NCBI RefSeq assembly: GCF_009363655.1
Contig: NZ_CP045393.1
Coordinates: 868,001-932,000, forward strand
Source of the DNA: Roseovarius sp. THAF27
Lineage (GTDB): Bacteria; Pseudomonadota; Alphaproteobacteria; Rhodobacterales; Rhodobacteraceae
Direction of reading: 5' to 3'
Length of the DNA: 64,000 bases
A program made the translations under genes and the position numbers. Under the pieces are notes generated by a model that searched no databases, was not told the DNA's origin, and saw only the letters and a program-made list of their open reading frames with translations. Each line of letters opens with the position of its first letter. Position 1 is the stretch's first letter. Positions 1 through 64,000 of the stretch are shown here, piece by piece.

Positions 1-227
1 TTGAAGCCAAGCAGTTCGCCGGTGACGGGGCGCCATGCGATGGCGTCCAGTGCTTCGCTGAGGTCCATGGTCTGCACATCGGTGGGCGATGTGATGTCGG
101 CCATGGACACAAGCGTCATGCCGTCATTGGCAAGCGCGAAACCCATGTCGGCGCTATCGCTCTGCGCGAAGGCGGCGCCCCCCAGCATCGACAGGGCGGA
201 AACGGCGGTGATGGTACGAGTATACAT
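1..227 (-). CDS. Exported DUF4394-like protein, N-terminal part only
   Basis: The gene runs off the left edge, so only the first 75 codons are present. The start ATG (225-227) follows an AGAGAGGA ribosome site. The product opens with a signal peptide (MYTRTITAVSALSMLGGAAFA) and continues with a segment in which a change of phase to 'ALDAIAWRPVTGELLGF' matches the opening of DUF4394 proteins (Leu-x-Ala-Ile-x-Trp/Phe-Arg-Pro-x-Thr-Gly), which are predicted periplasmic beta-propeller-like proteins of unknown role. It is transcribed away from the exported protein at 439. The family call rests on one short motif, so it is moderate. Confidence 0.6.
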   Translation of the reverse strand, partial: MYTRTITAVSALSMLGGAAFAQSDSADMGFALANDGMTLVSMADITSPTDVQTMDLSEALDAIAWRPVTGELLGF

Positions 228-438
228 TGTATTCCTCTCTCTTTTTCAGCTTACGCAACCAGCCTCCCTGGCCGGCGCTTGACCGAAGATACGGAGGGTG
301 ATCGAGAGAAGTTTCAGCGCGCTCGGATTTTTTTTCGTCGTTACACGCTAGCTGTTTCATGCAGAGGTGTTGGCGATCCTGTTGAAGCGCATGGTAAGGC
401 TGTGTAGCGTTGGGAAACTCACAATGGAGAGCCGCATC

Positions 439-1035
439 ATGTCATTCCGCGCCTTTATGACCGCCACGCTGGCCGTGTTCAGCCTGTCAGGCAGCGTCAT
501 CGCGGCCCCCGACACCGTGCCGCTGACCGGCGATATCACGCTGGGCGGCGGCGGGTTCAGCACCGGCGGCGGCGTCACCGTGGCGGTCGAGCCGCGCCGG
601 GCCACCGATGGGCAGTTGGCGCTCTGCGGTGTCTGGGCGCAAAGCGAGCGGCTGACAGCCTATGTGCGCCCGCATGTGCGCGACCTTCTGGCACCCGGAT
701 CGCTGGCCGTGGACGGGCAGGCGGTGCTGCATGACCTCCGGGTGTTCAACGAGGTTGCGCCTGCCGAAAGCTATGTCGGCGCCCCGGCCACTTGCATGGG
801 CACCGGTCTGCCGTATCGCGATGGTGTCCGCGTCAAAATCCGCATTCCGCGCCGCGCCGTGGTGCGTGAACGCGACAGCGACGGCATCGGGGCCGAGATC
901 TGGTTCATGCCGGCGACGGGCGAAAACCTGGCGCTGACCTCGGGGTCGATCCTGCCGGCGCGGTGGACGCGGTTCACATCGCCGGGCGACCAGTACGACA
1001 CCACGCGCCCCGAAGAGAACCCGCCGCAGGACTGA
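439..1035 (+). CDS. Exported hypothetical protein
   Basis: A 198-residue protein with a clear Sec signal peptide (residues 1-22, cleavage near Val-Ile-Ala-Ala). The chosen ATG at 439 has GGAGA nine bases upstream. In-frame starts at 367 and 424 exist, but they would put charged residues in front of the signal peptide. The mature part has a Gly-rich stretch (TLGGGGFSTGGGV), two well separated Cys (in 'LALCGVW' and 'PATCMG') that could form a disulfide, and otherwise beta-type sequence. I do not recognise a family. It is probably periplasmic. It is divergent from the DUF4394-like gene across a 211-bp gap that should hold both promoters. Confidence 0.75.
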   Translation: MSFRAFMTATLAVFSLSGSVIAAPDTVPLTGDITLGGGGFSTGGGVTVAVEPRRATDGQLALCGVWAQSERLTAYVRPHVRDLLAPGSLAVDGQAVLHDLRVFNEVAPAESYVGAPATCMGTGLPYRDGVRVKIRIPRRAVVRERDSDGIGAEIWFMPATGENLALTSGSILPARWTRFTSPGDQYDTTRPEENPPQD

Positions 1036-1179
1036 GCGTCGCGTCCGTGTCATCCCGATTGAAAAACCCCGGACGATGGGGCAATATCGTGACCATTGAA
1101 GGTTAACGAAACGGTGCGGCAAAGACGGGGCAAACCCGCGATCCCGCCGGCACCACGAGGACAGAGCAGGACAGTCCCG

Positions 1180-1530
1180 ATGAAAAAGGTATTGATGACC
1201 CTTATGGCTGTCGGCCTTGCCGGCTGCGGCCAGCCCGATCGCTTCGACGGGCGCAGCGGTTCGGTCAGCCGCGCCGCGCCCATGGCGTCGGGTCCGATCT
1301 CGAACGCCTGCATGGCGTCCGACCGCAAGGCGCGGTCGCGGGCGCTGTGCGGCTGTATCCAGGCGGCGGCGGACCAGACGCTGAACCCCTCCGACCAGCG
1401 CCGCGCGGCGGCGTTCTATCGCGACCCGCACAAGGCGCAGGAAATCCGCCAGTCGGACCGGGGCCGGGACGAGTCGTTCTGGAAGGCCTATCGCGCCTAT
1501 GGTGAGCGGGCCGAGCGGCTTTGCCGATGA
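1180..1530 (+). CDS. Small lipoprotein conserved in Rhodobacterales
   Basis: This 116-residue product starts with a short lipoprotein signal, 'MKKVLMTLMAVGLAGCGQ', with the lipobox Leu-Ala-Gly-Cys at residues 13-16, so it should be lipidated and anchored in a membrane. The body contains 'ISNACMASDRKARSRALCGCIQ', with three Cys, and 'DPHKAQEIRQSDR'. Similar short proteins in Rhodobacterales are sometimes labelled 'arginine transporter', and nothing visible supports transport. Its stop codon overlaps the start of the next gene (ATGA), so the two are likely co-translated. Confidence 0.75.
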   Translation: MKKVLMTLMAVGLAGCGQPDRFDGRSGSVSRAAPMASGPISNACMASDRKARSRALCGCIQAAADQTLNPSDQRRAAAFYRDPHKAQEIRQSDRGRDESFWKAYRAYGERAERLCR

Positions 1531-2243
1531 GCGGCCTGTTCGACTTTCTGACCGAGCTTCCGCCCTATGACGACAACGAAACCACGATCTATCGGCTGAA
1601 CCAGCGGCACAAGCTGATCATCGACCCGTTCGGCCCGCAGATCGAAGGGGCCCGCGTTCTGGACATCGCCGCCCATGACGGGCGGTGGTCCTACGCGCTG
1701 GCCGCCGCCGGCGCGGCCGAGGTCGTGGGGGTCGAGGCGCGGCCCGAGCTGGTGGCAAGGTTCGACGCCTTCCCCGAGACCGACTTCAAGCCGCGCGTGA
1801 GCCTGACCTGCGGCGACCTGTTCGACGATCTCGAGGCGCGGGGCGCGGCGGGCGAGCGGTTCGACGTGGTGGCGCTCTACGGCATCTTCTACCACGTGAT
1901 GGACCACTTCCGCCTGTTGTCGCTCATTCGTGCACTGGAACCGGGGCTGGTCATGATCGACAGCGAGTTCATCGTGCAGGACAACGCCATGATCCAGGTC
2001 CTGAAGGAAGACGTGTCGAACCCGCTCAATGCCGTGACCGAGGTGGAGGGGCGCAGCCACACGGTCGTCGGCGTGCCGTCCCGCAGGGCCACCGAGTTCA
2101 TGGCCGAGGCGCTGAACCTTGACTGTGTCTGGATCGACCACGACCTGATCCTGGGCGAGGACCGTCGGGGTATGCACGACTATTTCCGCGACGGGCGCAA
2201 GGTGCGGCATGTCTGCGCGCTGAGCCCGGCAGGCCGGGGCTGA
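1527..2243 (+). CDS. Class I SAM-dependent methyltransferase
   Basis: A 238-residue protein with the Rossmann motif I 'VLDIAAHDGRWSYALAAAGA' near residues 36-55, followed by the acidic end of strand 2 ('VVGVEAR') that binds the ribose of S-adenosylmethionine. A later 'DVVALYGIFYHVMDHF' resembles motif IV of tRNA-cmo5U-like and small-molecule methyltransferases. The ATG overlaps the stop of the upstream lipoprotein gene by ATGA coupling. The substrate cannot be read from the sequence. The nearest functional group by motif style is the DUF1698/CmoB-like set, but that is only a suggestion. Confidence 0.75.
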   Translation: MSGLFDFLTELPPYDDNETTIYRLNQRHKLIIDPFGPQIEGARVLDIAAHDGRWSYALAAAGAAEVVGVEARPELVARFDAFPETDFKPRVSLTCGDLFDDLEARGAAGERFDVVALYGIFYHVMDHFRLLSLIRALEPGLVMIDSEFIVQDNAMIQVLKEDVSNPLNAVTEVEGRSHTVVGVPSRRATEFMAEALNLDCVWIDHDLILGEDRRGMHDYFRDGRKVRHVCALSPAGRG

Positions 2244-2260
2244 CCGGCGCCACGGGGGCC

Positions 2261-2280
2261 GCGAAAATGCGCATTTTCGC
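2261..2280. terminator. Perfect 20-bp palindrome between convergent genes
   Basis: GCGAAAATGCGCATTTTCGC is a perfect inverted repeat and lies midway between the converging stop codons at 2243 and 2311. It can fold on either transcript with an A/T-rich stem, so it may end both. There is no long U-run, so termination is inferred from position. Confidence 0.4.
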
Positions 2281-2310
2281 CGCCATTATCCGCGCGGAAA
2301 ATGGGCCCGC

Positions 2311-3114
2311 TCACGCCTTCAGCCGATAGCCTTTGCGGAAAAGTGCCCAGGCCAGGAGCGACACCGCCAGCGTCGAGCCCAGCACGATCGCCGCGCCCAG
2401 CGGCACGCTGCTGTCCGAGACGCCGATCATGCCGTAGCGGCCCCCGTCCATCAGGTAGAACACCGGGTTCACGTGGCTGATCGTGTAAAGCGCGCCGGGC
2501 AGCGCCTCGACCGAGTAGAACGTGCCCGAAAGGAACGCGAGCGGCGTGACGATGAAGTTGGTGATCGCCGCCATCTGGTCGAACTTCTGCGCAAAGATCC
2601 CCGCGACCATGCCAAGCGCCCCCAGAAACGCGGCACCCAGCGTCACGAAGCCCAGCCAGATCAAAGGATGCGCCGGCACGATCCCCAGGAACAGCGCCAG
2701 CCCCACCGCGATGGCCAGCGCCACCAGAACGCCGCGCGCGACGGCCCCGGCCAGGTAGCCCAGCACCAGCTCGGCCGGTGACAGGGGCGGCATCAGCGTG
2801 TCGACGATGTTGCCCTGCACCTTGGAAATCACGATGGACGACGAGGTGTTGGCGAAACTGTTCTGGATCACCGTCATCATCAGGATGCCGGGCGCGATGA
2901 AGGTGGTGAAATCCACGCCCATCACGTCGCCCCGGCGCTCTCCGATGGCGATGGAAAAGATCACCAGGAACAGCCCCGCCGTCGCCAGCGGCGCCATCAG
3001 GGTCTGGGTCCAGACGGCAAGAAACCGCTGGGTTTCGCGCTTGGCGAGCGTCGCCAGCCCAAGCCAGTTGACCCGCCCGAAGCGGCGGCTGCCCATTTCG
3101 TGGAATTCCTGCAT
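2311..3114 (-). CDS. ABC-2 type transporter permease
   Basis: The 267-residue product has six predicted membrane helices, including 'LMAPLATAGLFLVIFSIAIG' and 'LGAAFLGALGMVAGIFAQ'. It has the ABC-2 signature region 'QNSFANTSSSIVISKVQGNIVDTLMPPLSP' and 'LSGTFYSVEALP...NPVFYLMDGGRYG', typical of the NodJ/DrrB/YadH-type permeases that export polysaccharides, drugs or lipids. A permease of this class needs a separate ATPase, and neither neighbour encodes one (methyltransferase on one side, gcrA divergent on the other). The partner must be encoded elsewhere, or the gene has lost it. Confidence 0.85.
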   Translation of the reverse strand: MQEFHEMGSRRFGRVNWLGLATLAKRETQRFLAVWTQTLMAPLATAGLFLVIFSIAIGERRGDVMGVDFTTFIAPGILMMTVIQNSFANTSSSIVISKVQGNIVDTLMPPLSPAELVLGYLAGAVARGVLVALAIAVGLALFLGIVPAHPLIWLGFVTLGAAFLGALGMVAGIFAQKFDQMAAITNFIVTPLAFLSGTFYSVEALPGALYTISHVNPVFYLMDGGRYGMIGVSDSSVPLGAAIVLGSTLAVSLLAWALFRKGYRLKA

Positions 3115-3240
3115 CTCGGCCTCGATTGTCGTCTTGCGGTGCCTTGTAACTCAACGCCCAGTGATTAGAATAGGGCAACTTGCAAAAAGACCACGCCCCG
3201 GGGAAACCCGGCGGCGTGATGAACCAATGAAAGGTGGCTC

Positions 3241-3828
3241 ATGTCCTGGAGTGACGAGCGCGTCGAACTGCTGAAGAAAATGTGGAGCGAGGGCCAGTCG
3301 GCCAGCCAGATCGCCAAGGAACTGGGCGGCGTGACCCGCAACGCGGTGATCGGCAAGGTGCACCGCCTTGGCCTGTCGAACCGCAGCGGCTCGGGCAATG
3401 GCGCCGCCGCGTCCGAGACACCGGCCAAGGCCAAGCCCGCCGCCAAGGCGAAACCGGCTGCCAAGGCCAAGCCTTCCGCGCCCAAGCCCGAGGCGAAAAA
3501 GCCCGAACCCAAGGAAGAGCCCGCGCCCACCGCCGCGGCAAGCCGCGTCAAGGCGATCATCCCGGCGGGCCAGCCCCTGCCGCCGCAACCTTCGGCGAAC
3601 GAGATCGACCCCGCCGCGCTGGCCAAGGTCAGCGAGATCGAGAAGAAGGCGAAGAAGCTGTCGCTGATGGAATTGACCGAGCGGACCTGCAAGTGGCCCG
3701 TGGGCGATCCGGCGACGGATGATTTCTGGTTCTGCGGTCTGCCGGTGAAAGCCGGCAAGCCCTATTGCGAGGCCCATGTCGGCGTCGCGTTCCAGCCCAT
3801 GAGCTCGCGTCGCGACCGCAAGCGGTAG
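3241..3828 (+). CDS. gcrA: Cell cycle regulator GcrA
   Basis: The N-terminus 'MSWSDERVELLKKMWSEGQSASQIAKELGG-VTRNAVIGKVHRLGLSNR' is the diagnostic GcrA DNA-binding domain (residues 1-47). GcrA binds RNA polymerase sigma70 and activates promoters carrying CcrM-methylated GANTC sites in alphaproteobacteria (known for Caulobacter). After it comes a low-complexity Ala/Lys/Pro linker (about 55-105, with repeated 'KAKPAAKAKP'). The conserved C-terminal region (about 140-195) has 'LMELTERTCKWPVGDPATDDFWFCGLP', where Cys and His residues are clustered. The length of 195 is usual. It is divergent from the ABC permease and convergent with the next gene (2 bp between the stops). Confidence 0.96.
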   Translation: MSWSDERVELLKKMWSEGQSASQIAKELGGVTRNAVIGKVHRLGLSNRSGSGNGAAASETPAKAKPAAKAKPAAKAKPSAPKPEAKKPEPKEEPAPTAAASRVKAIIPAGQPLPPQPSANEIDPAALAKVSEIEKKAKKLSLMELTERTCKWPVGDPATDDFWFCGLPVKAGKPYCEAHVGVAFQPMSSRRDRKR

Positions 3829-3830
3829 GA

Positions 3831-4661
3831 TCAGTCGGTCTCTGACAGCCACCGGGGCCGCAGCACCATGACGGTGGGCTGCCCCGGCAGCGTATCGAGC
3901 GAAACCGTCAGCGCACTGTCCTCGGTGCGCACCACTGCAAACTCCTCCTCCATCGCCGCCAGGAAGGCCTGAAGCGTGCCGTCGCCGAACCAGTGCATCG
4001 GTATGACGATGGACGACCGCAGGCGCTCGACCGTCTCGATCATCCGGGGCAGCGGCAGAGTATAACCTCCGTCGACAGGCGCCAGCAGCACATCAACCCG
4101 CCCCAGGGCCGCGAACTGCTCGTCGGTGGGCATGTGGTGCAGGTGGCCCAGGTGTCCGATGCACAGGCCGGCCGTTTCGAACACGAAGATCGAGTTGCCC
4201 TCGGGCTCGGCTGGCGCGCCATAGCGCGGGCGGATATCGGTCGAGACGTTGCGGATCACCATGTCACCCAGATCGAGATAATGGTCGATCCCCGCGCCAT
4301 GCTCTTCGCCCCAGCCCGGCAGAACGTTGGGAATGCCCGGGTCGGGGAAGGGCGTCCAGTGGGTCTCATGGGCGTGGTTCATCGTCACCACGTCGGGCAG
4401 GAAATCCACGTTGCCGATGAAGCCGGTGAAATCGGTGACCGCGCTGGTGCCGGAATGGGCCTGTATCAGGAAAGAGGCGTGGGCGATGTAGTGGATGCGC
4501 ACGCGATCCTGCGGGACCGGGTCGCGAAAGCTGGCCTTCTGAACGTACTCGATCCCGGGGGCTGATTGCGCAATGGACAGGCAGTGACTGGGCTTGCGCT
4601 CGGCCTCCTGAGCAAAGGCAGGGGTGGCGAGAGCGGCGAAGAGCAGGGCAACTCGAAGCAT
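3831..4661 (-). CDS. Exported metallo-beta-lactamase-fold hydrolase
   Basis: I chose the ATG at 4661 because GGAGG lies seven bases upstream and it places a signal peptide (MLRVALLFAALATPAFA) at the N-terminus. The resulting protein has 276 residues. An upstream in-frame start at 4694 would add 11 residues before it. Core motifs are 'IHYIAHASFLIQ' and 'MNHAHETHW', an HxHxxH zinc site in which the usual Asp of HxHxDH is replaced by Thr, then 'IGHLGHLHHMP' and 'IVIPMHWFGDG'. This pattern fits the UlaG-like branch of the beta-lactamase fold. It is probably periplasmic, and the substrate is unknown. Confidence 0.82.
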   Translation of the reverse strand: MLRVALLFAALATPAFAQEAERKPSHCLSIAQSAPGIEYVQKASFRDPVPQDRVRIHYIAHASFLIQAHSGTSAVTDFTGFIGNVDFLPDVVTMNHAHETHWTPFPDPGIPNVLPGWGEEHGAGIDHYLDLGDMVIRNVSTDIRPRYGAPAEPEGNSIFVFETAGLCIGHLGHLHHMPTDEQFAALGRVDVLLAPVDGGYTLPLPRMIETVERLRSSIVIPMHWFGDGTLQAFLAAMEEEFAVVRTEDSALTVSLDTLPGQPTVMVLRPRWLSETD

Positions 4662-4808
4662 CGGCGGTACCTCCTGGCGAGAAGTGTAGCGCATGGGGCG
4701 GGAAAGTCAGCTTTGCGTCGGTGGCGAAGCTGCACGGTGTGGTGCAATGCCTGTTTGAGCAGCATATCGGTGCCGCGTTGTCCGTCGCGCCGCGCCCACG
4801 AGCGGGAG

Positions 4809-4829
4809 ATCCCGGATCAAGTCCGGGAT
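4809..4829. repeat. Dispersed palindromic element
   Basis: ATCCCGGA-TCAAG-TCCGGGAT is an 8-bp stem with a 5-base loop, followed by GACG. Sequences of the form 'cccggatcaagtccgggatgacg' recur between genes in many alphaproteobacterial genomes. It sits between the metallo-hydrolase start and the acylphosphatase stop, where a transcript-end hairpin would be useful. Confidence 0.6.
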
Positions 4830-4851
4830 GACGTCGCGAAAAGACGCGCCG

Positions 4852-5133
4852 TCAGCGCAGTATCTCGAACCCGTCCTGATCGGGTGCTTCGGCGGGCTCC
4901 GGCTCCACCCGCGCGACCTTTGCCGCCGGCGGGCCCTTTTCCATCGCACGCAGCATGTCCGCCACGGCCTCTTCCGGCCCCGACAGAACGGCGCGGACCG
5001 ACCCGTCCGCCTCGTTGCGAACCCAGCCGCGCAGACCGCGCGACCGCGCCTCCTCCTGCGTCCAGGCGCGGTAATTCACGCCCTGCACCTTGCCGGTCAC
5101 CAGAACGCCGGTCAGTGTCGTTTCGTTATGCAT
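4852..5133 (-). CDS. acyP: Acylphosphatase
   Basis: A 93-residue single-domain enzyme that hydrolyses acyl phosphates such as carbamoyl or acetyl phosphate. The phosphate-binding loop 'GKVQGVNYRAW' (residues 14-24) contains the essential Arg (R22). The second signature 'GWVRNEADGSVRAVLSG' (about 36-52) contains the catalytic Asn (N40). Length and order of motifs match the family. The C-terminal tail 'EPEPAEAPDQDGFEILR' is normal. It is transcribed away from lepA. Confidence 0.93.
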   Translation of the reverse strand: MHNETTLTGVLVTGKVQGVNYRAWTQEEARSRGLRGWVRNEADGSVRAVLSGPEEAVADMLRAMEKGPPAAKVARVEPEPAEAPDQDGFEILR

Positions 5134-5235
5134 GGTCGCCTCCTGTTCTGGGGAAGGATATAGGGCGTTTCGCGTCGTTGTCCCGCGTGCTCAAGCCACC
5201 TTGACCACCCCCCAATTCCCCTACATACCAACCGC

Positions 5236-7035
5236 ATGACACCGCTTTCGCATATCCGCAATTTCTCCATCGTGGCGCATATCGACCACGGCAAATCGAC
5301 GCTGGCCGACAGGCTGATCCAGGCCACCGATACGGTGCCGGACCGCGACATGAAGGAACAGCTTCTGGACGCGATGGATATCGAGCGCGAGCGCGGCATC
5401 ACCATCAAGGCAAACACCGTGCGCATCGAGTATACCGCGCTCGATGGCGAGGATTACGTGCTGAACCTGATCGACACGCCCGGCCATGTCGATTTCGCCT
5501 ACGAGGTCTCGCGCTCCATGCGCGCCGTCGAGGGCTCGCTGCTGGTTGTGGATTCCACCCAAGGGGTCGAGGCGCAGACCCTGGCCAACGTCTACCAGGC
5601 GATCGACGCCGACCACGAGATCGTCCCGGTCTTCAACAAGATCGACCTGCCCGCCTCGGATATCAGCCGCGTGGCCGAACAGGTCGAGGACGTGATCGGC
5701 ATCGACGCGTCGGGCGCCATCCCTGTGTCGGCCAAGACGGGCGAGGGCATCCGCGAGGTGTTGGAGGCCATTGTCAAACTTCTGCCGCCGCCCAAGGGCA
5801 CGCGCGACGCGCCGCTGAAGGCGATGCTGGTCGACAGCAAGTACGACCAGTACCTGGGCGTCATCTGTATAATACGGATCATCGACGGAGTTCTGAAAAA
5901 GGGCGACCGTATCCGCATGATGAAAACCGGCGGCACCTATGACGTGGACGATATCGGCGTCTACCGGCCGTCGATGAAACCGGTCAAGGAGCTGGGCCCG
6001 GGCGAGATCGGCTATCTCAACGCCTCGATCAAGCAGGTCCGCGACACCCGCGTGGGCGACACCATAACGCTGGAAAAGAACCAGACGCCCGAGCCGCTGC
6101 CCGGCTTCAACCCGTCGCAGCCGGTGGTCTTCTGCGGGCTCTTCCCGGTGGACTCGGCCGAGTTCGAGGATCTGCGCGACGCCATCGAGAAACTCGCGCT
6201 CAACGACGCGTCGTTCAGCTACGAGATGGAAAGCTCCACCGCGCTGGGCTTCGGCTTCCGCTGCGGCTTCCTGGGCTTGTTGCACCTCGAAGTCGTCCGC
6301 GACCGGATCGAGCGGGAATACGATATCGAGCTGATCACCACCGCGCCCTCGGTGATCTACCACGTCTACATGAAGGACGGCACGCAGATCGACCTGCACA
6401 ACCCCGCCGACATGCCCGACCCGTCGACCGTGGCCCACGTGGAAGAGCCGCGCATCAAGGCGACGATCCTGGTGCCGGACGAATTCCTGGGCGACGTGCT
6501 GAAACTCTGCCAGGACCGGCGGGGCATCCAGATGGACCTGACCTATGCCGGCAGCCGCGCGATGGCGGTCTATGACCTGCCGCTGAACGAGGTGGTGTTC
6601 GACTTCTACGACCGGCTGAAATCGGTGACGCGGGGCTATGCGTCGTTCGACTACCAGCTGGAAGGCTACCGCGAGGACAACCTGGTGAAGATGTCCGTGC
6701 TGGTGAATGACGAGCCGGTGGACGCGCTCAGCATGATGGTCCACCGCGACCGGGCCGAGATGCGCGGCCGGGCGATGTGCGAAAAGCTCAAGGACCTGAT
6801 CCCGCGCCACATGTTCAAGATCCCGATCCAGGCCGCCATCGGCGGCAAGGTGATCGCCCGCGAGACGCTGTCGGCGCTGCGCAAGGACGTGACCGCCAAG
6901 TGCTATGGCGGCGACGCCAGCCGGAAGCGCAAGCTTTTGGACAAGCAGAAGGCGGGGAAAAAGAAGATGCGCCAGTTCGGGAAGGTGGATATCCCGCAGG
7001 AGGCGTTCATTAGCGCATTGAAAATGGACAACTGA
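5236..7035 (+). CDS. lepA: Elongation factor 4 (LepA), back-translocating GTPase
   Basis: The 599-residue product is full-length LepA. The GTPase domain has G1 'AHIDHGKST' (about 14-22), the effector '[10 protein letters not shown]', G3 'DTPGHVDF' and G4 'NKIDLPA'. Domain II, an EF-G-like domain and the LepA-specific C-terminal domain follow, ending '[29 protein letters not shown]'. Elongation factor 4 acts on stalled ribosomes, and bacterial lepA is often dispensable. No good Shine-Dalgarno is visible just before the ATG ('ccaaccgcatg'). The stop codon lies inside the terminator loop described below. It is divergent from the acylphosphatase gene. Confidence 0.98.
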
Positions 7036-7052
7036 TGTTGTCCATTTTTTTT
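7021..7052 (+). terminator. Rho-independent terminator of lepA overlapping its stop codon
   Basis: AAAATGGACAAC-TGAT-GTTGTCCATTTT followed by further T residues forms a 12-bp stem with a 4-base loop. The loop holds the lepA stop codon TGA (7033-7035), and the U-run continues to 7052. Confidence 0.9.
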
Positions 7053-7075
7053 GCGAGGGGGCGAAAGCGATTGGC

Positions 7076-7139
7076 GTAGGGTGGGTGAAAACCCACGCGG
7101 CGCGACGTTCCTTGGCGCGTGGGTTTTCACCCACCCTAC
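7076..7139. repeat. Inverted pair of REP elements (RAYT-type), downstream copy
   Basis: Two identical 23-bp units face each other at 7076-7098 and, inverted, 7117-7139. Each begins with the tetranucleotide GTAG and continues into the palindrome GTGGGT-GAAA-ACCCAC. GTAG plus a hairpin is the layout of REP sequences recognised by REP-associated tyrosine transposases. The right unit overlaps the last codons of the RAYT gene. Confidence 0.88.
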
Positions 7140-7612
7140 GCGGCGGCGCGGATATCTCGATGTATCGTCGAATAGGGCCAGTCTTCGGGGCGCTCGACCA
7201 AACCGTGTTTCACTGGGTTGAAGTGGCAATAGTTCACATGCGCGACAAAGTCCGCGTCATCGCGGATCGCGTGTTCCCAGAAACGCCGCTGCCAGATCCC
7301 CTTTTCTCCTTTGCGTCGCCTGCTGTCGTTGATGCATCCGGTCGTTTCCGAATGACGCGAGAACAACGCTTTGATCTTTTTCCACCGTGTCGAGAAATCG
7401 GCGTCTTCGGGCGGCAGCGTCCAGACCGCGTGGATGTGATCCGGTAGAACGACCATGGCGTCGCAATGCAAAGGGTGCTGGGCCACGACCGAAGCATAGA
7501 CCGACCGCAGAAGGTCGATTTCATCGGTCAGCGTCGCCGCCGACCTGTCGGCAAGCGTGACCGTGAAGAAATACTTTCCGCCGGGAACGTACAGGCGTCG
7601 GTATCTGGGCAT
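7136..7612 (-). CDS. REP-associated tyrosine transposase (RAYT)
   Basis: A 158-residue Y1 (HUH) transposase domain of the REP-associated class. The start 'MPRYRRLYVPGGKYFFTVTLADR' is the conserved N-terminus, and the ATG at 7612 is chosen for that reason. The HUH metal site is seen in 'VVLPDHIHAVWTLP' (His-Ile-His, about residues 56-58). The catalytic Tyr is in 'HVNYCHFNPVKHGLV' near the C-terminus, with the usual 'RRFWEHAIRDDADF' before it. RAYTs nick and join single-stranded DNA at REP hairpins. Both sides of this gene carry inverted REP pairs, so gene and targets form one unit. It ends at 'EDWPYSTIHRDIRAAA' and looks intact. Confidence 0.94.
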   Translation of the reverse strand: MPRYRRLYVPGGKYFFTVTLADRSAATLTDEIDLLRSVYASVVAQHPLHCDAMVVLPDHIHAVWTLPPEDADFSTRWKKIKALFSRHSETTGCINDSRRRKGEKGIWQRRFWEHAIRDDADFVAHVNYCHFNPVKHGLVERPEDWPYSTIHRDIRAAA

Positions 7613-7647
7613 GTGCCCACAGTCCCAAGCCAAGGTTAAGAAACCGT

Positions 7648-7711
7648 GTAGGGTGGGTGAAAACCCACGCATGGTCAAGCGTCGCGGCGCGTGGGTTTTC
7701 ACCCACCCTAC
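7648..7711. repeat. Inverted pair of REP elements (RAYT-type), upstream copy
   Basis: Units at 7648-7670 and, inverted, 7689-7711 are the same 23-bp GTAG plus GTGGGTGAAAACCCAC sequence as in the pair at 7076-7139. The spacer is 18 bases, as in the other pair, with a different sequence. The pair lies 36 bp upstream of the RAYT start. Confidence 0.88.
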
Positions 7712-7726
7712 GGCTTGGACAATGAA

Positions 7727-7818
7727 GGCCGGGCGTCGCCGCCCGGCCATTTCCCTTGGCTCCGCCCGTTCGCGCCTCAAACCGTCCCCCGGGCGGTTTG
7801 CCGGGCGTTACCGCCCGG
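7727..7818. repeat. Cluster of three GC-rich hairpins
   Basis: GGCCGGGCG-TCGC-CGCCCGGCC (7727-7748), an AAACCG...CGGTTT stem around 7779-7799, and CCGGGCG-TTAC-CGCCCGG (7801-7818) follow one another. They lie just downstream of the leftward gene at 7827 and could stop its transcripts. Confidence 0.5.
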
Positions 7819-7826
7819 ACCGGCGC

Positions 7827-8114
7827 TCACCCCCTAGGCGCGTTGGCCATCGCCGACCGCACTTCCTTTGCCAGGGCGATCGGGTTGTCCACCAGCCTCG
7901 GGTCGCGGCAGATATAGTTCGCGATGCTGGTCGCTTCCTGCGGGCTGTAGCCGGCCTCGACCAGCGAGTCGACGAAGTTCGGGTTCGCCTTGTCCCAGAT
8001 CACTTCGGTCCACGGGCCGCGATAGCAGCTGACGAGAATGTAGGTATCGGCCTTGGCAGTATCGGCCATCACGAGAAATGCCGCGGCAGCGGCGCACAAA
8101 GTTGTTTTGAACAT
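7827..8114 (-). CDS. Small exported protein, function unknown
   Basis: This 95-residue product has a signal peptide (MFKTTLCAAAAAFLVMADTAKA). The ATG at 8114 is chosen because GGTGGGGA precedes it and it starts the hydrophobic segment. The mature part 'DTYILVSCYRGPWTEVIWDKANPNFVDSLVEAGYSPQEATSIANYICRDPRLV' has two Cys that could pair. Proteins of this look occur in other Rhodobacterales, but I know no function. A GC-rich hairpin cluster lies directly downstream. Confidence 0.78.
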   Translation of the reverse strand: MFKTTLCAAAAAFLVMADTAKADTYILVSCYRGPWTEVIWDKANPNFVDSLVEAGYSPQEATSIANYICRDPRLVDNPIALAKEVRSAMANAPRG

Positions 8115-9150
8115 GGGTCCCCACCCTGGTGATATGTCAGGCCAGCATAGCACGTGAGTCGCGCTTCTCTGAGTCAATTTTAAGAAAAAGGTTAATTTGC
8201 AACCGCAGAATCCGGCCGGGCAGGCCCGCTCTCTTCTGGATTGCGGTTATCCCGCGGCAAAGGTGCCGAAACACTTGGCTTTCGGGATTTATCCACAGGT
8301 ATTTCCAGCGCGATATCAACAGGTTATCCCCAAGAATTTTTCATGCCGCAGTGCTTTTTTCTTGCCCGGAGGAGGTTTCGGGTGTGTCATTTGAATGACT
8401 GCACCGGGTCGCTGACCTGACGCAGCGCCGCAAAGGCCCCTCGGGACCGGCGCGGGCGGAACCGGGGGTCGCACGACCTTATCGACCGCTCAAGCCAGTT
8501 CAGGCCGATGCTCGGGGATGCCCGCGCCTTTCGGGGCCGGGGTGACCCGCGTATCGCCGGGTCGATGCAAACGGGCAGGGGCCTGTCCCTTGTTCGTGGC
8601 CAAGAGGCCTTCGGGCCTTGAGGCGGTCATGCCCGGCGACGGGTGTGGAACGGTGCCGTTGCCCTCGGGCGGCGGGATCGCCGATGGTCTCCACGAGGCC
8701 GGAGGCAAAGCTGGGCCGGATGCCCCTCGGGGTGATCGGTTCGGCAAAGGCGTCAGGATGCGGGGTGAAACCTGCGATGCAAAGACCGCGTCTGAGCACC
8801 TGGCGCCTTTACTCCCGGCTTGCCGCGACAGACTGCGTGTCAGTTTCTCGCGGAATGCCGGTTTCCGATGCGCCGAATGGCAGTAGGTCGGAACGCGAAC
8901 GGGGTCCGTGGCCATTGGCCGCCGGACCCCGCTGTCAGTGATGCTACCGCGTCTAACACCTGTGTCTTTGCGATATAGCGTGGTGTGGCGCCGGTCAACC
9001 AGATCTGGCGTCATGGATGACAGATTTCACCATATCTTCGCAAATCGGCCACAGCCCGCGCGCGGCAGGCGCCTGTGATCCAGATCAAGGCACTGCCCGG
9101 CGCGGCGCGCTATGCAGGACAGGCGCAACAATCCCACTCGGAGACCCGCC
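8115..9150. other. Gene-free 1 kb region with DnaA-box-like sites and many hairpins
   Basis: No convincing gene was found on either strand. 8160-8350 is AT-richer, with two GANTC methylation sites (8171-8175, 8208-8212), a TTAA-N8-TTAA pair (8180-8195), a perfect DnaA box TTATCCACA (8289-8297) and a one-mismatch box TTATCCCCA (8324-8332). 8500-8990 is GC-rich with compact hairpins, for example AGGCC-TTCG-GGCCT near 8607-8620 and a long stem around 8907-8940 (CGGGGTCCG...CGGACCCCG). It could hold an origin-like element or an unrecognised structured RNA. I see none of the hallmark sequences of RNase P RNA, tmRNA, SRP RNA or tRNA. Confidence 0.5.
8289..8332. promoter_or_regulatory. DnaA boxes (one perfect, one near match)
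   Basis: TTATCCACA at 8289-8297 equals the bacterial DnaA consensus. TTATCCCCA at 8324-8332 differs by one base and has the same orientation 35 bp away. On the opposite strand they read TGTGGATAA and TGGGGATAA. Confidence 0.5.
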
Positions 9151-9336
9151 ATGATCTGGTTGATGGTTATCTTGCACGTATTCATCGGATCCACCCTCGC
9201 AGGCTCGTTCGTCATCGCCGCCCTGGCGATGGGTCACGACACGTTGGCCCCCATCCTGATCTCTGCCGCGGCGGGGTTCGCGGTGGCCTTCCCGGTGTCC
9301 TGGGTCGTGGCGAAACAGCTCTACCGCGCACGCTGA
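9151..9336 (+). CDS. Small two-helix membrane protein
   Basis: The 61-residue product consists of two membrane helices, 'WLMVILHVFIGSTLAGSFVIAALAMG' and 'LAPILISAAAGFAVAFPVSWVVAKQL', joined by a short polar turn. The ATG at 9151 has GGAG seven bases upstream. In Rhodobacterales this conserved little protein is often labelled 'CTP synthetase', which its size rules out. No function is known. It is followed convergently by the esterase gene, and a 43-bp dispersed repeat lies between them. Confidence 0.8.
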   Translation: MIWLMVILHVFIGSTLAGSFVIAALAMGHDTLAPILISAAAGFAVAFPVSWVVAKQLYRAR

Positions 9337-9349
9337 CGCCGGGGAATTG

Positions 9350-9392
9350 GCACCGACGCAATGCCACCCGGATACCGACGCTATACCGACGT
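9350..9392 (-). repeat. 43-bp dispersed repeat, copy A
   Basis: On the minus strand this segment matches 44823-44865 at 39 of 43 positions. It is built of 11-base units of the form GTCGGTATCGC. It carries the last two sense codons and the TAG stop of the esterase gene. Confidence 0.8.
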
Positions 9393-10154
9393 CGTGTTTT
9401 CCAGCCATCCGCGCACGGCGGATTCGAACTCGCGCGGCCGCTCGGCATGCAGCCAGTGGCCCGCGTCCTTGATCTTGACGAAACTCGCGTCGGGGAAAAG
9501 CGCCTTGATACGCGGGCGGTACTCCCGCGCGACATAGTCGGAGTCTGCGCCGGACAGGAACAGCGTCTTGCTGTCGAACCGGCTGCCCAGGTCGGGAAAG
9601 CCGAGGATCTTCGGCATCTCGGCCTCGAGAGTATCGAGGTTGAGCCGCCATTTTTTCCCTTTCACGTCAAGCGATTGCGTGAAGAAGGGAATGAGCGCCG
9701 GGTCGTCGACGGCATCCTTCAGCTGTGCCTCTGCGTCCGATCGCTTGGTGATCGCCGAAAGATCCACGCGGCGCATCGCGGCGATATATTGCAGCTGGCT
9801 GTGGCCATAGCCGACCGGCGCGATGTCCGCCACGATCAGCCGGTTCACCAAATCGGGCCGGGTCAGCGCCAGCACCATCGACGCCTTGCCCCCCATGGAG
9901 TGCCCCAGCACGTCGATCGCACCGCCGGTTTCGGCCTCGATCACCTCGGCAAGGTCGGCGGCCATGTCCTCGTAGGAATGCGTGGAAAACCAAGGGCTTG
10001 TGCCATGATTGCGCATGTCGACGGCCATGACCGGCCCACGGTCAGACAGGCGCTTGGCGATGACTCCCCAGTTGCGGCCCGAGCCATAAAGCCCGTGAGC
10101 GATGAGAAGTGGCGGTGCATTGCCGCCCGAGGCGTGATGAATGACATTCAGCAT
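9381..10154 (-). CDS. Alpha/beta hydrolase (YbfF-like esterase)
   Basis: A 257-residue alpha/beta hydrolase. The oxyanion segment is 'LLIAHGLYGSGRNW' (about 16-29), followed by 'VDMRNHGTSP' and the nucleophile elbow 'VLGHSMGGKAS' (Ser about residue 85). The acid is probably in 'FLSGADSDYV', and the catalytic His is in 'IKDAGHWLHAERP'. This set matches YbfF-type short-chain esterases. The natural substrate is unknown. The C-terminal codons and stop lie inside a dispersed repeat. It is divergent from the small coiled-coil membrane gene at 10227. Confidence 0.88.
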   Translation of the reverse strand: MLNVIHHASGGNAPPLLIAHGLYGSGRNWGVIAKRLSDRGPVMAVDMRNHGTSPWFSTHSYEDMAADLAEVIEAETGGAIDVLGHSMGGKASMVLALTRPDLVNRLIVADIAPVGYGHSQLQYIAAMRRVDLSAITKRSDAEAQLKDAVDDPALIPFFTQSLDVKGKKWRLNLDTLEAEMPKILGFPDLGSRFDSKTLFLSGADSDYVAREYRPRIKALFPDASFVKIKDAGHWLHAERPREFESAVRGWLENTTSV

Positions 10155-10226
10155 GGATCAAGCCAATACACGCCATTGCTCCCGCAATCAATTGCACCTA
10201 GTGTGCGCCGCCAAGGGGTGCACTAA

Positions 10227-10601
10227 GTGATTGATCGCAAACAATTTGACGCGCGGCGCGAGGCGCTGGAAAAGCAGCTTCACGAAAAGCTGGGGCTCAG
10301 GGGCAAAACCCTGTCTGCGCGGCTGCGTCGGGCCGGGCGGCTGTTGCCCAAGCGGCTTCGAGCGGAGGGGCGGTATCTGGTGGACGCGGAGCGAAAACTG
10401 TCGCATCCGCGCCTGGCGACACAGGTTGATGAAGCGCGTGTGGAGAAAGCCTTCGAAGCCATTGAGACGCACCTGAAAGCCATCGACCCGGCGGACCGGC
10501 GGCGGGGACGGCTGATCCACTGGCTGGCCGGGCTGGTGTTCAACCTGTTGATCCTGGCCGCGATTGTTCTGGTCGCGCTGCGCTGGCAAGGCGTCATTTA
10601 A
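10227..10601 (+). CDS. Single-pass membrane protein, unknown function
   Basis: A 124-residue product starting at GTG (10227). Residues 1-95 are strongly charged and helical ('QFDARREALEKQLHEKLGLRGKTLSARLRRAG', 'RVEKAFEAIETHLKAIDP'). One membrane helix follows near the C-terminus ('WLAGLVFNLLILAAIVLVALRW'), so the helical part should face the cytoplasm with a C-tail anchor. No family was recognised. It shares a bidirectional terminator with glyA. Confidence 0.7.
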   Translation: MIDRKQFDARREALEKQLHEKLGLRGKTLSARLRRAGRLLPKRLRAEGRYLVDAERKLSHPRLATQVDEARVEKAFEAIETHLKAIDPADRRRGRLIHWLAGLVFNLLILAAIVLVALRWQGVI

Positions 10602-10633
10602 AAACCCGCGCAAGCAATGGCTTACGCGGGTTT
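10602..10633. terminator. Bidirectional terminator between the 10227 gene and glyA
   Basis: AAACCCGCG at 10602-10610 pairs with CGCGGGTTT at 10625-10633. An A-run and a T-run flank the stem, so it can end transcripts from both sides. Confidence 0.85.
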
Positions 10634-10653
10634 CAGGATCGGTCAGACCGAAA

Positions 10654-11961
10654 TCAGAGGTTCGGGTAAAGCGGGAAGCGGGCGCAGAGATCCGCGACCT
10701 CTGCCTTGACCTCGGCCTCGGCGTCGCTGTTGCCATCCTCACCATTGGCCGCAAGCCCGTCGACGACCTCGACGATCCAGTCGGCGATCTGGCGGAATTC
10801 GGTTTCGCCGAAACCACGGGTCGTGCCGGCGGGCGAGCCGAGGCGGATGCCGCTGGTGACGGTGGGTTTCTCGGGATCGAAAGGCACGCCGTTCTTGTTG
10901 CAGGTAATATGCGCACGGCCCAGCGATTTCTCGGTCGCGTTGCCCTTGACGCCCTTGGGCCGCAGGTCGACCAGCAGGACGTGGGTGTCGGTGCCGTGGG
11001 TCACGGTGTCGAGCCCGCCCTTGATCAACTGGTCGCTCATCGCTTGCGCGTTGGTGATGACCTGCTGGATGTAGGACTTGAACTCGGGCCGCAGCGCCTC
11101 GCCGAAGGCGACAGCCTTGGCGGCGATCACGTGCATCAGGGGACCGCCCTGGATGCCGGGGAAGATGGCCGAGTTGAACTTTTTCGCCAGGGCCTCGTCA
11201 TTGGTGAGGATCATGCCGCCGCGCGGACCGCGCAGGGTCTTGTGCGTGGTGGTCGTGGCGACATGCGCATGAGGGAAGGGCGAAGGATGCAGGCCCGCGG
11301 CCACCAGGCCGGCGAAGTGGGCCATGTCCACGTGCAGGTAGGCGCCGACCATGTCGGCAATCTCGCGCATGCGGGCAAAGTCGATCCGGCGCGGCACGGC
11401 CGAACCGCCGGCGATCAGCAGCTTGGGCTGGTGTTCCTTGGCCAACGCCTCGACCTGGTCGTAGTCGATCAGGTTGTCTTCCTTGCGCACGCCGTATTGC
11501 ACGGCGTTGAACCACTTGCCCGACTGGTTGGGGGCGGCGCCGTGGGTCAGGTGACCGCCGGCGTCCAGGCTCATGCCCAGGATGGTGTCGCCGGGTTGCA
11601 GCAGGGCGGTGAACACGCCCTGGTTGGCCTGGCTGCCGGAGTTGGGCTGCACGTTGGCAAAGCCGCAGTCGAAGAGCTTGCAGGCGCGCTCGATGGCCAG
11701 GTTCTCGGCGATGTCGACGAACTGGCAGCCGCCATAGTAGCGCCGGCCGGCATAGCCTTCGGCGTATTTGTTGGTCATCACGCTGCCTTGCGCTTCCATC
11801 ACGGCGGCAGAGACGATGTTTTCCGATGCAATCAGTTCGATCTCGTCGCGTTGGCGACCAAGCTCTTTCTTGACGGCCTCGGCGATATCGGGGTCGCGAG
11901 ACGCCAGCGATTCCGTGAAAAAGCCTTCTGAAACAAAATCTTGATTTCCGTCATGCGCCAT
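10654..11961 (-). CDS. glyA: Serine hydroxymethyltransferase
   Basis: A 435-residue PLP enzyme that interconverts serine and glycine and charges tetrahydrofolate with a one-carbon unit. The ATG at 11961 is preceded by GGAGG and begins '[15 protein letters not shown]'. Family motifs include '[20 protein letters not shown]', '[15 protein letters not shown]', '[13 protein letters not shown]' and the PLP lysine in '[16 protein letters not shown]'. Length is standard. It is divergent from nadK. Confidence 0.97.
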
Positions 11962-12122
11962 TGTTGGTGTCCTCCACATTGCGAGCCAAGCGATTTCGTA
12001 TCGGAAACACCGTCTTTTTGAAAGGCGGTAATGCGACACATGTCGCCCGCGAACCGGCATCGCTGGTACGAAGGCGCGAATTATGCTTCGATCAACATCC
12101 AGAACAAATCAAGGTAGCCAAA

Positions 12123-12890
12123 ATGGGCAATCCGCAGAAAATCGCCTTTGTCGCCAGCCGCGTGTCCGTCGCGCAGACCGCGCGGGACAGGCTGGCCAAG
12201 CGGTTCGAGCATGTCGAGCCCGAGGACGCCGATGTGATCGTGGCGCTTGGTGGCGACGGGTTCATGCTTGAGACGCTGCACGATGTCCAGAAGCTGGGCA
12301 AGCCGGTCTACGGGATGAATCGCGGCACGGTGGGCTTCCTGATGAACGAATACAGCGAATCGGACCTGCTGGAGAGGCTGGACGAGGCCGAGGAGGAGGT
12401 TATCAATCCGCTGTTCATGTCGGCCACCGACAAGGACGGGCAAACGCACGAGGCGCTGGCGATCAACGAGGTGTCGCTGTTGCGGGCGGGGCCGCAAGCG
12501 GCCAAGCTGCGGATCACGGTGGATGGGCGGTTGCGGCTGGAAGAGCTGATCTGCGACGGGTGCCTGCTGGCCACGCCCGCCGGGTCGACGGCCTATAATT
12601 ACAGCGCGCACGGGCCGATCCTGCCCATTGGCTCGGATGTGCTGGCGCTGACGGCGGTGGCGGCGTTCCGGCCCCGGCGGTGGCGCGGGGCGCTGTTGCC
12701 GATGAACGCGCAGGTGCGGTTCGATGTGCTGGACCCCGGCAAGCGGCCGGTGATGGCGGATGCGGACAGCGGCTCGATCCCGGATGTCCTGTCGGTCGAG
12801 GTGCGGTCCGATCCGACCATTCAGCACCGGATATTGTTCGATCCAGGGCACGGGCTGGAAGAGCGGCTGCTGCGGGAGCAGTTCAGCTAA
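12123..12890 (+). CDS. nadK: NAD kinase
   Basis: A 255-residue enzyme that phosphorylates NAD to NADP. The ATP/NAD site '[16 protein letters not shown]' holds the GGDG motif (about residues 41-44). '[14 protein letters not shown]', 'AINEVSLLR' and '[18 protein letters not shown]' are the other family signatures. The start at 12123 (AAGG nearby) yields the typical short alphaproteobacterial form. An upstream in-frame extension to 11961 has no family similarity. The gene is convergent with prpE, with only three bases between the stops. Confidence 0.95.
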
Positions 12891-12893
12891 GCC

Positions 12894-14783
12894 CTACTTC
12901 GCCAGGCCGAGGGTTTGCAGCGCGTCGCGGATCTCGTCCAGGATGGCCGGATCGTCGATGGTCGCGGGCATCTTGAAGTCCTGGCTGTCGGCGATCTTGA
13001 CCATGGTAGCGCGCAGGATCTTGCCCGAGCGGGTCTTGGGCAGGCGGTCCACGACCACGGCCAGCTTGAAGGCGGCGACGGGGCCGATCTGGTCGCGCAC
13101 CAGCTTGACGCATTCGGCGGTGATTTCCTCGTGTGGGCGGTCGACGCCTTTGGTCAGGCAGACGAAGCCGACGGGCAGTTGCCCCTTGAGTTCGTCGCTG
13201 ACGCCGATCACCGCGCATTCGGCCACGTCGGGATGGCTGGCCAGCACTTCTTCCATGCCGCCGGTGGACAGGCGGTGGCCCGCGACGTTGATCACGTCAT
13301 CGGTGCGCGCCATGATCCAGACATAGCCGTCTTCGTCGACCATCCCGGCATCGCCGGTCTCGTAATAGCCGGGGAAATGGTCGAGATAGCTTTTGCGAAA
13401 GCGGTCCTCGGCATTCCAGAGCGTGGGCAGGGTGCCGGGGGGCAGGGGCAGCTTGATCGCGATGGCGCCCAGCGTGCCGGAGGTTACCGGGTGGCCGCCA
13501 TCGTCGAGGATCTGGATGTCGTAGCCGGGCATCGCCACGGTCGGCGAGCCGATCTTGACCGGCAGCGCCTCGATCCCCGCGGGCATACCGGCGATGGTCC
13601 AGCCGGTTTCGGTTTGCCACCAGTGGTCATAGACCGGCTTCCCGGTCATCTTTTGCGTCCACTCGATGGTGTCGGGATCGGCACGTTCGCCCGCGAGGTA
13701 GATCGCATTGAGATTTGAAAGATCGTATTTCTTCAGGTACTCGCCATGCGGGTCCTCGCGCTTGACGGCGCGGAAGGCCGTGGGCGCGGTGAAGAAGGAC
13801 TTCACCTTGTGCTGTTCGATCACGCGCCAGAACGTGCCCGCGTCCGGTGTGCCTACGGGCTTGCCCTCGAAGACGATGGTGGTGTTGCCGTGAACCAGCG
13901 GGGCGTAGCAGATATAGCTGTGGCCCACGACCCAGCCGACGTCGGACGCGGCCCAGAAGACGTCGCCGGGATCGACGTTGTAGATGTTCTTCATGCTCCA
14001 GTTCAGCGCCACCAGGTGACCGCCCGTGGCGCGGACGACGCCCTTGGGCGCGCCGGTGGTGCCGGAGGTATAGAGGATATAGGCGGGGTGATTGCCCTCG
14101 ACCGGCACGCAGTCTGCGGGTTCGGTGCCTTTCTGGAAATCGTGCCAGTCGACGTCGCGGCCCTCGGTGAGGGTGGCTGTCTCCTGTTCCCTCTGAAAGA
14201 TCACGCAGAAATCGGGCTTGTGCGTGGCTTGATCCACCGCGCCGTCGAGCAGGGGCTTGTAGTGGACAACGCGGCCCGGTTCCAGCCCGCAGGAGGCGGC
14301 GATGATGCATTTGGGCGTCGCGTCGTCGATCCGCACGGCCAGTTCATGCGCCGCGAAGCCGCCGAAAACGACCGAGTGGATCGCCCCGATCCGGGCGCAG
14401 GCCAGCATCGCCTCGAGCGCCTCGGGGACCATGGGCATGTAGATGATGACGCGGTCGCCCTTTTCGACGCCCCTGGCCCGGAGGGCGCCCGCGAGGCTGG
14501 CAACCCGGTCCTTCAGTTCCGCATAGGTGATCCGGGTAATACTGTCCGTGATCGGGCTGTCATGGATGATCGCCACCTGCTCGCCGCGACCCGCCGCGAC
14601 ATGGCGGTCGACAGCGTTGAAACAGCCGTTCACCTTGCCGTCGCTGTACCATTCATAGTGGGGGGCCTCGGCGTCAAAAAGCGCCTTGGTGGGCTTTTCG
14701 TCCCAGTCGATGGCCTCGGCGGCCTGCATCCAGAAGCCTTCGGGATCTTTCTTCCAGCTTTCGTAGACGTCCTTGTATGCCAT
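12894..14783 (-). CDS. prpE: Propionyl-CoA synthetase
   Basis: A 629-residue acyl-CoA synthetase that activates propionate to propionyl-CoA through a propionyl-AMP intermediate. The N-terminus 'YKDVYESWKKDPEGFWMQAAEAIDW' is typical of PrpE. The AMP-binding P-loop is 'YILYTSGTTGAPKGVVR', followed by 'YDHWWQTETGW', 'YYETGDAG', 'GHRLSTGGMEEVL' and the catalytic lysine in 'LPKTRSGKILR'. GGAGGGG lies just before the ATG. No other methylcitrate or methylmalonyl genes are adjacent. Confidence 0.94.
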   Translation of the reverse strand: MAYKDVYESWKKDPEGFWMQAAEAIDWDEKPTKALFDAEAPHYEWYSDGKVNGCFNAVDRHVAAGRGEQVAIIHDSPITDSITRITYAELKDRVASLAGALRARGVEKGDRVIIYMPMVPEALEAMLACARIGAIHSVVFGGFAAHELAVRIDDATPKCIIAASCGLEPGRVVHYKPLLDGAVDQATHKPDFCVIFQREQETATLTEGRDVDWHDFQKGTEPADCVPVEGNHPAYILYTSGTTGAPKGVVRATGGHLVALNWSMKNIYNVDPGDVFWAASDVGWVVGHSYICYAPLVHGNTTIVFEGKPVGTPDAGTFWRVIEQHKVKSFFTAPTAFRAVKREDPHGEYLKKYDLSNLNAIYLAGERADPDTIEWTQKMTGKPVYDHWWQTETGWTIAGMPAGIEALPVKIGSPTVAMPGYDIQILDDGGHPVTSGTLGAIAIKLPLPPGTLPTLWNAEDRFRKSYLDHFPGYYETGDAGMVDEDGYVWIMARTDDVINVAGHRLSTGGMEEVLASHPDVAECAVIGVSDELKGQLPVGFVCLTKGVDRPHEEITAECVKLVRDQIGPVAAFKLAVVVDRLPKTRSGKILRATMVKIADSQDFKMPATIDDPAILDEIRDALQTLGLAK

Positions 14784-14905
14784 TGTATCCCCTCCACGGT
14801 CCTCGCGCTTCGTTTACGCCAGGGCAATGCGCCAGAACAAGAGCGTCCGGGCGGCCCGTGGCACAATACCGCAAGCCGCCGGGGGAAGGGAATATCCCAG
14901 CTGCG

Positions 14906-17185
14906 TCAGCCGTAATGGGCCACCGGGGTGCCGGCGATGGCGGCCATGTTGAGTAATCCGCGCGCCGTGATCGAAGGCGTCACGATATGCGCCCGGTTCC
15001 CCATCCCCATCAGGATCGGCCCGACTTCCAGCCCGCCGGCCTTCATTTTCAGGATGTTGCGCACGCCCGAGGCGGTGTCACCGTTGGAGAAGAGCAGCAC
15101 GTTGGCGGCGCCCTCCATGCGATTGTCCGGCAGGAGACGCTGGCGCAGGTCGGGATCGAGCGCGGCATCGAGGTTCATCTCGCCCTCGTAGCAGAAGTTG
15201 CGCGGCTCGCGGTCGAGGATCTGAAGCGCCTCGCGCAGGCGGTTGCCGGAATCGCTGCCCTGGTTGCCGAATTGGGATTGCGAGCAGAAAGCGACGCTGG
15301 GCACGAGGCCGAACCGCTTGACGTGGCGGGCCGCGCCGATGGCGGTTTCTGCCAGTTCCTCGGGCGTGGGCCGGATGCGCACATGGGTGTCGGCGATGAA
15401 CAGCGGGCCGTCCTCGAGGATCATCATCGACAGTGCGCCGTGCGGGTGATGCTCGGCGTCGCCCAGAACCTGGTTCACGTAATTCAGGTGCCAGCGGTAC
15501 TCGCCGAACGTGCCGCAGATGAGCGAATCCGCTTCCTCGCGGTAGACCATGATCGCGCCGATCGCGGTGGTATTGGTGCGCATGATCGCCTTGGCGAGGT
15601 CGGGCGTGACACCGCGGCGTTTCATGATGTCATGATAGGTGGCCCAATAGTCGCGATACCGGTGGTCTCGTTCCGGGTTCACGATGCTGAAGTCCTTGTC
15701 GGGGCGGATTTCCAGACCGATGCGCTCGCACCGGGCGGCGATCACGTCTGGGCGGCCGATCAGGATTGGCAGCTCGGTCGTTTCCTCCAGGATCGCCTGG
15801 GCCGCGCGCAGCACGCGCTCGTCCTCGCCCTCGGCAAAAACGATCCGGCGTGCGGCGGTGGCCGCCGCCTCGAAGACCGGGCGCATCAGCAGGGCTGACT
15901 TGAAGACCGACGCCTGAAGATTGGCCGCGTAGGCGTTCAGATCCTCGATGGGACGCGCAGCAACGCCCGACTCCATCGCGGCCTTGGCCACGGCGGTGGG
16001 CACAACGCTGGACAGGCGCGGATCGAAGGGTTTCGGGATCAGGTACTCGGGGCCGAAATTCATCGGCTCGCCCTGGTAGGCGGCGGCGGCCTCGGCCGAC
16101 GTAGTGGCGCGGGCCAGCTCGGCGATGGCCTCGACGCAGGCAATCTGCATGGCGTCGTTGATGTCCGTCGCGCCCACGTCGAGCGCGCCACGGAAGATGA
16201 ACGGGAAACAAAGCACGTTGTTGACCTGGTTCGGAAAGTCGCTGCGCCCCGTGGCGATGATTGCCTTGGGGGCGACCTTGCGCACCTCGTCGGGCATGAT
16301 TTCCGGCATCGGGTTGGCCAGAGCCAGGATGATCGGGCGCTCCGACATCCGGGCGACATGTTCGGGCTTCAGCACGCCCGCGCCGGAGAGACCGAGGAAA
16401 AGGTCAGCGCCATCGACCACGTCGTCAAGCGTGCGCAGGTCGGTCTTTTGCGCAAAGGCGGCCTTTTGCGGGTTCATATCCTCGGCGCGACCCTCGTAGA
16501 CAAGGCCGTGGATATCGCAGAGCCAGACATTTTCGCGCTTTACGCCCAGCTTCAGCAGCAGGTTGAGGCAGGCGATGCCTGCGGCCCCGCCGCCGGTCGA
16601 GACGATCTTGATGTCCTCGAAGGATTTGCCGGCGACATGCAGCGCGTTCGTGGCCGCGGCGCCGACGACGATGGCGGTGCCGTGCTGGTCGTCGTGGAAA
16701 ACGGGGATGTTCATGCGTTCGCGGCAGATCTTCTCGACGATGAAACAGTCGGGCGCCTTGATATCCTCGAGGTTGATTGCGCCGAAGGTGGGTTCCAGCG
16801 CGCAGACGATCTCGGCCAGTTTCTCGGGATCCTGCTCGTTCAGCTCGATGTCGAAACAGTCGATGTTGGCGAATTTCTTGAACAGGACCGCCTTGCCCTC
16901 CATCACCGGCTTGGCGGCCAGCGCGCCGATATTGCCAAGGCCCAGAACGGCGGTGCCGTTGGTGACCACGGCGACCTGGTTGGCGCGGCTGGTGTAGCGG
17001 CTGGCGTCGGCAGGGTTGGCCTTGATCTCGAGGCAGGCTTCGGCGACGCCGGGCGAGTAGGCGCGGGCGAGGTCACGACCGTTGGCCAAGGGTTTCGTCG
17101 CCCGGATCTCGAGTTTGCCGGGCTTGGGAAACTCGTGATAGGTCAGTGCCGCCTGGCGCAGGGTTTCGTTCGCGTTGTCAGCCAT
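14906..17185 (-). CDS. maeB: NADP-dependent malic enzyme with phosphotransacetylase domain
   Basis: A 759-residue fusion. The N-terminal part (about 1-430) is malic enzyme: 'ARAYSPGVAEACLEI', 'FKKFANIDCFDIEL', 'FHDDQHGTAIVV' and the NAD(P)-binding 'VSTGGGAAGIACLNLLLKLG'. The C-terminal half (about 440-759) is a phosphate acetyl/butyryltransferase-like domain ('RIVFAEGEDERVLRAAQAI', 'SNGDTASGVRNILKMKAGGLEVGPILMG'). In this family that domain acts as an allosteric acetyl-CoA sensor, not a catalyst. The enzyme makes pyruvate and NADPH from malate. A symmetric operator-like sequence lies just upstream of the ATG. Confidence 0.95.
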   Translation of the reverse strand: MADNANETLRQAALTYHEFPKPGKLEIRATKPLANGRDLARAYSPGVAEACLEIKANPADASRYTSRANQVAVVTNGTAVLGLGNIGALAAKPVMEGKAVLFKKFANIDCFDIELNEQDPEKLAEIVCALEPTFGAINLEDIKAPDCFIVEKICRERMNIPVFHDDQHGTAIVVGAAATNALHVAGKSFEDIKIVSTGGGAAGIACLNLLLKLGVKRENVWLCDIHGLVYEGRAEDMNPQKAAFAQKTDLRTLDDVVDGADLFLGLSGAGVLKPEHVARMSERPIILALANPMPEIMPDEVRKVAPKAIIATGRSDFPNQVNNVLCFPFIFRGALDVGATDINDAMQIACVEAIAELARATTSAEAAAAYQGEPMNFGPEYLIPKPFDPRLSSVVPTAVAKAAMESGVAARPIEDLNAYAANLQASVFKSALLMRPVFEAAATAARRIVFAEGEDERVLRAAQAILEETTELPILIGRPDVIAARCERIGLEIRPDKDFSIVNPERDHRYRDYWATYHDIMKRRGVTPDLAKAIMRTNTTAIGAIMVYREEADSLICGTFGEYRWHLNYVNQVLGDAEHHPHGALSMMILEDGPLFIADTHVRIRPTPEELAETAIGAARHVKRFGLVPSVAFCSQSQFGNQGSDSGNRLREALQILDREPRNFCYEGEMNLDAALDPDLRQRLLPDNRMEGAANVLLFSNGDTASGVRNILKMKAGGLEVGPILMGMGNRAHIVTPSITARGLLNMAAIAGTPVAHYG

Positions 17186-17204
17186 GAGGTCCCTCTGCGA
17201 AAAT

Positions 17205-17222
17205 TAGTTTAAGGCTAAACTA
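17205..17222. promoter_or_regulatory. Operator-like inverted repeat upstream of maeB
   Basis: TAGTTTA-AGGC-TAAACTA is a perfect 7-bp inverted repeat with a 4-bp spacer, 20-37 bp upstream of the maeB start in the shared promoter region with cdd. It is a good shape for a dimeric repressor, and the protein is unknown. Confidence 0.5.
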
Positions 17223-17341
17223 TATTGGATTTGGTGGATGTGCCACCCCTGATCGTGCCGGGTCACAGTTAGCTTGCATATCGAAGCGTGGCGACGCAAT
17301 CTTTAAACGGCGACGACATTGGCAGGAAGCCGGGAGGCGGG

Positions 17342-17734
17342 ATGAGTTTGCTGGAAGAGGCGCAGCGCGTTCGGGACAATGCCTATGCGCCCTATTCGGG
17401 CTTCAAGGTCGGCGCGGCTCTGAAAACAACGTCCGGTCGCGTCTTTACCGGCTGCAATGTCGAAAACGTGGCCTATCCCGAAGGCACCTGCGCCGAAGCC
17501 GGGGCCATCGCGGCGATGGTCGCGGCGGGCGAGGCCCGCATTGCCGAGATCGTGGTCATCGCCGACAGCCCCGAGCCGGTGACGCCCTGTGGCGGATGCC
17601 GGCAGAAACTGGCGGAATTCGGCGACGGCGACATGCCGGTCACGATGGCCACGCTGGGCGGTGCCACGGTCACGCGGACCCTGAAAGAGCTGTTGCCCGG
17701 GGCCTTTGCAACGCATCACATGGTCAACGGCTGA
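17342..17734 (+). CDS. cdd: Cytidine deaminase
   Basis: A 130-residue homotetrameric-type cytidine deaminase that converts cytidine and deoxycytidine to uridine forms. The zinc ligands are Cys in 'EGTCAEAGAI' (with the catalytic Glu) and the pair in 'TPCGGCRQKL'. The substrate-binding 'FKVGAALKT' and 'GCNVENVAYPEGTC' are intact. The ATG at 17342 has GGGAGG upstream. It is the first gene of a nucleoside-salvage operon with deoA three bases downstream. Confidence 0.95.
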   Translation: MSLLEEAQRVRDNAYAPYSGFKVGAALKTTSGRVFTGCNVENVAYPEGTCAEAGAIAAMVAAGEARIAEIVVIADSPEPVTPCGGCRQKLAEFGDGDMPVTMATLGGATVTRTLKELLPGAFATHHMVNG

Positions 17735-17737
17735 CCG

Positions 17738-19045
17738 TTGGAGACGCGCAGTGTCATAGCGGCGATACGCGATGGGAACGCGGTGTCCGACGCGGCCCTC
17801 GGGGGCTTCGTGAAGGGGCTGGCCGATGGCGGAGTGAGCGACGCGCAGGCCGGGGCCTTTGCCATGGCGGTCTTGCTGAAGTCGCTTGCGCCCGAAAGCC
17901 GCCGCGCCCTGACGCTGTCGATGCGCGACAGCGGACGGATCCTGCGCTGGTCCACCGACCGGCCCATTCTGGACAAGCACTCGACCGGCGGGATCGGCGA
18001 TTGCATCAGCCTCGTCCTTGCGCCGGCGCTGTCGGCCTGCGGCGCCGCGGTGCCGATGATTTCCGGCCGCGGGCTGGGGCATACGGGAGGGACCCTGGAC
18101 AAGCTTGAAGCCATCCCGGGTGTCAGCACCGAGCTGGAGACGGCGCGGTTGCAGAAAATCGTTCAGGAGGTCGGTGTCGTGATCGCCGCGGCCAGTGCGG
18201 ATATCGCGCCTGCGGACCGACGGCTTTACGCGGTGCGGGATGTCTCGGCCACCGTCGAAAGCATCGATCTGATCACCGCCTCGATCCTGTCCAAGAAACT
18301 GGCGGCGGGGCTGACCGGGCTGGTGCTGGACGTCAAGCAGGGCTCGGGCGCCTTCATGAAGGATCTGCAAGCGGCCCGCGCCCTGGCCACGTCGCTGGTG
18401 GAAACGGCGAACGCGGCGGGCTGCCGGTGCAGCGCGCTTGTCACCGACATGGATCAACCTTTGGCGGCCTCGGCGGGCAATGCGCTGGAAGTGGCCGAAG
18501 CCATGCGCGTGCTGACCGGCAAGGCCGAAGGGCGCCTGGAGAAACTGACCTGCTATCTGGGGGGCGAAGCGCTGTACCAGGGCGGGCTGTGCGACACCGC
18601 GGCGGACGGGGCGCGGCAGATCCTGCAGGTGCTGAGAAACGGGCAGGCGGCAGAGGTGTTCGGCCGGATGCTGCGGGCCTTGGGCGGACCGACGCAATTC
18701 GTCGACAGCTGGGCGCGGTTCTTGCCGGAGGCCACGATCATCCGGGAAGTCCCGGCGCAGGCCGCCGGCTTTGTCGCGAGCATCGATGGCACCGCGCTGG
18801 GCCGCGCGGTCATCGCTCTGGGCGGCGGTCGGCAGGTAGAGACGGACCGAATCGACCCTGCGGTGGGCCTTTCGGATATTCTGCCGCTGGGGGCCGAGGT
18901 CGCGCCGGGGCAGCCCTTGATGCGCATACATGCCAGCCGCACGGGCCATGCCGACGCCGCCGAGGCCATCGTGCGCGACGCCATTGATATCGAAGCCGCT
19001 GCGCCGGCGGAGAAACCGCTTGTGATCGAGCGCGTCGGGCCATGA
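17738..19045 (+). CDS. deoA: Thymidine phosphorylase
   Basis: A 435-residue pyrimidine-nucleoside phosphorylase that cleaves thymidine to thymine and 2-deoxyribose-1-phosphate. Motifs are 'KHSTGGIGDCISL', 'MISGRGLGHTGGTLDKLEAI' and 'LDVKQGSGAFM'. The initiation codon is TTG at 17738, four bases after the cdd stop. The conserved N-terminus 'METRSVIAAIRDGNAVSDAALGGFVKGL' begins there, and no in-frame ATG is available, so expression may depend on coupling to cdd. The stop overlaps deoB by ATGA. Confidence 0.94.
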   Translation: METRSVIAAIRDGNAVSDAALGGFVKGLADGGVSDAQAGAFAMAVLLKSLAPESRRALTLSMRDSGRILRWSTDRPILDKHSTGGIGDCISLVLAPALSACGAAVPMISGRGLGHTGGTLDKLEAIPGVSTELETARLQKIVQEVGVVIAAASADIAPADRRLYAVRDVSATVESIDLITASILSKKLAAGLTGLVLDVKQGSGAFMKDLQAARALATSLVETANAAGCRCSALVTDMDQPLAASAGNALEVAEAMRVLTGKAEGRLEKLTCYLGGEALYQGGLCDTAADGARQILQVLRNGQAAEVFGRMLRALGGPTQFVDSWARFLPEATIIREVPAQAAGFVASIDGTALGRAVIALGGGRQVETDRIDPAVGLSDILPLGAEVAPGQPLMRIHASRTGHADAAEAIVRDAIDIEAAAPAEKPLVIERVGP

Positions 19046-20229
19046 GTCGCGCGTTCCTGGTGGTGATGGATTCCGTCGGCATAGGCGGTGCCCCGGATGC
19101 GGACAGGTTCTTCAACGGGGCGGTGCCCGATACCGGGGCGAATACAGTGGCGCATATCGCGCAGGCGAGGCCAGGCGGCCTGCATCTGCCCAACCTGGAC
19201 CGATTGGGCCTGGGCGCGGCGGTGAGGCTGGCCTCTGGTGAAGATGCGCCGGGCCTGGGTGCGGCACCCGAGGGGCTATGGGGGGCGGCAGAGGCATCCT
19301 CGCCGGGCAAGGACACGCCGACCGGGCATTGGGAGTTGGCCGGGCTGCCCGTGCCGTTCGCGTGGCACGTCTTTCCCAAGACCGTGCCGGCCTTTCCCGA
19401 AACGTTGACAGACGCGGTAAAGGCCGCCTGCGGGGTCGAGGGGATACTCGGGAATTGTCATGCCTCGGGCACCGAGATCCTTCAGGCGCTGGGGGCCGAG
19501 CACATGCGCACGGGCTGGCCCATCTGCTATACCTCCATCGACAGCGTTTTCCAGATCGCCGCACACGAAGAGCGCTTCGGGCTGAAACGCCTGCTTGCGC
19601 TGTGCCGGACCCTTGCGCCGCTCTTGCACGAGATGGGCGTGGGCCGCGTGATCGCGCGGCCGTTCGTGGGGTCCGAAGCCGACGGGTTCGAGCGCACCAC
19701 CAACCGCAAGGATTTCGCAATGCCGCCGCCCCGGCCGACGCTGTGCGATTGGGCCAGCCAGGATGGGCGCAATGTGCATGCCATCGGCAAGATCGGCGAT
19801 ATCTTTTCCATGCAGGGGATCGACGATGTCGTCACCGGAAGTGACGCGGCATTGATGAGCGCCTTGCAAAAGGCCGTGCGCGAGGCGGACGACGGCAGCC
19901 TGACATTCGCCAATTTCGTGGAGTTCGACAGCAAGTACGGCCATCGGCGCGATGTCGAGGGATACGCGCAGGCGCTGGAGCGGTTCGACGCGGGCATTGG
20001 TGCGTGTCTTGTCGCGATGCGGCCCGCGGACCTGATGCTGATCACCGCCGATCATGGCAACGATCCGACATGGCCCGGCACCGATCACACCCGCGAACGC
20101 GTGCCGGTCCTCGCGGCGGGCGTCGGCGCGCACAAGGCGGGCCTGGTCGATTTCGTCGATGTGGCGGCCAGCGTCGCGGCCCATCTGGGGCTGAGGCAGC
20201 ACGGGCCGGGGCGGTCGTTCCTGCCTTGA
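19042..20229 (+). CDS. deoB: Phosphopentomutase
   Basis: A 395-residue alkaline-phosphatase-superfamily enzyme that converts deoxyribose-1-phosphate to deoxyribose-5-phosphate. The N-terminal metal and nucleophile region 'FLVVMDSVGIGGAPDADRF...DTGANTVAHI' and the C-terminal 'LMLITADHGNDPTWPGTDHTRERVPVL' are diagnostic. 'GKIGDIF' and 'NFVEFDSKYGHRRD' are also present. It is translationally coupled to deoA and hands its product to deoxyribose-phosphate aldolase, which is not in this window. Confidence 0.96.
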   Translation: MSRAFLVVMDSVGIGGAPDADRFFNGAVPDTGANTVAHIAQARPGGLHLPNLDRLGLGAAVRLASGEDAPGLGAAPEGLWGAAEASSPGKDTPTGHWELAGLPVPFAWHVFPKTVPAFPETLTDAVKAACGVEGILGNCHASGTEILQALGAEHMRTGWPICYTSIDSVFQIAAHEERFGLKRLLALCRTLAPLLHEMGVGRVIARPFVGSEADGFERTTNRKDFAMPPPRPTLCDWASQDGRNVHAIGKIGDIFSMQGIDDVVTGSDAALMSALQKAVREADDGSLTFANFVEFDSKYGHRRDVEGYAQALERFDAGIGACLVAMRPADLMLITADHGNDPTWPGTDHTRERVPVLAAGVGAHKAGLVDFVDVAASVAAHLGLRQHGPGRSFLP

Positions 20230-20304
20230 GCTCTGCGTTGCCCTTTGCCGGTTTTTCTGGAAATAACGGGTCAGCCCTGACCAGCCCTGCCAAACGGAGC
20301 CGAA

Positions 20305-20937
20305 ATGCAAGATCATCTGACCGTCGTCACCCATCCGCTGGTGCAGCATAAACTGACGCTGATGCGGGACAAGCACACGCCCACGGCCGTGTTTCGCCAG
20401 CTGCTGCGGGAGATCAGCCAACTACTGGCGTATGAGGTCACGCGTGAGTTGAAGATGACCACCCAGACCATCGAGACACCGCTGCAGGAAATGGACGCGC
20501 CGGTCCTTGCGGGGCGCAAGCTGGCGCTGATCTCCATCCTGCGGGCGGGCAACGGCCTGCTGGACGGGATGCTGGAACTGATCCCCTCGGCGCGGGTCGG
20601 ATTTGTCGGGCTTTACCGGGACGAAGACACGCTGAAGCCCGTGAAGTACTATTTCAAGGTGCCGGAGCAACTCGGCAAGCGGCTGACGATCCTGGTGGAC
20701 CCGATGCTGGCCACCGGCAATTCCTCTGCCGCGGCGGTCGACATGGTGAAGGAAGCGGGCGCCACGGATATCCGGTTTCTCTGCCTGCTGGCCGCACCCG
20801 AAGGCGTGGCCCGGATGAAGCAGGCGCATCCCGATGTCCCGATCATGACGGCGGCCCTTGACGAGCGGCTGAATGACATCGGGTATATCCTGCCGGGGCT
20901 AGGTGATGCGGGCGACCGCATGTTCGGCACCAAATAG
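20305..20937 (+). CDS. upp: Uracil phosphoribosyltransferase
   Basis: A 210-residue enzyme that makes UMP from uracil and PRPP. The PRPP-binding loop '[23 protein letters not shown]' and the uracil-binding C-terminus '[17 protein letters not shown]' are intact. '[41 protein letters not shown]' completes the signature. GGAG precedes the ATG. It lies 75 bp after deoB and may be the last gene of the salvage unit or have its own promoter. Confidence 0.96.
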
Positions 20938-21001
20938 GCTAAAGACTGTTTACTCACGAACAATAATCAGGCAATCTTGCTCCAGCTGTCTTGGGGGCAA
21001 A

Positions 21002-22495
21002 ATGAGACTGACGCGTGTTCTGGCGATAGCTGCAATCGCCACCACTGTCGCGCACGGCGGAGCCGTGGCACAGAGTGATTCCGGTGCGAGAGTTCCGGCG
21101 GAGTTTCCGCCAGAAAGCTATACCGGGCGGCAATATGTGGACAGCCGCGGATGCGTTTTCATCCGCGCGGGAATCGACGGGCAGACCACGTGGGTGCCGC
21201 GCGTCACACGCGGGCGGAAGGTGATCTGCGGGTTCAAACCCTCGACGACAACCGCCACGGCGTCGGCCGCTCCGGCCGCGAGGCCACAAGCCGCGCAACA
21301 GCCCGAAGTCATCACGGTGCCGCAGCAGGCGACCGCCGCGGCGAAACCGGCACAGACGCCGAAACGCACGACCACGGCCGGTGCGAAAACGACCACTAAG
21401 AAAATTGTCACACGCAAAGTGCCGTCCACCCAACCGGCCGCCAGCTCGACCGCGTCCGCGGTTTCGCCCAAGGTGGTCAAGGTGACGCCCCAGGCGGCCG
21501 CGGCTCCGAAGCCCGCACCGAAGCGAGTCACGAAGACCGAGCGGGTAGTACGCAATCAGCCTGCATGTCAGGGCGCCAGCGCGGTGTCGCAACGCTACTT
21601 GCAGAAAAAGGGCAATCTTGCCGTACGCTGCGGGCCGCAAACCTCGCCCCACGCGAACGTCATTTCCGGCGGCTCCGGAAGCGGTACTGCAATCCGTGTG
21701 ACAAGCACGGCGCCCGCGCAGGTGATCCATACCGCGAGGAGCCATAGCCCTCAGGCGGCCCCTGTCGTTCGCTCCCCCGTCGTTCACTCCCCTGTCGTTC
21801 ACGCGCAGGCCGTCCGCGTGGCCCCGAAGCACGTCTACGAGCGCCAGATCAGCAGCACCCGCGGCGTATTTGTTCCCGAAGGATATCAGCCCGTCTGGGA
21901 GGATGACCGGCTGAACCCGCAACGGGCGCACCAGACATTTGCCGGCAAAGCGCAGATGGAGGTGGCCTGGACCAAGACCGTGCCGCGCCGCCTGATCGAC
22001 CGCTGGACGGGGCGCGAGGTGACGCACAAGTATCCCGGGCTTCAGTACCCCTACACAAGTTTTGAACAGCAGCGGGCCGCCGGTGTCATCGTCGCCACCC
22101 GCGGCGAGATGGTGCCGGATCCGATCACCGTCGTGCGCAGCCGTGACGGTCGTGTACGGTCGGTCAAGCGCACGCGCAACGTGACCAGTGACGCGCCGCG
22201 CGCCGAGGCGGTCAAGCCGACGATCTCGACCCGGTCGGCAGCACCGAAGCCCGCGGCCAAGGCGGCCAGCCACCGTTACGTGCAGGTCGGTATCTTCAGC
22301 AAGCCGGGCCTCGCCAGGAGTGCCGCACAGCGCCTTGCCAATGCAGGCTTGCCCGCGCGGATGGGCAAGACCACCCACAACGGCCAGTCGTATACGTCGG
22401 TCGTAGTCGGGCCATTCGGCACGCAGTCACAGCTTCAATCGGGGATGCAGGCGGTACGCCGCGCGGGATACCCGAACGCCTATTACCGCAAGTAA
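21002..22495 (+). CDS. Exported SPOR-domain protein
   Basis: A 497-residue protein. The start at 21002 gives a signal peptide (MRLTRVLAIAAIATTVAHGGAVAQ), and a G-run serves as ribosome site. The N-terminal domain (about 38-75, 'YTGRQYVDSRGCVFIRAGIDGQTTWVPRV') recurs in Rhodobacterales SPOR proteins. A long Ala/Pro/Thr/Lys-rich linker (about 80-300) includes a short run of 'PVVxSPVVH' repeats. The C-terminus (about 425-497, 'RYVQVGIFSKPGLARSAAQRLA') is a SPOR domain, which binds denuded glycan strands at the septum. The likely site is the periplasm at the division plane. Confidence 0.88.
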   Translation: MRLTRVLAIAAIATTVAHGGAVAQSDSGARVPAEFPPESYTGRQYVDSRGCVFIRAGIDGQTTWVPRVTRGRKVICGFKPSTTTATASAAPAARPQAAQQPEVITVPQQATAAAKPAQTPKRTTTAGAKTTTKKIVTRKVPSTQPAASSTASAVSPKVVKVTPQAAAAPKPAPKRVTKTERVVRNQPACQGASAVSQRYLQKKGNLAVRCGPQTSPHANVISGGSGSGTAIRVTSTAPAQVIHTARSHSPQAAPVVRSPVVHSPVVHAQAVRVAPKHVYERQISSTRGVFVPEGYQPVWEDDRLNPQRAHQTFAGKAQMEVAWTKTVPRRLIDRWTGREVTHKYPGLQYPYTSFEQQRAAGVIVATRGEMVPDPITVVRSRDGRVRSVKRTRNVTSDAPRAEAVKPTISTRSAAPKPAAKAASHRYVQVGIFSKPGLARSAAQRLANAGLPARMGKTTHNGQSYTSVVVGPFGTQSQLQSGMQAVRRAGYPNAYYRK

Positions 22496-22509
22496 CGCAT
22501 TCTGCGGCC

Positions 22510-23535
22510 TCACCCGCCGCAGATGCCCTGAAGCCGCAGCCAGTCCGCGTCGCTGAGGATCGGGGGGGGCACTTCGGTCGCGAAGGGATCGGCCTCGATC
22601 AGGCCTAGGGTGCTTTCTCCGGTGACATCGACGGCATAGGCATAGGGCGTGGATCGCACGGACCAGGCCCGAAAGCCGTTCAGCATGGTTTCGTCCGGCA
22701 GCGGCGCCTGCGCACGGGTCAGCAGGTGCTGAGCGTAGTCGGCCAGAACCTCTTCGGGCAGTTCGCCGGTGGTCAGAAGGCGGATACTGTCCCAGGTGCC
22801 GGCGAATTGCAGCAGGTCGTCAATCGGGTCGTACAGGCTGGCCCGCAGGCGCTGCGCGACGATATAGCCCGCAAGCACGTCCGGTTCTTCGTAATCCTCG
22901 ACGAGGCTGCGCCCCAGGAGGATCGTCTTGCCGGGCAGGGCGACGGCCCCTTTCACGCCGTTGCGCATCACGTCGAGCGTGCCGGGATCATCCTCTGCGG
23001 GCAACCGCCTGGCCAGTTCCGCAAGAGCGCCACGGCCCTCGGGCCCGTTGCAGGGCGGGCCGGTGACCCGTTCGATGTGACGCCGCAGGGATTGGCCGAT
23101 ATCCTCGCGCTTCACGTCGGGCAGGACCCGTGTGGCGTGCTCTCGTACCGCACCAGGGAGCCACAGGGTCGCCAGCGCCCCGACGGCCGCGAGACTTCCC
23201 AGGAAGATCACTAGGCGAAGGCGCCCCGGATGCGGTCGCGCGCGTTCGACGGCCGCGCGGAGCTTCTCGATGGCGTCGATCACCTCGACGGCATCGTCAC
23301 CCAGTTCGAGCACCTCGCCGGGGTCGCCGTCGGGATGATAGAGAGCGGGGCGCTTGCCTGGGTTCACCCGCGATATCGCGGCGAGCGACCAGTGGGTCAA
23401 CGGTTGTTCCCGGCGATCCAGGATCGTGAGCGTCGCGTCACCCAACGACACGTACACATCGACGCGCTGCGAGTCCGGGGAGGCCCGCCAAATGCCGGAA
23501 GCCTCCAGCCGTTCATATTCGCTCAGCGCCGTCAT
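22510..23535 (-). CDS. Membrane-anchored M48-peptidase-like protein lacking the zinc motif
   Basis: A 341-residue protein. Residues 1-95 form a beta-rich domain ('VDVYVSLGDATLTILDRREQPLTHWSLAAISRVNPGKRPALYHPDGDPGEVLELGDD'). One membrane helix follows ('LRLVIFLGSLAAVGALATLWLPGAV', about 105-129) and then a larger extracytoplasmic part. That part resembles the body of M48 metallopeptidases ('VALPGKTILLGRSLVEDYEEPDVLAGYIVAQRL'), but the expected HExxH is absent: the place is 'EDYEEPDVLAGYIVA'. I therefore read it as a catalytically dead relative. It is convergent with the SPOR gene. Confidence 0.65.
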   Translation of the reverse strand: MTALSEYERLEASGIWRASPDSQRVDVYVSLGDATLTILDRREQPLTHWSLAAISRVNPGKRPALYHPDGDPGEVLELGDDAVEVIDAIEKLRAAVERARPHPGRLRLVIFLGSLAAVGALATLWLPGAVREHATRVLPDVKREDIGQSLRRHIERVTGPPCNGPEGRGALAELARRLPAEDDPGTLDVMRNGVKGAVALPGKTILLGRSLVEDYEEPDVLAGYIVAQRLRASLYDPIDDLLQFAGTWDSIRLLTTGELPEEVLADYAQHLLTRAQAPLPDETMLNGFRAWSVRSTPYAYAVDVTGESTLGLIEADPFATEVPPPILSDADWLRLQGICGG

Positions 23536-23688
23536 GTCGCGTGGGCCTGCTCTGCCTCGTTAACGCGGTTGGTCGAGCATATCACGGCGATACGCAAGCG
23601 GGCAATTGCCGATGACACTGCGATCGAGGTGCGTTGCGCCCAACCGAAGCCGGCGGGGGCGCGAGGCCCGGTGCAAAGGCGGACGGTT

Positions 23689-25311
23689 CTATTTGAACGC
23701 CTTGCGCAGTTCGAATTTCTGGATCTTGCCGGTCGATGTCTTGGGCAATTCCTCGAACACGATCTTCTTGGGGCACTTGAAGCCCGCCAGCCGTTCGCGG
23801 CAGAAGGCGATCAGGTCGTCCTCGGTCACCGTGGCGCTTTCCTTGATCTCGACGAAGGCGCAGGGCACCTCGCCCCATTTCTCGTCGGGCATGGCCACCA
23901 CCGCGCAGAGCAGCACGGCCGGATGCATCATAAGCGCGCCTTCGACCTCGACCGAGCTGATGTTCTCGCCGCCCGAGATGATGATGTCCTTGGCCCGGTC
24001 GGCGATCTTCAGGTAGCCGTCGTCATGCTGGTAGGCGATATCGCCGGAATGGAAGTATCCGCCGCGGAAGGAGTCCTCGGTGGCTTTGGGGTTCTTGAGA
24101 TAGCCTTTCATCACCGCGTTGCCGCGGATCATGACCTCGCCCTGCGTCTCGCCATCCATCGGAACCTGTTCCATGGTCTCGGGATCGAGCGCGGTGATGT
24201 CGTCCATGAAGGGCATCAGGATCCCGGTGCGGGCCTTGATGGCATAGCGTTCGTCGTCGGGCAGGTCGTCCCACCGGCTGTGCCACATGCATTCGGTGAC
24301 GTGGCCATAGGTTTCGGTCAGGCCGTAGACCTGCGTCACGTCAAAGCCCAGCGGCTCGATGGCACGTAGCGTGGCGGCGGGGGGCGGCGCGCCGGCGGTG
24401 AACACGCTGACCGCATGGTCGAACTCGCGCCGCTCGGCATCCTTGGCGTTGACGATCATGTTCAGCACGATGGGCGCGGCGCCGAAATGGGTGACACCTT
24501 CGTCCGCGATGGCGTTATAGATATTGGCCGCGGTGATGTCGCGGCAGCACACCACGGTGCCGCCGATCATCGGTATGGCCCAGGTGTGGTTCCAGTTGTT
24601 GCAGTGAAACAAAGGCACGATGGTCAGGTAACGCGCGTGGCGGGGCAGGGGCCACGTCACCGCGGTGCCCATGGTCAGAAGGTAGGCACCGCGATGGCTG
24701 TAGACCACGCCCTTGGGCCGCCCGGTGGTGCCGGAAGTATAGTTCAGCGCGAGGCTTTCCCATTCATCCTCGGGCATAGTCCACCGGAAGTCGGGATCGC
24801 CGGTTTCAAGGAAATCCTCGTAGAGCTGGTGATCGCCATAGGGTTTCACGCCGGCCTCATCATCAGGCACCTCGATGATCTTTGGCGCGGGTCCGTCCAT
24901 CTTGTCGATCGCCTCGAGCGTGGTGGACAGGAATTGCGGATCGACCAGCACCACCTTCGCCTCGCCGTGATCGAGAATATAGGCGATGGTGTCGGCCTCG
25001 ACCCGGGTGTTGATGGCGTTCAGCACGGCCCCGCAGGCCGGCACGCCGAAATGCGCCTCGGCATGGGCGGGGATGTTCGGCAGGATTGTCGCCACCACGT
25101 CGCCGGGTTCGACGCCGATCTTCTGCAGGGCGGAGGCAAGGCGGGTCACGCGCTCGTAGTACTGGGCGTAGGTCTTTCTGAAACTGCCGTAGACCAGCGC
25201 TTCGTGATCGGCGAACACATGGGACGCGCGCCGCAGATGCGACAGGGGTGTCAGCGGGACGTAGTTCGCGTGATGCTTTTCGAGGCCGGTCTCATCCTTC
25301 ATCCAACCCAT
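23689..25311 (-). CDS. Acyl-CoA synthetase (AMP-forming)
   Basis: A 540-residue ANL-superfamily ligase. I place the start at 25311, where GGGAG precedes ATG and the conserved 'MGWMKDETGLEKHHANYVPLTPLSHL' begins. Motifs are the P-loop 'LALNYTSGTTGRPKGVVYSH', 'YGLTETYGHVTECMW', 'YFHSGDIAYQHDDGYLKIADRAKDIIISGGENISS' and the catalytic Lys in 'LPKTSTGKIQKFEL'. This subgroup activates medium- or long-chain fatty or aryl acids, and the exact substrate is not readable. It is about 1.7 kb from the fatty acid oxidation operon but not part of it. Confidence 0.88.
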   Translation of the reverse strand: MGWMKDETGLEKHHANYVPLTPLSHLRRASHVFADHEALVYGSFRKTYAQYYERVTRLASALQKIGVEPGDVVATILPNIPAHAEAHFGVPACGAVLNAINTRVEADTIAYILDHGEAKVVLVDPQFLSTTLEAIDKMDGPAPKIIEVPDDEAGVKPYGDHQLYEDFLETGDPDFRWTMPEDEWESLALNYTSGTTGRPKGVVYSHRGAYLLTMGTAVTWPLPRHARYLTIVPLFHCNNWNHTWAIPMIGGTVVCCRDITAANIYNAIADEGVTHFGAAPIVLNMIVNAKDAERREFDHAVSVFTAGAPPPAATLRAIEPLGFDVTQVYGLTETYGHVTECMWHSRWDDLPDDERYAIKARTGILMPFMDDITALDPETMEQVPMDGETQGEVMIRGNAVMKGYLKNPKATEDSFRGGYFHSGDIAYQHDDGYLKIADRAKDIIISGGENISSVEVEGALMMHPAVLLCAVVAMPDEKWGEVPCAFVEIKESATVTEDDLIAFCRERLAGFKCPKKIVFEELPKTSTGKIQKFELRKAFK

Positions 25312-25439
25312 GTCAGGCTCCCTTGTGGCGCATACAGTCTGATCGGCAGGAGGTATCGCGTATTTCCATGCCGAACGCAAAGCCGTTTCGTGCACGGGGC
25401 AATCTTTCCAAGTCCTGCGCGATCGCCTAGCGTTGCGGC

Positions 25440-26084
25440 ATGATCATCTCTCCCGGTCGGAACTATATCTTCGTGCATATCCCCAAGACGGGCGGCACGT
25501 CGCTGGCGCTGGCGCTGGAGGGGCGCACGATGCGGGATGACATCCTGATCGGCGACACCCCGAAAGCCAGAAAGCGGCGGAGACGGATCAAGGATGTGAA
25601 GAGCGCGGGCCGCTTGTGGAAACATTCCACCCTGGCGGATATCGACGGGCTGGTGACGCGCGACTTCGTGGCATCGGCTTTTTCATTTACGCTGGTGCGT
25701 AACCCTTGGGACAGGATGGTCAGCTATTACCACTGGCTGCGGGTGCAAGACTTCGATCACCGGGCGGTCGCCCGCGCCAAAGCCACCGATTTCAGCGGGT
25801 TTCTGAACGCGCCGGACATGCAGGCCTCGATCCGGGCCGCGGATTATGCAAGCTACATGCGTCTGGCAAATGGTGCGGAACGTGCGACGCTTTTCATCCG
25901 ACTGGAGCATTTCGAGACCGATGCGGAGCCCTTGTGGCAGCATCTGGGATTCCGGCTTGCCTTGCCGCATGAAAATCGTTCGGCCCGATCCGCCGACTAC
26001 CGCGAATACTATACCGAGGCCGATGCCGAACTGGTGAGCCGGATGTGCGCACGTGACATCGAAAGGTTCGGTTACCGATTTTGA
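25440..26084 (+). CDS. Sulfotransferase family protein
   Basis: A 214-residue protein with the 5'-phosphosulfate-binding loop 'FVHIPKTGGTSLALAL' (residues 11-26) and the 3'-phosphate site 'FTLVRNPWDRMVSYYHWLR' (about 81-99), as in the sulfotransferase family 2 group that uses PAPS. The central part has a very basic stretch ('KARKRRRRIKD'). The acceptor could be a carbohydrate or lipid, and nothing nearby tells which. It is divergent from the acyl-CoA synthetase gene. Confidence 0.85.
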   Translation: MIISPGRNYIFVHIPKTGGTSLALALEGRTMRDDILIGDTPKARKRRRRIKDVKSAGRLWKHSTLADIDGLVTRDFVASAFSFTLVRNPWDRMVSYYHWLRVQDFDHRAVARAKATDFSGFLNAPDMQASIRAADYASYMRLANGAERATLFIRLEHFETDAEPLWQHLGFRLALPHENRSARSADYREYYTEADAELVSRMCARDIERFGYRF

Positions 26085-26259
26085 ACCGATTTCGTTTCAG
26101 ATTTTAGCCTTGTTTTCGGAAACTGTTGCGAATGGCCTCGCGCCGGAAACAATGCCCTATTCGTGACACTTTTCCGACCAAGCAGCGTCCTGAGAATCAC
26201 GCCACATGAATCTTGTCTGCTGACGCCGTCTGCCAACGGCACAAGAGGGGAAATGGTCA

Positions 26260-26922
26260 ATGTTCGGATGGAATTCCACGGTCGGGACGCGCGAAAGCTA
26301 TGGCAATGCGGATGCATCCGCCGTCAAATCAGGGCTGATTTCCGGCACGAAAGTGGCGACGGGCATGGGCTGGCGCCCCGTCGAGGCGATTGCCGAAGGC
26401 GACAAGGTGCTGACTTTCGATGGTGGGCTTCAGACGATCACGAAAGTAAGCCGCGTCCGTTTGTGGAGCGGGCAGGACAATTGCCCGCGCCAGTTCTGGC
26501 CGCTCGAGGTCCCGGCCGGTGCGTTGGGCAACCGCGAGGTGATGCATGTGCTGCCGGGGCAGAACATCATGGTGGAAAGCGACGCGGCAGAGAACCTTTA
26601 CGGTGATCCCTTCACCCTGATGCCCGCCGAAGCGATCGAGGGGCTTTATGGCGTCGCCCGCACGCCGCCCGAGGGCGACGTGAACATCGTGGTTCTGCAT
26701 TTCGCCGCCGATCAGGTGGTGTTCGCGGAAAACGGGGCGCTGCTTTTCTGCCCCGCCTTTGCCGACATGGTCGATGCGGCCTTCGCCGAAGAGGCCCGCC
26801 CGTTCTACTCCATCCTGTCGATGGACGAGGCGCGGTTCTTGGCCGTGCAGATCGAGGAAGAGATTGCCGCGGCCTGCTGTAACTCACCCAAGGACATCTG
26901 GGCGGCGGCCGCTCCGGCGTAG
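26260..26922 (+). CDS. Hint-domain protein without the usual first cysteine
   Basis: A 220-residue protein with a Hedgehog/intein (Hint) domain filling most of its length. 'LISGTKVATGMGWRPVEAIAEGDKVLTFDGGLQTITKVSR' (about 26-65) is the block-A/B pattern 'xGTxVxT...G..PVExLxxGDxVxTxD'. 'EVMHVLPGQNIMVES' corresponds to the later 'VSPxHxx' block with His shifted. The Cys that starts active Hint domains (C-F-x-x-G-T) is replaced: here it is G-L-I-S-G-T. Similar stand-alone Hint proteins are frequent in Rhodobacterales. The role is unknown, and autoprocessing looks unlikely. Confidence 0.8.
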   Translation: MFGWNSTVGTRESYGNADASAVKSGLISGTKVATGMGWRPVEAIAEGDKVLTFDGGLQTITKVSRVRLWSGQDNCPRQFWPLEVPAGALGNREVMHVLPGQNIMVESDAAENLYGDPFTLMPAEAIEGLYGVARTPPEGDVNIVVLHFAADQVVFAENGALLFCPAFADMVDAAFAEEARPFYSILSMDEARFLAVQIEEEIAAACCNSPKDIWAAAAPA

Positions 26923-26951
26923 CGGCGCAGGTTATCCCACCGGAACAAGAA

Positions 26952-26989
26952 AACCCGCGCGGTTGCGTGGCCGCGCGGGTTGCGTTTTT
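26952..26989 (+). terminator. Rho-independent terminator after the Hint-domain gene
   Basis: AACCCGCGCGG (26952-26962) pairs with CCGCGCGGGTT (26971-26981), followed by TGCGTTTTT. An A-run on the left lets it also act for the leftward FadJ gene. Confidence 0.85.
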
Positions 26990-27005
26990 GCTCGAAAGGT
27001 CGCGG

Positions 27006-29201
27006 TTATGCAGCCTCTGCCTGGGTGCCGAAGCGCCCGTAGAATGACTGGTTCTTGCCGGCCATCTCGCGCAGCAACTCGGGCGTGGTGAACCGCTCGC
27101 CGAACTTGGCGGTCAGCTCGTCACAGCGCTCGGCGGCGTAGGGCGTGCCGATGATATCGAGCCACGAGAACGGTCCGCCCGACCACGGTGCAAAGCCCCA
27201 GGCGAGGATTGCGCCCACGTCGCCTTCGCGGATGTCTTCCAACACGCCTTCCTCCAGCGCGCGGACGGCTTCCAGCACTTGCGCGAACATCAGGCGATGC
27301 TGCACTTCGGTCAGGTCGGGCTGGTCTTCGGCATGGGGGTATTTCTCCTCCAGCCCCGGCCAGTAGCCCTGACGCTTGCCCTTGTCGTCATAGTCGAAGA
27401 AGCCGGCGTTCGACTTGCGGCCCAGCCGGCCTTCTTCTTCCATCCAGAAGATCACCTCATCCACCGCAGCATCGGGGTACTCATCCCCCATGGCGGCCTT
27501 CGTGGCACGGGCGATCTTGGCGCCGAGGTCGATCGAGGTCTCGTCGACCAGTTGCAGCGGCCCAACCGGGAAGCCCAGCTGACGCGCGGCGTTGTCGATC
27601 AGCGCGGGCGTCACGCCTTCGGCCACCATGCGGATCCCCTCGTTGATGTAGGGGATGATGCAGCGGTTGCAGTAGAAGAACCGCGCGTCATTTACGACAA
27701 TGGGCGTCTTGCGGATTTGCCGGACGTAATCCAGCGCCTTGGCGACGGCGCGCGGCCCGGTTTCCGCACCCTTGATGATCTCGACCAGCATCATCTTCTC
27801 GACGGGCGAGAAGAAGTGGATGCCGATGAACTGCTCGGGATTGTCCGACGCCTTGGCCAATTCGGTGATCGGCAGGGTCGAGGTGTTGGTGGCGAAGATG
27901 CAATCGTCGCCCACGACTTGCAGCACCTCTTTCGTGACCTCGGCCTTCACGCCCGGATCCTCGAACACGGCCTCGATGATCAGGTCGGCGCCTTTCAGCG
28001 CGGTGTAGTCGGTGGTCGCGGTGATGAGGTCCAGCGTCGCCGCCTTCTTCTCTTCGGTGGCCTTGCCGCGCTTGATGCCCTTGTCCATGTAATCGGCGGT
28101 GTAGGCCTTGCCCTTGTCGGCAGCCTCCTGTTTCTGGTCGATCAGCACGACCTCCATCCCCGCCATGGCCGAGACGAGCGCGATGCCCGCGCCCATCATG
28201 CCCGCGCCCATGACGCCCACCTTCTTGACCTTCTGGTCGGGCACGTCGGGGCGGTTGGCGCCTTTTTCCAGTGCTTCCTTGTTGATGAAGAGGCTGCGGA
28301 TCATGGCCGACGAGGACGGGTTCATCAGGACGTTGGTGAACCAGCGCGCCTCGGTCTTGAGGGCGGTGTCGAAGGGCACCAGCGCGCCTTCATAGACAGC
28401 AGACAAGAGCGCCTTGGCCGCCGGGAAAGCGCCTTGGGTCTTGCCGTTGACCATGGCCGAGGCACCGACGAAGGTCATGAAGCCTGCCGGGTGATACGGC
28501 GCGCCGCCGGGCATCTTGTAGCCTTTCTCGTCCCACGGCTTGACGAAGCTGGGCTCGCTCAGGACCCATTCCTTGGCCTTTGCGATCAACTCGCCCGCGG
28601 GCACGACCTCGTCCACCACGCCGGCGGACTTGGCTTTTTGGGGATCGTTCAGCTTGCCTTCAAGCAGGAGCGGGGACGCGCCCATGGCGCCCAGCTTGCG
28701 CACGAGGCGGGTGGTGCCGCCCGCGCCGGGGAAGATGCCGACCATGATCTCGGGCAGGCCGATCTTGGCCTTCGGATTGTCGGCGGCAAAGATACGGTGA
28801 CAGGCCAGCGGAATTTCCAGCCCGATGCCAAGCGCCGTGCCGGGCAGGGCAGCGGCGATGGGCTTGCCGCCCTTGTTCTTGTCGTCCATGCCGCCACGCT
28901 CGATCTTGCGCAGGATCGAGTGCATGTTCATTAGCCCGTCCATCAGGCCCTGTGCCGGGTTGTCGCCGGCCATTTCCTTCATCTTGGCGATGACGTTGAG
29001 GTCCATGCCCCCGGCAAAGGTGCCTTCCTTGCCGGAGGTGATGACGATGCCCTTGACCGCATCGTCGGCCAGCGCGTCGTCCACCAGGCTTTCCAGCAGC
29101 GGCCAGCCTTCCATGTTCATCACGTTCATGGACTTGCCTTGGGTGTCCCAGGTGATGATCGCGACGCCGTCGTCGCCTTTTTCCATCGTGAAATCAGTCA
29201 T
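27006..29201 (-). CDS. fadJ: FadJ-type bifunctional enoyl-CoA hydratase / 3-hydroxyacyl-CoA dehydrogenase
   Basis: A 731-residue beta-oxidation enzyme that hydrates trans-2-enoyl-CoA and then oxidises the L-3-hydroxyacyl-CoA. The N-terminal crotonase domain (about 1-290) shows 'TSGKEGTFAGGMDLN' and 'IGLPEIMVGIFPGAGGTTRLVRKLG'. The NAD-binding domain begins with 'VGVMGAGMMGAGIALVSAMAG' (about 310-330) and carries 'FIGIHFFSPVEKMMLVEII' with the catalytic His. The C-terminal part 'EGVLEDIREGDVGAILAWGFAPWSGGPFSWLD' is usual. The ATG at 29201 has GGGAGA upstream, and an in-frame start at 29285 lacks similarity. It is the last gene of the leftward fatty acid oxidation operon. Confidence 0.94.
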   Translation of the reverse strand: MTDFTMEKGDDGVAIITWDTQGKSMNVMNMEGWPLLESLVDDALADDAVKGIVITSGKEGTFAGGMDLNVIAKMKEMAGDNPAQGLMDGLMNMHSILRKIERGGMDDKNKGGKPIAAALPGTALGIGLEIPLACHRIFAADNPKAKIGLPEIMVGIFPGAGGTTRLVRKLGAMGASPLLLEGKLNDPQKAKSAGVVDEVVPAGELIAKAKEWVLSEPSFVKPWDEKGYKMPGGAPYHPAGFMTFVGASAMVNGKTQGAFPAAKALLSAVYEGALVPFDTALKTEARWFTNVLMNPSSSAMIRSLFINKEALEKGANRPDVPDQKVKKVGVMGAGMMGAGIALVSAMAGMEVVLIDQKQEAADKGKAYTADYMDKGIKRGKATEEKKAATLDLITATTDYTALKGADLIIEAVFEDPGVKAEVTKEVLQVVGDDCIFATNTSTLPITELAKASDNPEQFIGIHFFSPVEKMMLVEIIKGAETGPRAVAKALDYVRQIRKTPIVVNDARFFYCNRCIIPYINEGIRMVAEGVTPALIDNAARQLGFPVGPLQLVDETSIDLGAKIARATKAAMGDEYPDAAVDEVIFWMEEEGRLGRKSNAGFFDYDDKGKRQGYWPGLEEKYPHAEDQPDLTEVQHRLMFAQVLEAVRALEEGVLEDIREGDVGAILAWGFAPWSGGPFSWLDIIGTPYAAERCDELTAKFGERFTTPELLREMAGKNQSFYGRFGTQAEAA

Positions 29202-29281
29202 TTTTCGTCTCCCGTGTAGGGTTTGGTCCGGGCATCTGCCCGCGATATTCTGCTTGGCCGAGCGGCAAGGGGCTTTCCCTG

Positions 29282-29764
29282 TCACTCGAACCGTTTCTTT
29301 GACGCCGTGACCGGTGTGCCGTTGCGTGTGGTGAACCAGGTCGTGCCGTCGCGGTCATGTGCGACCAAATCGTGATCCGAATAGTGGCATTGGTCCTGGT
29401 CAGGTCGCGTGCCGATCTCCAACAAGACCGCCTCTTCGGTGCCGCGATTGACGAAGTGATGGGCATTCGCTGCTCCGCCGGGAAATCCGGCGGCCTCGCC
29501 GGGTCCGATTTCGGTCTCTCCGTCATCGTCGATCAGCGTCAGCGTCCCCGACAGAACATAGACCATTTCGTCCTCGACCTCGTGCCAGTGGCGCAGAGAC
29601 GACCGGCAGCCCGGTGGCAGGGTTGTCAGGTTCAGACCAAACCCGGTGATCCCGACCGCGTCGCCAAGCCGGATGCGCGTGCGATCCGCAAACTCCTCTT
29701 GCAGGGGGGAGGGGTAATCCGCCCCCCGTGAAACCGGCGCCTTGCTGATATCGACCTTTGGCAT
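29282..29764 (-). CDS. Cupin-domain protein
   Basis: A 160-residue protein with a single cupin barrel. The metal motif is 'LRHWHEVEDEMVYVLSGTLTLIDDDGETEIGPGEAAGFPGG' (His, His, Glu), with a later His in 'NAHHFVNRGTEEAVLLEIGTR'. Related small cupins bind Fe, Mn or Ni, but the substrate is unknown. Its ATG shares one base with the stop of the thiolase gene (TGATG), so the two are translationally coupled. Its place inside a fatty acid oxidation operon is seen in other Roseobacter-group genomes as I recall them. Confidence 0.85.
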   Translation of the reverse strand: MPKVDISKAPVSRGADYPSPLQEEFADRTRIRLGDAVGITGFGLNLTTLPPGCRSSLRHWHEVEDEMVYVLSGTLTLIDDDGETEIGPGEAAGFPGGAANAHHFVNRGTEEAVLLEIGTRPDQDQCHYSDHDLVAHDRDGTTWFTTRNGTPVTASKKRFE

Positions 29765-30975
29765 CACACGCGCTCGATGATCGTGGCCGCGCCCATGCCC
29801 GACGCGATACAGAGCGTTGCGAGCCCGACTTCCTTGTCGGAGCGCTCCAGCTCGTCCAAGAGCGTGCCGATGATGATCGCGCCGGTGGCGCCCAGCGGGT
29901 GGCCCATGGCGATGGAGCCGCCGTTCACGTTGACAAGTTCGGGATCGACATCAAAGGCCTGCATGAAGCGCAGCACGACCGAGGCGAAGGCCTCGTTTAC
30001 CTCGAACAGGTCGATGTCGCCGATGTTCATGCCACTATCCGCGAGGATCTTCTGCGTCGCGGGCACCGGGCCGGTCAACATGATGGTGGGATCGGTGCCG
30101 ATCTTGCAGGTCTGGCGGATGCGGGCGCGGGGCTTCAGGTCCCATTTCTCGCCGAATTCTTTACTGCCGATCAGCACACCGGCCGAGCCGTCCACGATGC
30201 CCGAGCTGTTGCCGGCGTGGTGAATGTGGTTGATCTTCTCAAGGTGCGGGTATTTCAGCTTTGCCACGGCATCGAAGCCGGGCATCACCTCGCCCATCTG
30301 CTGGAAGCTGGCATTGAGCGCGCCAAGCGCCTGCATGTCGGTGCCGGGGCGCATGTATTCGTCGTGGTCGAGGATGGTCAGACCGTTCTGGTCCTTCACC
30401 TCGATGATGGATTTCTCGAAACGGTTGTCCTTCCATGCCGCCGCCGCGCGGTTCTGGCTTTCCACGGCCAGCGCATCGGCCTGGTCGCGGTTGAAACCGT
30501 ACTCGGTGGCGATGATGTCCGCCGAGATACCCTGTGGGACGAAATAGCTGTCCATCGCCACGCTGGGATCCACGGCAATCGCCGCACCGTCGCTGCCCAT
30601 GGCCACGCGGCCCATCATCTCGACGCCGCCGGCGATATAGGCCTCGCCCGCGCCGCCCTTGACCTGGTTCGCGGCCAGGTTCACGGCTTCCATGCCGGAC
30701 GCGCAGAAGCGGTTGATGGCCAGGCCGGGGATGGATTCGTCGAGGTCGGAGGCCAGTACGGCGGTCCGTGCCAGGCAGCCGCCCTGTTCCATCACCTGCG
30801 TGACGTTGCCCCAGATCACGTCCTCGACGGCGTGACCCTCAAGGCCGTTACGCTCTTTCAGCGCGTTCAGTACGTGGGTGCTGAGGCGCACGGCGGTCAC
30901 TTCGTGCAGCGCGCCGTCCTTGCGGCCCTTGCCGCGCGGCGTGCGGACCGCGTCATAGATATAGGCTTCGGTCAT
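29764..30975 (-). CDS. fadI: Acetyl-CoA C-acyltransferase (beta-oxidation thiolase)
   Basis: A 403-residue thiolase that releases acetyl-CoA from 3-ketoacyl-CoA. The acyl-accepting Cys is in 'AINRFCASGMEAVN' (about residue 92). The His and Cys of the second half are in 'VNVNGGSIAMGHPLGATGAIII' and 'ATLCIASGMGAATIIER'. The start 'MTEAYIYDAVRTPRGKGRKDGALHEV' is typical of the fadA/fadI group that partners FadJ-type hydratase-dehydrogenases, which lies two genes downstream. The symbol is by partnership, and fadA is equally possible. Confidence 0.92.
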   Translation of the reverse strand: MTEAYIYDAVRTPRGKGRKDGALHEVTAVRLSTHVLNALKERNGLEGHAVEDVIWGNVTQVMEQGGCLARTAVLASDLDESIPGLAINRFCASGMEAVNLAANQVKGGAGEAYIAGGVEMMGRVAMGSDGAAIAVDPSVAMDSYFVPQGISADIIATEYGFNRDQADALAVESQNRAAAAWKDNRFEKSIIEVKDQNGLTILDHDEYMRPGTDMQALGALNASFQQMGEVMPGFDAVAKLKYPHLEKINHIHHAGNSSGIVDGSAGVLIGSKEFGEKWDLKPRARIRQTCKIGTDPTIMLTGPVPATQKILADSGMNIGDIDLFEVNEAFASVVLRFMQAFDVDPELVNVNGGSIAMGHPLGATGAIIIGTLLDELERSDKEVGLATLCIASGMGAATIIERV

Positions 30976-31038
30976 GTCCGGACTCCTTTGGTTGTCCTGT
31001 CGTGTCTGTTTTTGGCTTGTGTGCGCGCTGAGCCGGGC

Positions 31039-31677
31039 TCAGGCACGGTCCGCCGGAGAGCCCGGCATCAGGTCATAGGGGTGTTTCCAGCCGGGCAGGG
31101 CCTCGATGTTGGAAAGCCATCTGTCGATATTGGGCCATTCGGCGCGGGCAAAGCCGAAGGGCTCGGGATAGAAAAGGTAGGCGCAGCAGGAGATGTCGGC
31201 ATTGGACGGCCCGTCACCGACGATCCAGTCGCGCCCCTCCAGCCGGTCGTTCAGCGTGGTGTAGGCAGCCTTGAGGCGCCCTTGGGTGAATTTGATGACC
31301 TCTGCCGGGCGCTTCTCCTCGGGCAGGAAGTTCATCAGGAAACGCGTCATCCCGGCCTGGCTGCTAAGCTTGTGATTGTCCCACAGCACCCAGCGCAGAA
31401 CCTCGTATTCTTCCGCCTGATCCCGACCGCCGAACTTGCCGGTCTTGTCGGTGACATATTGCTGGATCACGCCCGACTGGGTCAGGCGGATATCGCCGTC
31501 GATCATGACCGGCGCTTCGCCCATCTCGTTGACGTCTTTTCGGTACGCATCTCCGCGGGTCTCACCGCCGAAGAAATCGACCTTCACAGGCTCCCAGTCG
31601 AGCCCGGAAAGTTCCAGTGCCAGCGCCGCCTTGTAGGCGTTGCCGCTTTCACCGAAGCAGTAAAGCTTGATCGTCAT
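31039..31677 (-). CDS. Glutathione S-transferase
   Basis: A 212-residue cytosolic-type GST. The N-terminal thioredoxin fold (1-80) has 'KLYCFGESGNAYKAALALELSG', the cis-Pro segment 'EAPVMIDGDIRLTQSGVIQQYV' (Val-Pro replaced by Ala-Pro) and the gamma-Glu-binding Gln-Ser. The C-terminal helical domain has 'GPSNADISCCAYLFYP', with the conserved N-cap Asp. It is inside the fatty acid oxidation operon, where it might detoxify enals or other electrophiles. That role is an inference from position. Confidence 0.87.
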   Translation of the reverse strand: MTIKLYCFGESGNAYKAALALELSGLDWEPVKVDFFGGETRGDAYRKDVNEMGEAPVMIDGDIRLTQSGVIQQYVTDKTGKFGGRDQAEEYEVLRWVLWDNHKLSSQAGMTRFLMNFLPEEKRPAEVIKFTQGRLKAAYTTLNDRLEGRDWIVGDGPSNADISCCAYLFYPEPFGFARAEWPNIDRWLSNIEALPGWKHPYDLMPGSPADRA

Positions 31678-31720
31678 GTTCTCACTCCCAATGTCATCGT
31701 CGTGGCCGGTGCTTTGCGCG

Positions 31721-32860
31721 TCACAGCGACCGCGAGATCAGTTCTTTCATGATCTCGTTGGTGCCGCCGTAGATGCGTTGCACCCGTGCGTCGGCCCACA
31801 TTTCTGCGATGTCGTACTCGGCCATGTAGCCGTAGCCGCCATGCAGTTGCACGCAGGCGTCCAGCACCTCGAATTGCGTGTCGGTCAGCCAATACTTGGC
31901 CATCGCGGCCTTCTCGACGCTCAGCTTTCCGTGCAGGTGTTCCTCGATACATTCATCCAGGAACGCGCGGCAGACCTTGGTCTTGGTCAGGCACTCGGTC
32001 AGGGTAAAACGGATGGTCTGGAACTTGTCGAAGATCGGTGCGCCGAACGCCTCGCGCTCCTTGGTGTAGGCGATGGTACGTGCAACGCCACCTTCCAGCG
32101 CGCCTTGTGCGCCGCAGGCGATGATCAGCCGTTCCTGGGGGAGCTGCTCCATCATTTGGTAAAAGCCGCGACCCTCTTCGCCGCCGAGAATGTTCTCGGG
32201 CGGGATCTCGACATTGTCGAAGAAAAGCTCGGAGGTGTCGCCGGCCTTCAGCCCATTCTTGTCGAGGTTGCGGCCGCGGCTGAAGCCCTCGGCCCCCTCG
32301 GTTTCGACCACCACGAGCGAGATGCCCTTGGCACCCTGCTTGGGATCGGTCTTGGCGGCGACGATGATCAGGTCGGCGTGCTGGCCGTTTGTGATGAAGG
32401 TCTTCTGGCCTGTCAAACGATAGGAATTGCCCTCGCGCAGGGCCTTGGTCTTCATGCCTTGCAGGTCCGAGCCTGCACCCGGTTCGGTCATGGCAAGCGC
32501 GCCGACCAAGTCGCCCGAGACCATCTTGGGCAGCCAGCGTTTCTTCTGTTTCTCGCTGCCATAGGCCAATAGGTAATGCGCCACGATGCCGGAGTGGATC
32601 GGGTTGCCCCAGCTTGCAAGATTTGCGCGGCTCTGCTCGATGCAGATCACCGCCTCATGGCCGAAATCGCCGCCAGCGCCGCCGTATTCCTCGGGGATCG
32701 AGGGGCAGAGCAGGCCCAGTTCGCCAGCCTGCTGCCAGATCTCGCGGTCCATGATGCCGGCCTTGCGCCAGCGCTCGAAATGCGGGCCCCATTCCTCGGT
32801 GATGAACTTGGCCGTCATCTCGGTGAGCATTTCGTGCTCGTCGGTCATCCATGCGGACAT
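31721..32860 (-). CDS. Acyl-CoA dehydrogenase
   Basis: A 379-residue FAD enzyme that introduces the trans-2 double bond. Motifs are '[24 protein letters not shown]', '[18 protein letters not shown]', '[30 protein letters not shown]' and '[47 protein letters not shown]'. The residue where medium-chain enzymes have the catalytic Glu (Y-E-G-T) is Gly here (Y-G-G-T). This is normal in the long-chain/isovaleryl branch, whose base sits on another helix. Substrate class is therefore tentatively long-chain or branched. Confidence 0.91.
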
Positions 32861-32871
32861 GAGGAGCCTCC

Positions 32872-33084
32872 CTAGCGTTTGCGGGCGTCGAGTTCGGAAT
32901 TGAAGATGCGCAGACGGTGACCGAACGTGTCTTCGTCGATCACGCTGTCGAAATTCTCGAAGAGAAAGGACAAGGCCTCGCCTTCGTCGAGCCCCGCTTC
33001 CTGCGCGAATTTTCGCAAGCGGCGATAGCCGTCCTCGGTCATCGCGGCGTTGAAGCGGCGGGTCAGGCGAAAGCGTTTCGGCAT
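32872..33084 (-). CDS. Small basic protein in the fatty acid oxidation operon
   Basis: A 70-residue protein, '[65 protein letters not shown]'. It is rich in Arg/Lys at the start and helical later. The '[27 protein letters not shown]' stretch resembles ribbon-helix-helix-like or antitoxin-like small DNA-binding proteins, but the match is not strong enough to name a family. It lies 11 bp upstream of the acyl-CoA dehydrogenase gene and should be in the same transcript. Confidence 0.7.
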
Positions 33085-33111
33085 GATGTCCTCCCAGTCA
33101 TCGTGGCGGGC

Positions 33112-33137
33112 GTAGGGTGGGTTTGAAACCCACCCTA
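33112..33137. repeat. Solitary REP-like palindrome
   Basis: GTAG followed by GGTGGGTTT-G-AAACCCACC and CTAA. It shares the GTAG foot and the GTGGGT/ACCCAC stem with the REP units flanking the RAYT gene at 7136, but its loop is shorter. It sits between two genes of the fatty acid oxidation operon. Confidence 0.75.
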
Positions 33138-33143
33138 AGGGGT

Positions 33144-34922
33144 TCAGAATGCCTCGGATTCAAGCTCCATCACGGGCTCGGCGCCGGACTCGATGCGTGC
33201 AAGGTGCATCCCCGTCGCGGGCAGGCGGCGCTTCATGTAGAAGCGGCCCGTGGCGATCTTGGTTTTGTAGAAGGCCGTGTCGCCTTCGCCGGCCTCGATC
33301 GCCGCGTGCGCGGCCTTGGCCATCTGTGCCCACATCAGGCCCAGGCAGACATGGCCGAAGAGGTGCATGAAGTCATACGACCCCGACAGCGCCGCATTGG
33401 GGTTCTTCATGCCGTTCTGCATGAAGAACATTCCGGCCTGTTGCAGGTGCTTGGAGCTTTCCTTGAGCGGGTCGAGGAAGTCCTGCTTCAGCGCCGGGTG
33501 ACCCTCGTTCTCCTTGATGAACGCCTTGACCATGTCGAAGAACGCCATGACGTGCTTGCCGCCATCCTGCGCCAGCTTGCGGCCGACGAGGTCGAGCGCC
33601 TGAACACCGTTGGCGCCTTCGTAGATCATGGCGATCCGGGCGTCGCGGGCGAACTGGGACATGCCCCATTCCTCGATATAGCCATGGCCGCCATAGATCT
33701 GCTGGGCGAGGATCGTCATGTCGAAGCCCTCGTCGGTCAGAAAGCCCTTGATGATCGGGGTCAGCAGGCTGACCATGCCCTCGGCGGCCTCGTCATTGCC
33801 GCGATGTGACTGGTCGATCATCTGGCTGCCCCACAGAAGGAACGCGCGGGCGCCTTCGACAAAGCTTTTCTGGTCAAGCAGCGCGCGGCGGATATCCGGG
33901 TGCACGATCAGCGGGTCGGCCGGGCCATCGGGGTTCTTGACGCCGGTCACGTCGCGGCCCTGAAGCCGGTCCTTGGCGTATTCCAGCGCGTTCTGGTAGG
34001 CCACGTCGGCCTGGGCGAGGCCCTGCATCCCGACACCGATGCGGGCCTCGTTCATCATGGTGAACATGGCGCGCATTCCCTTGTGTTCCTCGCCCAGCAG
34101 GTAGCCCGTCGCCTCGTCATAGTTCATGACGCAGGTCGAGTTGCCGTGAATGCCCATCTTTTCTTCGATCTTGCCGCAGGCGACGCCGTTGCGCTCACCC
34201 AAGCTGCCGTCTTCCTTGACGATGAACTTGGGCACGATGAAGAGGCTGACACCCTTGATGCCCTCGGGGCCGCCGGGGATCTTGGCCAGCACGAGGTGGA
34301 TGATGTTGTCGGCCATGTCGTGTTCGCCTGACGAGATGAAGATTTTCTGGCCGGTGATCTTGTAGCTGCCGTCGCCCTGCGGTTCCGCCTTGGTGCGCAT
34401 CAGGCCCAGATCGGTGCCGCAATGCGGCTCGGTCAGGTTCATCGTGCCGGTCCATTCGCACGACGCCATCTTGGGAAGGTAGGTGGCCTTTTGGTCTTCG
34501 GACCCGTGGGCCAGGATCGCCGAGGCGGCGCCATGGGTCAGGCCCTGGTACATGGTGAAGGCCTGGTTGGCGGCCGAGAACATCTCGCCCACCGCGGTGC
34601 CGAGGATATAGGGCATGTTCTGCCCGCCGAATTCCTCGGGCAGGTCGAGCGCGGTCCAGCCGCCCTCCCGCACCTGGTCGAAGGCCGCCTTGAAGCCGGT
34701 GGGCGTGCGGACCACGCCGTTCTCCAGCTTGCAGCCCTCGGTATCACCGACGACGTTCAAAGGTGCCAGAACCTCGGACGAGAGCTTGCCGGCCTCTTCC
34801 AGAACGGCGGCGGTGAAGTCGCGGTCCAGCTCGGCATAGCCGGGGGTGTCGGTGGTGCTGACCTTCAGGACATCGTGAAGGATGAATTGCATGTCCTTGG
34901 TGGGCGGGGTGTAGCTCGGCAT
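33144..34922 (-). CDS. Acyl-CoA dehydrogenase with C-terminal extension (DmdC-like family)
   Basis: A 592-residue acyl-CoA dehydrogenase of the longer family that includes 3-methylmercaptopropionyl-CoA dehydrogenase. The N-terminus '[19 protein letters not shown]' is typical. FAD and substrate motifs are '[21 protein letters not shown]' and '[17 protein letters not shown]'. '[44 protein letters not shown]' keeps the catalytic Glu (Y-E-G-A). About 150 extra C-terminal residues form the family-specific domain. As first enzyme of the operon behind MerR, it probably starts fatty-acyl-CoA oxidation. A DMSP-related role is possible, but no other dmd gene is here. Confidence 0.9.
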
Positions 34923-34963
34923 GTGGTGGTCTCCCTACATCATCACAGTGTCGGGCCGGGAAG

Positions 34964-35365
34964 TCATTCCGCGGCTTTGGGGGTCTGGCGGAGCGAGGAG
35001 ATCATCCTCTCGCCCCATTTCATCTGGTCGCGCAGGTCGTCGATGGCCGCGGTCAGCTCGTCGCGCTGACGCTCCAGTTCTTCCAGACGGTCCTTGGCGA
35101 TTTCATATGTGCTCTCCAGCTGCGTCAGCTGCTGATCGCCCCGGTCATAAAGGTTCAGAAGCTGGCGTATTTCCTCGAGGCTGAAGCCGAAGCGTTTGCC
35201 GCGCAGGATCAGTTTCAGACGGGCGCGGTCGCTTTTCGTGAACAGTCGCTTCTGTCCTTCCCGACGGGGGAAGAGCAGTTCTTTCGCCTCGTAGAAACGC
35301 AAGGTTCGCGGCGTCACGTTGAACGCGTCGCACATCTCGCGAATTGTCATCGTTTCGTCGGTCAT
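34964..35365 (-). CDS. MerR-family regulator of the fatty acid oxidation operon
   Basis: A 133-residue MerR protein. The winged helix-turn-helix is 'TIREMCDAFNVTPRTLRFYEAKELLFPRREGQKRLFTKSDRARLKLILRGKRFGFSLEEIRQLLNLYD' (about 5-72), followed by a dimerising coiled coil (75-122). No Cys-rich metal-binding loop is present, so it senses an organic ligand such as an acyl-CoA. The start at 35365 follows GGAAAG, and an earlier in-frame start at 35464 would cross the operator-like region. It is 41 bp upstream of the first dehydrogenase gene and likely controls the operon and itself. Confidence 0.88.
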   Translation of the reverse strand: MTDETMTIREMCDAFNVTPRTLRFYEAKELLFPRREGQKRLFTKSDRARLKLILRGKRFGFSLEEIRQLLNLYDRGDQQLTQLESTYEIAKDRLEELERQRDELTAAIDDLRDQMKWGERMISSLRQTPKAAE

Positions 35366-35438
35366 GTCGCTTTCCGTAAATCTCGTTGCGTGGCCGGAAC
35401 ATGTGAGGCGATGGCTATCGGTACAACACGTAGACTGG

Positions 35439-35480
35439 TTTACGTAACCAATACGTAACGTCACTTTGAGCTTTACGTAA
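35439..35480. promoter_or_regulatory. Cluster of three ACGTAA motifs upstream of the merR gene
   Basis: TTTACGTAA (35439-35447), TACGTAA (35452-35458) and TTTACGTAA (35472-35480) lie within 42 bp, 75-115 bp before the MerR start at 35365. TTACGTAA is itself palindromic. Such repeats fit MerR-type dimer binding, as reported for LiuR-like regulators of acyl-CoA catabolism, but the match to a published motif is from memory. Confidence 0.5.
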
Positions 35481-35555
35481 GATCAGGCAAGGTCAACCTG
35501 CGGGGCGCGCAATTATTTTGCGGAAATGCAGAGGCTGGGCCGAGCGGCCCAAGGT

Positions 35556-35924
35556 CTAGCCGAGCGACTTCTCGGTCGAATCGCGAGCCTTTTTCAGCTC
35601 CGCGATGGACTGTTCCAGCTGTTCCTTCTGGCTGCGCAGCTCTTCCAGCTGACGGTCCGCGAGGTCGATCCAGGTGCGCAACTGCGCGTCGGTGCCCTTT
35701 TCCTCGTAGATTTCCAGCCACTGGCGGATGTCTTCCAGCGCGAAACCCCAGCGGCGGCCGCGCAGGATCAGGGTCATGCGGGCCACTTCCCGCGGGCCGT
35801 AATAGCGCGAACGCCCCTCGCGCGTGGGACTGAGCAACTCGATATATTCGTAGTACCGCAGCGTGCGCGGCGTCACATCGAACCTGGCGCACATCTCCTT
35901 GAATGACAGGCGTTGCTCTGGCAT
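35556..35924 (-). CDS. Second MerR-family regulator
   Basis: A 122-residue MerR protein, 'SFKEMCARFDVTPRTLRYYEYIELLSPTREGRSRYYGPREVARMTLILRGRRWGFALEDIRQWLEIYEEKGTD', with a C-terminal coiled coil. It is clearly related to the MerR protein at 34964 (same 'EMCxxFxVTPRTLRxYE' opening and 'LILRGxRxGFxLEDIRQ' core), so the two form a tandem paralogue pair. AGGAGG precedes its ATG. A CTTACGTCTACTTAAG sequence at 35936-35951 lies directly upstream of the AGGAGG and may be its own binding site. Its targets may include the divergent thioesterase genes. Confidence 0.87.
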   Translation of the reverse strand: MPEQRLSFKEMCARFDVTPRTLRYYEYIELLSPTREGRSRYYGPREVARMTLILRGRRWGFALEDIRQWLEIYEEKGTDAQLRTWIDLADRQLEELRSQKEQLEQSIAELKKARDSTEKSLG

Positions 35925-36038
35925 CGCTGGTCCTCCTTACGTCTACTTAAGAGACATAGGGCGGATCGCGCAACAGGCACCCTTGCGGCGCGTCCGCATT
36001 CGGGACCATAAAGAGGCCACCAAGTCGCAGGACCTTCA

Positions 36039-36461
36039 ATGACCGAAAAGAACAAGATGGCCGCGGAATTCATGGGCGCCATTCCCCACGCCAAGGCGCT
36101 GGGTATGCGGATCACCCATGTCGGCGAAGGCGTGGCCGAGATGCAGATGGACTATGCCGACCACCTGGTGGGCGATCCGAAGACCGGCGTGATACACGGC
36201 GGTGCGGTGTCGGCACTGATGGATACCTGTTGCGGTGCTGCCGTGATGAGCCACCCGGACTCGCCCGGCGCCACGGCGACGATCGACCTGCGCATAGACT
36301 ACATGCGCCCGGCCCGACCGGGGCAGGCGATCCGGGCCCGCGCGGAGTGCTATCACATCACCCGGTCGGTCGCCTTCGTGCGGGCGCAGACTCTGGACGA
36401 CGATGCCGACCGGCCCGTCGCGCAGGCCACCGGCACCTTTACCGTGGCGGACAAGCCATGA
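36039..36461 (+). CDS. PaaI-family hotdog thioesterase
   Basis: A 140-residue hotdog-fold acyl-CoA thioesterase. The active-site loop 'GVIHGGAVSALMDTCCGAAVMS' (about 49-70) has the His-Gly-Gly and the catalytic-site Asp of the PaaI/YigI type. 'ATIDLRIDYMRPARPGQAIRARAEC' is the second signature. It is the first gene of a three-gene run with a second thioesterase (ATGA overlap) and a MATE exporter, divergent from the MerR regulator. Substrate is probably a short- or medium-chain or aromatic acyl-CoA. Confidence 0.88.
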   Translation: MTEKNKMAAEFMGAIPHAKALGMRITHVGEGVAEMQMDYADHLVGDPKTGVIHGGAVSALMDTCCGAAVMSHPDSPGATATIDLRIDYMRPARPGQAIRARAECYHITRSVAFVRAQTLDDDADRPVAQATGTFTVADKP

Positions 36462-36967
36462 GCCGCGGGCGCCCGGAACCCGTGCAGGTGGTCAAGCAGC
36501 GACGTGACGCGGCCCTGCGCGCGCTGGTCGATGGCGTGCCATACATCCGCTTCATGGGGATCGAGTTCGATCGTCGCGGCGACGAGCTGACGGGGGTCAT
36601 GCCGTTCAACGAAAAGCTGATCGGCAATCCGCTGTTGCCGGCCTTGCACGGTGGCGCCACTTCGGCCTTTCTGGAAGTGACGTCGATCATCACGCTGAGC
36701 TGGGCCATGCTGTGGGACGAGATGGAGTCGGGCGAACTGTCCCTAGAGACGTTCGAGGCAGGATCCCTGCCGCGATTGCCCAAGACCATCGACTTCACCG
36801 TGGACTACCTGCGGTCGGGCCTGCCACGGGATGCCTATGCCCGCGCTGTGGTGACGCGGTCGGGCCGGCGCTATGCGTCCGTACGGGCCGAGGCGTGGCA
36901 GGACAATCGCGCCCGTGCCTTCGCGCAGGCCACGGGGCATTTCCTGATGCCGCGCCGCGATGGCTGA
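36458..36967 (+). CDS. Second PaaI-family hotdog thioesterase
   Basis: A 169-residue protein coupled to the first thioesterase by an ATGA overlap. Its hotdog core has 'PALHGGATSAFLEVTSIITLS' (Gly-Gly loop with Glu in the acid position) and 'IDFTVDYLRSGLPRDAYARAVVTRSGRRYASVRAEAWQDN'. It is longer than the first because of an N-terminal extension (about 1-30, 'VVKQRRDAALRALVDGVPYIRFMGIEF') and an insertion before the second strand pair. The two may form a heteromer, which I infer only from the coupling. Confidence 0.85.
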   Translation: MSRGRPEPVQVVKQRRDAALRALVDGVPYIRFMGIEFDRRGDELTGVMPFNEKLIGNPLLPALHGGATSAFLEVTSIITLSWAMLWDEMESGELSLETFEAGSLPRLPKTIDFTVDYLRSGLPRDAYARAVVTRSGRRYASVRAEAWQDNRARAFAQATGHFLMPRRDG

Positions 36968-38309
36968 GACGCCGCTGGCGATCACGCATAGGCGTGTTCT
37001 CAAGATCGCCGTACCGATCGTGTTGTCCAACGCCACCGTGCCTATTCTGGGCGCGGTGGACACGGGCGTCGTGGGGCAGTTGGGCGAGGCTGTGCCGATC
37101 GGCGCGGTTGGTATCGGTGCGATCATCCTGACCGGGGTTTACTGGGTCTTCGGGTTCCTGCGGATGGGCACGACGGGTCTGACCAGCCAGGCGCACGGTG
37201 CGGGGCGCAGCGGCGAGGTGGCGGCCATGCTGACACGCGCGTTGATGATCGGGCTGGCAGCCGGCCTTTGCATCATCGCGCTGCAAGGTCCCATGTTCGC
37301 GGGTGCCTTCCTTGTGTCGCCGGCCAGCGCCGAAGTCGAGGCGCTGGCGCGGGACTATATGATTGTCCGGGTCTGGAGCGCACCGGCCCTGATCGGGCTC
37401 TACGGCGTCACGGGCTGGCTGATCGCGCTGGAACGCACGCGCGCCGTTCTGGCGCTTCAGGTCGTGATGAACGGAGTCAATATCCTTCTGGATCTATGGT
37501 TCGTGCTGGGGCTGGAGCTTGGCGTAACCGGGGTGGCCTGGGCGACGTTCATCGCCGAATGGTCAGGCCTGCTGCTTGGCCTGTGGCTGTGCCGCGATGC
37601 GTGGGCCGTGCCGGCTTGGCGCGACTGGGGGCGGGTCTTCGACCGCGTACGGCTGGCCCGGATGATGGCGGTGAACCGCGATATCCTGCTACGGTCACTG
37701 GTGCTGCAGGGCATTTTCATCTCCTTCCTGCTGATCGGAGGGGACTTGGGGGATGTCACGCTGGCCGCGAACCAGGTGTTGTTGCAATTCCTGAACATAT
37801 CGTCGCACGCGCTGGACGGTTTCGCCTTCGCCGCCGAGGCGCTCGTGGGGCAGGCATACGGGCAAGGCAGCGTCGCGCGGCTGCGGCGGGGTGCGGTGCT
37901 GGCCAGCATCTGGGCTCTGACCATCGTTCTGCTGATCGCGGTCGCGTTTGCCGTCTGGGGTGGCGCGATCGTCGACCTGATGGCCAAGGCGCCGGAGGTG
38001 CAAGCCGAGGCAAGAACGTACCTGGTCTATGTCTGTATCGCGCCGGTGGTTGGGGTGGCGCCGTTCATGCTGGATGGTATCTTCATCGGCGCGACCCGGG
38101 CGGGAGACATGCGCAACATGATGGCGATAAGCCTTGCGATCTACGTCATGTCGGCCCTGTTGCTGGTACCTTGGCTGGGCAATCACGGGCTGTGGCTGGC
38201 GCTGTTGATCAGCTTCGTGGCGCGGGGTGTAACGCTGTGGATGCGGTATCCCGCGCTCGAAACGTCGGTCGCGCCGGGACCGCAGGCCAGGGCCGCCGCC
38301 GCGCGGTAG
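36960..38309 (+). CDS. MATE-family multidrug/metabolite exporter (DinF-like)
   Basis: A 449-residue polytopic membrane protein with 12 predicted helices in two similar halves. The N-half starts 'ITHRRVLKIAVPIVLSNATVPILGAVDTGVVGQLG', the DinF-type signature, followed by 'VFGFLRMGTTGLTSQAHGAG'. The second half has 'HALDGFAFAAEALVGQAYGQG'. MATE proteins export cationic drugs or metabolites using Na+ or H+. Its start overlaps the second thioesterase gene by eight bases. Confidence 0.93.
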   Translation: MAETPLAITHRRVLKIAVPIVLSNATVPILGAVDTGVVGQLGEAVPIGAVGIGAIILTGVYWVFGFLRMGTTGLTSQAHGAGRSGEVAAMLTRALMIGLAAGLCIIALQGPMFAGAFLVSPASAEVEALARDYMIVRVWSAPALIGLYGVTGWLIALERTRAVLALQVVMNGVNILLDLWFVLGLELGVTGVAWATFIAEWSGLLLGLWLCRDAWAVPAWRDWGRVFDRVRLARMMAVNRDILLRSLVLQGIFISFLLIGGDLGDVTLAANQVLLQFLNISSHALDGFAFAAEALVGQAYGQGSVARLRRGAVLASIWALTIVLLIAVAFAVWGGAIVDLMAKAPEVQAEARTYLVYVCIAPVVGVAPFMLDGIFIGATRAGDMRNMMAISLAIYVMSALLLVPWLGNHGLWLALLISFVARGVTLWMRYPALETSVAPGPQARAAAAR

Positions 38310-38397
38310 AAATTTGATCAAATAATATTTCACGTCTGGAAAACCTTTACGGTCGCGGCAATGGTTCGCGGACCAAACACCTCCAGGAGATACCGTC

Positions 38398-39393
38398 ATG
38401 CCCCAACCGCCGATCCGCGTTGCCATCAACGGCTTTGGACGTATTGGCCGGACGTTGCTGCGGATCCTGCTGCGCGACGCCAGGGACTTCGAACTGGTCG
38501 CGATCAACGACATCGAGCCCTTGAGCACCTGCGCCTACCTCTTCCAGTTCGACAGCGTGTTCGGGCCATGGCCGGAAGAGGTGCGCACGGACGGTCAAGT
38601 CCTGGTCGTGGGCGGCCGGCGCATTCCCTTCCACGCCGAGCCGGACCTGCGACGTATCGATTTGCAGGGGGTCGATGTCGTGCTGGAATGCACAGGAATG
38701 GGCGGAAAACGCGCCGTGGCGGAACGCGGGCTGGACGCCGGCGCGCGCAAGGTCCTGGTCTCGGGCCCCTCTGCGGAGGCGGACGTAACGCTGGTCATGG
38801 GCGCCAATGACGAACACCTGGGCGATGAACGCATCGTTTCGAACGCGTCCTGCACGACCAACGCTCTGGCCCCGCTGGCGCGGCTGCTGGACGAGGCGTT
38901 CGGACTGGTAAGCGGTCAGATGACCACGGTACATTGCTATACCGGCAGCCAGCCCACGGTCGACAAACCCCGCGCCGCGCCCGAGCGGAGCCGCGCCGCG
39001 GCTCTGTCGATGGTGCCCACGACGACCAGTGCGCAGGACCAGACGGGGCTTGTCCTGCCGCATCTGAAAGGCCGGATCGAGGCGCGGGCCATCCGCGTGC
39101 CCACCGCCAGCGTGTCTTGCATCGACCTGACGGTCCAGACGCGCGAGGCGGTCACGTCGGACGGGGTGAACGACGTTCTGAAAGCGGCGGCGCAACCGGG
39201 CGGCGTATTCGGCTGGACGGAGCAGCCCTTGGTCAGTTCCGATCTGCGCGGGCGGGCGGAGTCGCTCGTGTTGGTCGGCCCGGAAACCAGCGTGTCGGCG
39301 GGCGGGTTGCTGCGGGTATTCGGCTGGTACGACAACGAATGGGGTTTTTCATGCCGGATGCTGGACATGGCCCGACGGATGGCGGCGCGGTGA
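38398..39393 (+). CDS. Type I glyceraldehyde-3-phosphate dehydrogenase, divergent form
   Basis: A 331-residue GAPDH. The NAD-binding Gly motif 'VAINGFGRIGRTLLR', the active-site 'IVSNASCTTNALAPLARLLD' (catalytic Cys about 152) and the C-terminal 'WYDNEWGFSCRMLDMA' are intact. The catalytic His segment reads 'TTVHCYTGSQPTVDKPR', unlike the common 'TIHAYTNDQ' or 'HSYTGDQ' of housekeeping GapA, so this is an accessory subfamily. CAGGAGAT precedes the ATG. It stands alone, with no pgk or tkt next to it, so a role outside main glycolysis/gluconeogenesis is possible. Confidence 0.88.
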   Translation: MPQPPIRVAINGFGRIGRTLLRILLRDARDFELVAINDIEPLSTCAYLFQFDSVFGPWPEEVRTDGQVLVVGGRRIPFHAEPDLRRIDLQGVDVVLECTGMGGKRAVAERGLDAGARKVLVSGPSAEADVTLVMGANDEHLGDERIVSNASCTTNALAPLARLLDEAFGLVSGQMTTVHCYTGSQPTVDKPRAAPERSRAAALSMVPTTTSAQDQTGLVLPHLKGRIEARAIRVPTASVSCIDLTVQTREAVTSDGVNDVLKAAAQPGGVFGWTEQPLVSSDLRGRAESLVLVGPETSVSAGGLLRVFGWYDNEWGFSCRMLDMARRMAAR

Positions 39394-39419
39394 CGAGATT
39401 ATTCGTACGAGTAATCTCG
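39394..39419. repeat. 26-bp near-perfect palindrome after the GAPDH gene
   Basis: CGAGATTATTCGT-ACGAGTAATCTCG is self-complementary except for one position that would be a G-U pair in RNA. It begins within the GAPDH stop codon region and has no U-run. It may be a transcript-stabilising hairpin or a protein binding site (core TCGTACGA). Confidence 0.6.
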
Positions 39420-39465
39420 GGGCAGGCCGCGCGCGGTGTTGCGTGCCGACCATTCCGACGAAGGA

Positions 39466-40131
39466 TCAGTCGTCGAGCGGGTCGATCAAGTCCGGCCCGC
39501 TGGCGCGGTTGGAATTGACCTTCTGGTCCACGCGGTAGAAGTCCAGCGCGTCATCCGGGGCCGCCGTCATCAAGGTCGCGGCGCCGTGGCCCGCTTCGCC
39601 GAGCCAGAGCGGCCAGTCCTTTTCGGCCAGGATCACCGGCATGCGGTGATGGATCTTCGACATCGGCCCATTGGCCCCGGTGGTGACGATGGCGCAGGTG
39701 GTCAGCGGCGCATCGCCCTTGTCCCAGGACTGATAGACCCCGGCGAAGGCCAGCGCCTCGCCCCGGGCCGGATGGATGAACCAGGGCAGGCGATTGCCGT
39801 CCGCGTCCTTGGTCCATTCATAAAAGCCGCTGGCCGGGATCAGGCAGCGCCGCTCGCGGGCCGCCGCGCGGAAGGCGGGCTTTTCCGCGATGGTCTCGGC
39901 GCGCGCGTTGATCAGCAGCGGGCCGTCATTGGGTGTCTTGTACCAGTGCGGGAGGAAGCCCCAGCGCATCGACCCGAGCTGCCGGTCGGTGCCGTCCGAG
40001 GTCACTACGTGCACATCGTTGGTCGGACAGACGTTGTAATTGGGAACCGCTGGCAAATCGTTAACGGGGCGCGCGGCAAAGAGCTGGGCCATGGCGTCCT
40101 GCGGCAGGGTGACGGCGAAACGTCCGCACAT
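39466..40131 (-). CDS. SRAP-domain protein (YedK/HMCES family)
   Basis: A 221-residue SRAP protein that forms a covalent thiazolidine link with abasic sites in single-stranded DNA. The N-terminal Cys that becomes residue 1 after Met removal is present ('MCGRFAVTL'). 'PNYNVCPTNDVHVV', 'RWGFLPHWYK', 'LINARAETIAEKPAFRAAARERRCLIPASGFYEW' and the catalytic His in 'IHHRMPVILAEKDW' complete the family pattern. The next gene upstream in the same direction is the methyltransferase at 40136, with 4 bp between. Confidence 0.94.
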   Translation of the reverse strand: MCGRFAVTLPQDAMAQLFAARPVNDLPAVPNYNVCPTNDVHVVTSDGTDRQLGSMRWGFLPHWYKTPNDGPLLINARAETIAEKPAFRAAARERRCLIPASGFYEWTKDADGNRLPWFIHPARGEALAFAGVYQSWDKGDAPLTTCAIVTTGANGPMSKIHHRMPVILAEKDWPLWLGEAGHGAATLMTAAPDDALDFYRVDQKVNSNRASGPDLIDPLDD

Positions 40132-40135
40132 CGGC

Positions 40136-41323
40136 CTACCTCAGCACGTTCGAGTAGAGCAGCATGCCCCAGGGCAACAGCGCCTTTTCGACCTGGCTCC
40201 AGAGCCCGCCAAAGGTGATCGGGTCCAGGCCGGCATGCGCTGCGATATCCTGCAGTCTGCGGCGACCGTCGATGGCGGCAAGCAGGGCGGCGGCCTGTCG
40301 GGGCAGGGCGAGCTTGCCCTTGATCCCGTCGGTGTCGAGCGCGGGCGCCTGCCCTTGCGCCACGGCGCGCGCCAGTTGCGCGGGGTGCACGCCCTTCAGA
40401 TGCGGTACCAGCGTGCGCGTCTTTCCCGAGGCCACCGGGCGGCGCCTATCGGTGGCATAACCCGTGTGAGTGCGGATCGTGCCGTTCAGCTTTTCGGCCA
40501 CGGCCATCGCCGCGACCGGGTCCATCCCCGCAGGCACGGGTGCCAAACGCGCGAGGTCATAGAGGATCGGAACGGTGAAGCCCGCAAAGGACCAGCCTGT
40601 GCGGTCGAGCGTGTCGGCCAGCGATTGCACGTCATAGGCGCGGTCGGTGCTGTGCAGCAGCAGGTCGTAAAACCCCGCGTCGCCGTTCTTGTGATCGTTG
40701 AGATTGGGGTTCGACTTGAAGGGATGGCCCGCGGGCAAGCTTTCGACGACCTTTCTTGCAGCCTTCAGCCGGTCTTTCGGAGGGCTGTCGCTGTAAAGCG
40801 CGGCGAACGCCTCTTGCAGGGGGTAGACGCCAGAGCGGCCATAGGGGGCATAGACCATGAAGCCCATGCCGCCGCCGGGGGCGAGGGCCGCGCGCAGGGC
40901 GTTGAAGCCCGCATCGGGGTCGGGCAGATGGTGCAGCACGCCACAACAGTCGATGTAATCGAACGGGCCATGATCGCCCGCGTCCAGCAGGCTGCCGGTG
41001 ACGAAGGTGAGGCTGTTCAGCCCGCGGGTCTTTGCCCGTGCCTCGGCCACCTTTCGCGAGGCGCTGGAGAGGTCGATATAGGTTGCCTCGAAAGGCTTGC
41101 CGTATTGCGTGAGCAGCGTCGTCAGCTGGATCAGCCCGTCGCCGGTGCCGCCACCGGCCACGAGGATGCGCAGCGGCTGCGACCAGTCCCGCTGACCGCC
41201 GAAGACGTAATGGTCGATCTCCTGCGGCAGCGAGGGCGAGCCGGTGATCAGGCGCTTTTTCTCGTCCCTCGGATCCCGCTCGGGATAGGGAAAGGCCTCG
41301 TACTGGTCGCGCACCTTGTTCAT
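40136..41323 (-). CDS. SAM-dependent methyltransferase with C-terminal domain
   Basis: A 395-residue protein. It opens with 'VRDQYEAFPYPERDPRDEKKRLI', a motif seen in a family of methyltransferases of unknown target. The SAM fold follows: 'ILVAGGGTGDGLIQLTTLL' (motif I, about 52-70), 'ATYIDLSSASRKVAEAR' and 'FDYIDCCGVLHHLPDPDAGFNALRAALAPGGGMGFMVYAPYGRSG'. The C-terminal 130 residues contain a small PqqD- or winged-helix-like part ('LPRQAAALLAAIDGRRRLQDIAAHAGL'). It is probably co-transcribed with the SRAP gene. Confidence 0.85.
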   Translation of the reverse strand: MNKVRDQYEAFPYPERDPRDEKKRLITGSPSLPQEIDHYVFGGQRDWSQPLRILVAGGGTGDGLIQLTTLLTQYGKPFEATYIDLSSASRKVAEARAKTRGLNSLTFVTGSLLDAGDHGPFDYIDCCGVLHHLPDPDAGFNALRAALAPGGGMGFMVYAPYGRSGVYPLQEAFAALYSDSPPKDRLKAARKVVESLPAGHPFKSNPNLNDHKNGDAGFYDLLLHSTDRAYDVQSLADTLDRTGWSFAGFTVPILYDLARLAPVPAGMDPVAAMAVAEKLNGTIRTHTGYATDRRRPVASGKTRTLVPHLKGVHPAQLARAVAQGQAPALDTDGIKGKLALPRQAAALLAAIDGRRRLQDIAAHAGLDPITFGGLWSQVEKALLPWGMLLYSNVLR

Positions 41324-41380
41324 GGCGCCTTTTATGCCGCGTGCCGCCCGGATTGCAAAGCCGAACCGGCGCGCGTCACG

Positions 41381-42940
41381 TCACTGTCCGGTCTGTCGGA
41401 TGCGGCCGTCCGTCATGGGCGAGACGGGAGAGTTCTGCGCGAAATACTCGGCCAGCACATCGGCCACGTCGGGGCCGAAATCATAGGCGTCGGCGGCGTC
41501 GCGCAGCATCGAATAGCCGTCGCCCCCGTTGCGGAGGTAATCGTTCGACACGGCGAGATAATCGCGTTCGGGATCAAGAGGTTCGCCGTCGACGGTTACC
41601 TCCGTGATGCGGCTGCCGACCTCGGCGGAGGGATCGAAGACGAAGGTCATCCCGGCCACTTGCGGAAAGCGTCCCGCACCCTCGCCCACCTGGCTGACGC
41701 CATTTTCCAGCGCCTCTTTCAGCGTGGCGCCGTCGATGCGGAAGGTCGAGAGCGTGTTCTGGAAGGGCAGCACGGTCAGCACCTCGCCCATCGTGACAGG
41801 ACCCGCGTCGATCGATGCGCGCACGCCGCCCCCGTTCATCAGTGCGACCTGAACGCCCTGATCGGCCACGCGGGCCAGCATCGCCTCGGCCACGGCATTG
41901 CCCATGGCGCATTCGGCCACGCGGCAGGCGTCGCGGTCGCCGCTGATGGCGTCGGCGGCTTCTGCCACGACCTTGTTGCGGATCTCTTCCAGCGGCTTGG
42001 CGGCCTCCTGGATGCGCGAGACGATGTCGGCATCCTCGGCCACGGCGGCGTCCATGATCAGGGGATTGCCTATGGCGGAGATGACCTCGCCCGCGTCGTT
42101 GAAGACAACGTCCAAACGGCCCAGGAACTTGCCGTAGGCATAGGCCTGCACGATGGCGGTATCGCCCACCATCGTGGGGTAGGGACCTGCGGCGTCGGGG
42201 TCGTCATTGGCCAGGTATGTGTTGGAATGGCCGCCCACGATCACGTCGACGCCGGTGGTTTCGCGCGCCACGCGCTGATCGACGCCATAGCCGGAATGCG
42301 ACAGCACGATGATCTTGTCGATGCCCTCTTCGGTCAGCCTGTCGACCTGGTGCTGCACGGCATCGACGGGATCGGTGAAGATGATGTTGGGGCCAGGGCT
42401 GGCCAGTTCGTCGGTGTCCTGCGGCGTGAGCCCGATCAGGCCGATCTTTTCGCCGCCGCGCTCGATGATGGTCGACTTCTGCAGGACATCCTTGAGCAGG
42501 CCCTCGCGGCTGACATCGGCGTTGGACATCAGCACGGGAAAGTCGACCGCGTCCATGAAACCGCGCAGCACCTCGGGTCCGTCGTCGAATTCGTGATTGC
42601 CCACGGTCATCGCGTCGTAGCCCAGGCGGTTCATCATCTCGGCGGCCAGCTTGCCCTTGTAATAGTTGTAGAAAAGCGTGCCCTGGAACTGGTCCCCGCC
42701 ATCGAAGAGCACCGGGTTGGGCGCGTCGGCACGGGCCTGCTCGATCGCCGTGGCAAGCCGCGCGGAACCGCCGAAGCACTCGCCGGCCTCGTTGTCTTCT
42801 GGCGCGCAGGTGGAATTGTACTTGCTGATCGGCTCGAACCGGGCGTGAAAATCGTTGGTGTGCAAGATGTTGAGCGTATACTCGGCCTGTGCCGCGGTGG
42901 CGGTCAGAAGGCCGGACAGGGCAAGGGGAATGAAGCGCAT
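41381..42940 (-). CDS. Periplasmic 5'-nucleotidase / 2',3'-cyclic phosphodiesterase (UshA family)
   Basis: A 519-residue exported enzyme. The ATG at 42940 has AGGAG upstream and gives the signal peptide 'MRFIPLALSGLLTATAAQA'. The calcineurin-like metal site is seen in 'LNILHTNDFHARFEP', 'LFDGGDQFQGTLF', 'AMTVGNHEFDDG', 'IIVLSHSGYGVDQ' and 'VDVIVGGHSNTYL'. The C-terminal nucleotidase domain has 'ALMNGGGVRASIDAG' and 'GGDGYSM'. It releases nucleosides from nucleotides in the periplasm, which fits the intracellular salvage operon at 17-21 kb. A 5-Cys pattern near the start ('CAPEDNEAGEC') may form a disulfide. Confidence 0.92.
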   Translation of the reverse strand: MRFIPLALSGLLTATAAQAEYTLNILHTNDFHARFEPISKYNSTCAPEDNEAGECFGGSARLATAIEQARADAPNPVLFDGGDQFQGTLFYNYYKGKLAAEMMNRLGYDAMTVGNHEFDDGPEVLRGFMDAVDFPVLMSNADVSREGLLKDVLQKSTIIERGGEKIGLIGLTPQDTDELASPGPNIIFTDPVDAVQHQVDRLTEEGIDKIIVLSHSGYGVDQRVARETTGVDVIVGGHSNTYLANDDPDAAGPYPTMVGDTAIVQAYAYGKFLGRLDVVFNDAGEVISAIGNPLIMDAAVAEDADIVSRIQEAAKPLEEIRNKVVAEAADAISGDRDACRVAECAMGNAVAEAMLARVADQGVQVALMNGGGVRASIDAGPVTMGEVLTVLPFQNTLSTFRIDGATLKEALENGVSQVGEGAGRFPQVAGMTFVFDPSAEVGSRITEVTVDGEPLDPERDYLAVSNDYLRNGGDGYSMLRDAADAYDFGPDVADVLAEYFAQNSPVSPMTDGRIRQTGQ

Positions 42941-43042
42941 CGGCAAGTCTCCTGGATGAATGCAGCCAGAGTGCGGCAGGGAGCGCAGGGCGTCAAAGCC
43001 AATCTGCTTGACCATGGCACGGCGGCGGGGCATCACCGAGGC

Positions 43043-43381
43043 ATGCTAATTTACAAGATTTTTCGCGCAGACGAATGGGCCGCGTTGCGGTCCGACGGGG
43101 AAACCCGCGGGGCACAGGTGGACGTGGCCGATGGCTATATCCATTTCTCGACGCCCGCCCAGGCGCCCGAGACGGCGGCCAGGCATTTCAAGGGGGAAGA
43201 CGACCTTGTGCTGGTGGCGGTCGAGACCGACCGGCTGGGCGATGACCTGACCTGGGAGATGTCCCGCGGAGGTGACAAGTTTCCCCATCTTTACAGGGTT
43301 TTGCGACTGGACGACGTGGTCTGGGCGCAACCTTTGCCGCTGGTCGACGGCGCGCATCAGTTTCCGGCGGGCGCGGTATGA
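43043..43381 (+). CDS. DUF952 family protein
   Basis: A 112-residue cytosolic protein matching DUF952: '[47 protein letters not shown]' (1-50), then '[38 protein letters not shown]'. The pattern 'DGYIHFST...T' and 'FPHLY' is conserved. The biochemical role is unknown. Relatives are sometimes noted as glutathione S-transferase-like or ADP-ribosyl-related, without proof. Its stop overlaps the pyrD start (ATGA). Confidence 0.9.
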
Positions 43382-44436
43382 GACTGGCCGACCGGATCGG
43401 TCTGGGGCTGATGCACCGGATGGATCCGGAACGCGCGCACGGACTGGCGCTGCAGGCGTTGCGGGCGGGGCTGGTGCCGTTGCCGGGACTGGTCACGTCG
43501 GCGCGGTTGCGCTGCGAGGTGGCGGGCCTGCGGCTGGCCAATCCGATCGGGCTGGCGGCCGGGTTCGACAAGAACGCGGTGGCCCTTTCGCCGCTGTCGC
43601 GGGCCGGATTCGGGTTCGTCGAGGCGGGGGCCGTGACGCCGAAGCCGCAGGCGGGCAACTCCAAGCCGAGGCTGTTCCGGCTGTCCGACGATCGCGCCGT
43701 CATCAACCGTTTCGGGTTCAACAACAAGGGGATGGAGGATGTCGTCGCACGGCTGGCGGCACGTCCGCGCGACGCTGTGCTGGGGTTGAACCTCGGGGCC
43801 AACAAGGACAGCGCCGACCGGGCCGAGGATTTTGCCCGCGTGCTGTCGCGGTGCGGCCCGCACCTGGATTTCGCCACCGTCAACGTATCGAGCCCCAACA
43901 CCGAGAAGCTGCGCGATCTGCAAGGGGCCGAGGCCCTGTCGGCGCTGCTGAAAGGCGTGATGGAGGCGCGCGACTGGCTGGAGCGCCCGATCCCGGTGTT
44001 CCTGAAAATCGCGCCTGATCTCAGTGACTTGGAGCTGTCCGAGGTGGCCGATGTGGCGCAGGCGGGTGGTGTCGCCGCAATCATCGCCACCAATACGACG
44101 CTTGACCGAAGCGGGTTGCAAAGCCCGATGCGGGACGAGGCGGGCGGGCTGTCCGGGGCGCCCCTGTTCGAGCGGTCGACGAGGGTACTGGCGCGGCTGT
44201 CCGAACTGACCGACGGGCGGATGCCGTTGATCGGTGTGGGCGGGATCGGAAGTGCCGGGCAGGCGCTGGAGAAAATCCGAGCCGGGGCGAGTGCGGTCCA
44301 GCTGTATTCGGCGCTGGTCTACGAGGGGATTGGACTGGTCGAACGGATCGCGCTGGGACTTGACAAGCTTTTGGAAGATAAGGGTTATTCCAACATTTCA
44401 GATGCAGTTGGAACGGGACGGGACGCATGGCTTTGA
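43378..44436 (+). CDS. pyrD: Dihydroorotate dehydrogenase (quinone), class 2
   Basis: A 352-residue FMN enzyme of pyrimidine synthesis that passes electrons to membrane quinone. The N-terminal amphipathic extension '[34 protein letters not shown]' defines class 2. FMN motifs are '[13 protein letters not shown]', '[14 protein letters not shown]', '[12 protein letters not shown]', the catalytic Ser in '[16 protein letters not shown]', and '[34 protein letters not shown]'. It is coupled with DUF952 upstream and arsC downstream. Confidence 0.97.
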
Positions 44437-44774
44437 TCGAGATATGGCACAATCCACGCTGTTCGAAATCGCGGCAGACACTGGCCTTGTTGCAGGAGCG
44501 TGGCTGCGACCTGCGGGTGCGCCGCTATCTCGAGGATGCACCGGAAGTCGCGGAGTTGCGCGACGTGCTCGACCGTCTGGGCATTCGCGCCAAGGATCTG
44601 ATCCGCAAGGGAGAATCCCGGTTCAAGGAGCTGGGCCTGACCCCGGACAGCCCGGAAGAGGTGTTGCTGGCCGCCATGGCCGCGCATCCGATCCTGATCG
44701 AGCGCCCGGTCGTTTTCGCGGGTGACAAGGCTGCAATCGGCCGGCCGCCGGCCGCGGTCCTGGAGATCCTCTGA
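44427..44774 (+). CDS. ArsC/Spx-family arsenate reductase-like protein
   Basis: A 115-residue thioredoxin-fold protein. The active-site loop '[22 protein letters not shown]' (Cys about residue 12) matches glutaredoxin-coupled arsenate reductases (ArsC). The three Arg needed by true ArsC are not all evident ('[22 protein letters not shown]' contains one), so arsenate activity is likely but unproven. It overlaps the end of pyrD by ten bases, a chromosomal setting without other ars genes. Confidence 0.87.
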
Positions 44775-44822
44775 CGGTTTTTCGAATCACGGGTTAATGC
44801 CGTGGAAACCGGCGAAACCGGC

Positions 44823-44865
44823 ACGTCGGTATCGCGTCGGTATCCGGGTGGTATCGCGACGGTGC
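44823..44865 (+). repeat. 43-bp dispersed repeat, copy B
   Basis: This matches 9350-9392 (minus strand) at 39 of 43 bases. It consists of successive 11-base units GTCGGTATCGC, GTCGGTATCCG and GGTGGTATCGC followed by a partial GACGGTGCGG. It lies 48 bp after the arsC stop. Confidence 0.8.
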
Positions 44866-44936
44866 GGTTTATCCGGATCCGCGGCATGAGCGAACCGCGC
44901 GGTGCGCAGCGCCGAGACCCTGTCCGCCGCGCATGA

Positions 44937-44970
44937 AAAAGGCGCCTGCCGTTCGGGGACGGCAGGCGCC
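44937..44970 (-). terminator. Terminator of the first outer-membrane protein gene
   Basis: GGCGCCTGCCGT-TCGGGG-ACGGCAGGCGCC is a perfect 12-bp stem. On the minus strand it is followed by four T residues. It lies 54 bp beyond the stop of the leftward gene at 45025. Confidence 0.85.
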
Positions 44971-45024
44971 TTGATCTGTCAGTCCGGCCCGGCATGCGTG
45001 CCGGGCGGGATCGTTGCTGCCCGA

Positions 45025-45621
45025 TCAGAAGCGGAAGGTGCCGCGCAGCTGAACCGTGGTCGGCTCGACATCGGCGTTGGTGCCGTTGAAGTTGTCGAAC
45101 TCGTGGTAGAGCAGTTCGCCGCCGAGCGAGAAGTTGTCGGTGACCATCGTCTCGTAGCCTGCGCCGACGAAATAGCCGTCATCGTCGCCGAGGTTGTCGG
45201 TGTACGCCTTGGCATAGCCGCCGGTGCCGTAGATCAGGCCGTTGCCCAGCTTGTAGCCGGCGCGCAGCTTGGCGCGGAAGATGTTCTCCAGGTCGACCTG
45301 CGGGTTCGGCGCGGTCGAGACTTCGGCATCGGTGAAGTCGTAGTCGATGCTGCTGCCGAGCACGAAGTCGCCGAAATCGTAGTCGTAGCCGACGAAGAGA
45401 CCGCCGATGACGGTTTCGTCGCCGCCGGAGATGTTGGAATCGAGGTTGTTGTAGCCCAGTTGCACACCGCCGTAGAGGCCGGTCCAGTTGGGGGTCACGG
45501 CGGCCGGGGGCGGCGGCGGCGGTGCGACGACGTCGTCTTGTACCGGCGTCAGGTTGCCGGCGAATGCGGGCGCGGCGACAAGTGCGAAGGCGGCCGCGAA
45601 GAGAGGGGCAGTGCGTTTCAT
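45025..45621 (-). CDS. Outer-membrane beta-barrel protein (first of a tandem pair)
   Basis: A 198-residue protein with a signal peptide (MKRTAPLFAAAFALVAAPAFA), a Pro-rich linker ('VAPPPPPPAAVTP') and a small beta barrel. The barrel has alternating strands such as 'WTGLYGGVQLGYNNLD', 'IGGLFVGYDYDFGDFVLGSSIDYDFTD' and 'KLRAGYKLGNGLIYGTGGYAKAYTD', and it ends in 'VQLRGTFRF' with the C-terminal Phe required for BamA insertion. It resembles the OmpA-like/porin-family 8-stranded barrels (COG3637). It is clearly a paralogue of the gene at 45970. Function is unknown, perhaps a surface or adhesion protein. Confidence 0.88.
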   Translation of the reverse strand: MKRTAPLFAAAFALVAAPAFAGNLTPVQDDVVAPPPPPPAAVTPNWTGLYGGVQLGYNNLDSNISGGDETVIGGLFVGYDYDFGDFVLGSSIDYDFTDAEVSTAPNPQVDLENIFRAKLRAGYKLGNGLIYGTGGYAKAYTDNLGDDDGYFVGAGYETMVTDNFSLGGELLYHEFDNFNGTNADVEPTTVQLRGTFRF

Positions 45622-45969
45622 TGGTACTTATCCTTTCAGGACATATTACTTGCGATGTGGCGCGAACATCTGCGGGGGCGCCATTACGCCGGGCATATGG
45701 CGTCATGGGTCCAGACTGCAAGAGCGGGCGGTGAAAGACAGCCCCGGCGCCACCTCTTTTTAAGTGGCCGATGCGGAAGAGATACACCCTAAGCGAAAAG
45801 CCGCTTGTTTTTAGTCGCCCAGGGCGAGACTTGGAACAAAGCCGCGCGACCCGCGTTCAAAGGGGTTTTTCTTCGGCGCGGACAAAGCCGGCACGAAAAA
45901 GGCCCGGGCCGATCTGTGTCGGTCCGGGCCTTGCCTGTTCGGGGAACGCGCTGGCGCGCGTCTGCAGGT
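45622..45969. other. Spacer between the two outer-membrane protein genes
   Basis: 348 bp with no gene. It holds the terminator of the upstream copy (45896-45932) and the promoter region of the downstream copy. The leader 'CTGAAAGGATA' immediately before the start is shared with the leader of the second gene. Nothing else was recognised. Confidence 0.7.
45896..45932 (-). terminator. Terminator of the second outer-membrane protein gene
   Basis: AAGGCCCGG (45899-45907) pairs with CCGGGCCTT (45924-45932). On the minus strand the stem is followed by a run of T. It lies 38 bp beyond the stop of the gene at 45970. Confidence 0.85.
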
Positions 45970-46572
45970 TTAGAAGCGGAACGTGCCGCGCACCTGGAGC
46001 GTCGTGGCTTCGACGTCGACCGCGGTGCTGTTGTAGTCGTCGAACTCGTGATAGAGCAGTTCGCCGCCCATCGAGAAGTTCTGCGTGATCATGTGCTCGT
46101 AGCCGGCACCGACGAAGTAGCCGTCGTCACTGCCGAGGGTGTCGGTATCGGCCTGGGCATACCCGCCGGTGGCATAGAGCAGGCCGTCGCCCAGCTTGTA
46201 GCCGCCGCGGGCCTTGGCGCGGAACACGTTTTCGACCGTGGCGGCATTGTTGGCCACGCCGATGTCGGCGAAGTCGTAGTCCAGGCCGCCACCGAGCACA
46301 AATGTGCCGAAGTCGTAATCGTAACCCGCGGTCACACCGCCGATCACGCCGTCATCGCTGCCACCAACGTTGGAGTCGACATCGCCATAGCCCAGCTGGG
46401 CACCACCGTAAAAGCCGGTCCAGTCGGGGCCGACATTGGTCGGGACCGGGGCCACCGGGGCGGGGGCCGCGACGGTGTTGTCTTCCAGCGGGGGCGTGGT
46501 GTTGCCTGCGAATGCGGGGGCGGCGCCAAGGGCAAGGGCGGTCGCGAGGATTGGTGTTGCTCGTTTCATCAT
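45970..46572 (-). CDS. Outer-membrane beta-barrel protein (second of a tandem pair)
   Basis: A 200-residue paralogue of the protein at 45025, with signal peptide, the linker 'VAAPAPVAPVPTNVGP' and barrel strands 'WTGFYGGAQLGYGDVD', 'VIGGVTAGYDYDFGTFVLGGGLDYDFADIG' and 'FSMGGELLYHEFDDYNST'. It has the same C-terminal 'LQVRGTFRF'. Two adjacent ATGs exist (46572 and 46569). The second aligns better with the paralogue, while AGGA sits six or nine bases upstream. Each copy has its own terminator, so they may be expressed independently. Confidence 0.88.
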   Translation of the reverse strand: MMKRATPILATALALGAAPAFAGNTTPPLEDNTVAAPAPVAPVPTNVGPDWTGFYGGAQLGYGDVDSNVGGSDDGVIGGVTAGYDYDFGTFVLGGGLDYDFADIGVANNAATVENVFRAKARGGYKLGDGLLYATGGYAQADTDTLGSDDGYFVGAGYEHMITQNFSMGGELLYHEFDDYNSTAVDVEATTLQVRGTFRF

Positions 46573-46888
46573 GCTATCCTTTCAGCAAGTTCTGCTTCGT
46601 TCCGCAGCGCGTCTTAACGGCGCTGTGTCGGGCAGATATGGCCTTGACCGCCGACACCGCAAGGGGGGTGCCGGAGCACGTTCGATCACCTGCGCGTGAG
46701 TGGCGGCCAGGTGCCGGAAACGGGGCGTTTTTCGGGCGGAAAGCCGCTGAAAAACACCTTTTTATCAGGGTGTAGGCGCGGATATTCGCCGGTTTCAGGC
46801 GGCGTTGTTCGCACATGATCATGCGGTGTGCGCTGGTGCAGGGCGCGGGCCGGGCTGCGTCGGTCGGTTGCGGGGCGGAGGGCCGCGG
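46573..46888. other. Spacer upstream of the outer-membrane protein pair
   Basis: 316 bp with no gene recognised on either strand. It should contain the promoter of the second outer-membrane protein gene next to the 'CTGAAAGGATA' leader, and the 3' end of the DUF1489 transcript. No clear terminator hairpin was found. Confidence 0.6.
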
Positions 46889-47350
46889 TCAGAGCACGCC
46901 GATATCGGCCAGCGCAGCGCTGAGATCCGCCGGCAGCGCGTCTTCGTCCTGGCGGTTTTGCGGCAGGTCGGCGGGGGCGTCGGCGGGCGCGAGGTAGCGC
47001 CAGCCCTGGAACGGGCGCTTGCGGGCGGTGGTGGTGCGGATGATCTGAGGGTCCAGCACGATGCCGCAGCGGCGGATCCCGTCGGCGCGGGTCACCTCGT
47101 CAAGGCGCAGGATGCGCTGGCGGCACTGGATGAGGCCCTGGATGACCCAGTAGATCGAGCCGCCCTCGAGCAGCTCGGCCTCGCGCCGGGGCCACATGCG
47201 GGTGACGTGGCGCGGCAGGCCGTCGGGGCCGTGGGCCTGTTTGTTGGATTGCCATTCGATCAGGCTTTCGACGGTTTCCGAGCCGACCGAGAGCTTGACG
47301 AGATGTATTTTCGGATCTGCCACGACTGTCCCCATGTCCACCAGTTTCAT
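46889..47350 (-). CDS. DUF1489 family protein
   Basis: A 153-residue protein matching DUF1489: 'IHLVKLSVGSETVESLIEWQ', 'PRHVTRMWPRREAELLEGGSIYWVIQGLIQCRQRILRLDEVTRADGIRRCGIVLDPQIIRT' and 'KRPFQGWRYLAPADAPADLP'. The family is confined to alphaproteobacteria and its role is unknown. 'CGIVLDPQ' and 'RPFQGWRYL' are the most conserved elements. Start choice is uncertain: the first ATG (47350) has AGGA four bases before it, and a second at residue 6 has GGTGG. It is divergent from nrdJ. Confidence 0.88.
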   Translation of the reverse strand: MKLVDMGTVVADPKIHLVKLSVGSETVESLIEWQSNKQAHGPDGLPRHVTRMWPRREAELLEGGSIYWVIQGLIQCRQRILRLDEVTRADGIRRCGIVLDPQIIRTTTARKRPFQGWRYLAPADAPADLPQNRQDEDALPADLSAALADIGVL

Positions 47351-47473
47351 ATCCTATGGTCGGGGCGGGGGAATTCAAGCGGGTGCCACCTTGTGGTGTG
47401 CCGATGGCACGCAGGGTTGATTTGCGTTCGGGCCACGCAGGCCTTGGGGGCGGGGCCCCCAAACCCCCTTTTT

Positions 47474-47531
47474 ATGGGGGACCAGTCCCCCATGCCCCCG
47501 GCCTGATATGGGGGACCAGTCCCCCATGCCC
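47474..47531. repeat. Two tandem hairpin repeats
   Basis: ATGGGGGA-CCAG-TCCCCCAT followed by GCCCC occurs at 47474-47498 and again at 47508-47531, with a 9-base gap. Each copy is an 8-bp stem with a CCAG loop. Confidence 0.8.
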
Positions 47532-47613
47532 CCTGGGATATTTTCGGCCAGAGGAAAGGGCTGCAGGGTGGTAGAAGATGGTTCGGATGGATTGACCCGA
47601 GCGGCTACAACGA

Positions 47614-47661
47614 CTAGTGTGTTACGTCTCGCTCGCCACTATCGCTGCCCAAAAACACTAG
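47614..47661. promoter_or_regulatory. Inverted CTAGTGT/ACACTAG pair upstream of nrdJ (NrdR-box candidate)
   Basis: CTAGTGT at 47614-47620 and ACACTAG at 47655-47661 are perfect inverted repeats centred 41 bp apart, about four helical turns. The second is 17 bp before the nrdJ start. The ACACTA half-site resembles the end of NrdR boxes that control ribonucleotide reductase genes. The match to the full 16-bp consensus is incomplete. Confidence 0.4.
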
Positions 47662-47678
47662 ACAAAACAGGTCCTCGC

Positions 47679-49937
47679 ATGACTCGATTCGCCGCTCCTA
47701 TCGCCGAGGCCATCTGGGATATGAAGTACCGCCTGAAAGAGGCGGACGGGACGCCCATGGATGGCACGGTGGAGGACAGCTGGCGCCGGATCGCGCGGGC
47801 GGTGGCGCAGGCCGAGGACGACCCCGGGATCTGGGAAGAGCGGTTCTATCGCGCGCTGGAGGATTTCAGGTTCCTGCCCGCGGGGCGGATCACGGCGGGC
47901 GCTGGCACGGGCCGGGCGGTGACGCTGTTCAACTGTTTCGTGATGGGCACGATCCCCGACAGCATGAGCGGCATCTTCGAAGGTCTGCGCGAGGCGGCGC
48001 TGACCATGCAGCAGGGCGGCGGGATCGGGTACGACTTCTCGACCATCCGGCCGAAGGGCGCATTGGTCGAGGGTGTGGCGGCCGATGCCAGCGGGCCGCT
48101 GAGCTTCATGGATGTGTGGGACGCGATGTGCCGCACGATCATGAGTGCCGGCAGCCGGCGCGGGGCGATGATGGCGACGATGCGCTGCGATCACCCGGAT
48201 GTCGAGGAGTTCATCGCGGTCAAGGGCGACGCGGCGCGGCTGCGGATGTTCAACCTGAGCGTTCTGGTGACCGATGATTTCATGGAGGCCGTGAAGGCGG
48301 ACGGGCCGTGGGAACTGGTCTTTGGCGGCAAGGTCTACAAGACGGTGCAGGCGCGGGACCTGTGGAACCGGATCATGCGGGCGACCTACGATTTCGCCGA
48401 GCCGGGCGTGATCTTCATCGACCGGATCAACAAGGCCAACAACCTGCATTATGCCGAGACGATCGCGGCGACGAACCCCTGTGGCGAGCAGCCGTTGCCG
48501 CCCTATGGCGCGTGCCTTTTGGGGTCGATCAACCTGGCGCGGCTGGTGACGGAGCCGTTCCAGGCGGGCGCGGGCATCGGCGAGGACGCGCTGGCCGAGC
48601 TGGTGGGCACGGCGGTGCGGATGATGGACAACGTGGTGGACGTGTCGAAATTTCCGCTGCCCGAGCAGCGCGCCGAGGCGCAGGCCAAGCGGCGGATCGG
48701 GCTGGGGGTCACCGGGCTGGCCGACGCGCTGTTGATGTGCGGGCTGCGCTATGGCGATGACGAGGCGGCGGCGCAGTGCGAGGCGTGGATGAAGGCGATT
48801 GCGCGGGCGGCTTACCTGGCGTCGGTCGAGCTGGCCAAGGAGAAGGGGGCGTTTCCGCTGTTCGAGGCGGAGCCGTACCTGCAAAGCGGCATGATGCAGG
48901 CGATGGACGAGGACGTGCGCGCGGCGGTGGCCGAGCACGGCATCCGCAACGCGCTGTTGACCAGCGTGGCGCCTACCGGGACGATCAGCCTTTATGCTGG
49001 CAACGTGAGTTCAGGGATCGAGCCGGTCTTTGCCTATTCCTACACCCGCAAGGTGTTGCAGAAGGATGGCAGCCGCACAGAGGAAGAGGTGGTGGATTAC
49101 GCCGTGCAGATGTGGCGCGAGACGAAAGGCGATGCGGAGCTGCCGGAGTATTTCGTCAATGCCCAGACGCTGGAGCCGCAGGCGCATGTGAAGATGCAGG
49201 CCGCCGCGCAGAAATGGGTCGACTCGAGCATTTCCAAGACGATCAACGTGCCCGCCGATATCGGGTTCGAGGCGTTCAAGGAAGTCTACATGCAGGCCTG
49301 GGACACCGGCTGCAAGGGGTGCACGACCTACCGGCCCAACGACATCACCGGCAGCGTGCTGAGCGTGGAGTCGGAGGACAAGGTGCCGATGCCCGTGGAG
49401 GGCGGCGAGGTGGTCTATATGTCCGAGCCGCTGGACCGGCCGACGGAGCTGGAGGGCGCGACCTACAAGCTGAAATGGCCCGACAGCAGTCATGCGATTT
49501 ACGTCACCGTGAACGATATCGTGCTGGACGGGCGGCGGCGGCCCTTCGAGGTGTTCATCAACTCCAAGAACATGGAGCATTTCGCCTGGACCGTGGCGCT
49601 GACGCGGATGATCAGTGCGGTGTTCCGGCGGGGCGGCGACGTGAGTTTCGTGGTCGAGGAGCTGAAGGCGGTGTTCGATCCGCGCGGCGGCGCGTGGATG
49701 AACGGCAAGTACATCCCCTCGATGCTGGCCGCGATCGGCGGCGTGCTGGAGAACCACATGATCAATATCGGCTTTCTCGAAGGCGAGGGGCTGGGCCTGA
49801 AGGAAGACCCGACGGCCAACGTGGTGAACCTGGAGGCGCCGCGCGGCCCGGCCTGTCCGTCCTGCGGCAGCTATGACATGCGCAAGGTCGAAGGCTGCCT
49901 GACCTGTGCGTCCTGCGGTCATTCGAAATGCGCGTGA
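47679..49937 (+). CDS. nrdJ: Adenosylcobalamin-dependent (class II) ribonucleoside-diphosphate reductase
   Basis: A 752-residue reductase that makes deoxyribonucleotides under any oxygen tension using vitamin B12. Active-site features are the first redox Cys in 'TLFNCFVMGTIPDSM', 'NPCGEQPLPPYGACLLGSINLARLV' (N-x-C-x-E, radical Cys) and 'APTGTISLYAGNVSSGIEPVFAYSYTRKV'. The C-terminal Cys cluster 'PACPSCGSYDMRKVEGCLTCASCGHSKC' has a zinc-ribbon look. The ATG at 47679 begins 'MTRFAAPIAEAIWDMKYR', typical of alphaproteobacterial NrdJ. It is the sole reductase gene seen here. Confidence 0.96.
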   Translation: MTRFAAPIAEAIWDMKYRLKEADGTPMDGTVEDSWRRIARAVAQAEDDPGIWEERFYRALEDFRFLPAGRITAGAGTGRAVTLFNCFVMGTIPDSMSGIFEGLREAALTMQQGGGIGYDFSTIRPKGALVEGVAADASGPLSFMDVWDAMCRTIMSAGSRRGAMMATMRCDHPDVEEFIAVKGDAARLRMFNLSVLVTDDFMEAVKADGPWELVFGGKVYKTVQARDLWNRIMRATYDFAEPGVIFIDRINKANNLHYAETIAATNPCGEQPLPPYGACLLGSINLARLVTEPFQAGAGIGEDALAELVGTAVRMMDNVVDVSKFPLPEQRAEAQAKRRIGLGVTGLADALLMCGLRYGDDEAAAQCEAWMKAIARAAYLASVELAKEKGAFPLFEAEPYLQSGMMQAMDEDVRAAVAEHGIRNALLTSVAPTGTISLYAGNVSSGIEPVFAYSYTRKVLQKDGSRTEEEVVDYAVQMWRETKGDAELPEYFVNAQTLEPQAHVKMQAAAQKWVDSSISKTINVPADIGFEAFKEVYMQAWDTGCKGCTTYRPNDITGSVLSVESEDKVPMPVEGGEVVYMSEPLDRPTELEGATYKLKWPDSSHAIYVTVNDIVLDGRRRPFEVFINSKNMEHFAWTVALTRMISAVFRRGGDVSFVVEELKAVFDPRGGAWMNGKYIPSMLAAIGGVLENHMINIGFLEGEGLGLKEDPTANVVNLEAPRGPACPSCGSYDMRKVEGCLTCASCGHSKCA

Positions 49938-50348
49938 GGCGGGCAGAGGGACCGCGCTGTTCTGACTACCAATTAATGGCCACCGGCGGGCTTGAAATGT
50001 CCATTTTGCAAGCGAAAAAGGTCAATCGGGCGTAGGCGCTGGATTTTCCGGTATTAATGCGGTTTCTTGCGCGAGCGAGGGTTAGAGTCCGACCAGAGGG
50101 GTTTGGTAAGTGGAAACCCGCAACAGAAGCGTCACTGGGGATTGTTCTTGGGTTTGGTCAGGGCCGACAGCGCTCTTGGGCTTGCGCGCAGCAGTTATCT
50201 TTCTCCAGTTCACCGAGATGAGTGCGTCAGCCATTTTTTGAAGCTATTGGGTGAGGCGATAGGCAACACTGGAACGACGACCCACGAAATGGCGCGCATG
50301 AAAAAAAGGGCGGCTTTCGCCGCCCTTCTTCGAGAACCATTTGGTTTT
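49938..50348. other. Gene-free stretch after nrdJ
   Basis: 411 bp. Apart from the terminator at 50301-50327 I recognise nothing. The sequence looks less GC-rich than the neighbouring nrdJ gene, and the open frames in it lack start signals or similarity. Confidence 0.55.
50301..50327 (-). terminator. Rho-independent terminator of the small leftward gene
   Basis: A perfect 9-bp stem AAGGGCGGC-TTTC-GCCGCCCTT. On the minus strand it is followed by seven T residues (A-run at 50301-50307). It lies 22 bp after the stop at 50349. Confidence 0.92.
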
Positions 50349-50622
50349 TCATGCAGATCGCCAGCGCTGCAGTGCAACTTCGACTCGCGCATGCGCCAGA
50401 ATGGCTTCGTGTTTCGAGTAATACCCGTCGCAGAACTGGTGACCGTAAGTGTCTTCGCAAGTATTTTCGATCATTCCGACCGATCCGCGTGTAGTGCCGG
50501 CCTACCCAGACGCGGACCCGAGAAAGGCTGTGCTTCTCGATGAGCCATAGAGTCATGTCGCAGATATCATGCTCCATCCCGAATTCGTCAGCATAGATGT
50601 TCAGGCGGCGCTTGCGCGCCAC
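50349..50622 (-). pseudogene. Small gene with an apparent single-base frameshift
   Basis: Two adjoining frames look coding. The first (from GTG at 50622) reads 'VARKRRLNIYADEFGMEHDICDMTLWLIEKHSLSRVRVWVGRHYTRIG'. From about 50480 the sensible sequence continues one frame over as 'GMIENTCEDTYGHQFCDGYYSKHEAILAHARVEVALQRWRSA' and stops at 50349, exactly before a strong terminator. The first frame instead degrades into Arg/Cys-rich sequence through the terminator. I read this as one small protein of about 90 residues broken by an extra base. A separate 41-residue gene starting at ATG 50474 is the alternative. No family was recognised. Confidence 0.6.
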
Positions 50623-50647
50623 CTGAAGTACATTGCTTGCTCCGATT

Positions 50648-51013
50648 TCACTCGGCTCGAGGGAACCGCGCGAGGAGCTCGCTGACGCGCGCTCCGTGCC
50701 AGAGGGTCATGCCTGAGGCTGGTAAACCCCGTTCGCGACCGATCCGGTCGAGCGACGAGGGCGTCTGGTCTGCCAGGACGCTGTGAATGTCGCGCAGCGC
50801 GGCCTCGACGGCATCTGTATCCGGGATCGGCTGACCGAAGGCGGCATGCAGGTCACAGAGCGCCGCGAACCCAATCGGATCATCGAGCGTATCCAGCAGC
50901 TCGCAGAGGCTCGCGCCGTGGCGGCGGAGGTGTTGCTCCACAGAGTAAGCCGCGCCGAGACGCGCCTCGGCGATGTCGAGGGTGGTGGTGTTGAGGGTTG
51001 TGGTATTGAGCAT
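50648..51013 (-). CDS. Unrecognised 121-residue protein
   Basis: The product begins with a repeated 'TTLNTTTLD' and continues 'IAEARLGAAYSVEQHLRRHGASLCELLDTLDDPIGFAALCDLHAAFGQPIPDTDAVEAALRDIHSVLADQ'. It is helical and acidic with two Cys. GGGAGA precedes the ATG. No known family. Its 'HLRRHGASLCELLDTLDD' has a loose counterpart in the protein at 51332 ('HFDKHGSALCNAAGLIDG'), so the two may be distant paralogues. The next gene downstream in the same direction is the frameshifted one at 50349. Confidence 0.6.
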   Translation of the reverse strand: MLNTTTLNTTTLDIAEARLGAAYSVEQHLRRHGASLCELLDTLDDPIGFAALCDLHAAFGQPIPDTDAVEAALRDIHSVLADQTPSSLDRIGRERGLPASGMTLWHGARVSELLARFPRAE

Positions 51014-51331
51014 GATGTTCTCCCTTCATGCAGTGGCGGAAACGGTGCTGGTGTGCCTGGTTCATCGGCGTCATGTTCCGTCGCAGGGAGAAGGTGGGCG
51101 TTGGCAGGTTCCTTTCGGTTGTTCTCAACTGCTGGTGTTCGGTGCTGGTGATGAGAACATTGGTCGTTCATCGGGATGACGAAGAAGAAATCTACTGGGC
51201 GCTGATTTTTTCTGCTGTCGCGCTGCATCGGCGAAGACTTTCCACGACGGTGGAAGGCTGGGTATCGGACCTTGTATTCATCCGAGGGCATGACGCCGAC
51301 CGTGCAAACCGCGCATGGCCGGCGCCGCAGG
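51014..51331. other. Spacer between two unrecognised small genes
   Basis: 318 bp. Promoter elements for the gene at 50648 should lie near its start. No gene, hairpin terminator or repeat was recognised. Confidence 0.5.
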
Positions 51332-51745
51332 TCAAGCGGCGTCCCGCGCCGGGAGGGCAAGCGCCAGCGCATCGCGCTCGTCGTCCAGTTCTCCGATCTC
51401 GACGAGGAGGTCATAGAGCCGGTCGGTGAGCAGGCAGAGCTCTTCCACCTCGATGCTCGCGGGATCGAGGAGGCTCCAGTGTGACAGGTCCGGTTCGAGC
51501 TCGTCGATGACGGGGTCGAGGGACAGGAGCCGGTGCAGATCGACGAGCCTGCGCCGCGTCGCCCGGTCAAGTCGCGACGCTTCGCGCAAGCCGGTCATCA
51601 AACGCAGGACGCGGGCCGTTCCGGCCTCGCCGTCGATTAGCCCCGCGGCGTTGCAAAGAGCCGATCCGTGCTTGTCGAAATGCGCCCGTGCGGCAGCAAG
51701 TTGCAGGTCTGCGGACAGGGTCTTCGTAGGTAAGTTGCGCAGCAT
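51332..51745 (-). CDS. Unrecognised 137-residue acidic protein
   Basis: The product 'MLRNLPTKTLSADLQLAAARAHFDKHGSALCNAAGLID...RLDRATRRRLVDLHRLLSLDPVIDELEPDLSHWSLLDPASIEVEELCLLTDRLYDLLVEIGELDDERDALALALPA' is helical and strongly acidic in its second half. The ATG at 51745 has GAGGAGG six bases upstream. A further in-frame ATG at 51802 also has a fair ribosome site and would add 19 residues. No family known. It forms an accessory pocket with the two small genes to its left. Confidence 0.6.
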   Translation of the reverse strand: MLRNLPTKTLSADLQLAAARAHFDKHGSALCNAAGLIDGEAGTARVLRLMTGLREASRLDRATRRRLVDLHRLLSLDPVIDELEPDLSHWSLLDPASIEVEELCLLTDRLYDLLVEIGELDDERDALALALPARDAA

Positions 51746-52271
51746 GGTGGTCCTCCTCGGTTGCGCATCTGCCGTTCGTGGCAGCATCAAGCCCGTCCGC
51801 ATGTTGTTTCTCCGAGATGATCCTCCTTTTTGCTGCCTCGGCTGAATGGTCGTTGTTTCGGTGTCTTGATATGGAGATTGGCCATTCGCCGGCGGCACGA
51901 AGCAAAAACTTCAGTTTTTTCGGCGCTCCCGGAAATCTCGCTTCCAGGGTCTTCAATCGGCCCCATGATGCCGATTGCCGATCTTCGCCGTTGGAGCAGG
52001 CGTCCCAAAGGATTTCTCTAATATCCACGGAAAATACAGTAGGCGGTCCAAACTTGAGGGCGACAGCCTCGTGGGACCTCTCGGACCTTCGCCGCGCTTA
52101 CTCAATTCTTGTCGCACCTGCGAGGGTCACCAGCAGGAAGGGCGGAGAGCAACCATTCGCTGCGGAACCTGCCAACATCCGCTTCGGTTGGATCTGCTGC
52201 ATCTTTCACCCAGTGTCTGTGCCTTCTGACCCGATGCCAAAGCAAAAGCCGACCCCGTTTAGACGGCGCGG
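51746..52271. other. Gene-free stretch before the aminotransferase gene
   Basis: 526 bp. It should contain the promoter of the leftward gene at 51745 and the end of the leftward aminotransferase transcript. A frame beginning GTG at 52028 lacks a ribosome site and overlaps the 51332 gene in another frame, so I did not call it. No hairpin terminator was identified. Confidence 0.5.
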
Positions 52272-53555
52272 TCAGGCCTTTGCTTCAATCGCCGCAGCCG
52301 CAGATTGGATCGCTTCAAGCGTCACGGCAAGGTCGTCCTCGGTCAGGGCGAGGCTTGGATATGTCTTGCCTGGAGATTTGAAGATCCCGTGGTGTCGCAA
52401 CGCGTCGTTCCAGAGTTTTGCGCGGCCGGCGTCGGCTGCTTGCACGGCCCTGTAGTCCCGCGCATCCTGCGCAGTGAAGACAACTTCAAACAGCGTCGCA
52501 TCGCCCACGATGCGATAGGGAATACCCGTTGGCTCAAGCGCGTCGCGGATCATGCCCCCGACCCTGTCACCAAGTTCGCGAAGCCGCGCATATTGTCCGT
52601 CGCGGCGCAGGATTTCGAGGCTTTTGAGCCCTGCCGCTGCCGCCACCGGGTTGCCCGAGAGCGTCCCGAGTTGCATGAGCCAGCCTTCCTCACCCACGGC
52701 GGCCTTGTCGAAATGCCCCATGATGTCGGCCCGCCCCACTGTCGCCGCGAGGGGGAAGCCGCCGCCGATCACCTTGCCCAAGGTACATAGGTCGGGCGTA
52801 ACGAAGTAGTGTTCCTGTGCACCGCCGTAGGCAAAACGAAAGCCCGTTACGACCTCGTCAAAGATCAGGACGATGCCGTATCGGGTGCACTCCTCGCGCA
52901 ACAATTCAAGAAAGCCCGGCGCGGGCGGGATGATGCGCTGCAGCGGCTCCACGATCAGACCGGCAATCTGCCCCTCATACTCGGCGAGAAGCGAGCGGAT
53001 GTAGTCGAAATCGTTGAAAGGCGCGATCAGCATTTCGTCGGCCACACTTTGAGGGATGCCGGCGCTGTCGGGCACCGCTTGCGGAAAATTCTCACGCCGT
53101 GAGGGGGCAAGGCTCATCTGCGCCTCGGCTGACATGCCGTGGTAGCCGCCCTCGAATTTGACGATCTTGTCGCGCCCGGTGAAGGCGCGGGCGAGGCGCA
53201 TTGCGTACATATCCGCCTCGCCGCCAGACGAGACATAGCGAAGTTGTTCGGCACAAGGGACGGCGCGGCAGATTTCCTCGGCCAGTTCGATGCCGAGCAC
53301 GTTGTTGGCGAAGAATGTCTGGCCTTTGGGGAGTTGTTCGAACACCGCGTCCAACACCTCGGGGTGGCCATGGCCCAAAAGCATGGGGCCCGATCCGATG
53401 AGGTAATCGACGTACTCTTTGCCGTCCTCATCCCAGACCCGAGACCCGCGGCCTTCGCGGATCACGATCGAGGGGTCGAAATTGCCAAAGCCCCCGGCGG
53501 GAAGCACGGCGCGGGCGCGCTCGGCCCATTCGGCTTGGGTGTGCTGTTTGTTCAT
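52272..53555 (-). CDS. Class III aminotransferase (glutamate-1-semialdehyde aminomutase-like)
   Basis: A 427-residue PLP enzyme. Family features are 'VWDEDGKEYVDYLIGSGPMLLGHGHPEVLDAV', 'YVSSGGEADMYAMRLARAFTGRDKIVKFEGGYHG', 'LIFDEVVTGFRFAYGGAQEHY' and the PLP lysine in 'LCTLGKVIGGGFPLAATVGR'. This is the subgroup near HemL and taurine/omega-amino-acid transaminases, and the real donor is not readable. It is third in the leftward operon, four bases after the enolase-superfamily gene, so it probably transfers the amino group of the pathway product or handles a semialdehyde. Confidence 0.88.
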   Translation of the reverse strand: MNKQHTQAEWAERARAVLPAGGFGNFDPSIVIREGRGSRVWDEDGKEYVDYLIGSGPMLLGHGHPEVLDAVFEQLPKGQTFFANNVLGIELAEEICRAVPCAEQLRYVSSGGEADMYAMRLARAFTGRDKIVKFEGGYHGMSAEAQMSLAPSRRENFPQAVPDSAGIPQSVADEMLIAPFNDFDYIRSLLAEYEGQIAGLIVEPLQRIIPPAPGFLELLREECTRYGIVLIFDEVVTGFRFAYGGAQEHYFVTPDLCTLGKVIGGGFPLAATVGRADIMGHFDKAAVGEEGWLMQLGTLSGNPVAAAAGLKSLEILRRDGQYARLRELGDRVGGMIRDALEPTGIPYRIVGDATLFEVVFTAQDARDYRAVQAADAGRAKLWNDALRHHGIFKSPGKTYPSLALTEDDLAVTLEAIQSAAAAIEAKA

Positions 53556-53559
53556 GTGT

Positions 53560-54663
53560 TCAATCCAGTATCAGGTCAGGCGTGCACAGAAGATCGCGAT
53601 CTGGCGTGACGCCAAGGCCCGGGCCTTCGGGCGGGGTGATGCGCCCATTGGCCCGGACGGGGCCGTCGGGTGCAATGCGCGGACTGACATAGCCCGAGAG
53701 ATCGCACACATTGAGCACCCGGGCGGGATTTGTGGCTGCAGCAAGGTGAAGTGCGGCGGCTGTGGCGATATCCGAGCCCCAAGTGCATTCGATGCACATC
53801 TTGGCGCCGAGATGCAGGCAGAGGTCGCGCGCCCTTCTCAGGGCCGAAAGCCCGCCAAATTTCGACAGCTTCAGCGCCACCGCATCCATGATGCCAAGGC
53901 TATGCGCCTGCAAAAGCGTGGCCGTATCATACGACAATTCATCCATTTTCATGGGTAGGCCCGTGGCGGCGCGCACCTGGGCGCATTCGGCGAACGTGGC
54001 GCAGGGCTGCTCCAGCATGACGTCAAGGTCGGCCACGGCCCGGCCGACTCGCGTGGCCCAGAGTGTCGTCGCGCCGCAGTTCCAGTCTCCATAGACCAGC
54101 GGGCCGGGGCCTACGGCCTCGCGGACCTTGGTCAAGCGTTCAACATCCGTTTGCCAATCGCCCGAGGCGCCCAGCTTGGCCTGAAACTGCGTGATGCCGC
54201 CGGTCTGCGCGTCGCGGGCGATACGCGCCATTTCATCAGGCGCGACGCAGGTGATCGAATGATAAAGCGGCAGGTCGGCCACTTGCCTGCCACCCAGAAG
54301 CGCATAAAGTGGCAACCCTGCGGCTTTACCGGTGATATCCCAAAGCGCGATATCCAGCGCGGACTTGGCATAGGCGTGGCCGGTGAGCCAGGTATCGGCG
54401 CGGGCCATCAGGGCCTCGGCCCCCAGAGGGTCACCGCCAAGGATGACGGGTGCCAGTTCGCTCAGGGCCGGGGCAACCCCGCGCGCATAGGCGGGCAGGT
54501 AATGGGGGATCGGGCAAACCTCGCCCCAGCCGGTCAGTCCGGTGTCAGTCTCGACCGCGATCACCACGGTTTCCACCGTGTCGCAGGTTTTGCCGTCGGC
54601 CATGTAATAGGTCGTGTGACTGGTCAGCGGCACATGCCATAGCGAGAGGCGCGCGATCTTCAT
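53560..54663 (-). CDS. Enolase-superfamily enzyme (mandelate racemase / muconate lactonising group)
   Basis: A 367-residue capping-domain plus barrel enzyme. Metal ligands are Asp193 ('YGDWN'), Glu218 ('LEQPC') and Asp241 ('MDEL'). Lys163 ('QAKLG', with Gln in place of the first Lys of KxK) and Lys265 ('LKLSKFGG') stand on strands 2 and 6 as a two-base pair able to epimerise or dehydrate. 'GWGEVCPIPHYLP', 'GHAYAKSALDIALWDITGK' and 'GPGLGVTPD' resemble the hydroxyproline-betaine 2-epimerase/hydroxyproline dehydratase branch. The Trp said to bind the quaternary ammonium in that epimerase is Cys320 here. It is coupled to the FAD oxidoreductase by an ATGA overlap. Confidence 0.85.
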   Translation of the reverse strand: MKIARLSLWHVPLTSHTTYYMADGKTCDTVETVVIAVETDTGLTGWGEVCPIPHYLPAYARGVAPALSELAPVILGGDPLGAEALMARADTWLTGHAYAKSALDIALWDITGKAAGLPLYALLGGRQVADLPLYHSITCVAPDEMARIARDAQTGGITQFQAKLGASGDWQTDVERLTKVREAVGPGPLVYGDWNCGATTLWATRVGRAVADLDVMLEQPCATFAECAQVRAATGLPMKMDELSYDTATLLQAHSLGIMDAVALKLSKFGGLSALRRARDLCLHLGAKMCIECTWGSDIATAAALHLAAATNPARVLNVCDLSGYVSPRIAPDGPVRANGRITPPEGPGLGVTPDRDLLCTPDLILD

Positions 54664-57134
54664 TCGGCGGGCTCTGCTACGGCGTCGGTGCGCGGCAGGA
54701 GGCTCTGAGGGTCATAGGCCGGTTCACCCAGAACATGGGCGGAGCGGGGCGCTCCATGGATCACCACCTGCAATTCGGTGCCGGGACTGGCGGCGCGCGG
54801 TTTGACGTATGCGAAGGCGAGGATCTTGCCGACGGTGTGGCCATAAGCCACCGAAGCGGTAGACCCGACAACTTCCCCATTCAGCAGCACGGCTTCGCCG
54901 CCATGTCCGTCAATCTCGCCATCCGGCTCGATCTCGAGGTAGGCGCAGGTCCAGGGGTGCTGCCCGGCCTCGGCCTGAGCAGCGCTTTCTCGGGTGGCCT
55001 CAACCCCCAGGTACTCTTTGTCGAGCTTTGCAAAGCGCATGACATCGGCCTCGGGCAGGGTGACTTCGTTGGTCAATTCACCCGCGCCTTTGAAGCCCTT
55101 TTCCATCCGCAGGGCGTTCATCGCAAAGCTGCCATAGTCGGCGATGCCATGCGCCTCACCCGCCGCCCAAAGCGCGTCGTAAACGGCCAGAGCATGTTCG
55201 CGGGGGATGTGGAATTCCCACCCCAACTCACCGGCGTAGGACATGCGGAAGGCCCAGACCGGCGCACCGGCCACGATGATCTGTTGTGCCGTCAGCCAGC
55301 GGAACCCGGTATTCGACAGGTCGGCATCGGTGCATTGGGCCAAAACCGCACGGGAGGCCGGGCCGTTGAGAGCAAGAGCAGCCCAGTCGTTGGAGCGTAG
55401 GGTGACCCGCGAGTCTTCATCCGCGCGGTTCTGTTCGAGATGGTCCAGCAGGCGCTGCTCGAAAAACGCGGCGCAGACGAGATAGAAGCGGTCCTCGGCC
55501 AACCGGACCACCGTGGTTTCCAACTCGATCCGCCCCCGCCGGTTGAGCATGTGGGTCAACGCGATACCGCCCACCTTCTGTGGCAGGCGGTTCGCGACCA
55601 GGCGATCCAGCAGGGCTTCGGCACCCGGGCCGGTCACCTCGACCTTGGTGAAAGCGGAAATGTCCATGATGCCCACCGCCTCGCGCACGGCTTTACACTC
55701 GGCACCCACAACATCGTGTACCGCGTTGCGGCGGAAGGAGTAGTGATCTTCCTGCGCCACGCCATCGCGGGCAAACCAGCGGGGGCGTTCGTGTCCATAG
55801 ACCTCTTCAAAGACCGCGCCCTTGTCCTTGAGGCGCTCATAGAGCGGGGAGGGTTTCACCGGCCGCCCCGCCAAACGGTTGAAATGTGGAAAGGGGATTT
55901 CGTGGCGCAGGCAGTAATCTTCCTTGGCTTTGATGACTTGCCAGTCCTTGGTGGCGTAGTTGCCGAAGCGGCGCGGGTCATAGTCGCGCATCGAGATATC
56001 GGCCGCGCCATGCACCATCCAGCGGGCCAATTCGCGCGTGAGCCCGGGACCCCATCCGATGCCGATCTGCGTTCCGCAGCAGCACCAGTAGTTGCGCACG
56101 CCGGGTGCGGGGCCGATCAGCGGGTTGCCGTCGGGCGGATGGCTGATGGCGCCGTGCACATCGCGGGTGATTCCCAGTTCGGCAAATATTGGCATCCGGT
56201 CCAGCGCGTTTTCCAGCCACGGCATGACCCGGTCGTAATCGGCCTCGAACAACTCATTCTCGGCGTCCCAGGGGCAATGATCCTCCCAAACGGTATTGGG
56301 GTTCTCCTTTTCATAAATCCCGATCAGGCCTTTCTTCTGCTCCATCCGGATATAGCCGGACACCAGCTTGTCATCGCGGATCACGGGTAATTCGCGGTCC
56401 AGTTGCTCGAATTCCGGTACAGTATCGGTCACGAAATAGTGGTGGGTCATGGAGGTCATGGGCAGTTGCAGGCCCGACCATTCGCCCATCTGGCGGGCAT
56501 AGGTGCCGCCCGCGTTGACCACATGCTCGCAGCGAATCGTGCCTTTCTCGGTTTCAACCACCCAGTTGTCGCCCTGCCGGGTGATGTTGGTGGCGCGGCC
56601 GCGGCGGATGATACGCACGCCTTTCTGGCGCGCGCCGGCGGCCATGGCCATGGTCACGTTGGTCGGATCTACATGCCCGTCGTCGGGCGTGTGCAGCGCG
56701 CCAAGGACCCCATCGAGATTGTAGAACGGATGCAGTTCGGCCACGCGGTCGGGGCCGACAAGCTCGATGTTGAACCCCAGAGTGCGACCGACCGATAGGG
56801 TATGGCGCAGCCAGTCCATCTCGTCCTCGGTATAGGCCAGCCTGAAAGAGCCGCAGCCATGCCACGTGACAGGCTGCCCCGTCTCGGCCTCCAGGGCGCC
56901 GGAATAAAGGTCGATGTTGTAGTCCACGCATTTGCCGAGGCTGAAGCTCGATGTCGAATGCGTGATCTGTCCCGCCGCGTGCCATGTCGACCCGCTGGTC
57001 AGTTCCGCCTTTTCCAAAAGTACGGTGTCAGGCCCCCAGCCTTCGTGGCCCAGATGATAGGCCAGGCCAACGCCCATGACGCCACCCCCGACGATGACGA
57101 CGCGGGCCTGTGTGGGGAAGTTGGATTCGGACAT
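54660..57134 (-). CDS. GcvT-family FAD-dependent demethylase (dimethylglycine/sarcosine dehydrogenase type)
   Basis: An 824-residue two-part enzyme. The N-terminal FAD domain (about 10-370) opens with 'VVIVGGGVMGVGLAYHLG' and has 'ELTSGSTWHAAGQITHS', where the His is the usual site of covalent flavin. The C-terminal half (about 430-810) is the tetrahydrofolate-binding GcvT fold: 'AVGIMDISAFTKVEVTGPGAEALLDRLVANRLP', 'FRMSYAGELGWEFHIPREHALAVYDALW' and 'VGSTASVAYGHTVGKILAFAYV'. Such enzymes oxidise N-methyl groups and hand the C1 unit to tetrahydrofolate. AGGA precedes the ATG. It is the first gene of the leftward operon. Confidence 0.92.
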   Translation of the reverse strand: MSESNFPTQARVVIVGGGVMGVGLAYHLGHEGWGPDTVLLEKAELTSGSTWHAAGQITHSTSSFSLGKCVDYNIDLYSGALEAETGQPVTWHGCGSFRLAYTEDEMDWLRHTLSVGRTLGFNIELVGPDRVAELHPFYNLDGVLGALHTPDDGHVDPTNVTMAMAAGARQKGVRIIRRGRATNITRQGDNWVVETEKGTIRCEHVVNAGGTYARQMGEWSGLQLPMTSMTHHYFVTDTVPEFEQLDRELPVIRDDKLVSGYIRMEQKKGLIGIYEKENPNTVWEDHCPWDAENELFEADYDRVMPWLENALDRMPIFAELGITRDVHGAISHPPDGNPLIGPAPGVRNYWCCCGTQIGIGWGPGLTRELARWMVHGAADISMRDYDPRRFGNYATKDWQVIKAKEDYCLRHEIPFPHFNRLAGRPVKPSPLYERLKDKGAVFEEVYGHERPRWFARDGVAQEDHYSFRRNAVHDVVGAECKAVREAVGIMDISAFTKVEVTGPGAEALLDRLVANRLPQKVGGIALTHMLNRRGRIELETTVVRLAEDRFYLVCAAFFEQRLLDHLEQNRADEDSRVTLRSNDWAALALNGPASRAVLAQCTDADLSNTGFRWLTAQQIIVAGAPVWAFRMSYAGELGWEFHIPREHALAVYDALWAAGEAHGIADYGSFAMNALRMEKGFKGAGELTNEVTLPEADVMRFAKLDKEYLGVEATRESAAQAEAGQHPWTCAYLEIEPDGEIDGHGGEAVLLNGEVVGSTASVAYGHTVGKILAFAYVKPRAASPGTELQVVIHGAPRSAHVLGEPAYDPQSLLPRTDAVAEPAE

Positions 57135-57184
57135 GGCGGTTTTCCTGTTCGCAGAGTCGCATTTTCTGTGGACAGATTAAAAGA

Positions 57185-57226
57185 ACATTTGTACCATCGT
57201 CAATCATGAATGACACATATGTATCA
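57185..57226. promoter_or_regulatory. Two copies of a 12-bp motif in the divergent control region
   Basis: ACATTTGTACCA (57185-57196) and ACATATGTATCA (57215-57226) fit ACATWTGTAYCA and are exactly 30 bp apart, three helical turns. The second is part of the near-perfect palindrome TGACACATATGTATCA (57211-57226) that covers the first codons of the RpiR gene. They are good candidates for the RpiR operator. Confidence 0.6.
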
Positions 57227-58093
57227 AATACGATCCTTGATCGCCTTACGGCCGAATGGGACAAGCTGACTCCCGAGGCGCAGAAGGCTGCGCGCTACGT
57301 ACTGGAAAACCCTGCAGATGTAGGCGTTTCCACCGTGCGCGAGATCGCCGTTGCGGCGAATGTCAAACCCAACACCTTTGTTCGCATGGCCCGGCAGGTC
57401 GGGTTCGAAGGCTACGAGGATTTTCGCGCGCCCTTCCGCGAGGCGATCCGGCGGGGCGGCGTCAGTTTTCCTGACCGCGCCCGCTGGCTTCAGGATATTC
57501 GCAAGTCCGGTGAGATTGGCGGGCTTTATGCCGATATGATCGGTGCCGCCGTGCGCAATATAGATGAGACCTTCGCGGGGATATCCGAAGAGGCGCTCAA
57601 GGCAGCCGCCGAAGCGATCTGGGCATCGCGCCAAGTCTTCACCCTTGGCGTGGGCGTTCACAATTCGAACGCGCGCAACTTCACCTATCTGGCGTCCACC
57701 GGCATGACCCAGTTCCACGCCATACCGCGCCCCGGCTCCACCCCGGTGGACGACCTGGCCTGGGCTGATGGCCGCGATGTGTTGATCGCGATGACGATGA
57801 AACCTTACCGTACCGAAGTCATCGACGCGGTGCGCATCGCCCGCGATCAGGGCGTCACCGTCATCGCCATCTCTGACAGCCCGGCCAGCCCGATTAGCCT
57901 TGCCGCCAACCACAGCTTCACCGTGGCGGTCGACACGCCGCAGTTCTTTCCGTCATCCGTGGCAACCGTTGCCCTGCTCGAAACCCTGCTCAGCTTCGTC
58001 ATCTCCGTTGCCAGCGATGAGATCGTGGAACGGGTCGAGAAATTCCACCGTCGCCGGCACCAGCTCGGCCTCTATCAGGAGGAGCCCGAATGA
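57206..58093 (+). CDS. MurR/RpiR-family transcriptional regulator
   Basis: A 295-residue regulator. The N-terminal helix-turn-helix (about 1-78) is 'ILDRLTAEWDKLTPEAQKAARYVLENPADVGVSTVREIAVAANVKPNTFVRMARQVGFEGYEDFRAPFREAIRRG'. The C-terminal SIS domain (about 125-260) has 'VFTLGVGVHNSNARNFTYL', 'RDVLIAMTMKPYRTEVIDAVRIARDQGVTVIAISDSPASPISL' and normally senses a phosphosugar or other small ligand. The ATG at 57206 begins the conserved part. It lies between two divergent operons and overlaps the Rieske gene by ATGA, so it probably controls both. Confidence 0.92.
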   Translation: MNDTYVSNTILDRLTAEWDKLTPEAQKAARYVLENPADVGVSTVREIAVAANVKPNTFVRMARQVGFEGYEDFRAPFREAIRRGGVSFPDRARWLQDIRKSGEIGGLYADMIGAAVRNIDETFAGISEEALKAAAEAIWASRQVFTLGVGVHNSNARNFTYLASTGMTQFHAIPRPGSTPVDDLAWADGRDVLIAMTMKPYRTEVIDAVRIARDQGVTVIAISDSPASPISLAANHSFTVAVDTPQFFPSSVATVALLETLLSFVISVASDEIVERVEKFHRRRHQLGLYQEEPE

Positions 58094-59172
58094 ACGCACC
58101 GCTCACACATTCGCTTGATGCGCGTTACTACACCGATCCAGCCATCTTCGAGGCGGAACGAAAGGGTGTTTTGGCCCGGACATGGCAGTTCGCCGGCCAC
58201 GGCAGCCAACTGGAGCACCCCGGCGATTACTTCGCTTTCGAAATGGCGGGCGAAAGCCTGTTCTGTATCAAGGGACGCGACGGCGAGATCCGCACGTTCT
58301 ACAATGTCTGTCAGCACCGGGCGCATCAGCTTGTCAATGGCGAAGGCTCCACCCGCGTCGTGGTCTGCCCCTACCACGCCTGGACTTACGAGCTGACCGG
58401 AGAACTGCGCGCGGCGCCGAACACCAAGTCCGTTCCAGGCTTCGACAAGTCCGCTGTCTGCCTGACCGAGGTGCGCACCGAACTTTTCCTGGGCTTCATC
58501 TTCGTCAATCTCGATCCTGACGCGGCCCCGATGGACGCGTGGTTCCCGGGGGTGCGCGAAGAGTTGATTCAATGGCTGCCGCACTGGGAAAGCCTGAAAC
58601 CGCTTGAGTGGGTGGAAATCCCGGAAAACTGCAACTGGAAGGTCTCGGTCGAGAACTACTCCGAATGCTACCATTGCTCGCTCAACCATCCGACCTTCGC
58701 GACAGGGATCATCAAGCCCGAAACGTATGACATCCAGCCAGAAGGCTATTGCCTGAGACACACGACGGAATGTCAGAGCCTTGAGAACATGAGCTACGAC
58801 ATCGACCGCTCAAAGCCGCATTCCGAGGAATATTCAAGCTGGTTCCTATGGCCGATGTTCAGCTTTCAGGTTTATCCGGGCAACGTGCTGAACACCTACC
58901 ACTGGCGCGCGATCGACCCTGATCATGTGGTTGTCTGGCGCGGCTGGTATACCGAAGGCGGCTGGGACAGCGAAGTGATCCGCCGGCTGGCGGTGCAGGA
59001 CCGGGCCACAACCGTGGAAGAGGATATCCACCTCGTCGAGTCCGTGCAGCGCGGGCTTAAATCGCGTGGCTACATACCGGGTCCGCTGGTTGTCGATCCG
59101 GAATGTGGCGTGAACTCGGAGCACTCCGTGATGACGCTGCAAAAATGGATGCGCGAGGGAATCGAAAGCTAA
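58090..59172 (+). CDS. Rieske non-heme iron oxygenase (betaine N-demethylase-like)
   Basis: A 360-residue oxygenase alpha subunit. The Rieske [2Fe-2S] ligands are Cys74-x-His76 ('VCQHRAH') and Cys93-x2-His96 ('CPYHAW'). The catalytic iron site is 'ENYSECYHCSLNH' with His195 and His200, and Glu192 in the place of the bridging Asp. That Glu is seen in carnitine- and betaine-demethylating members (CntA-, GbcA-, stachydrine-type). The enzyme should hydroxylate an N-methyl group, releasing formaldehyde. No reductase partner is adjacent. Coupled to RpiR by ATGA. Confidence 0.9.
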   Translation: MNAPLTHSLDARYYTDPAIFEAERKGVLARTWQFAGHGSQLEHPGDYFAFEMAGESLFCIKGRDGEIRTFYNVCQHRAHQLVNGEGSTRVVVCPYHAWTYELTGELRAAPNTKSVPGFDKSAVCLTEVRTELFLGFIFVNLDPDAAPMDAWFPGVREELIQWLPHWESLKPLEWVEIPENCNWKVSVENYSECYHCSLNHPTFATGIIKPETYDIQPEGYCLRHTTECQSLENMSYDIDRSKPHSEEYSSWFLWPMFSFQVYPGNVLNTYHWRAIDPDHVVVWRGWYTEGGWDSEVIRRLAVQDRATTVEEDIHLVESVQRGLKSRGYIPGPLVVDPECGVNSEHSVMTLQKWMREGIES

Positions 59173-59173
59173 G

Positions 59174-60619
59174 ATGCGCGCGTATTGGAAAAACTACATC
59201 GACGGCGCGTGGTGTGATGGCGGCGCGGCGCGGATTGACGTGATCAACCCGGGCACCGGCGAGAACCTGGCGGAGCAGGCTTTGGCGGATGAGGCCGACG
59301 TGGACCGCGCCGTGCAGGCCGCCAAACGCGTGCATCAAACGGGGGTGCTGCGCGACATGCGTCCGCTTGAGCGGGGGCGCTTGGTGCAGGCCATGGGGCA
59401 GTACCTGCTGGATAACCTTGACGAGGTGGCCAATGTCCTGACCCAAGAACAAGGCAAGCCGCTGTGGGAGGCCGAGATCGAGGTACGCGGCGCGGCGCTT
59501 TACTTCGAGTATTACGGCAATCAGGCCTCAACGGTGGAAGGCAAGTCGATCCCGCTGGGCGCGGGCTATTACGATTTCACCGATTGCGAGCCTTATGGGG
59601 TATCGGCGCAGATCATCCCGTGGAACTATCCCGTCGAGATGACCGCGCGGTCGCTGTCGGCGGCTTTGGCCACGGGCAATACTTGCGTGATCAAGACCCC
59701 TGAACTGACGCCGCTGAGCAATTATATTTTCGCCCATGCGGCTGAGACGGTGGGCCTGCCCAAGGGGGCGGTGAATATCCTGTGCGGGTGGGGCCGTCAG
59801 GCGGGCGCGACCCTGTCAGGCCACCCGGATGTCAATCAGATCGTCTTCACCGGCTCGGTGCCCACGGGTGTCGCCATCGCCACGGCGGCGGCGCAGAACG
59901 TGGTGCCTTGCGTTCTGGAACTGGGCGGGAAATCGGCGGCCATCGTGCATGAGGACGCCGATCTGGAGGCGTTTGAGAATGACATCCGCTGGGGCATCTA
60001 TTTCAACGCGGGCCAAGTGTGCAGCGCGATGAGCCGGGTGATCGTGCATGAATCGCGTCACGATGAACTGGTCGAGCGGGCAGTAAAAGTGGCCAAATCC
60101 CTGTCTGTCGGGCCGGGGATGGAACGGACCGAGGCGGGGGCCAACATGGGGGCCATGGTCAGCGAAGGGCAGCGCGACCGCGCCGCCGGGATGGTCTCGG
60201 ACGCCGAAGCGCAGGGAGCCACGGTGGCCACGGGCGGGCGCAAAATGAACATTCCCGGCGCCTTCCTTGAACCCACTGTTATGGCGCATGTCACCCCCGA
60301 GATGACCATCGCGCAGGAGGAGGTCTTTGGCCCGGTCCTGTCGGTGCTCAAGTTCCGCGACGAGGCGCAGGCGATGGAGATCGCCAATGGTACTCAATAT
60401 GGCCTTGTGGGCGGCGTCTTTACCACCGATCTGGACCGCGCCACCCGCGCGGCCCGGCAGATGCGGGCAGGGCAGGTTTTCGTCAACGAATGGTTCGCGG
60501 GCGGTGTGGAAACCCCCTTTGGCGGTTTCGGCAAATCCGGCTATGGCCGGGAAAAGGGGCGCGAGGCGCTGTGGAATTATGTGCAGACCAAGAACGTTGC
60601 CATCAAGTTGAAAGGCTAA
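59174..60619 (+). CDS. NAD(P)-dependent aldehyde dehydrogenase
   Basis: A 481-residue ALDH. Active-site features are the oxyanion Asn in 'IIPWNYPVEM', cofactor-binding 'CVIKTPELTPLS', the general base Glu in 'CVLELGGKSAAIV', the nucleophile Cys in 'YFNAGQVCSAMSRVIVHES' and 'EEVFGPVLSV'. It belongs to the broad betaine-aldehyde/semialdehyde group. It follows the Rieske gene by one base, so it probably oxidises an aldehyde made downstream in the same pathway. 'ENLAEQALADEADVDRAV' at the start is normal. Confidence 0.92.
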   Translation: MRAYWKNYIDGAWCDGGAARIDVINPGTGENLAEQALADEADVDRAVQAAKRVHQTGVLRDMRPLERGRLVQAMGQYLLDNLDEVANVLTQEQGKPLWEAEIEVRGAALYFEYYGNQASTVEGKSIPLGAGYYDFTDCEPYGVSAQIIPWNYPVEMTARSLSAALATGNTCVIKTPELTPLSNYIFAHAAETVGLPKGAVNILCGWGRQAGATLSGHPDVNQIVFTGSVPTGVAIATAAAQNVVPCVLELGGKSAAIVHEDADLEAFENDIRWGIYFNAGQVCSAMSRVIVHESRHDELVERAVKVAKSLSVGPGMERTEAGANMGAMVSEGQRDRAAGMVSDAEAQGATVATGGRKMNIPGAFLEPTVMAHVTPEMTIAQEEVFGPVLSVLKFRDEAQAMEIANGTQYGLVGGVFTTDLDRATRAARQMRAGQVFVNEWFAGGVETPFGGFGKSGYGREKGREALWNYVQTKNVAIKLKG

Positions 60620-60622
60620 AAC

Positions 60623-61003
60623 ATGAGCGCATTTGGCGAAGACCTATTCCTCAAGGGGCTTGAACAGCGCAAGGCCACGCTGGGGGCGGAATACGTAGAA
60701 AAGAACCTCGCAGCCGCCGATGAGTTCACCCGCCCCTTTCAGGAGGCGATGACGGCGTGGTGCTGGGGATTCGGCTGGGGCGATGATGTGATCGACGCCA
60801 AGACACGCTCGATGATGAACCTTGCCATGATCGGCGCGCTTGGCAAGATGCACGAATGGGAGATCCACTGCCGCGGCGCGATCAACAATGGCGTTACACA
60901 AGAGGAAATCCGCGCCATCATCCATGTGATCGGCATCTATTGCGGCGTCCCGCAGGCGCTCGAGTGCTTCCGGACAGCGCGCAAGGTGCTGGACGAGACC
61001 TGA
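60623..61003 (+). CDS. Carboxymuconolactone decarboxylase-like (CMD) protein
   Basis: A 126-residue all-helical protein. 'FQEAMTAWCWGFGWGDDVIDAKTRSMMNLAMIGALGKMHEWEIHCRGAINNGVTQEEIRAIIHVIGIYCGVPQALECFRTARKVL' follows the CMD/AhpD fold, with His-Glu and Cys near 'HEWEIHCRG' and the 'YCGVPQALEC' end. True PcaC decarboxylates carboxymuconolactone. Here the other protocatechuate genes are absent, so the step is unknown and may be a lactone or keto-acid reaction within the RpiR-linked pathway. It lies three bases after the ALDH stop and is last in the rightward operon. Confidence 0.88.
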   Translation: MSAFGEDLFLKGLEQRKATLGAEYVEKNLAAADEFTRPFQEAMTAWCWGFGWGDDVIDAKTRSMMNLAMIGALGKMHEWEIHCRGAINNGVTQEEIRAIIHVIGIYCGVPQALECFRTARKVLDET

Positions 61004-61438
61004 TCGCGCGCCTTTGCTTTCGGACGCGCCTTGGCAGAAGCCATTCTCGGAACAGGAATCTTGTATCAGTGCGGAGCCAGAAACGGCCAGTTCCCAATCA
61101 TTTCATGACCGGGCTTGCTAAGCCAGACTTGGAAATAGGGGTAAAGCAGGCATTAACAATGAAAGGCGCGAATGGCGGGTTTGGGCCGTTCACAACACCC
61201 CCAAAATGGGCGGGAAGGCGACATTCGCTGCACCTGGAACTAACGTCTGCTTCCCGGCGCTGCAGATGTAGAAGGGTTTTAGGTTTCTCCGCACATGATC
61301 GCCAGCCGGATCGAAAAAGTTGGTCCGCGCAGCGACGTGCACGAACGAATGTAGACCACCGAGGGCAGCTTGCGTAGCGTGTGTTTCAGTGAAGGCCCTG
61401 AGCCCCATCTTTGAGAGGCTCTTCCTAAGGCCAAGTCA
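61004..61438. other. Gene-free stretch after the CMD gene
   Basis: 435 bp. The sequence looks less GC-rich than the operon before it. Short open frames here (for example 61190-61408 minus) have no recognisable similarity and poor start signals. It may contain decayed sequence. No clear terminator hairpin was found. Confidence 0.5.
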
Positions 61439-62335
61439 TCATGCGATTCGGAGAGCCCTCTCTCCTGCAACTTCTCGTTTGATCTCCTCGATTAGCGTAT
61501 CGATCGCCGGATTGCGTAGTTTCCGTGCACGGCGCGCGACATAAGTGACGTCAGGCGGCTCTACAAAGCAGTCCTTCAGGATTTCCATGTCCGGGGTTAC
61601 GTGCCGCTCATTCAAGATGGCAACACCAAGACCGCTCCGCACACCGGAGACGATGCCGGCGGCACTGGCGCATTCCAGTGTGGTCGCAAATACTGTCCCG
61701 TCCTCCTGAGCAACGTCCATCGCCCACCGGCGGTAGAAGCAATTCTCATCGAATGAGAGAAACGGAACGGTGGTGTCTGAGCTGAGGTCGAAATCCGGTG
61801 ACTTCACCCAGAAGAGGCGTTCCCGAAACAGTTCGATGTCATGTGCTCGGACCTCGTGCGTGAAGATCTGCATGATGGAAAAGTCGATCTCACCGGCCGC
61901 AAGAAGATCTTGTAGAACGAGGCTTTGAAGCACCCGCGTCCGCACAGAGACGCCGGGATGCAGACGCGAAAACCGGCCAAGGATGTGACTGAGGTCCGAA
62001 CAAGTAGTGTCCTCGGTGAGGCCGAGACTGATTTGTCCTCGCACCGATGTCTTCGAGAGCGAGCGCAAAGCCTCGTCATGAATGGCAAGGATGCGTCGCG
62101 CGTAGCCCAAGAGGTCGCGCCCCGTATCCGTAAAAAGGGGCGCGCCGGGGCGCCTGCTGAGAAGGTCGCAATCAAGGCTGGTCTCGAGCCTTTTGATCTT
62201 ATGGCTCACAGCTGATTGCGACAGTCCAAGGTGCGCCGCGGCGCGGGTCACCCCCCCGTGGTCCTCGATCGCGCTCAGGGCACGGAGCGCATCGATGTCC
62301 AGCCGTTGGACTAATTTGTCTGACATGAATGACAT
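61439..62335 (-). CDS. LysR-family transcriptional regulator
   Basis: A 298-residue LTTR. The N-terminal winged helix-turn-helix is 'LDIDALRALSAIEDHGGVTRAAAHLGLSQSAVSHKIKRLETSLDCDLLSRRPGAPLFTDTGRDLL' (about 12-75), and the C-terminal effector domain has 'GQISLGLTEDTTC', 'PGVSVRTRVL' and 'AAGIVSGVRSGLGVAILNERHV'. A start at 62326 (residue 4) is equally possible. It lies in the same direction as the membrane protein and hydrolase genes at 62405 and 62675, as the last gene of a possible three-gene run. Confidence 0.9.
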   Translation of the reverse strand: MSFMSDKLVQRLDIDALRALSAIEDHGGVTRAAAHLGLSQSAVSHKIKRLETSLDCDLLSRRPGAPLFTDTGRDLLGYARRILAIHDEALRSLSKTSVRGQISLGLTEDTTCSDLSHILGRFSRLHPGVSVRTRVLQSLVLQDLLAAGEIDFSIMQIFTHEVRAHDIELFRERLFWVKSPDFDLSSDTTVPFLSFDENCFYRRWAMDVAQEDGTVFATTLECASAAGIVSGVRSGLGVAILNERHVTPDMEILKDCFVEPPDVTYVARRARKLRNPAIDTLIEEIKREVAGERALRIA

Positions 62336-62404
62336 CGATGGCTACCTAACTTTCAGCGATCTGCTTCATGTTACCGTCTGGCTGTTCGGCCGGCAAGCTC
62401 GACG

Positions 62405-62671
62405 TCAGCCCCATCGGACCAAGCCGATCATCGCCGAAGAAGCGTAGAACACTTGCAGCAACAGGAAGGTCCAGCGTCCGTCGATGACCGCCCATGCAGC
62501 GAAGAGACCCGACGAGATCAGCAACAAAGTGAATCCCAGGGTCTCGGCTCCGACGTTCGATGCGATCAGCAAGGCATAGGCCATGGCCAGCACTGAGCCT
62601 GTGATCTCGAATAGCGTGGTTAGCCTGCGCCGGTCTCGCCTGTTAGTCGGCCTCTGCGAGATGTCGGTCAT
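62405..62671 (-). CDS. Small membrane protein
   Basis: An 88-residue protein with a basic N-terminus ('TNRRDRRRL') and three predicted membrane helices: 'FEITGSVLAMAYALLIASNVGAETL', 'GFTLLLISSGLFAAWAVIDG' and 'TFLLLQVFYASSAMIGLVRW'. No family assigned with confidence. It follows the hydrolase gene by three bases and precedes the LysR gene, so it is likely in the same transcript. Confidence 0.75.
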   Translation of the reverse strand: MTDISQRPTNRRDRRRLTTLFEITGSVLAMAYALLIASNVGAETLGFTLLLISSGLFAAWAVIDGRWTFLLLQVFYASSAMIGLVRWG

Positions 62672-62674
62672 GGC

Positions 62675-63523
62675 TCAACCCTTCCTCTTGAGGAATTCAA
62701 CCAGCAAGCCGGAGATCTTCTCGGGCTGGTCTTCCATCGCGAAATGGCCGCACTCTTCCAACACGTGCAGTTCTGAGTCTGGGATGGCCTCGTGTAGCTT
62801 TTGCGCCCAGGCGACCACCTGCCAGGCGTCATCCGCCCCCCAGATCAGCTGAACCGGGATATTGCCGAGTTCAGCGAGTCGGGGAGTCAGTTCGCCAGTA
62901 TGCCTCGGGTCGTAATGCCGGACCTGATGGTGAAACAGGCTGCCTTGTCCGATCGGGTTGGAGATGAACTCCAGAAATGTCTCGAGCGATGTCTCGGAAA
63001 AGCGTTCCTTGTGCTGCACAGTCGACAACAACCAGTCCCGAAAATGCGCCCTGTGGTCGGCATCGGAGGCCTTGATCAACGCATCCAGACCGGCTTGCAT
63101 CTGCTGATGCGTGCGTTTCGAGGGCCAGCTGTCGAAGCTGACCACATCGATCAGGCTAAGTGAGCGAACACGCCGTTGCGAGAAGATCGAAAACCGCTGG
63201 GCGACCGCGCCCCCGATGTCGTGGGCAACGATGTGGGCGTCATCCAGTCCCCAATGATCAAGCAGCCGATCCAAAATGGGAACCTGCCCCGTGACCGAGG
63301 TGTCGATTTCCGGGTCCCATGGGCGTTCCGAAAGGCCGTAGCCCAAGAGGTCGTAGACATGCACCTTGTGGCCAGCGGCGACCAGTGCCGGCAGGATATT
63401 CCGCCAGATATATGAAGAGGATGGGGTGCCGTGGATCAGCACGACCGGAGACCCTGCGCCGTGGATGCCATGCGCGATGCGGGTGTCATTGATGAGGACA
63501 TGATCGTTGACGAGGTGGACCAT
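62675..63523 (-). CDS. Alpha/beta hydrolase with Asp nucleophile (dehalogenase/epoxide hydrolase type)
   Basis: A 282-residue alpha/beta hydrolase. The oxyanion segment is 'VVLIHGTPSSSYIWRNILPAL', then 'VHVYDLLGYGLSERPWDP'. The nucleophile elbow 'HIVAHDIGGAVAQRFS' has Asp, not Ser, as in haloalkane/fluoroacetate dehalogenases and epoxide hydrolases. The acid is likely in 'LIWGADDAWQVV' and the catalytic His in 'LEECGHFAMEDQPEKI'. Substrate is unknown. It is coupled to a small membrane protein and a LysR regulator. Confidence 0.85.
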   Translation of the reverse strand: MVHLVNDHVLINDTRIAHGIHGAGSPVVLIHGTPSSSYIWRNILPALVAAGHKVHVYDLLGYGLSERPWDPEIDTSVTGQVPILDRLLDHWGLDDAHIVAHDIGGAVAQRFSIFSQRRVRSLSLIDVVSFDSWPSKRTHQQMQAGLDALIKASDADHRAHFRDWLLSTVQHKERFSETSLETFLEFISNPIGQGSLFHHQVRHYDPRHTGELTPRLAELGNIPVQLIWGADDAWQVVAWAQKLHEAIPDSELHVLEECGHFAMEDQPEKISGLLVEFLKRKG

Positions 63524-63766
63524 GAAGAACGCTCCTGAACAAGTTGGCTCAAGAGGAGATACAACATATCATTGAATGCGCCTAATGAATGTTATTGCCG
63601 ACCTGATCGAAAAAATTCATGGACCTTACACTTAGCGAAACGCAACGCCGCAGTGCGAACATACAGTGCAGCGTTCCGAATGCCATCTGCAGAAGCCCGT
63701 TGACGGCATTCAGCGCGGCCGTGCCAGCCCAGCGGGGTCCCCCGCCAGGCTGGCACCAATGTCGTA

Positions 63767-64000
63767 TCAATCGAGTTGAGCGATCAGCAACTCGGCCACC
63801 TTGTCGGAGGACATCGGGTTCTGCCCGCTGATGAGGCGACCGTCCTGAACCGCCTTCGGTTCCATGTCAGGGCCCGGTTGGAAGTCCGCGCCAAGCTCGC
63901 GCAGACGAGTTTCGAGGAGGAAAGGGACGACGGCCTCGAGGCCGGTGCCCTTCTCTTCGCTGTCGGTGAATGCCGAGACCTTGCGCCCCTTCACGAGCGG
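63767..64000 (-). CDS. DJ-1/PfpI-family protein, C-terminal part only
   Basis: The gene enters from the right edge, and only its last 77 codons lie in the window. The sequence 'GRKVSAFTDSEEKGTGLEAVVPFLLETRLRELGADFQPGPDMEPKAVQDGRLISGQNPMSSDKVAELLIAQL' is the C-terminal third of class I glutamine-amidotransferase-like proteins of the Hsp31/glyoxalase III group ('SGQNPxSS' and 'VVPFLLE' are characteristic). The nucleophilic Cys would be upstream, beyond the edge. The ATG at 63994 is internal, not a start. Confidence 0.85.
   Translation of the reverse strand, partial: PLVKGRKVSAFTDSEEKGTGLEAVVPFLLETRLRELGADFQPGPDMEPKAVQDGRLISGQNPMSSDKVAELLIAQLD

Follow-up and report, generated by a model that had tools for sequence, protein, structure and literature searches.

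Seven genes between positions 52272 and 61003 of the window, as we call the whole stretch of 64,000 nucleotides analysed (868-932 kb of the genome), constitute one shared, mobile unit. We consider it slightly better than even (about 0.55) that they form a single catabolic unit for a quaternary ammonium carboxylate, jointly controlled via an RpiR-type regulator at a 71-bp region. This is the best explanation of the gene content, arrangement, co-inheritance and active-site signatures that were observed, from which we infer the joint control and all of the chemistry. The main new point is that the window carries a compact version of a locus to which, in many relatives, dddQ-type and MDR genes, further enolase genes and others also belong.

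Examination of the ORFs indicated that the seven genes lie where the preliminary description had placed them, that they diverge from one control region and that the protein family of every gene is borne out by Pfam. On the minus strand, AT (52272..53555, 427 aa) is a class III aminotransferase like glutamate-1-semialdehyde aminomutase (PF00202, 200.6 bits), ENO or ENO1 (53560..54663, 367 aa) is a racemase/epimerase/dehydratase of the enolase superfamily (PF13378/PF02746), and DMG (54660..57134, 824 aa) is a dimethylglycine dehydrogenase-like fusion of an FAD oxidoreductase and a GcvT domain (PF01266, FAO_M, PF01571, PF08669). On the plus strand, RPIR (57206..58093, 295 aa) is a MurR/RpiR-family regulator with a SIS domain (PF01418 and PF01380, with Pfam run on the longer mechanical ORF) and is followed by RSK (58090..59172, 360 aa), a Rieske oxygenase alpha subunit of the quaternary-ammonium type (PF00355, PF00848), ALDH (59174..60619, 481 aa), which is like betaine-aldehyde/aminobutyraldehyde dehydrogenases (PF00171, 519 bits), and CMD (60623..61003, 126 aa), a carboxymuconolactone decarboxylase-like protein (PF02627). 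Both ATGA overlaps (54660-54663 and 58090-58093) are real, as are the gaps of 4 bp (AT/ENO), 1 bp (RSK/ALDH) and 3 bp (ALDH/CMD). As previously described, neither a reductase nor a transporter was seen by eye among the ORFs of 49-64 kb, nine ORFs being searched for families.

The ATG at 57206 (888 nt) was preferred to the mechanical GTG at 57110 as the start of RPIR because it falls in a block conserved across loci and because the plasmid copy is annotated with 888 nt; the shared intergenic region is therefore 57135-57205. Alignment revealed in it the conserved non-coding block GACAG..TAA....ACAT.TGTACCAT.GTCAATC, whose parts are common to 56-57 of 71 aligned regions, the window among them. 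The full pattern, derived from the window and the consensus, occurred once genome-wide with up to three mismatches allowed. Direct copies of ACAWWTGTAYCA were found at 57185 and 57215, the latter inside the coding part of RPIR, and with one mismatch allowed this motif gave three matches against 0.41 expected, the pattern being drawn from the same sequence. A shared palindromic operator was rejected, exact inverted repeats of the lengths tried being present in no more than five of the 71 regions. RpiR/SIS regulators usually sense sugar phosphates, which was counted against the best explanation.

The divergent core, with DMG on one side and RPIR and RSK on the other, was kept in 74 of the 80 named loci, which were found via RSK. 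Among these 74, ENO1 was present in 66, AT in 61, CMD in 57 and ALDH in 37, and the identity of CMD was 82-93% in those named loci where it was found. Of 20 more distant loci, 14 also have DMG and RSK in divergent orientation. The RSK gene occurred in 51 of 295 sampled family genomes; orthologs of RSK and ENO1 were found together in 45, RSK alone in 6, ENO1 alone in 1 and neither in 243 (Fisher p 2.4e-45, kinship ignored). A check starting from ENO1, independent of RSK, gave the same picture, with ENO1 in 46 of the 295 genomes and RSK in 45 of these. The complete seven-gene block was found on one Roseovarius plasmid, and plasmids of Sulfitobacter, Ruegeria and Mesorhizobium carry variant forms. 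That the two operons are conserved separately had been set beforehand as one of the refuting tests; the result speaks against separation, so that the two halves hold as one unit around one control region, and the co-conservation rules out chance neighbours.

The role of RpiR is not universal, because the Ruegeria plasmid version has only 214 bp separating DMG from RSK and no RpiR there, and RpiR was not detected in loci L237 and L242. In the Mesorhizobium version ferredoxin reductase and ETF genes stand in line with the unit, and this ferredoxin reductase is a candidate for the reductase absent from the window. Transporters adjoining the unit vary between loci, which was counted against the best explanation. 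A universal one was not found in 154 loci, a set that includes six paralog loci (L089-L094) and counts some genomes twice; genes of the BCCT (betaine/carnitine/choline) type, which speak for that explanation, occurred in 5 of the 154, as did MTTB-family genes, two of the latter being 26-27% identical only.

The best solved relative of RSK is carnitine monooxygenase (PDB 6y8j; E 1e-62, residues 11-351 of 360). Alignment to CntA revealed that Tyr190 and Glu192 of RSK equal Tyr203 and Glu205, the aromatic residue (Tyr/Phe) and bridging Glu of the CntA signature. Tyr was found at position 190 in 80/80, 49/50 (one His), 12/12, 6/6 and 1/1 orthologs. According to PMC7948474, the glycine- and proline-betaine demethylases (GbcA/BmoA, Stc2) have Asn at CntA aromatic position 203. 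As judged by alignment, RSK shares its Tyr with the carnitine/choline/benzalkonium clade and does not have this Asn, the group Vb signature. RSK scored 150.2 bits with the GbcA model NF058607, below the cut-off of 670, and among PDB entries 119 bits for 3vca/4qup, which we take to be Stc2, against 215 for CntA. The carnitine pocket of CntA is not retained: in one pairwise alignment Tyr225, Phe258, Asn270, Tyr295, Tyr315 and Phe319 correspond to Thr, Tyr, Gln, Arg, Asp and Thr in RSK, where Gln260, Arg284, Asp304 and Thr308 were invariant in the orthologs examined and unlike carnitine monooxygenase. Residues and cut-offs thus rule out identity with CntA or GbcA.

None of the seven proteins reached an NCBIfam equivalog cut-off. 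AT gave 352.1 bits with HemL TIGR00713 (cut-off 527.3) and is not placed among the glutamate-1-semialdehyde aminomutases; it matched PDB 5i92 at E 7e-90. ALDH likewise fell short of betaine aldehyde dehydrogenase (TIGR01804, 406.9 bits, cut-off 668.6) and CMD of 4-carboxymuconolactone decarboxylase (PcaC TIGR02425, 117.5 bits, cut-off 155.7). The best NCBIfam match of ENO was cis-3-hydroxy-L-proline dehydratase (NF043002) and its best PDB match was 4mgg (E 8e-80), presumably a structure of that type, followed by 4e8g (E 4e-60), which we take to be hydroxyproline-betaine epimerase. In alignments to both structures, Lys163 and Lys265 correspond to what we take to be the MLE-type lysine pair on the second and sixth barrel strands of the enolase superfamily; both lysines are conserved across the 62 ENO1 sequences aligned, that of the window included. 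ENO therefore resembles cis-3-hydroxy-L-proline dehydratase in both catalytic lysines but differs in scoring 332.1 bits where membership needs 500, and in Cys293, which replaces the Asp of 4mgg; this position is C in 33 and D in 29 of the 62 sequences. DMG is like mitochondrial dimethylglycine dehydrogenase in sequence along its full length (PDB 5l46, E 9e-161, residues 3-806), and its GSTWHAAG is conserved in 72 aligned sequences. With 18 GCV_T places in the genome, several paralogs exist.

The unit probably acts on an N-methylated ammonium compound. RSK would bind the ammonium group by Tyr190 and the carboxylate perhaps by Arg284 and would oxidise the carbon next to the nitrogen, splitting the C-N bond to give an aldehyde that ALDH would convert to the acid; by its residues, RSK may thus cut a C-N bond and feed ALDH instead of demethylating. 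C-N cleavage is an extrapolation, because most other pocket residues of CntA are not kept, and the aldehyde step is weakened since ALDH was detected in only 41 of the 80 named loci. Electrons for RSK would come from ferredoxin and a ferredoxin reductase encoded elsewhere; PF00970 matches lie at 1026, 3029 and 3743 kb, all three outside the window, and an HcaD-like reductase is encoded at 315.8 kb of the own genome. DMG would strip the N-methyl groups from the amine part, with FAD passing electrons to ETF and the methyls going to folate, AT would remove the amino group, ENO would catalyse racemisation or dehydration at the carbon adjacent to the carboxylate, and a product would be decarboxylated by CMD.

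The preliminary description had favoured N-demethylation beginning with RSK. This idea is partly supported. Its N-methylated substrate stands as probable; first-step N-demethylation by RSK is weakened and is not our default reading because RSK lacks the demethylase Asn and has the Tyr of the other clade. In this scheme a betaine loses one N-methyl to RSK as formaldehyde and the others to DMG via folate, AT carries out the deamination and ENO epimerises the betaine, as in hydroxyproline-betaine use. The likeness of DMG to dimethylglycine dehydrogenase, that of ENO to 4mgg and 4e8g, and genes of the GFA family (Pfam: formaldehyde-activating), present in 15 of the 80 named loci, argue for it; the Tyr and the low scores with GbcA and 3vca/4qup argue against, and on balance we find it doubtful. 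A hydroxyproline-like cluster next door fits the scheme but occurs at one of 154 loci only (L229), and hydroxyproline-betaine was therefore rejected as the default substrate. That two separate operons share merely the intergenic region and the regulator, with no common substrate, would agree with the variable presence of ALDH, MDR, dddQ-type and other genes among loci and with the six RSK-bearing genomes of 295 that gave no ENO1 match, three of which (G041, G098, G198) have contig ends nearby; the core nevertheless stays together across families and on plasmids, and we hold this to be most improbable.

The dddQ-type "DMSP lyase" genes, of a sort known to produce the sulfur gas DMS, bear on a further alternative. 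They are present in 32 of the 74 core loci, including strains named R. pomeroyi (L196) and R. lacuscaerulensis (L197; 284 bits between its protein and DddQ 4la2), and absent from 42, the window among these. None was found among the seven genes, nor was there a match at E 1e-12 in the own genome, where one other PF16867 match lies at 3928 kb (40 bits, cut-off 27). At a distance from the core, the dddQ-type genes of L210, L212, L214, L215, L218 and L219 adjoin MDR, CMD, ALDH or AMD/SULT/GFA relatives. They do not always lie at the RSK locus: 23 of 65 matches (19 of 52 genomes) were no more than 12 kb from an RSK or ENO1 place, as counted with 50 RSK places and 10 of 46 ENO1 places. PMC5395565 reports 97% less DMS from an R. 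pomeroyi dddQ mutant and tabulates a Km of DddQ for DMSP of 22 mM; PMC3338564 links dddQ to an MDR gene and reports that an E. coli yhdH mutant did not regain tolerance to acrylate with the R. nubinhibens MDR gene near dddQ. On this basis the unit could serve an osmolyte of the sulfonium or mixed onium type, a relative of DMSP, with dddQ marking the substrate class and the window lacking the lyase branch. The dddQ-type genes at and away from the core and the DMS phenotype favour this, but DMG and AT are amine-type enzymes, more than half of the core loci have no dddQ-type gene and the MDR result points the other way, so that it appears very unlikely. Returning to the quaternary ammonium carboxylate, we also raise, as an unlikely proposal, that DddQ has its native setting in this unit, lyases of the DddQ type being side enzymes of its quaternary-ammonium pathway with a beta-onium carboxylate that the pathway makes or uses, not DMSP, as main natural substrate. 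A bold candidate class would be beta-alanine betaines substituted at the alpha position, of which the head group of DGTA, a betaine lipid of algae, is an example. Such a substrate would give each activity a step: DddQ and the enolases would carry out beta-elimination, DMG demethylation, AT transamination, ALDH oxidation, and CMD and the arylmalonate-decarboxylase-like gene a decarboxylation of the malonate type.

No published function or substrate for the unit was found in the papers retrieved, including for dddQ with mandelate racemase. The unit brings DddQ into one gene set with relatives of 2rdx and 2pce, two solved enolases not known to have an assigned function. Finding the substrate would show the role of those enzymes and name a methylated compound consumed by marine and plant-associated bacteria; the simplest system for this is the version with seven genes and no dddQ-type gene.

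Compared with Roseobacter dddQ loci, those of the DMSP lyase DddQ, the window has no dddQ-type gene, yet the same core genes surround dddQ-type genes in orthologous loci. CntA (group Va) has a CntB-type reductase beside the oxygenase and RSK has none adjoining, but Tyr203, Glu205, His208, His213 and Asp323 of CntA are all kept, the last three presumably being iron ligands. The gbcAB (glycine-betaine), stc2 (stachydrine) and hpb (hydroxyproline-betaine) systems differ in the Asn signature absent from RSK, in the extra AT, CMD and RpiR here and in the lack of an adjacent reductase, while sharing with the unit the logic of a Rieske oxygenase plus FAD/folate demethylation and, in ENO, a relative of betaine epimerase.

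The seven open reading frames lie at 52272-61003, as the preliminary description had placed them, with AT (class III aminotransferase), ENO (enolase superfamily) and DMG (FAD oxidoreductase fused to GcvT) on the minus strand and RPIR (RpiR-family regulator), RSK (Rieske oxygenase), ALDH (aldehyde dehydrogenase) and CMD (carboxymuconolactone decarboxylase-like) on the plus strand. Both overlaps (54660-54663 and 58090-58093) were confirmed, as were the 4, 1 and 3 bp gaps, and Pfam backed every family assignment. Placing the RpiR start at ATG 57206 agrees with a conserved block and with a plasmid copy annotated at 888 nt, and the shared control region is thus 57135-57205. Alignment of 71 DMG/RPIR regions, that of the window among them, revealed that 56-57 have blocks such as GACAGGCT and GTCAATCATGA in common, the window sequence at the first block being GACAGATT; the conserved stretch extends partly into the RpiR coding start, and no exact palindrome common to these regions was found. 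The full pattern, derived from these same sequences, occurs once in the own genome at up to 3 mismatches. Near the unit, two small minus-strand ORFs (50648-51898; 121 and 188 aa), alike by eye, are possibly a duplicated small protein, one large ORF (47508-49937) presumably resembles a B12-dependent ribonucleotide reductase, and 61439-63523, outside the conserved set, encodes a LysR regulator together with an alpha/beta hydrolase whose top NCBIfam match, haloalkane dehalogenase, scores far under the cut-off.

The seven genes very probably (about 0.9) form one co-inherited catabolic unit. Among 295 family genomes, one per species including the own genome and with up to six candidates scored in each, RSK orthologs were found in 51 (at least 52% identity; next match 41%) and ENO orthologs in 46 (at least 66%; next match 42%). 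Both occurred in 45 genomes, RSK only in 6, ENO only in 1 and neither in 243 (Fisher p 2.4e-45, kinship ignored); this counts against separate conservation of the two halves, joined in the preliminary description. Divergent DMG followed by RPIR and RSK was the order in 74 of 80 named loci (best 80 of 221 relatives), and these 74 contained ENO1 (66), AT (61), CMD (57), ALDH (37), MDR (44), extra enolases (44), dddQ-type, i.e. cupin DMSP lyase-like, genes (32), sulfotransferase-like (22), arylmalonate-decarboxylase-like (21), GFA (14) and BCCT (2) genes, as called by BLAST at thresholds of 30-50% identity, where absences may reflect contig ends or thresholds. Eight of the 80 loci (L127, L143, L145, L149, L150, L161, L162 and L164), scored for the listed families alone, carry exactly the window's seven genes in identical order. 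The Halieaceae label on locus L139 is probably a binning error, and the ENO ortholog of L122 (G167:C48:66146-67252) has one in-frame TAG.

Class-wide, RSK was found at E 1e-90 or better in 21 of 385 genomes. In 20 more distant loci DMG was divergent from RSK in 14 and not seen in L234, L235, L240 and L241, while L226 and L230 are short contigs; RPIR was undetected in L237 and L242, and AT was a mere 39-42% relative in nine.

A near-search of plasmid records gave two matches, Roseovarius pTHAF8_b, with all seven genes (99% of query, 81% identity) and a PotD-like ABC transporter adjoining AT on the same strand, and a Sulfitobacter conjugative plasmid with the seven genes and an MDR gene. In a protein search, 13 plasmid records contained an RSK relative, with an identity of at least 71% in four and of about 34-40% in nine. 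One of the four, from Ruegeria, carries AT, two enolases, DMG, RSK and CMD; ALDH is not listed, and at L246:9312-13092 only 214 bp without RpiR separate DMG and RSK, which counts against a universal RpiR role. The Leisingera plasmid, with a 40% RSK relative, showed no other gene of the set adjoining. On the Mesorhizobium plasmid AT, DMG, RPIR, RSK, ALDH and CMD are present and 51-83% identical, the enolase is a different one (36%), and MDR is also there; L245:2132-6211 holds, in line with AT and DMG, both ETF genes (alpha and beta), an HcaD-type ferredoxin-NAD reductase (310 bits, cut-off 450) and a regulator resembling GbdR (274 of 480 bits). This version suggests the HcaD-type enzyme as a candidate for the missing reductase, and a 46% relative is encoded in the own genome at 315.8 kb. 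Since such a reductase was found at just 2 of 152 loci searched (L245 and, at 30%, L236), in most it must be encoded elsewhere.

The 197-aa gene of locus L085 is related to cupin DMSP lyases (Pfam PF16867; PDB 5cu1, E 1e-52; DddQ 5jso/4la2); L085 holds two dddQ-type genes, and two of its enolases match the solved structures 2rdx (682 bits) and 2pce (587 bits), which we take to be R. nubinhibens proteins. The dddQ-type gene of R. lacuscaerulensis HKCCC1264 (L197) matched DddQ 4la2 at 284 bits, and that of R. pomeroyi SZCCDBG043 (L196) lies between AT and ENO1 in a locus that shows no MDR. Across the 295 genomes, 23 of 65 dddQ-type matches are no more than 12 kb away from RSK or ENO1. MDR, CMD, ALDH or AMD/SULT/GFA relatives adjoin the dddQ-type gene in L210, L212, L214, L215, L218 and L219; none was found near it in L206-L209, L213, L216, L217 and the short L223, and a 38% DMG relative (L205) and a 31% enolase relative (L211) are distant from it. 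The own genome gave no dddQ-type match at E 1e-12; its one PF16867 (DMSP_lyase) match, at G000:C1:3928066-3928317, covers half of the profile and scores 40 bits against a cut-off of 27, and none of the gene set matched around it (L224). According to the title of a 2018 study by Lei et al., enzymes whose function is unknown belong to the cupin family. An arylmalonate-decarboxylase-like gene (32.7 bits) lies at L079:8849-9688, a gene type present in 21 of the 80 named loci (best 80 of 221).

Passages of PMC3338564 describe dddQ as likely co-transcribed with the MDR028 gene in R. pomeroyi DSS-3 and R. nubinhibens, the R. nubinhibens MDR028 gene not restoring acrylate tolerance of an E. coli mutant. 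Parts of PMC5395565 tabulate a Km of 22 mM for DddQ and give DMS output of dddQ mutants as 97% less in R. pomeroyi and 20% less in R. nubinhibens; the 97% loss, as given there, argues for a real DMSP role of dddQ. The algal DMSP lyase Alma1 is termed aspartate racemase in a passage of PMC8163506.

None of the seven proteins reached an NCBIfam equivalog cut-off among the best 25 families per protein: RSK scored 150 bits against GbcA (cut-off 670), ENO 332 against cis-3-hydroxyproline dehydratase (500), AT 352 against HemL (527), ALDH 407 against BADH (669) and CMD 118 against PcaC (156). The closest solved chains were carnitine monooxygenase 6y8j for RSK (E 1e-62; then 3vca/4qup, presumably Stc2, E about 2e-33), 4mgg for ENO (E 8e-80), mitochondrial dimethylglycine dehydrogenase 5l46 for DMG (E 9e-161) and glutamate-1-semialdehyde aminomutase 5i92 for AT (E 7e-90). 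Because both lysines are conserved in the aligned sequences, racemisation or beta-elimination by ENO is possible. DMG retains GSTWHAAG, which we take to be the motif that holds the FAD-binding histidine; GCV_T occurs at 18 places in the own genome. Elsewhere in that genome, at L090 (G000:C1:2818000-2837500), another Rieske oxygenase of RSK type, 34% identical, adjoins a GCV_T-domain ORF.

That one unit acts on an N-methylated ammonium compound, as the preliminary description proposed, is likely. Passages of PMC12478193 assign glycine betaine, choline and carnitine to other R. pomeroyi proteins, and its main text, data sets aside, shows no SPO15xx or SPO16xx tag; judged on that text, this only mildly lowers the likelihood of the three compounds as substrates. 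At 1 of 154 loci (L229:3-8343, G669) RSK has as neighbours a family-3 ABC transporter, an ALDH relative, a gene of the DHDPS family and, identified by eye, an FAD oxidoreductase and an ORF resembling proline racemase; this neighbourhood recalls a hydroxyproline pathway.

According to parts of PMC7948474, the residue at position 203 of the carnitine monooxygenase CntA tells two groups apart: Tyr or Phe is characteristic of oxygenases that act on carnitine, choline and benzalkonium, and Asn of enzymes that oxidatively demethylate glycine betaine and stachydrine. Mapped onto CntA via one alignment, RSK has Tyr190 and Glu192 as signature equivalents and retains His195, His200 and Asp312. Tyr190 and the absent Asn signature weaken the case for RSK as a demethylase, and we lean toward cleavage of the C-N bond instead. 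Among 149 RSK ortholog sequences (sets of 80, 50, 12, 6 and 1, with some genomes in two sets) Tyr190 is replaced once, by His, while six paralogs below 45% identity have Phe (5) or Tyr (1); Gln260, Arg284, Asp304 and Thr308 occur in 149/149 orthologs and 0/6 paralogs. This residue pattern favours a substrate that has a quaternary ammonium group and, opposite it, a distinct other end, and Arg284 may bind a carboxylate. The six positions at which RSK departs from CntA are Thr212, Tyr248, Gln260, Arg284, Asp304 and Thr308, which align with Tyr, Phe, Asn, Tyr, Tyr and Phe of CntA, respectively.
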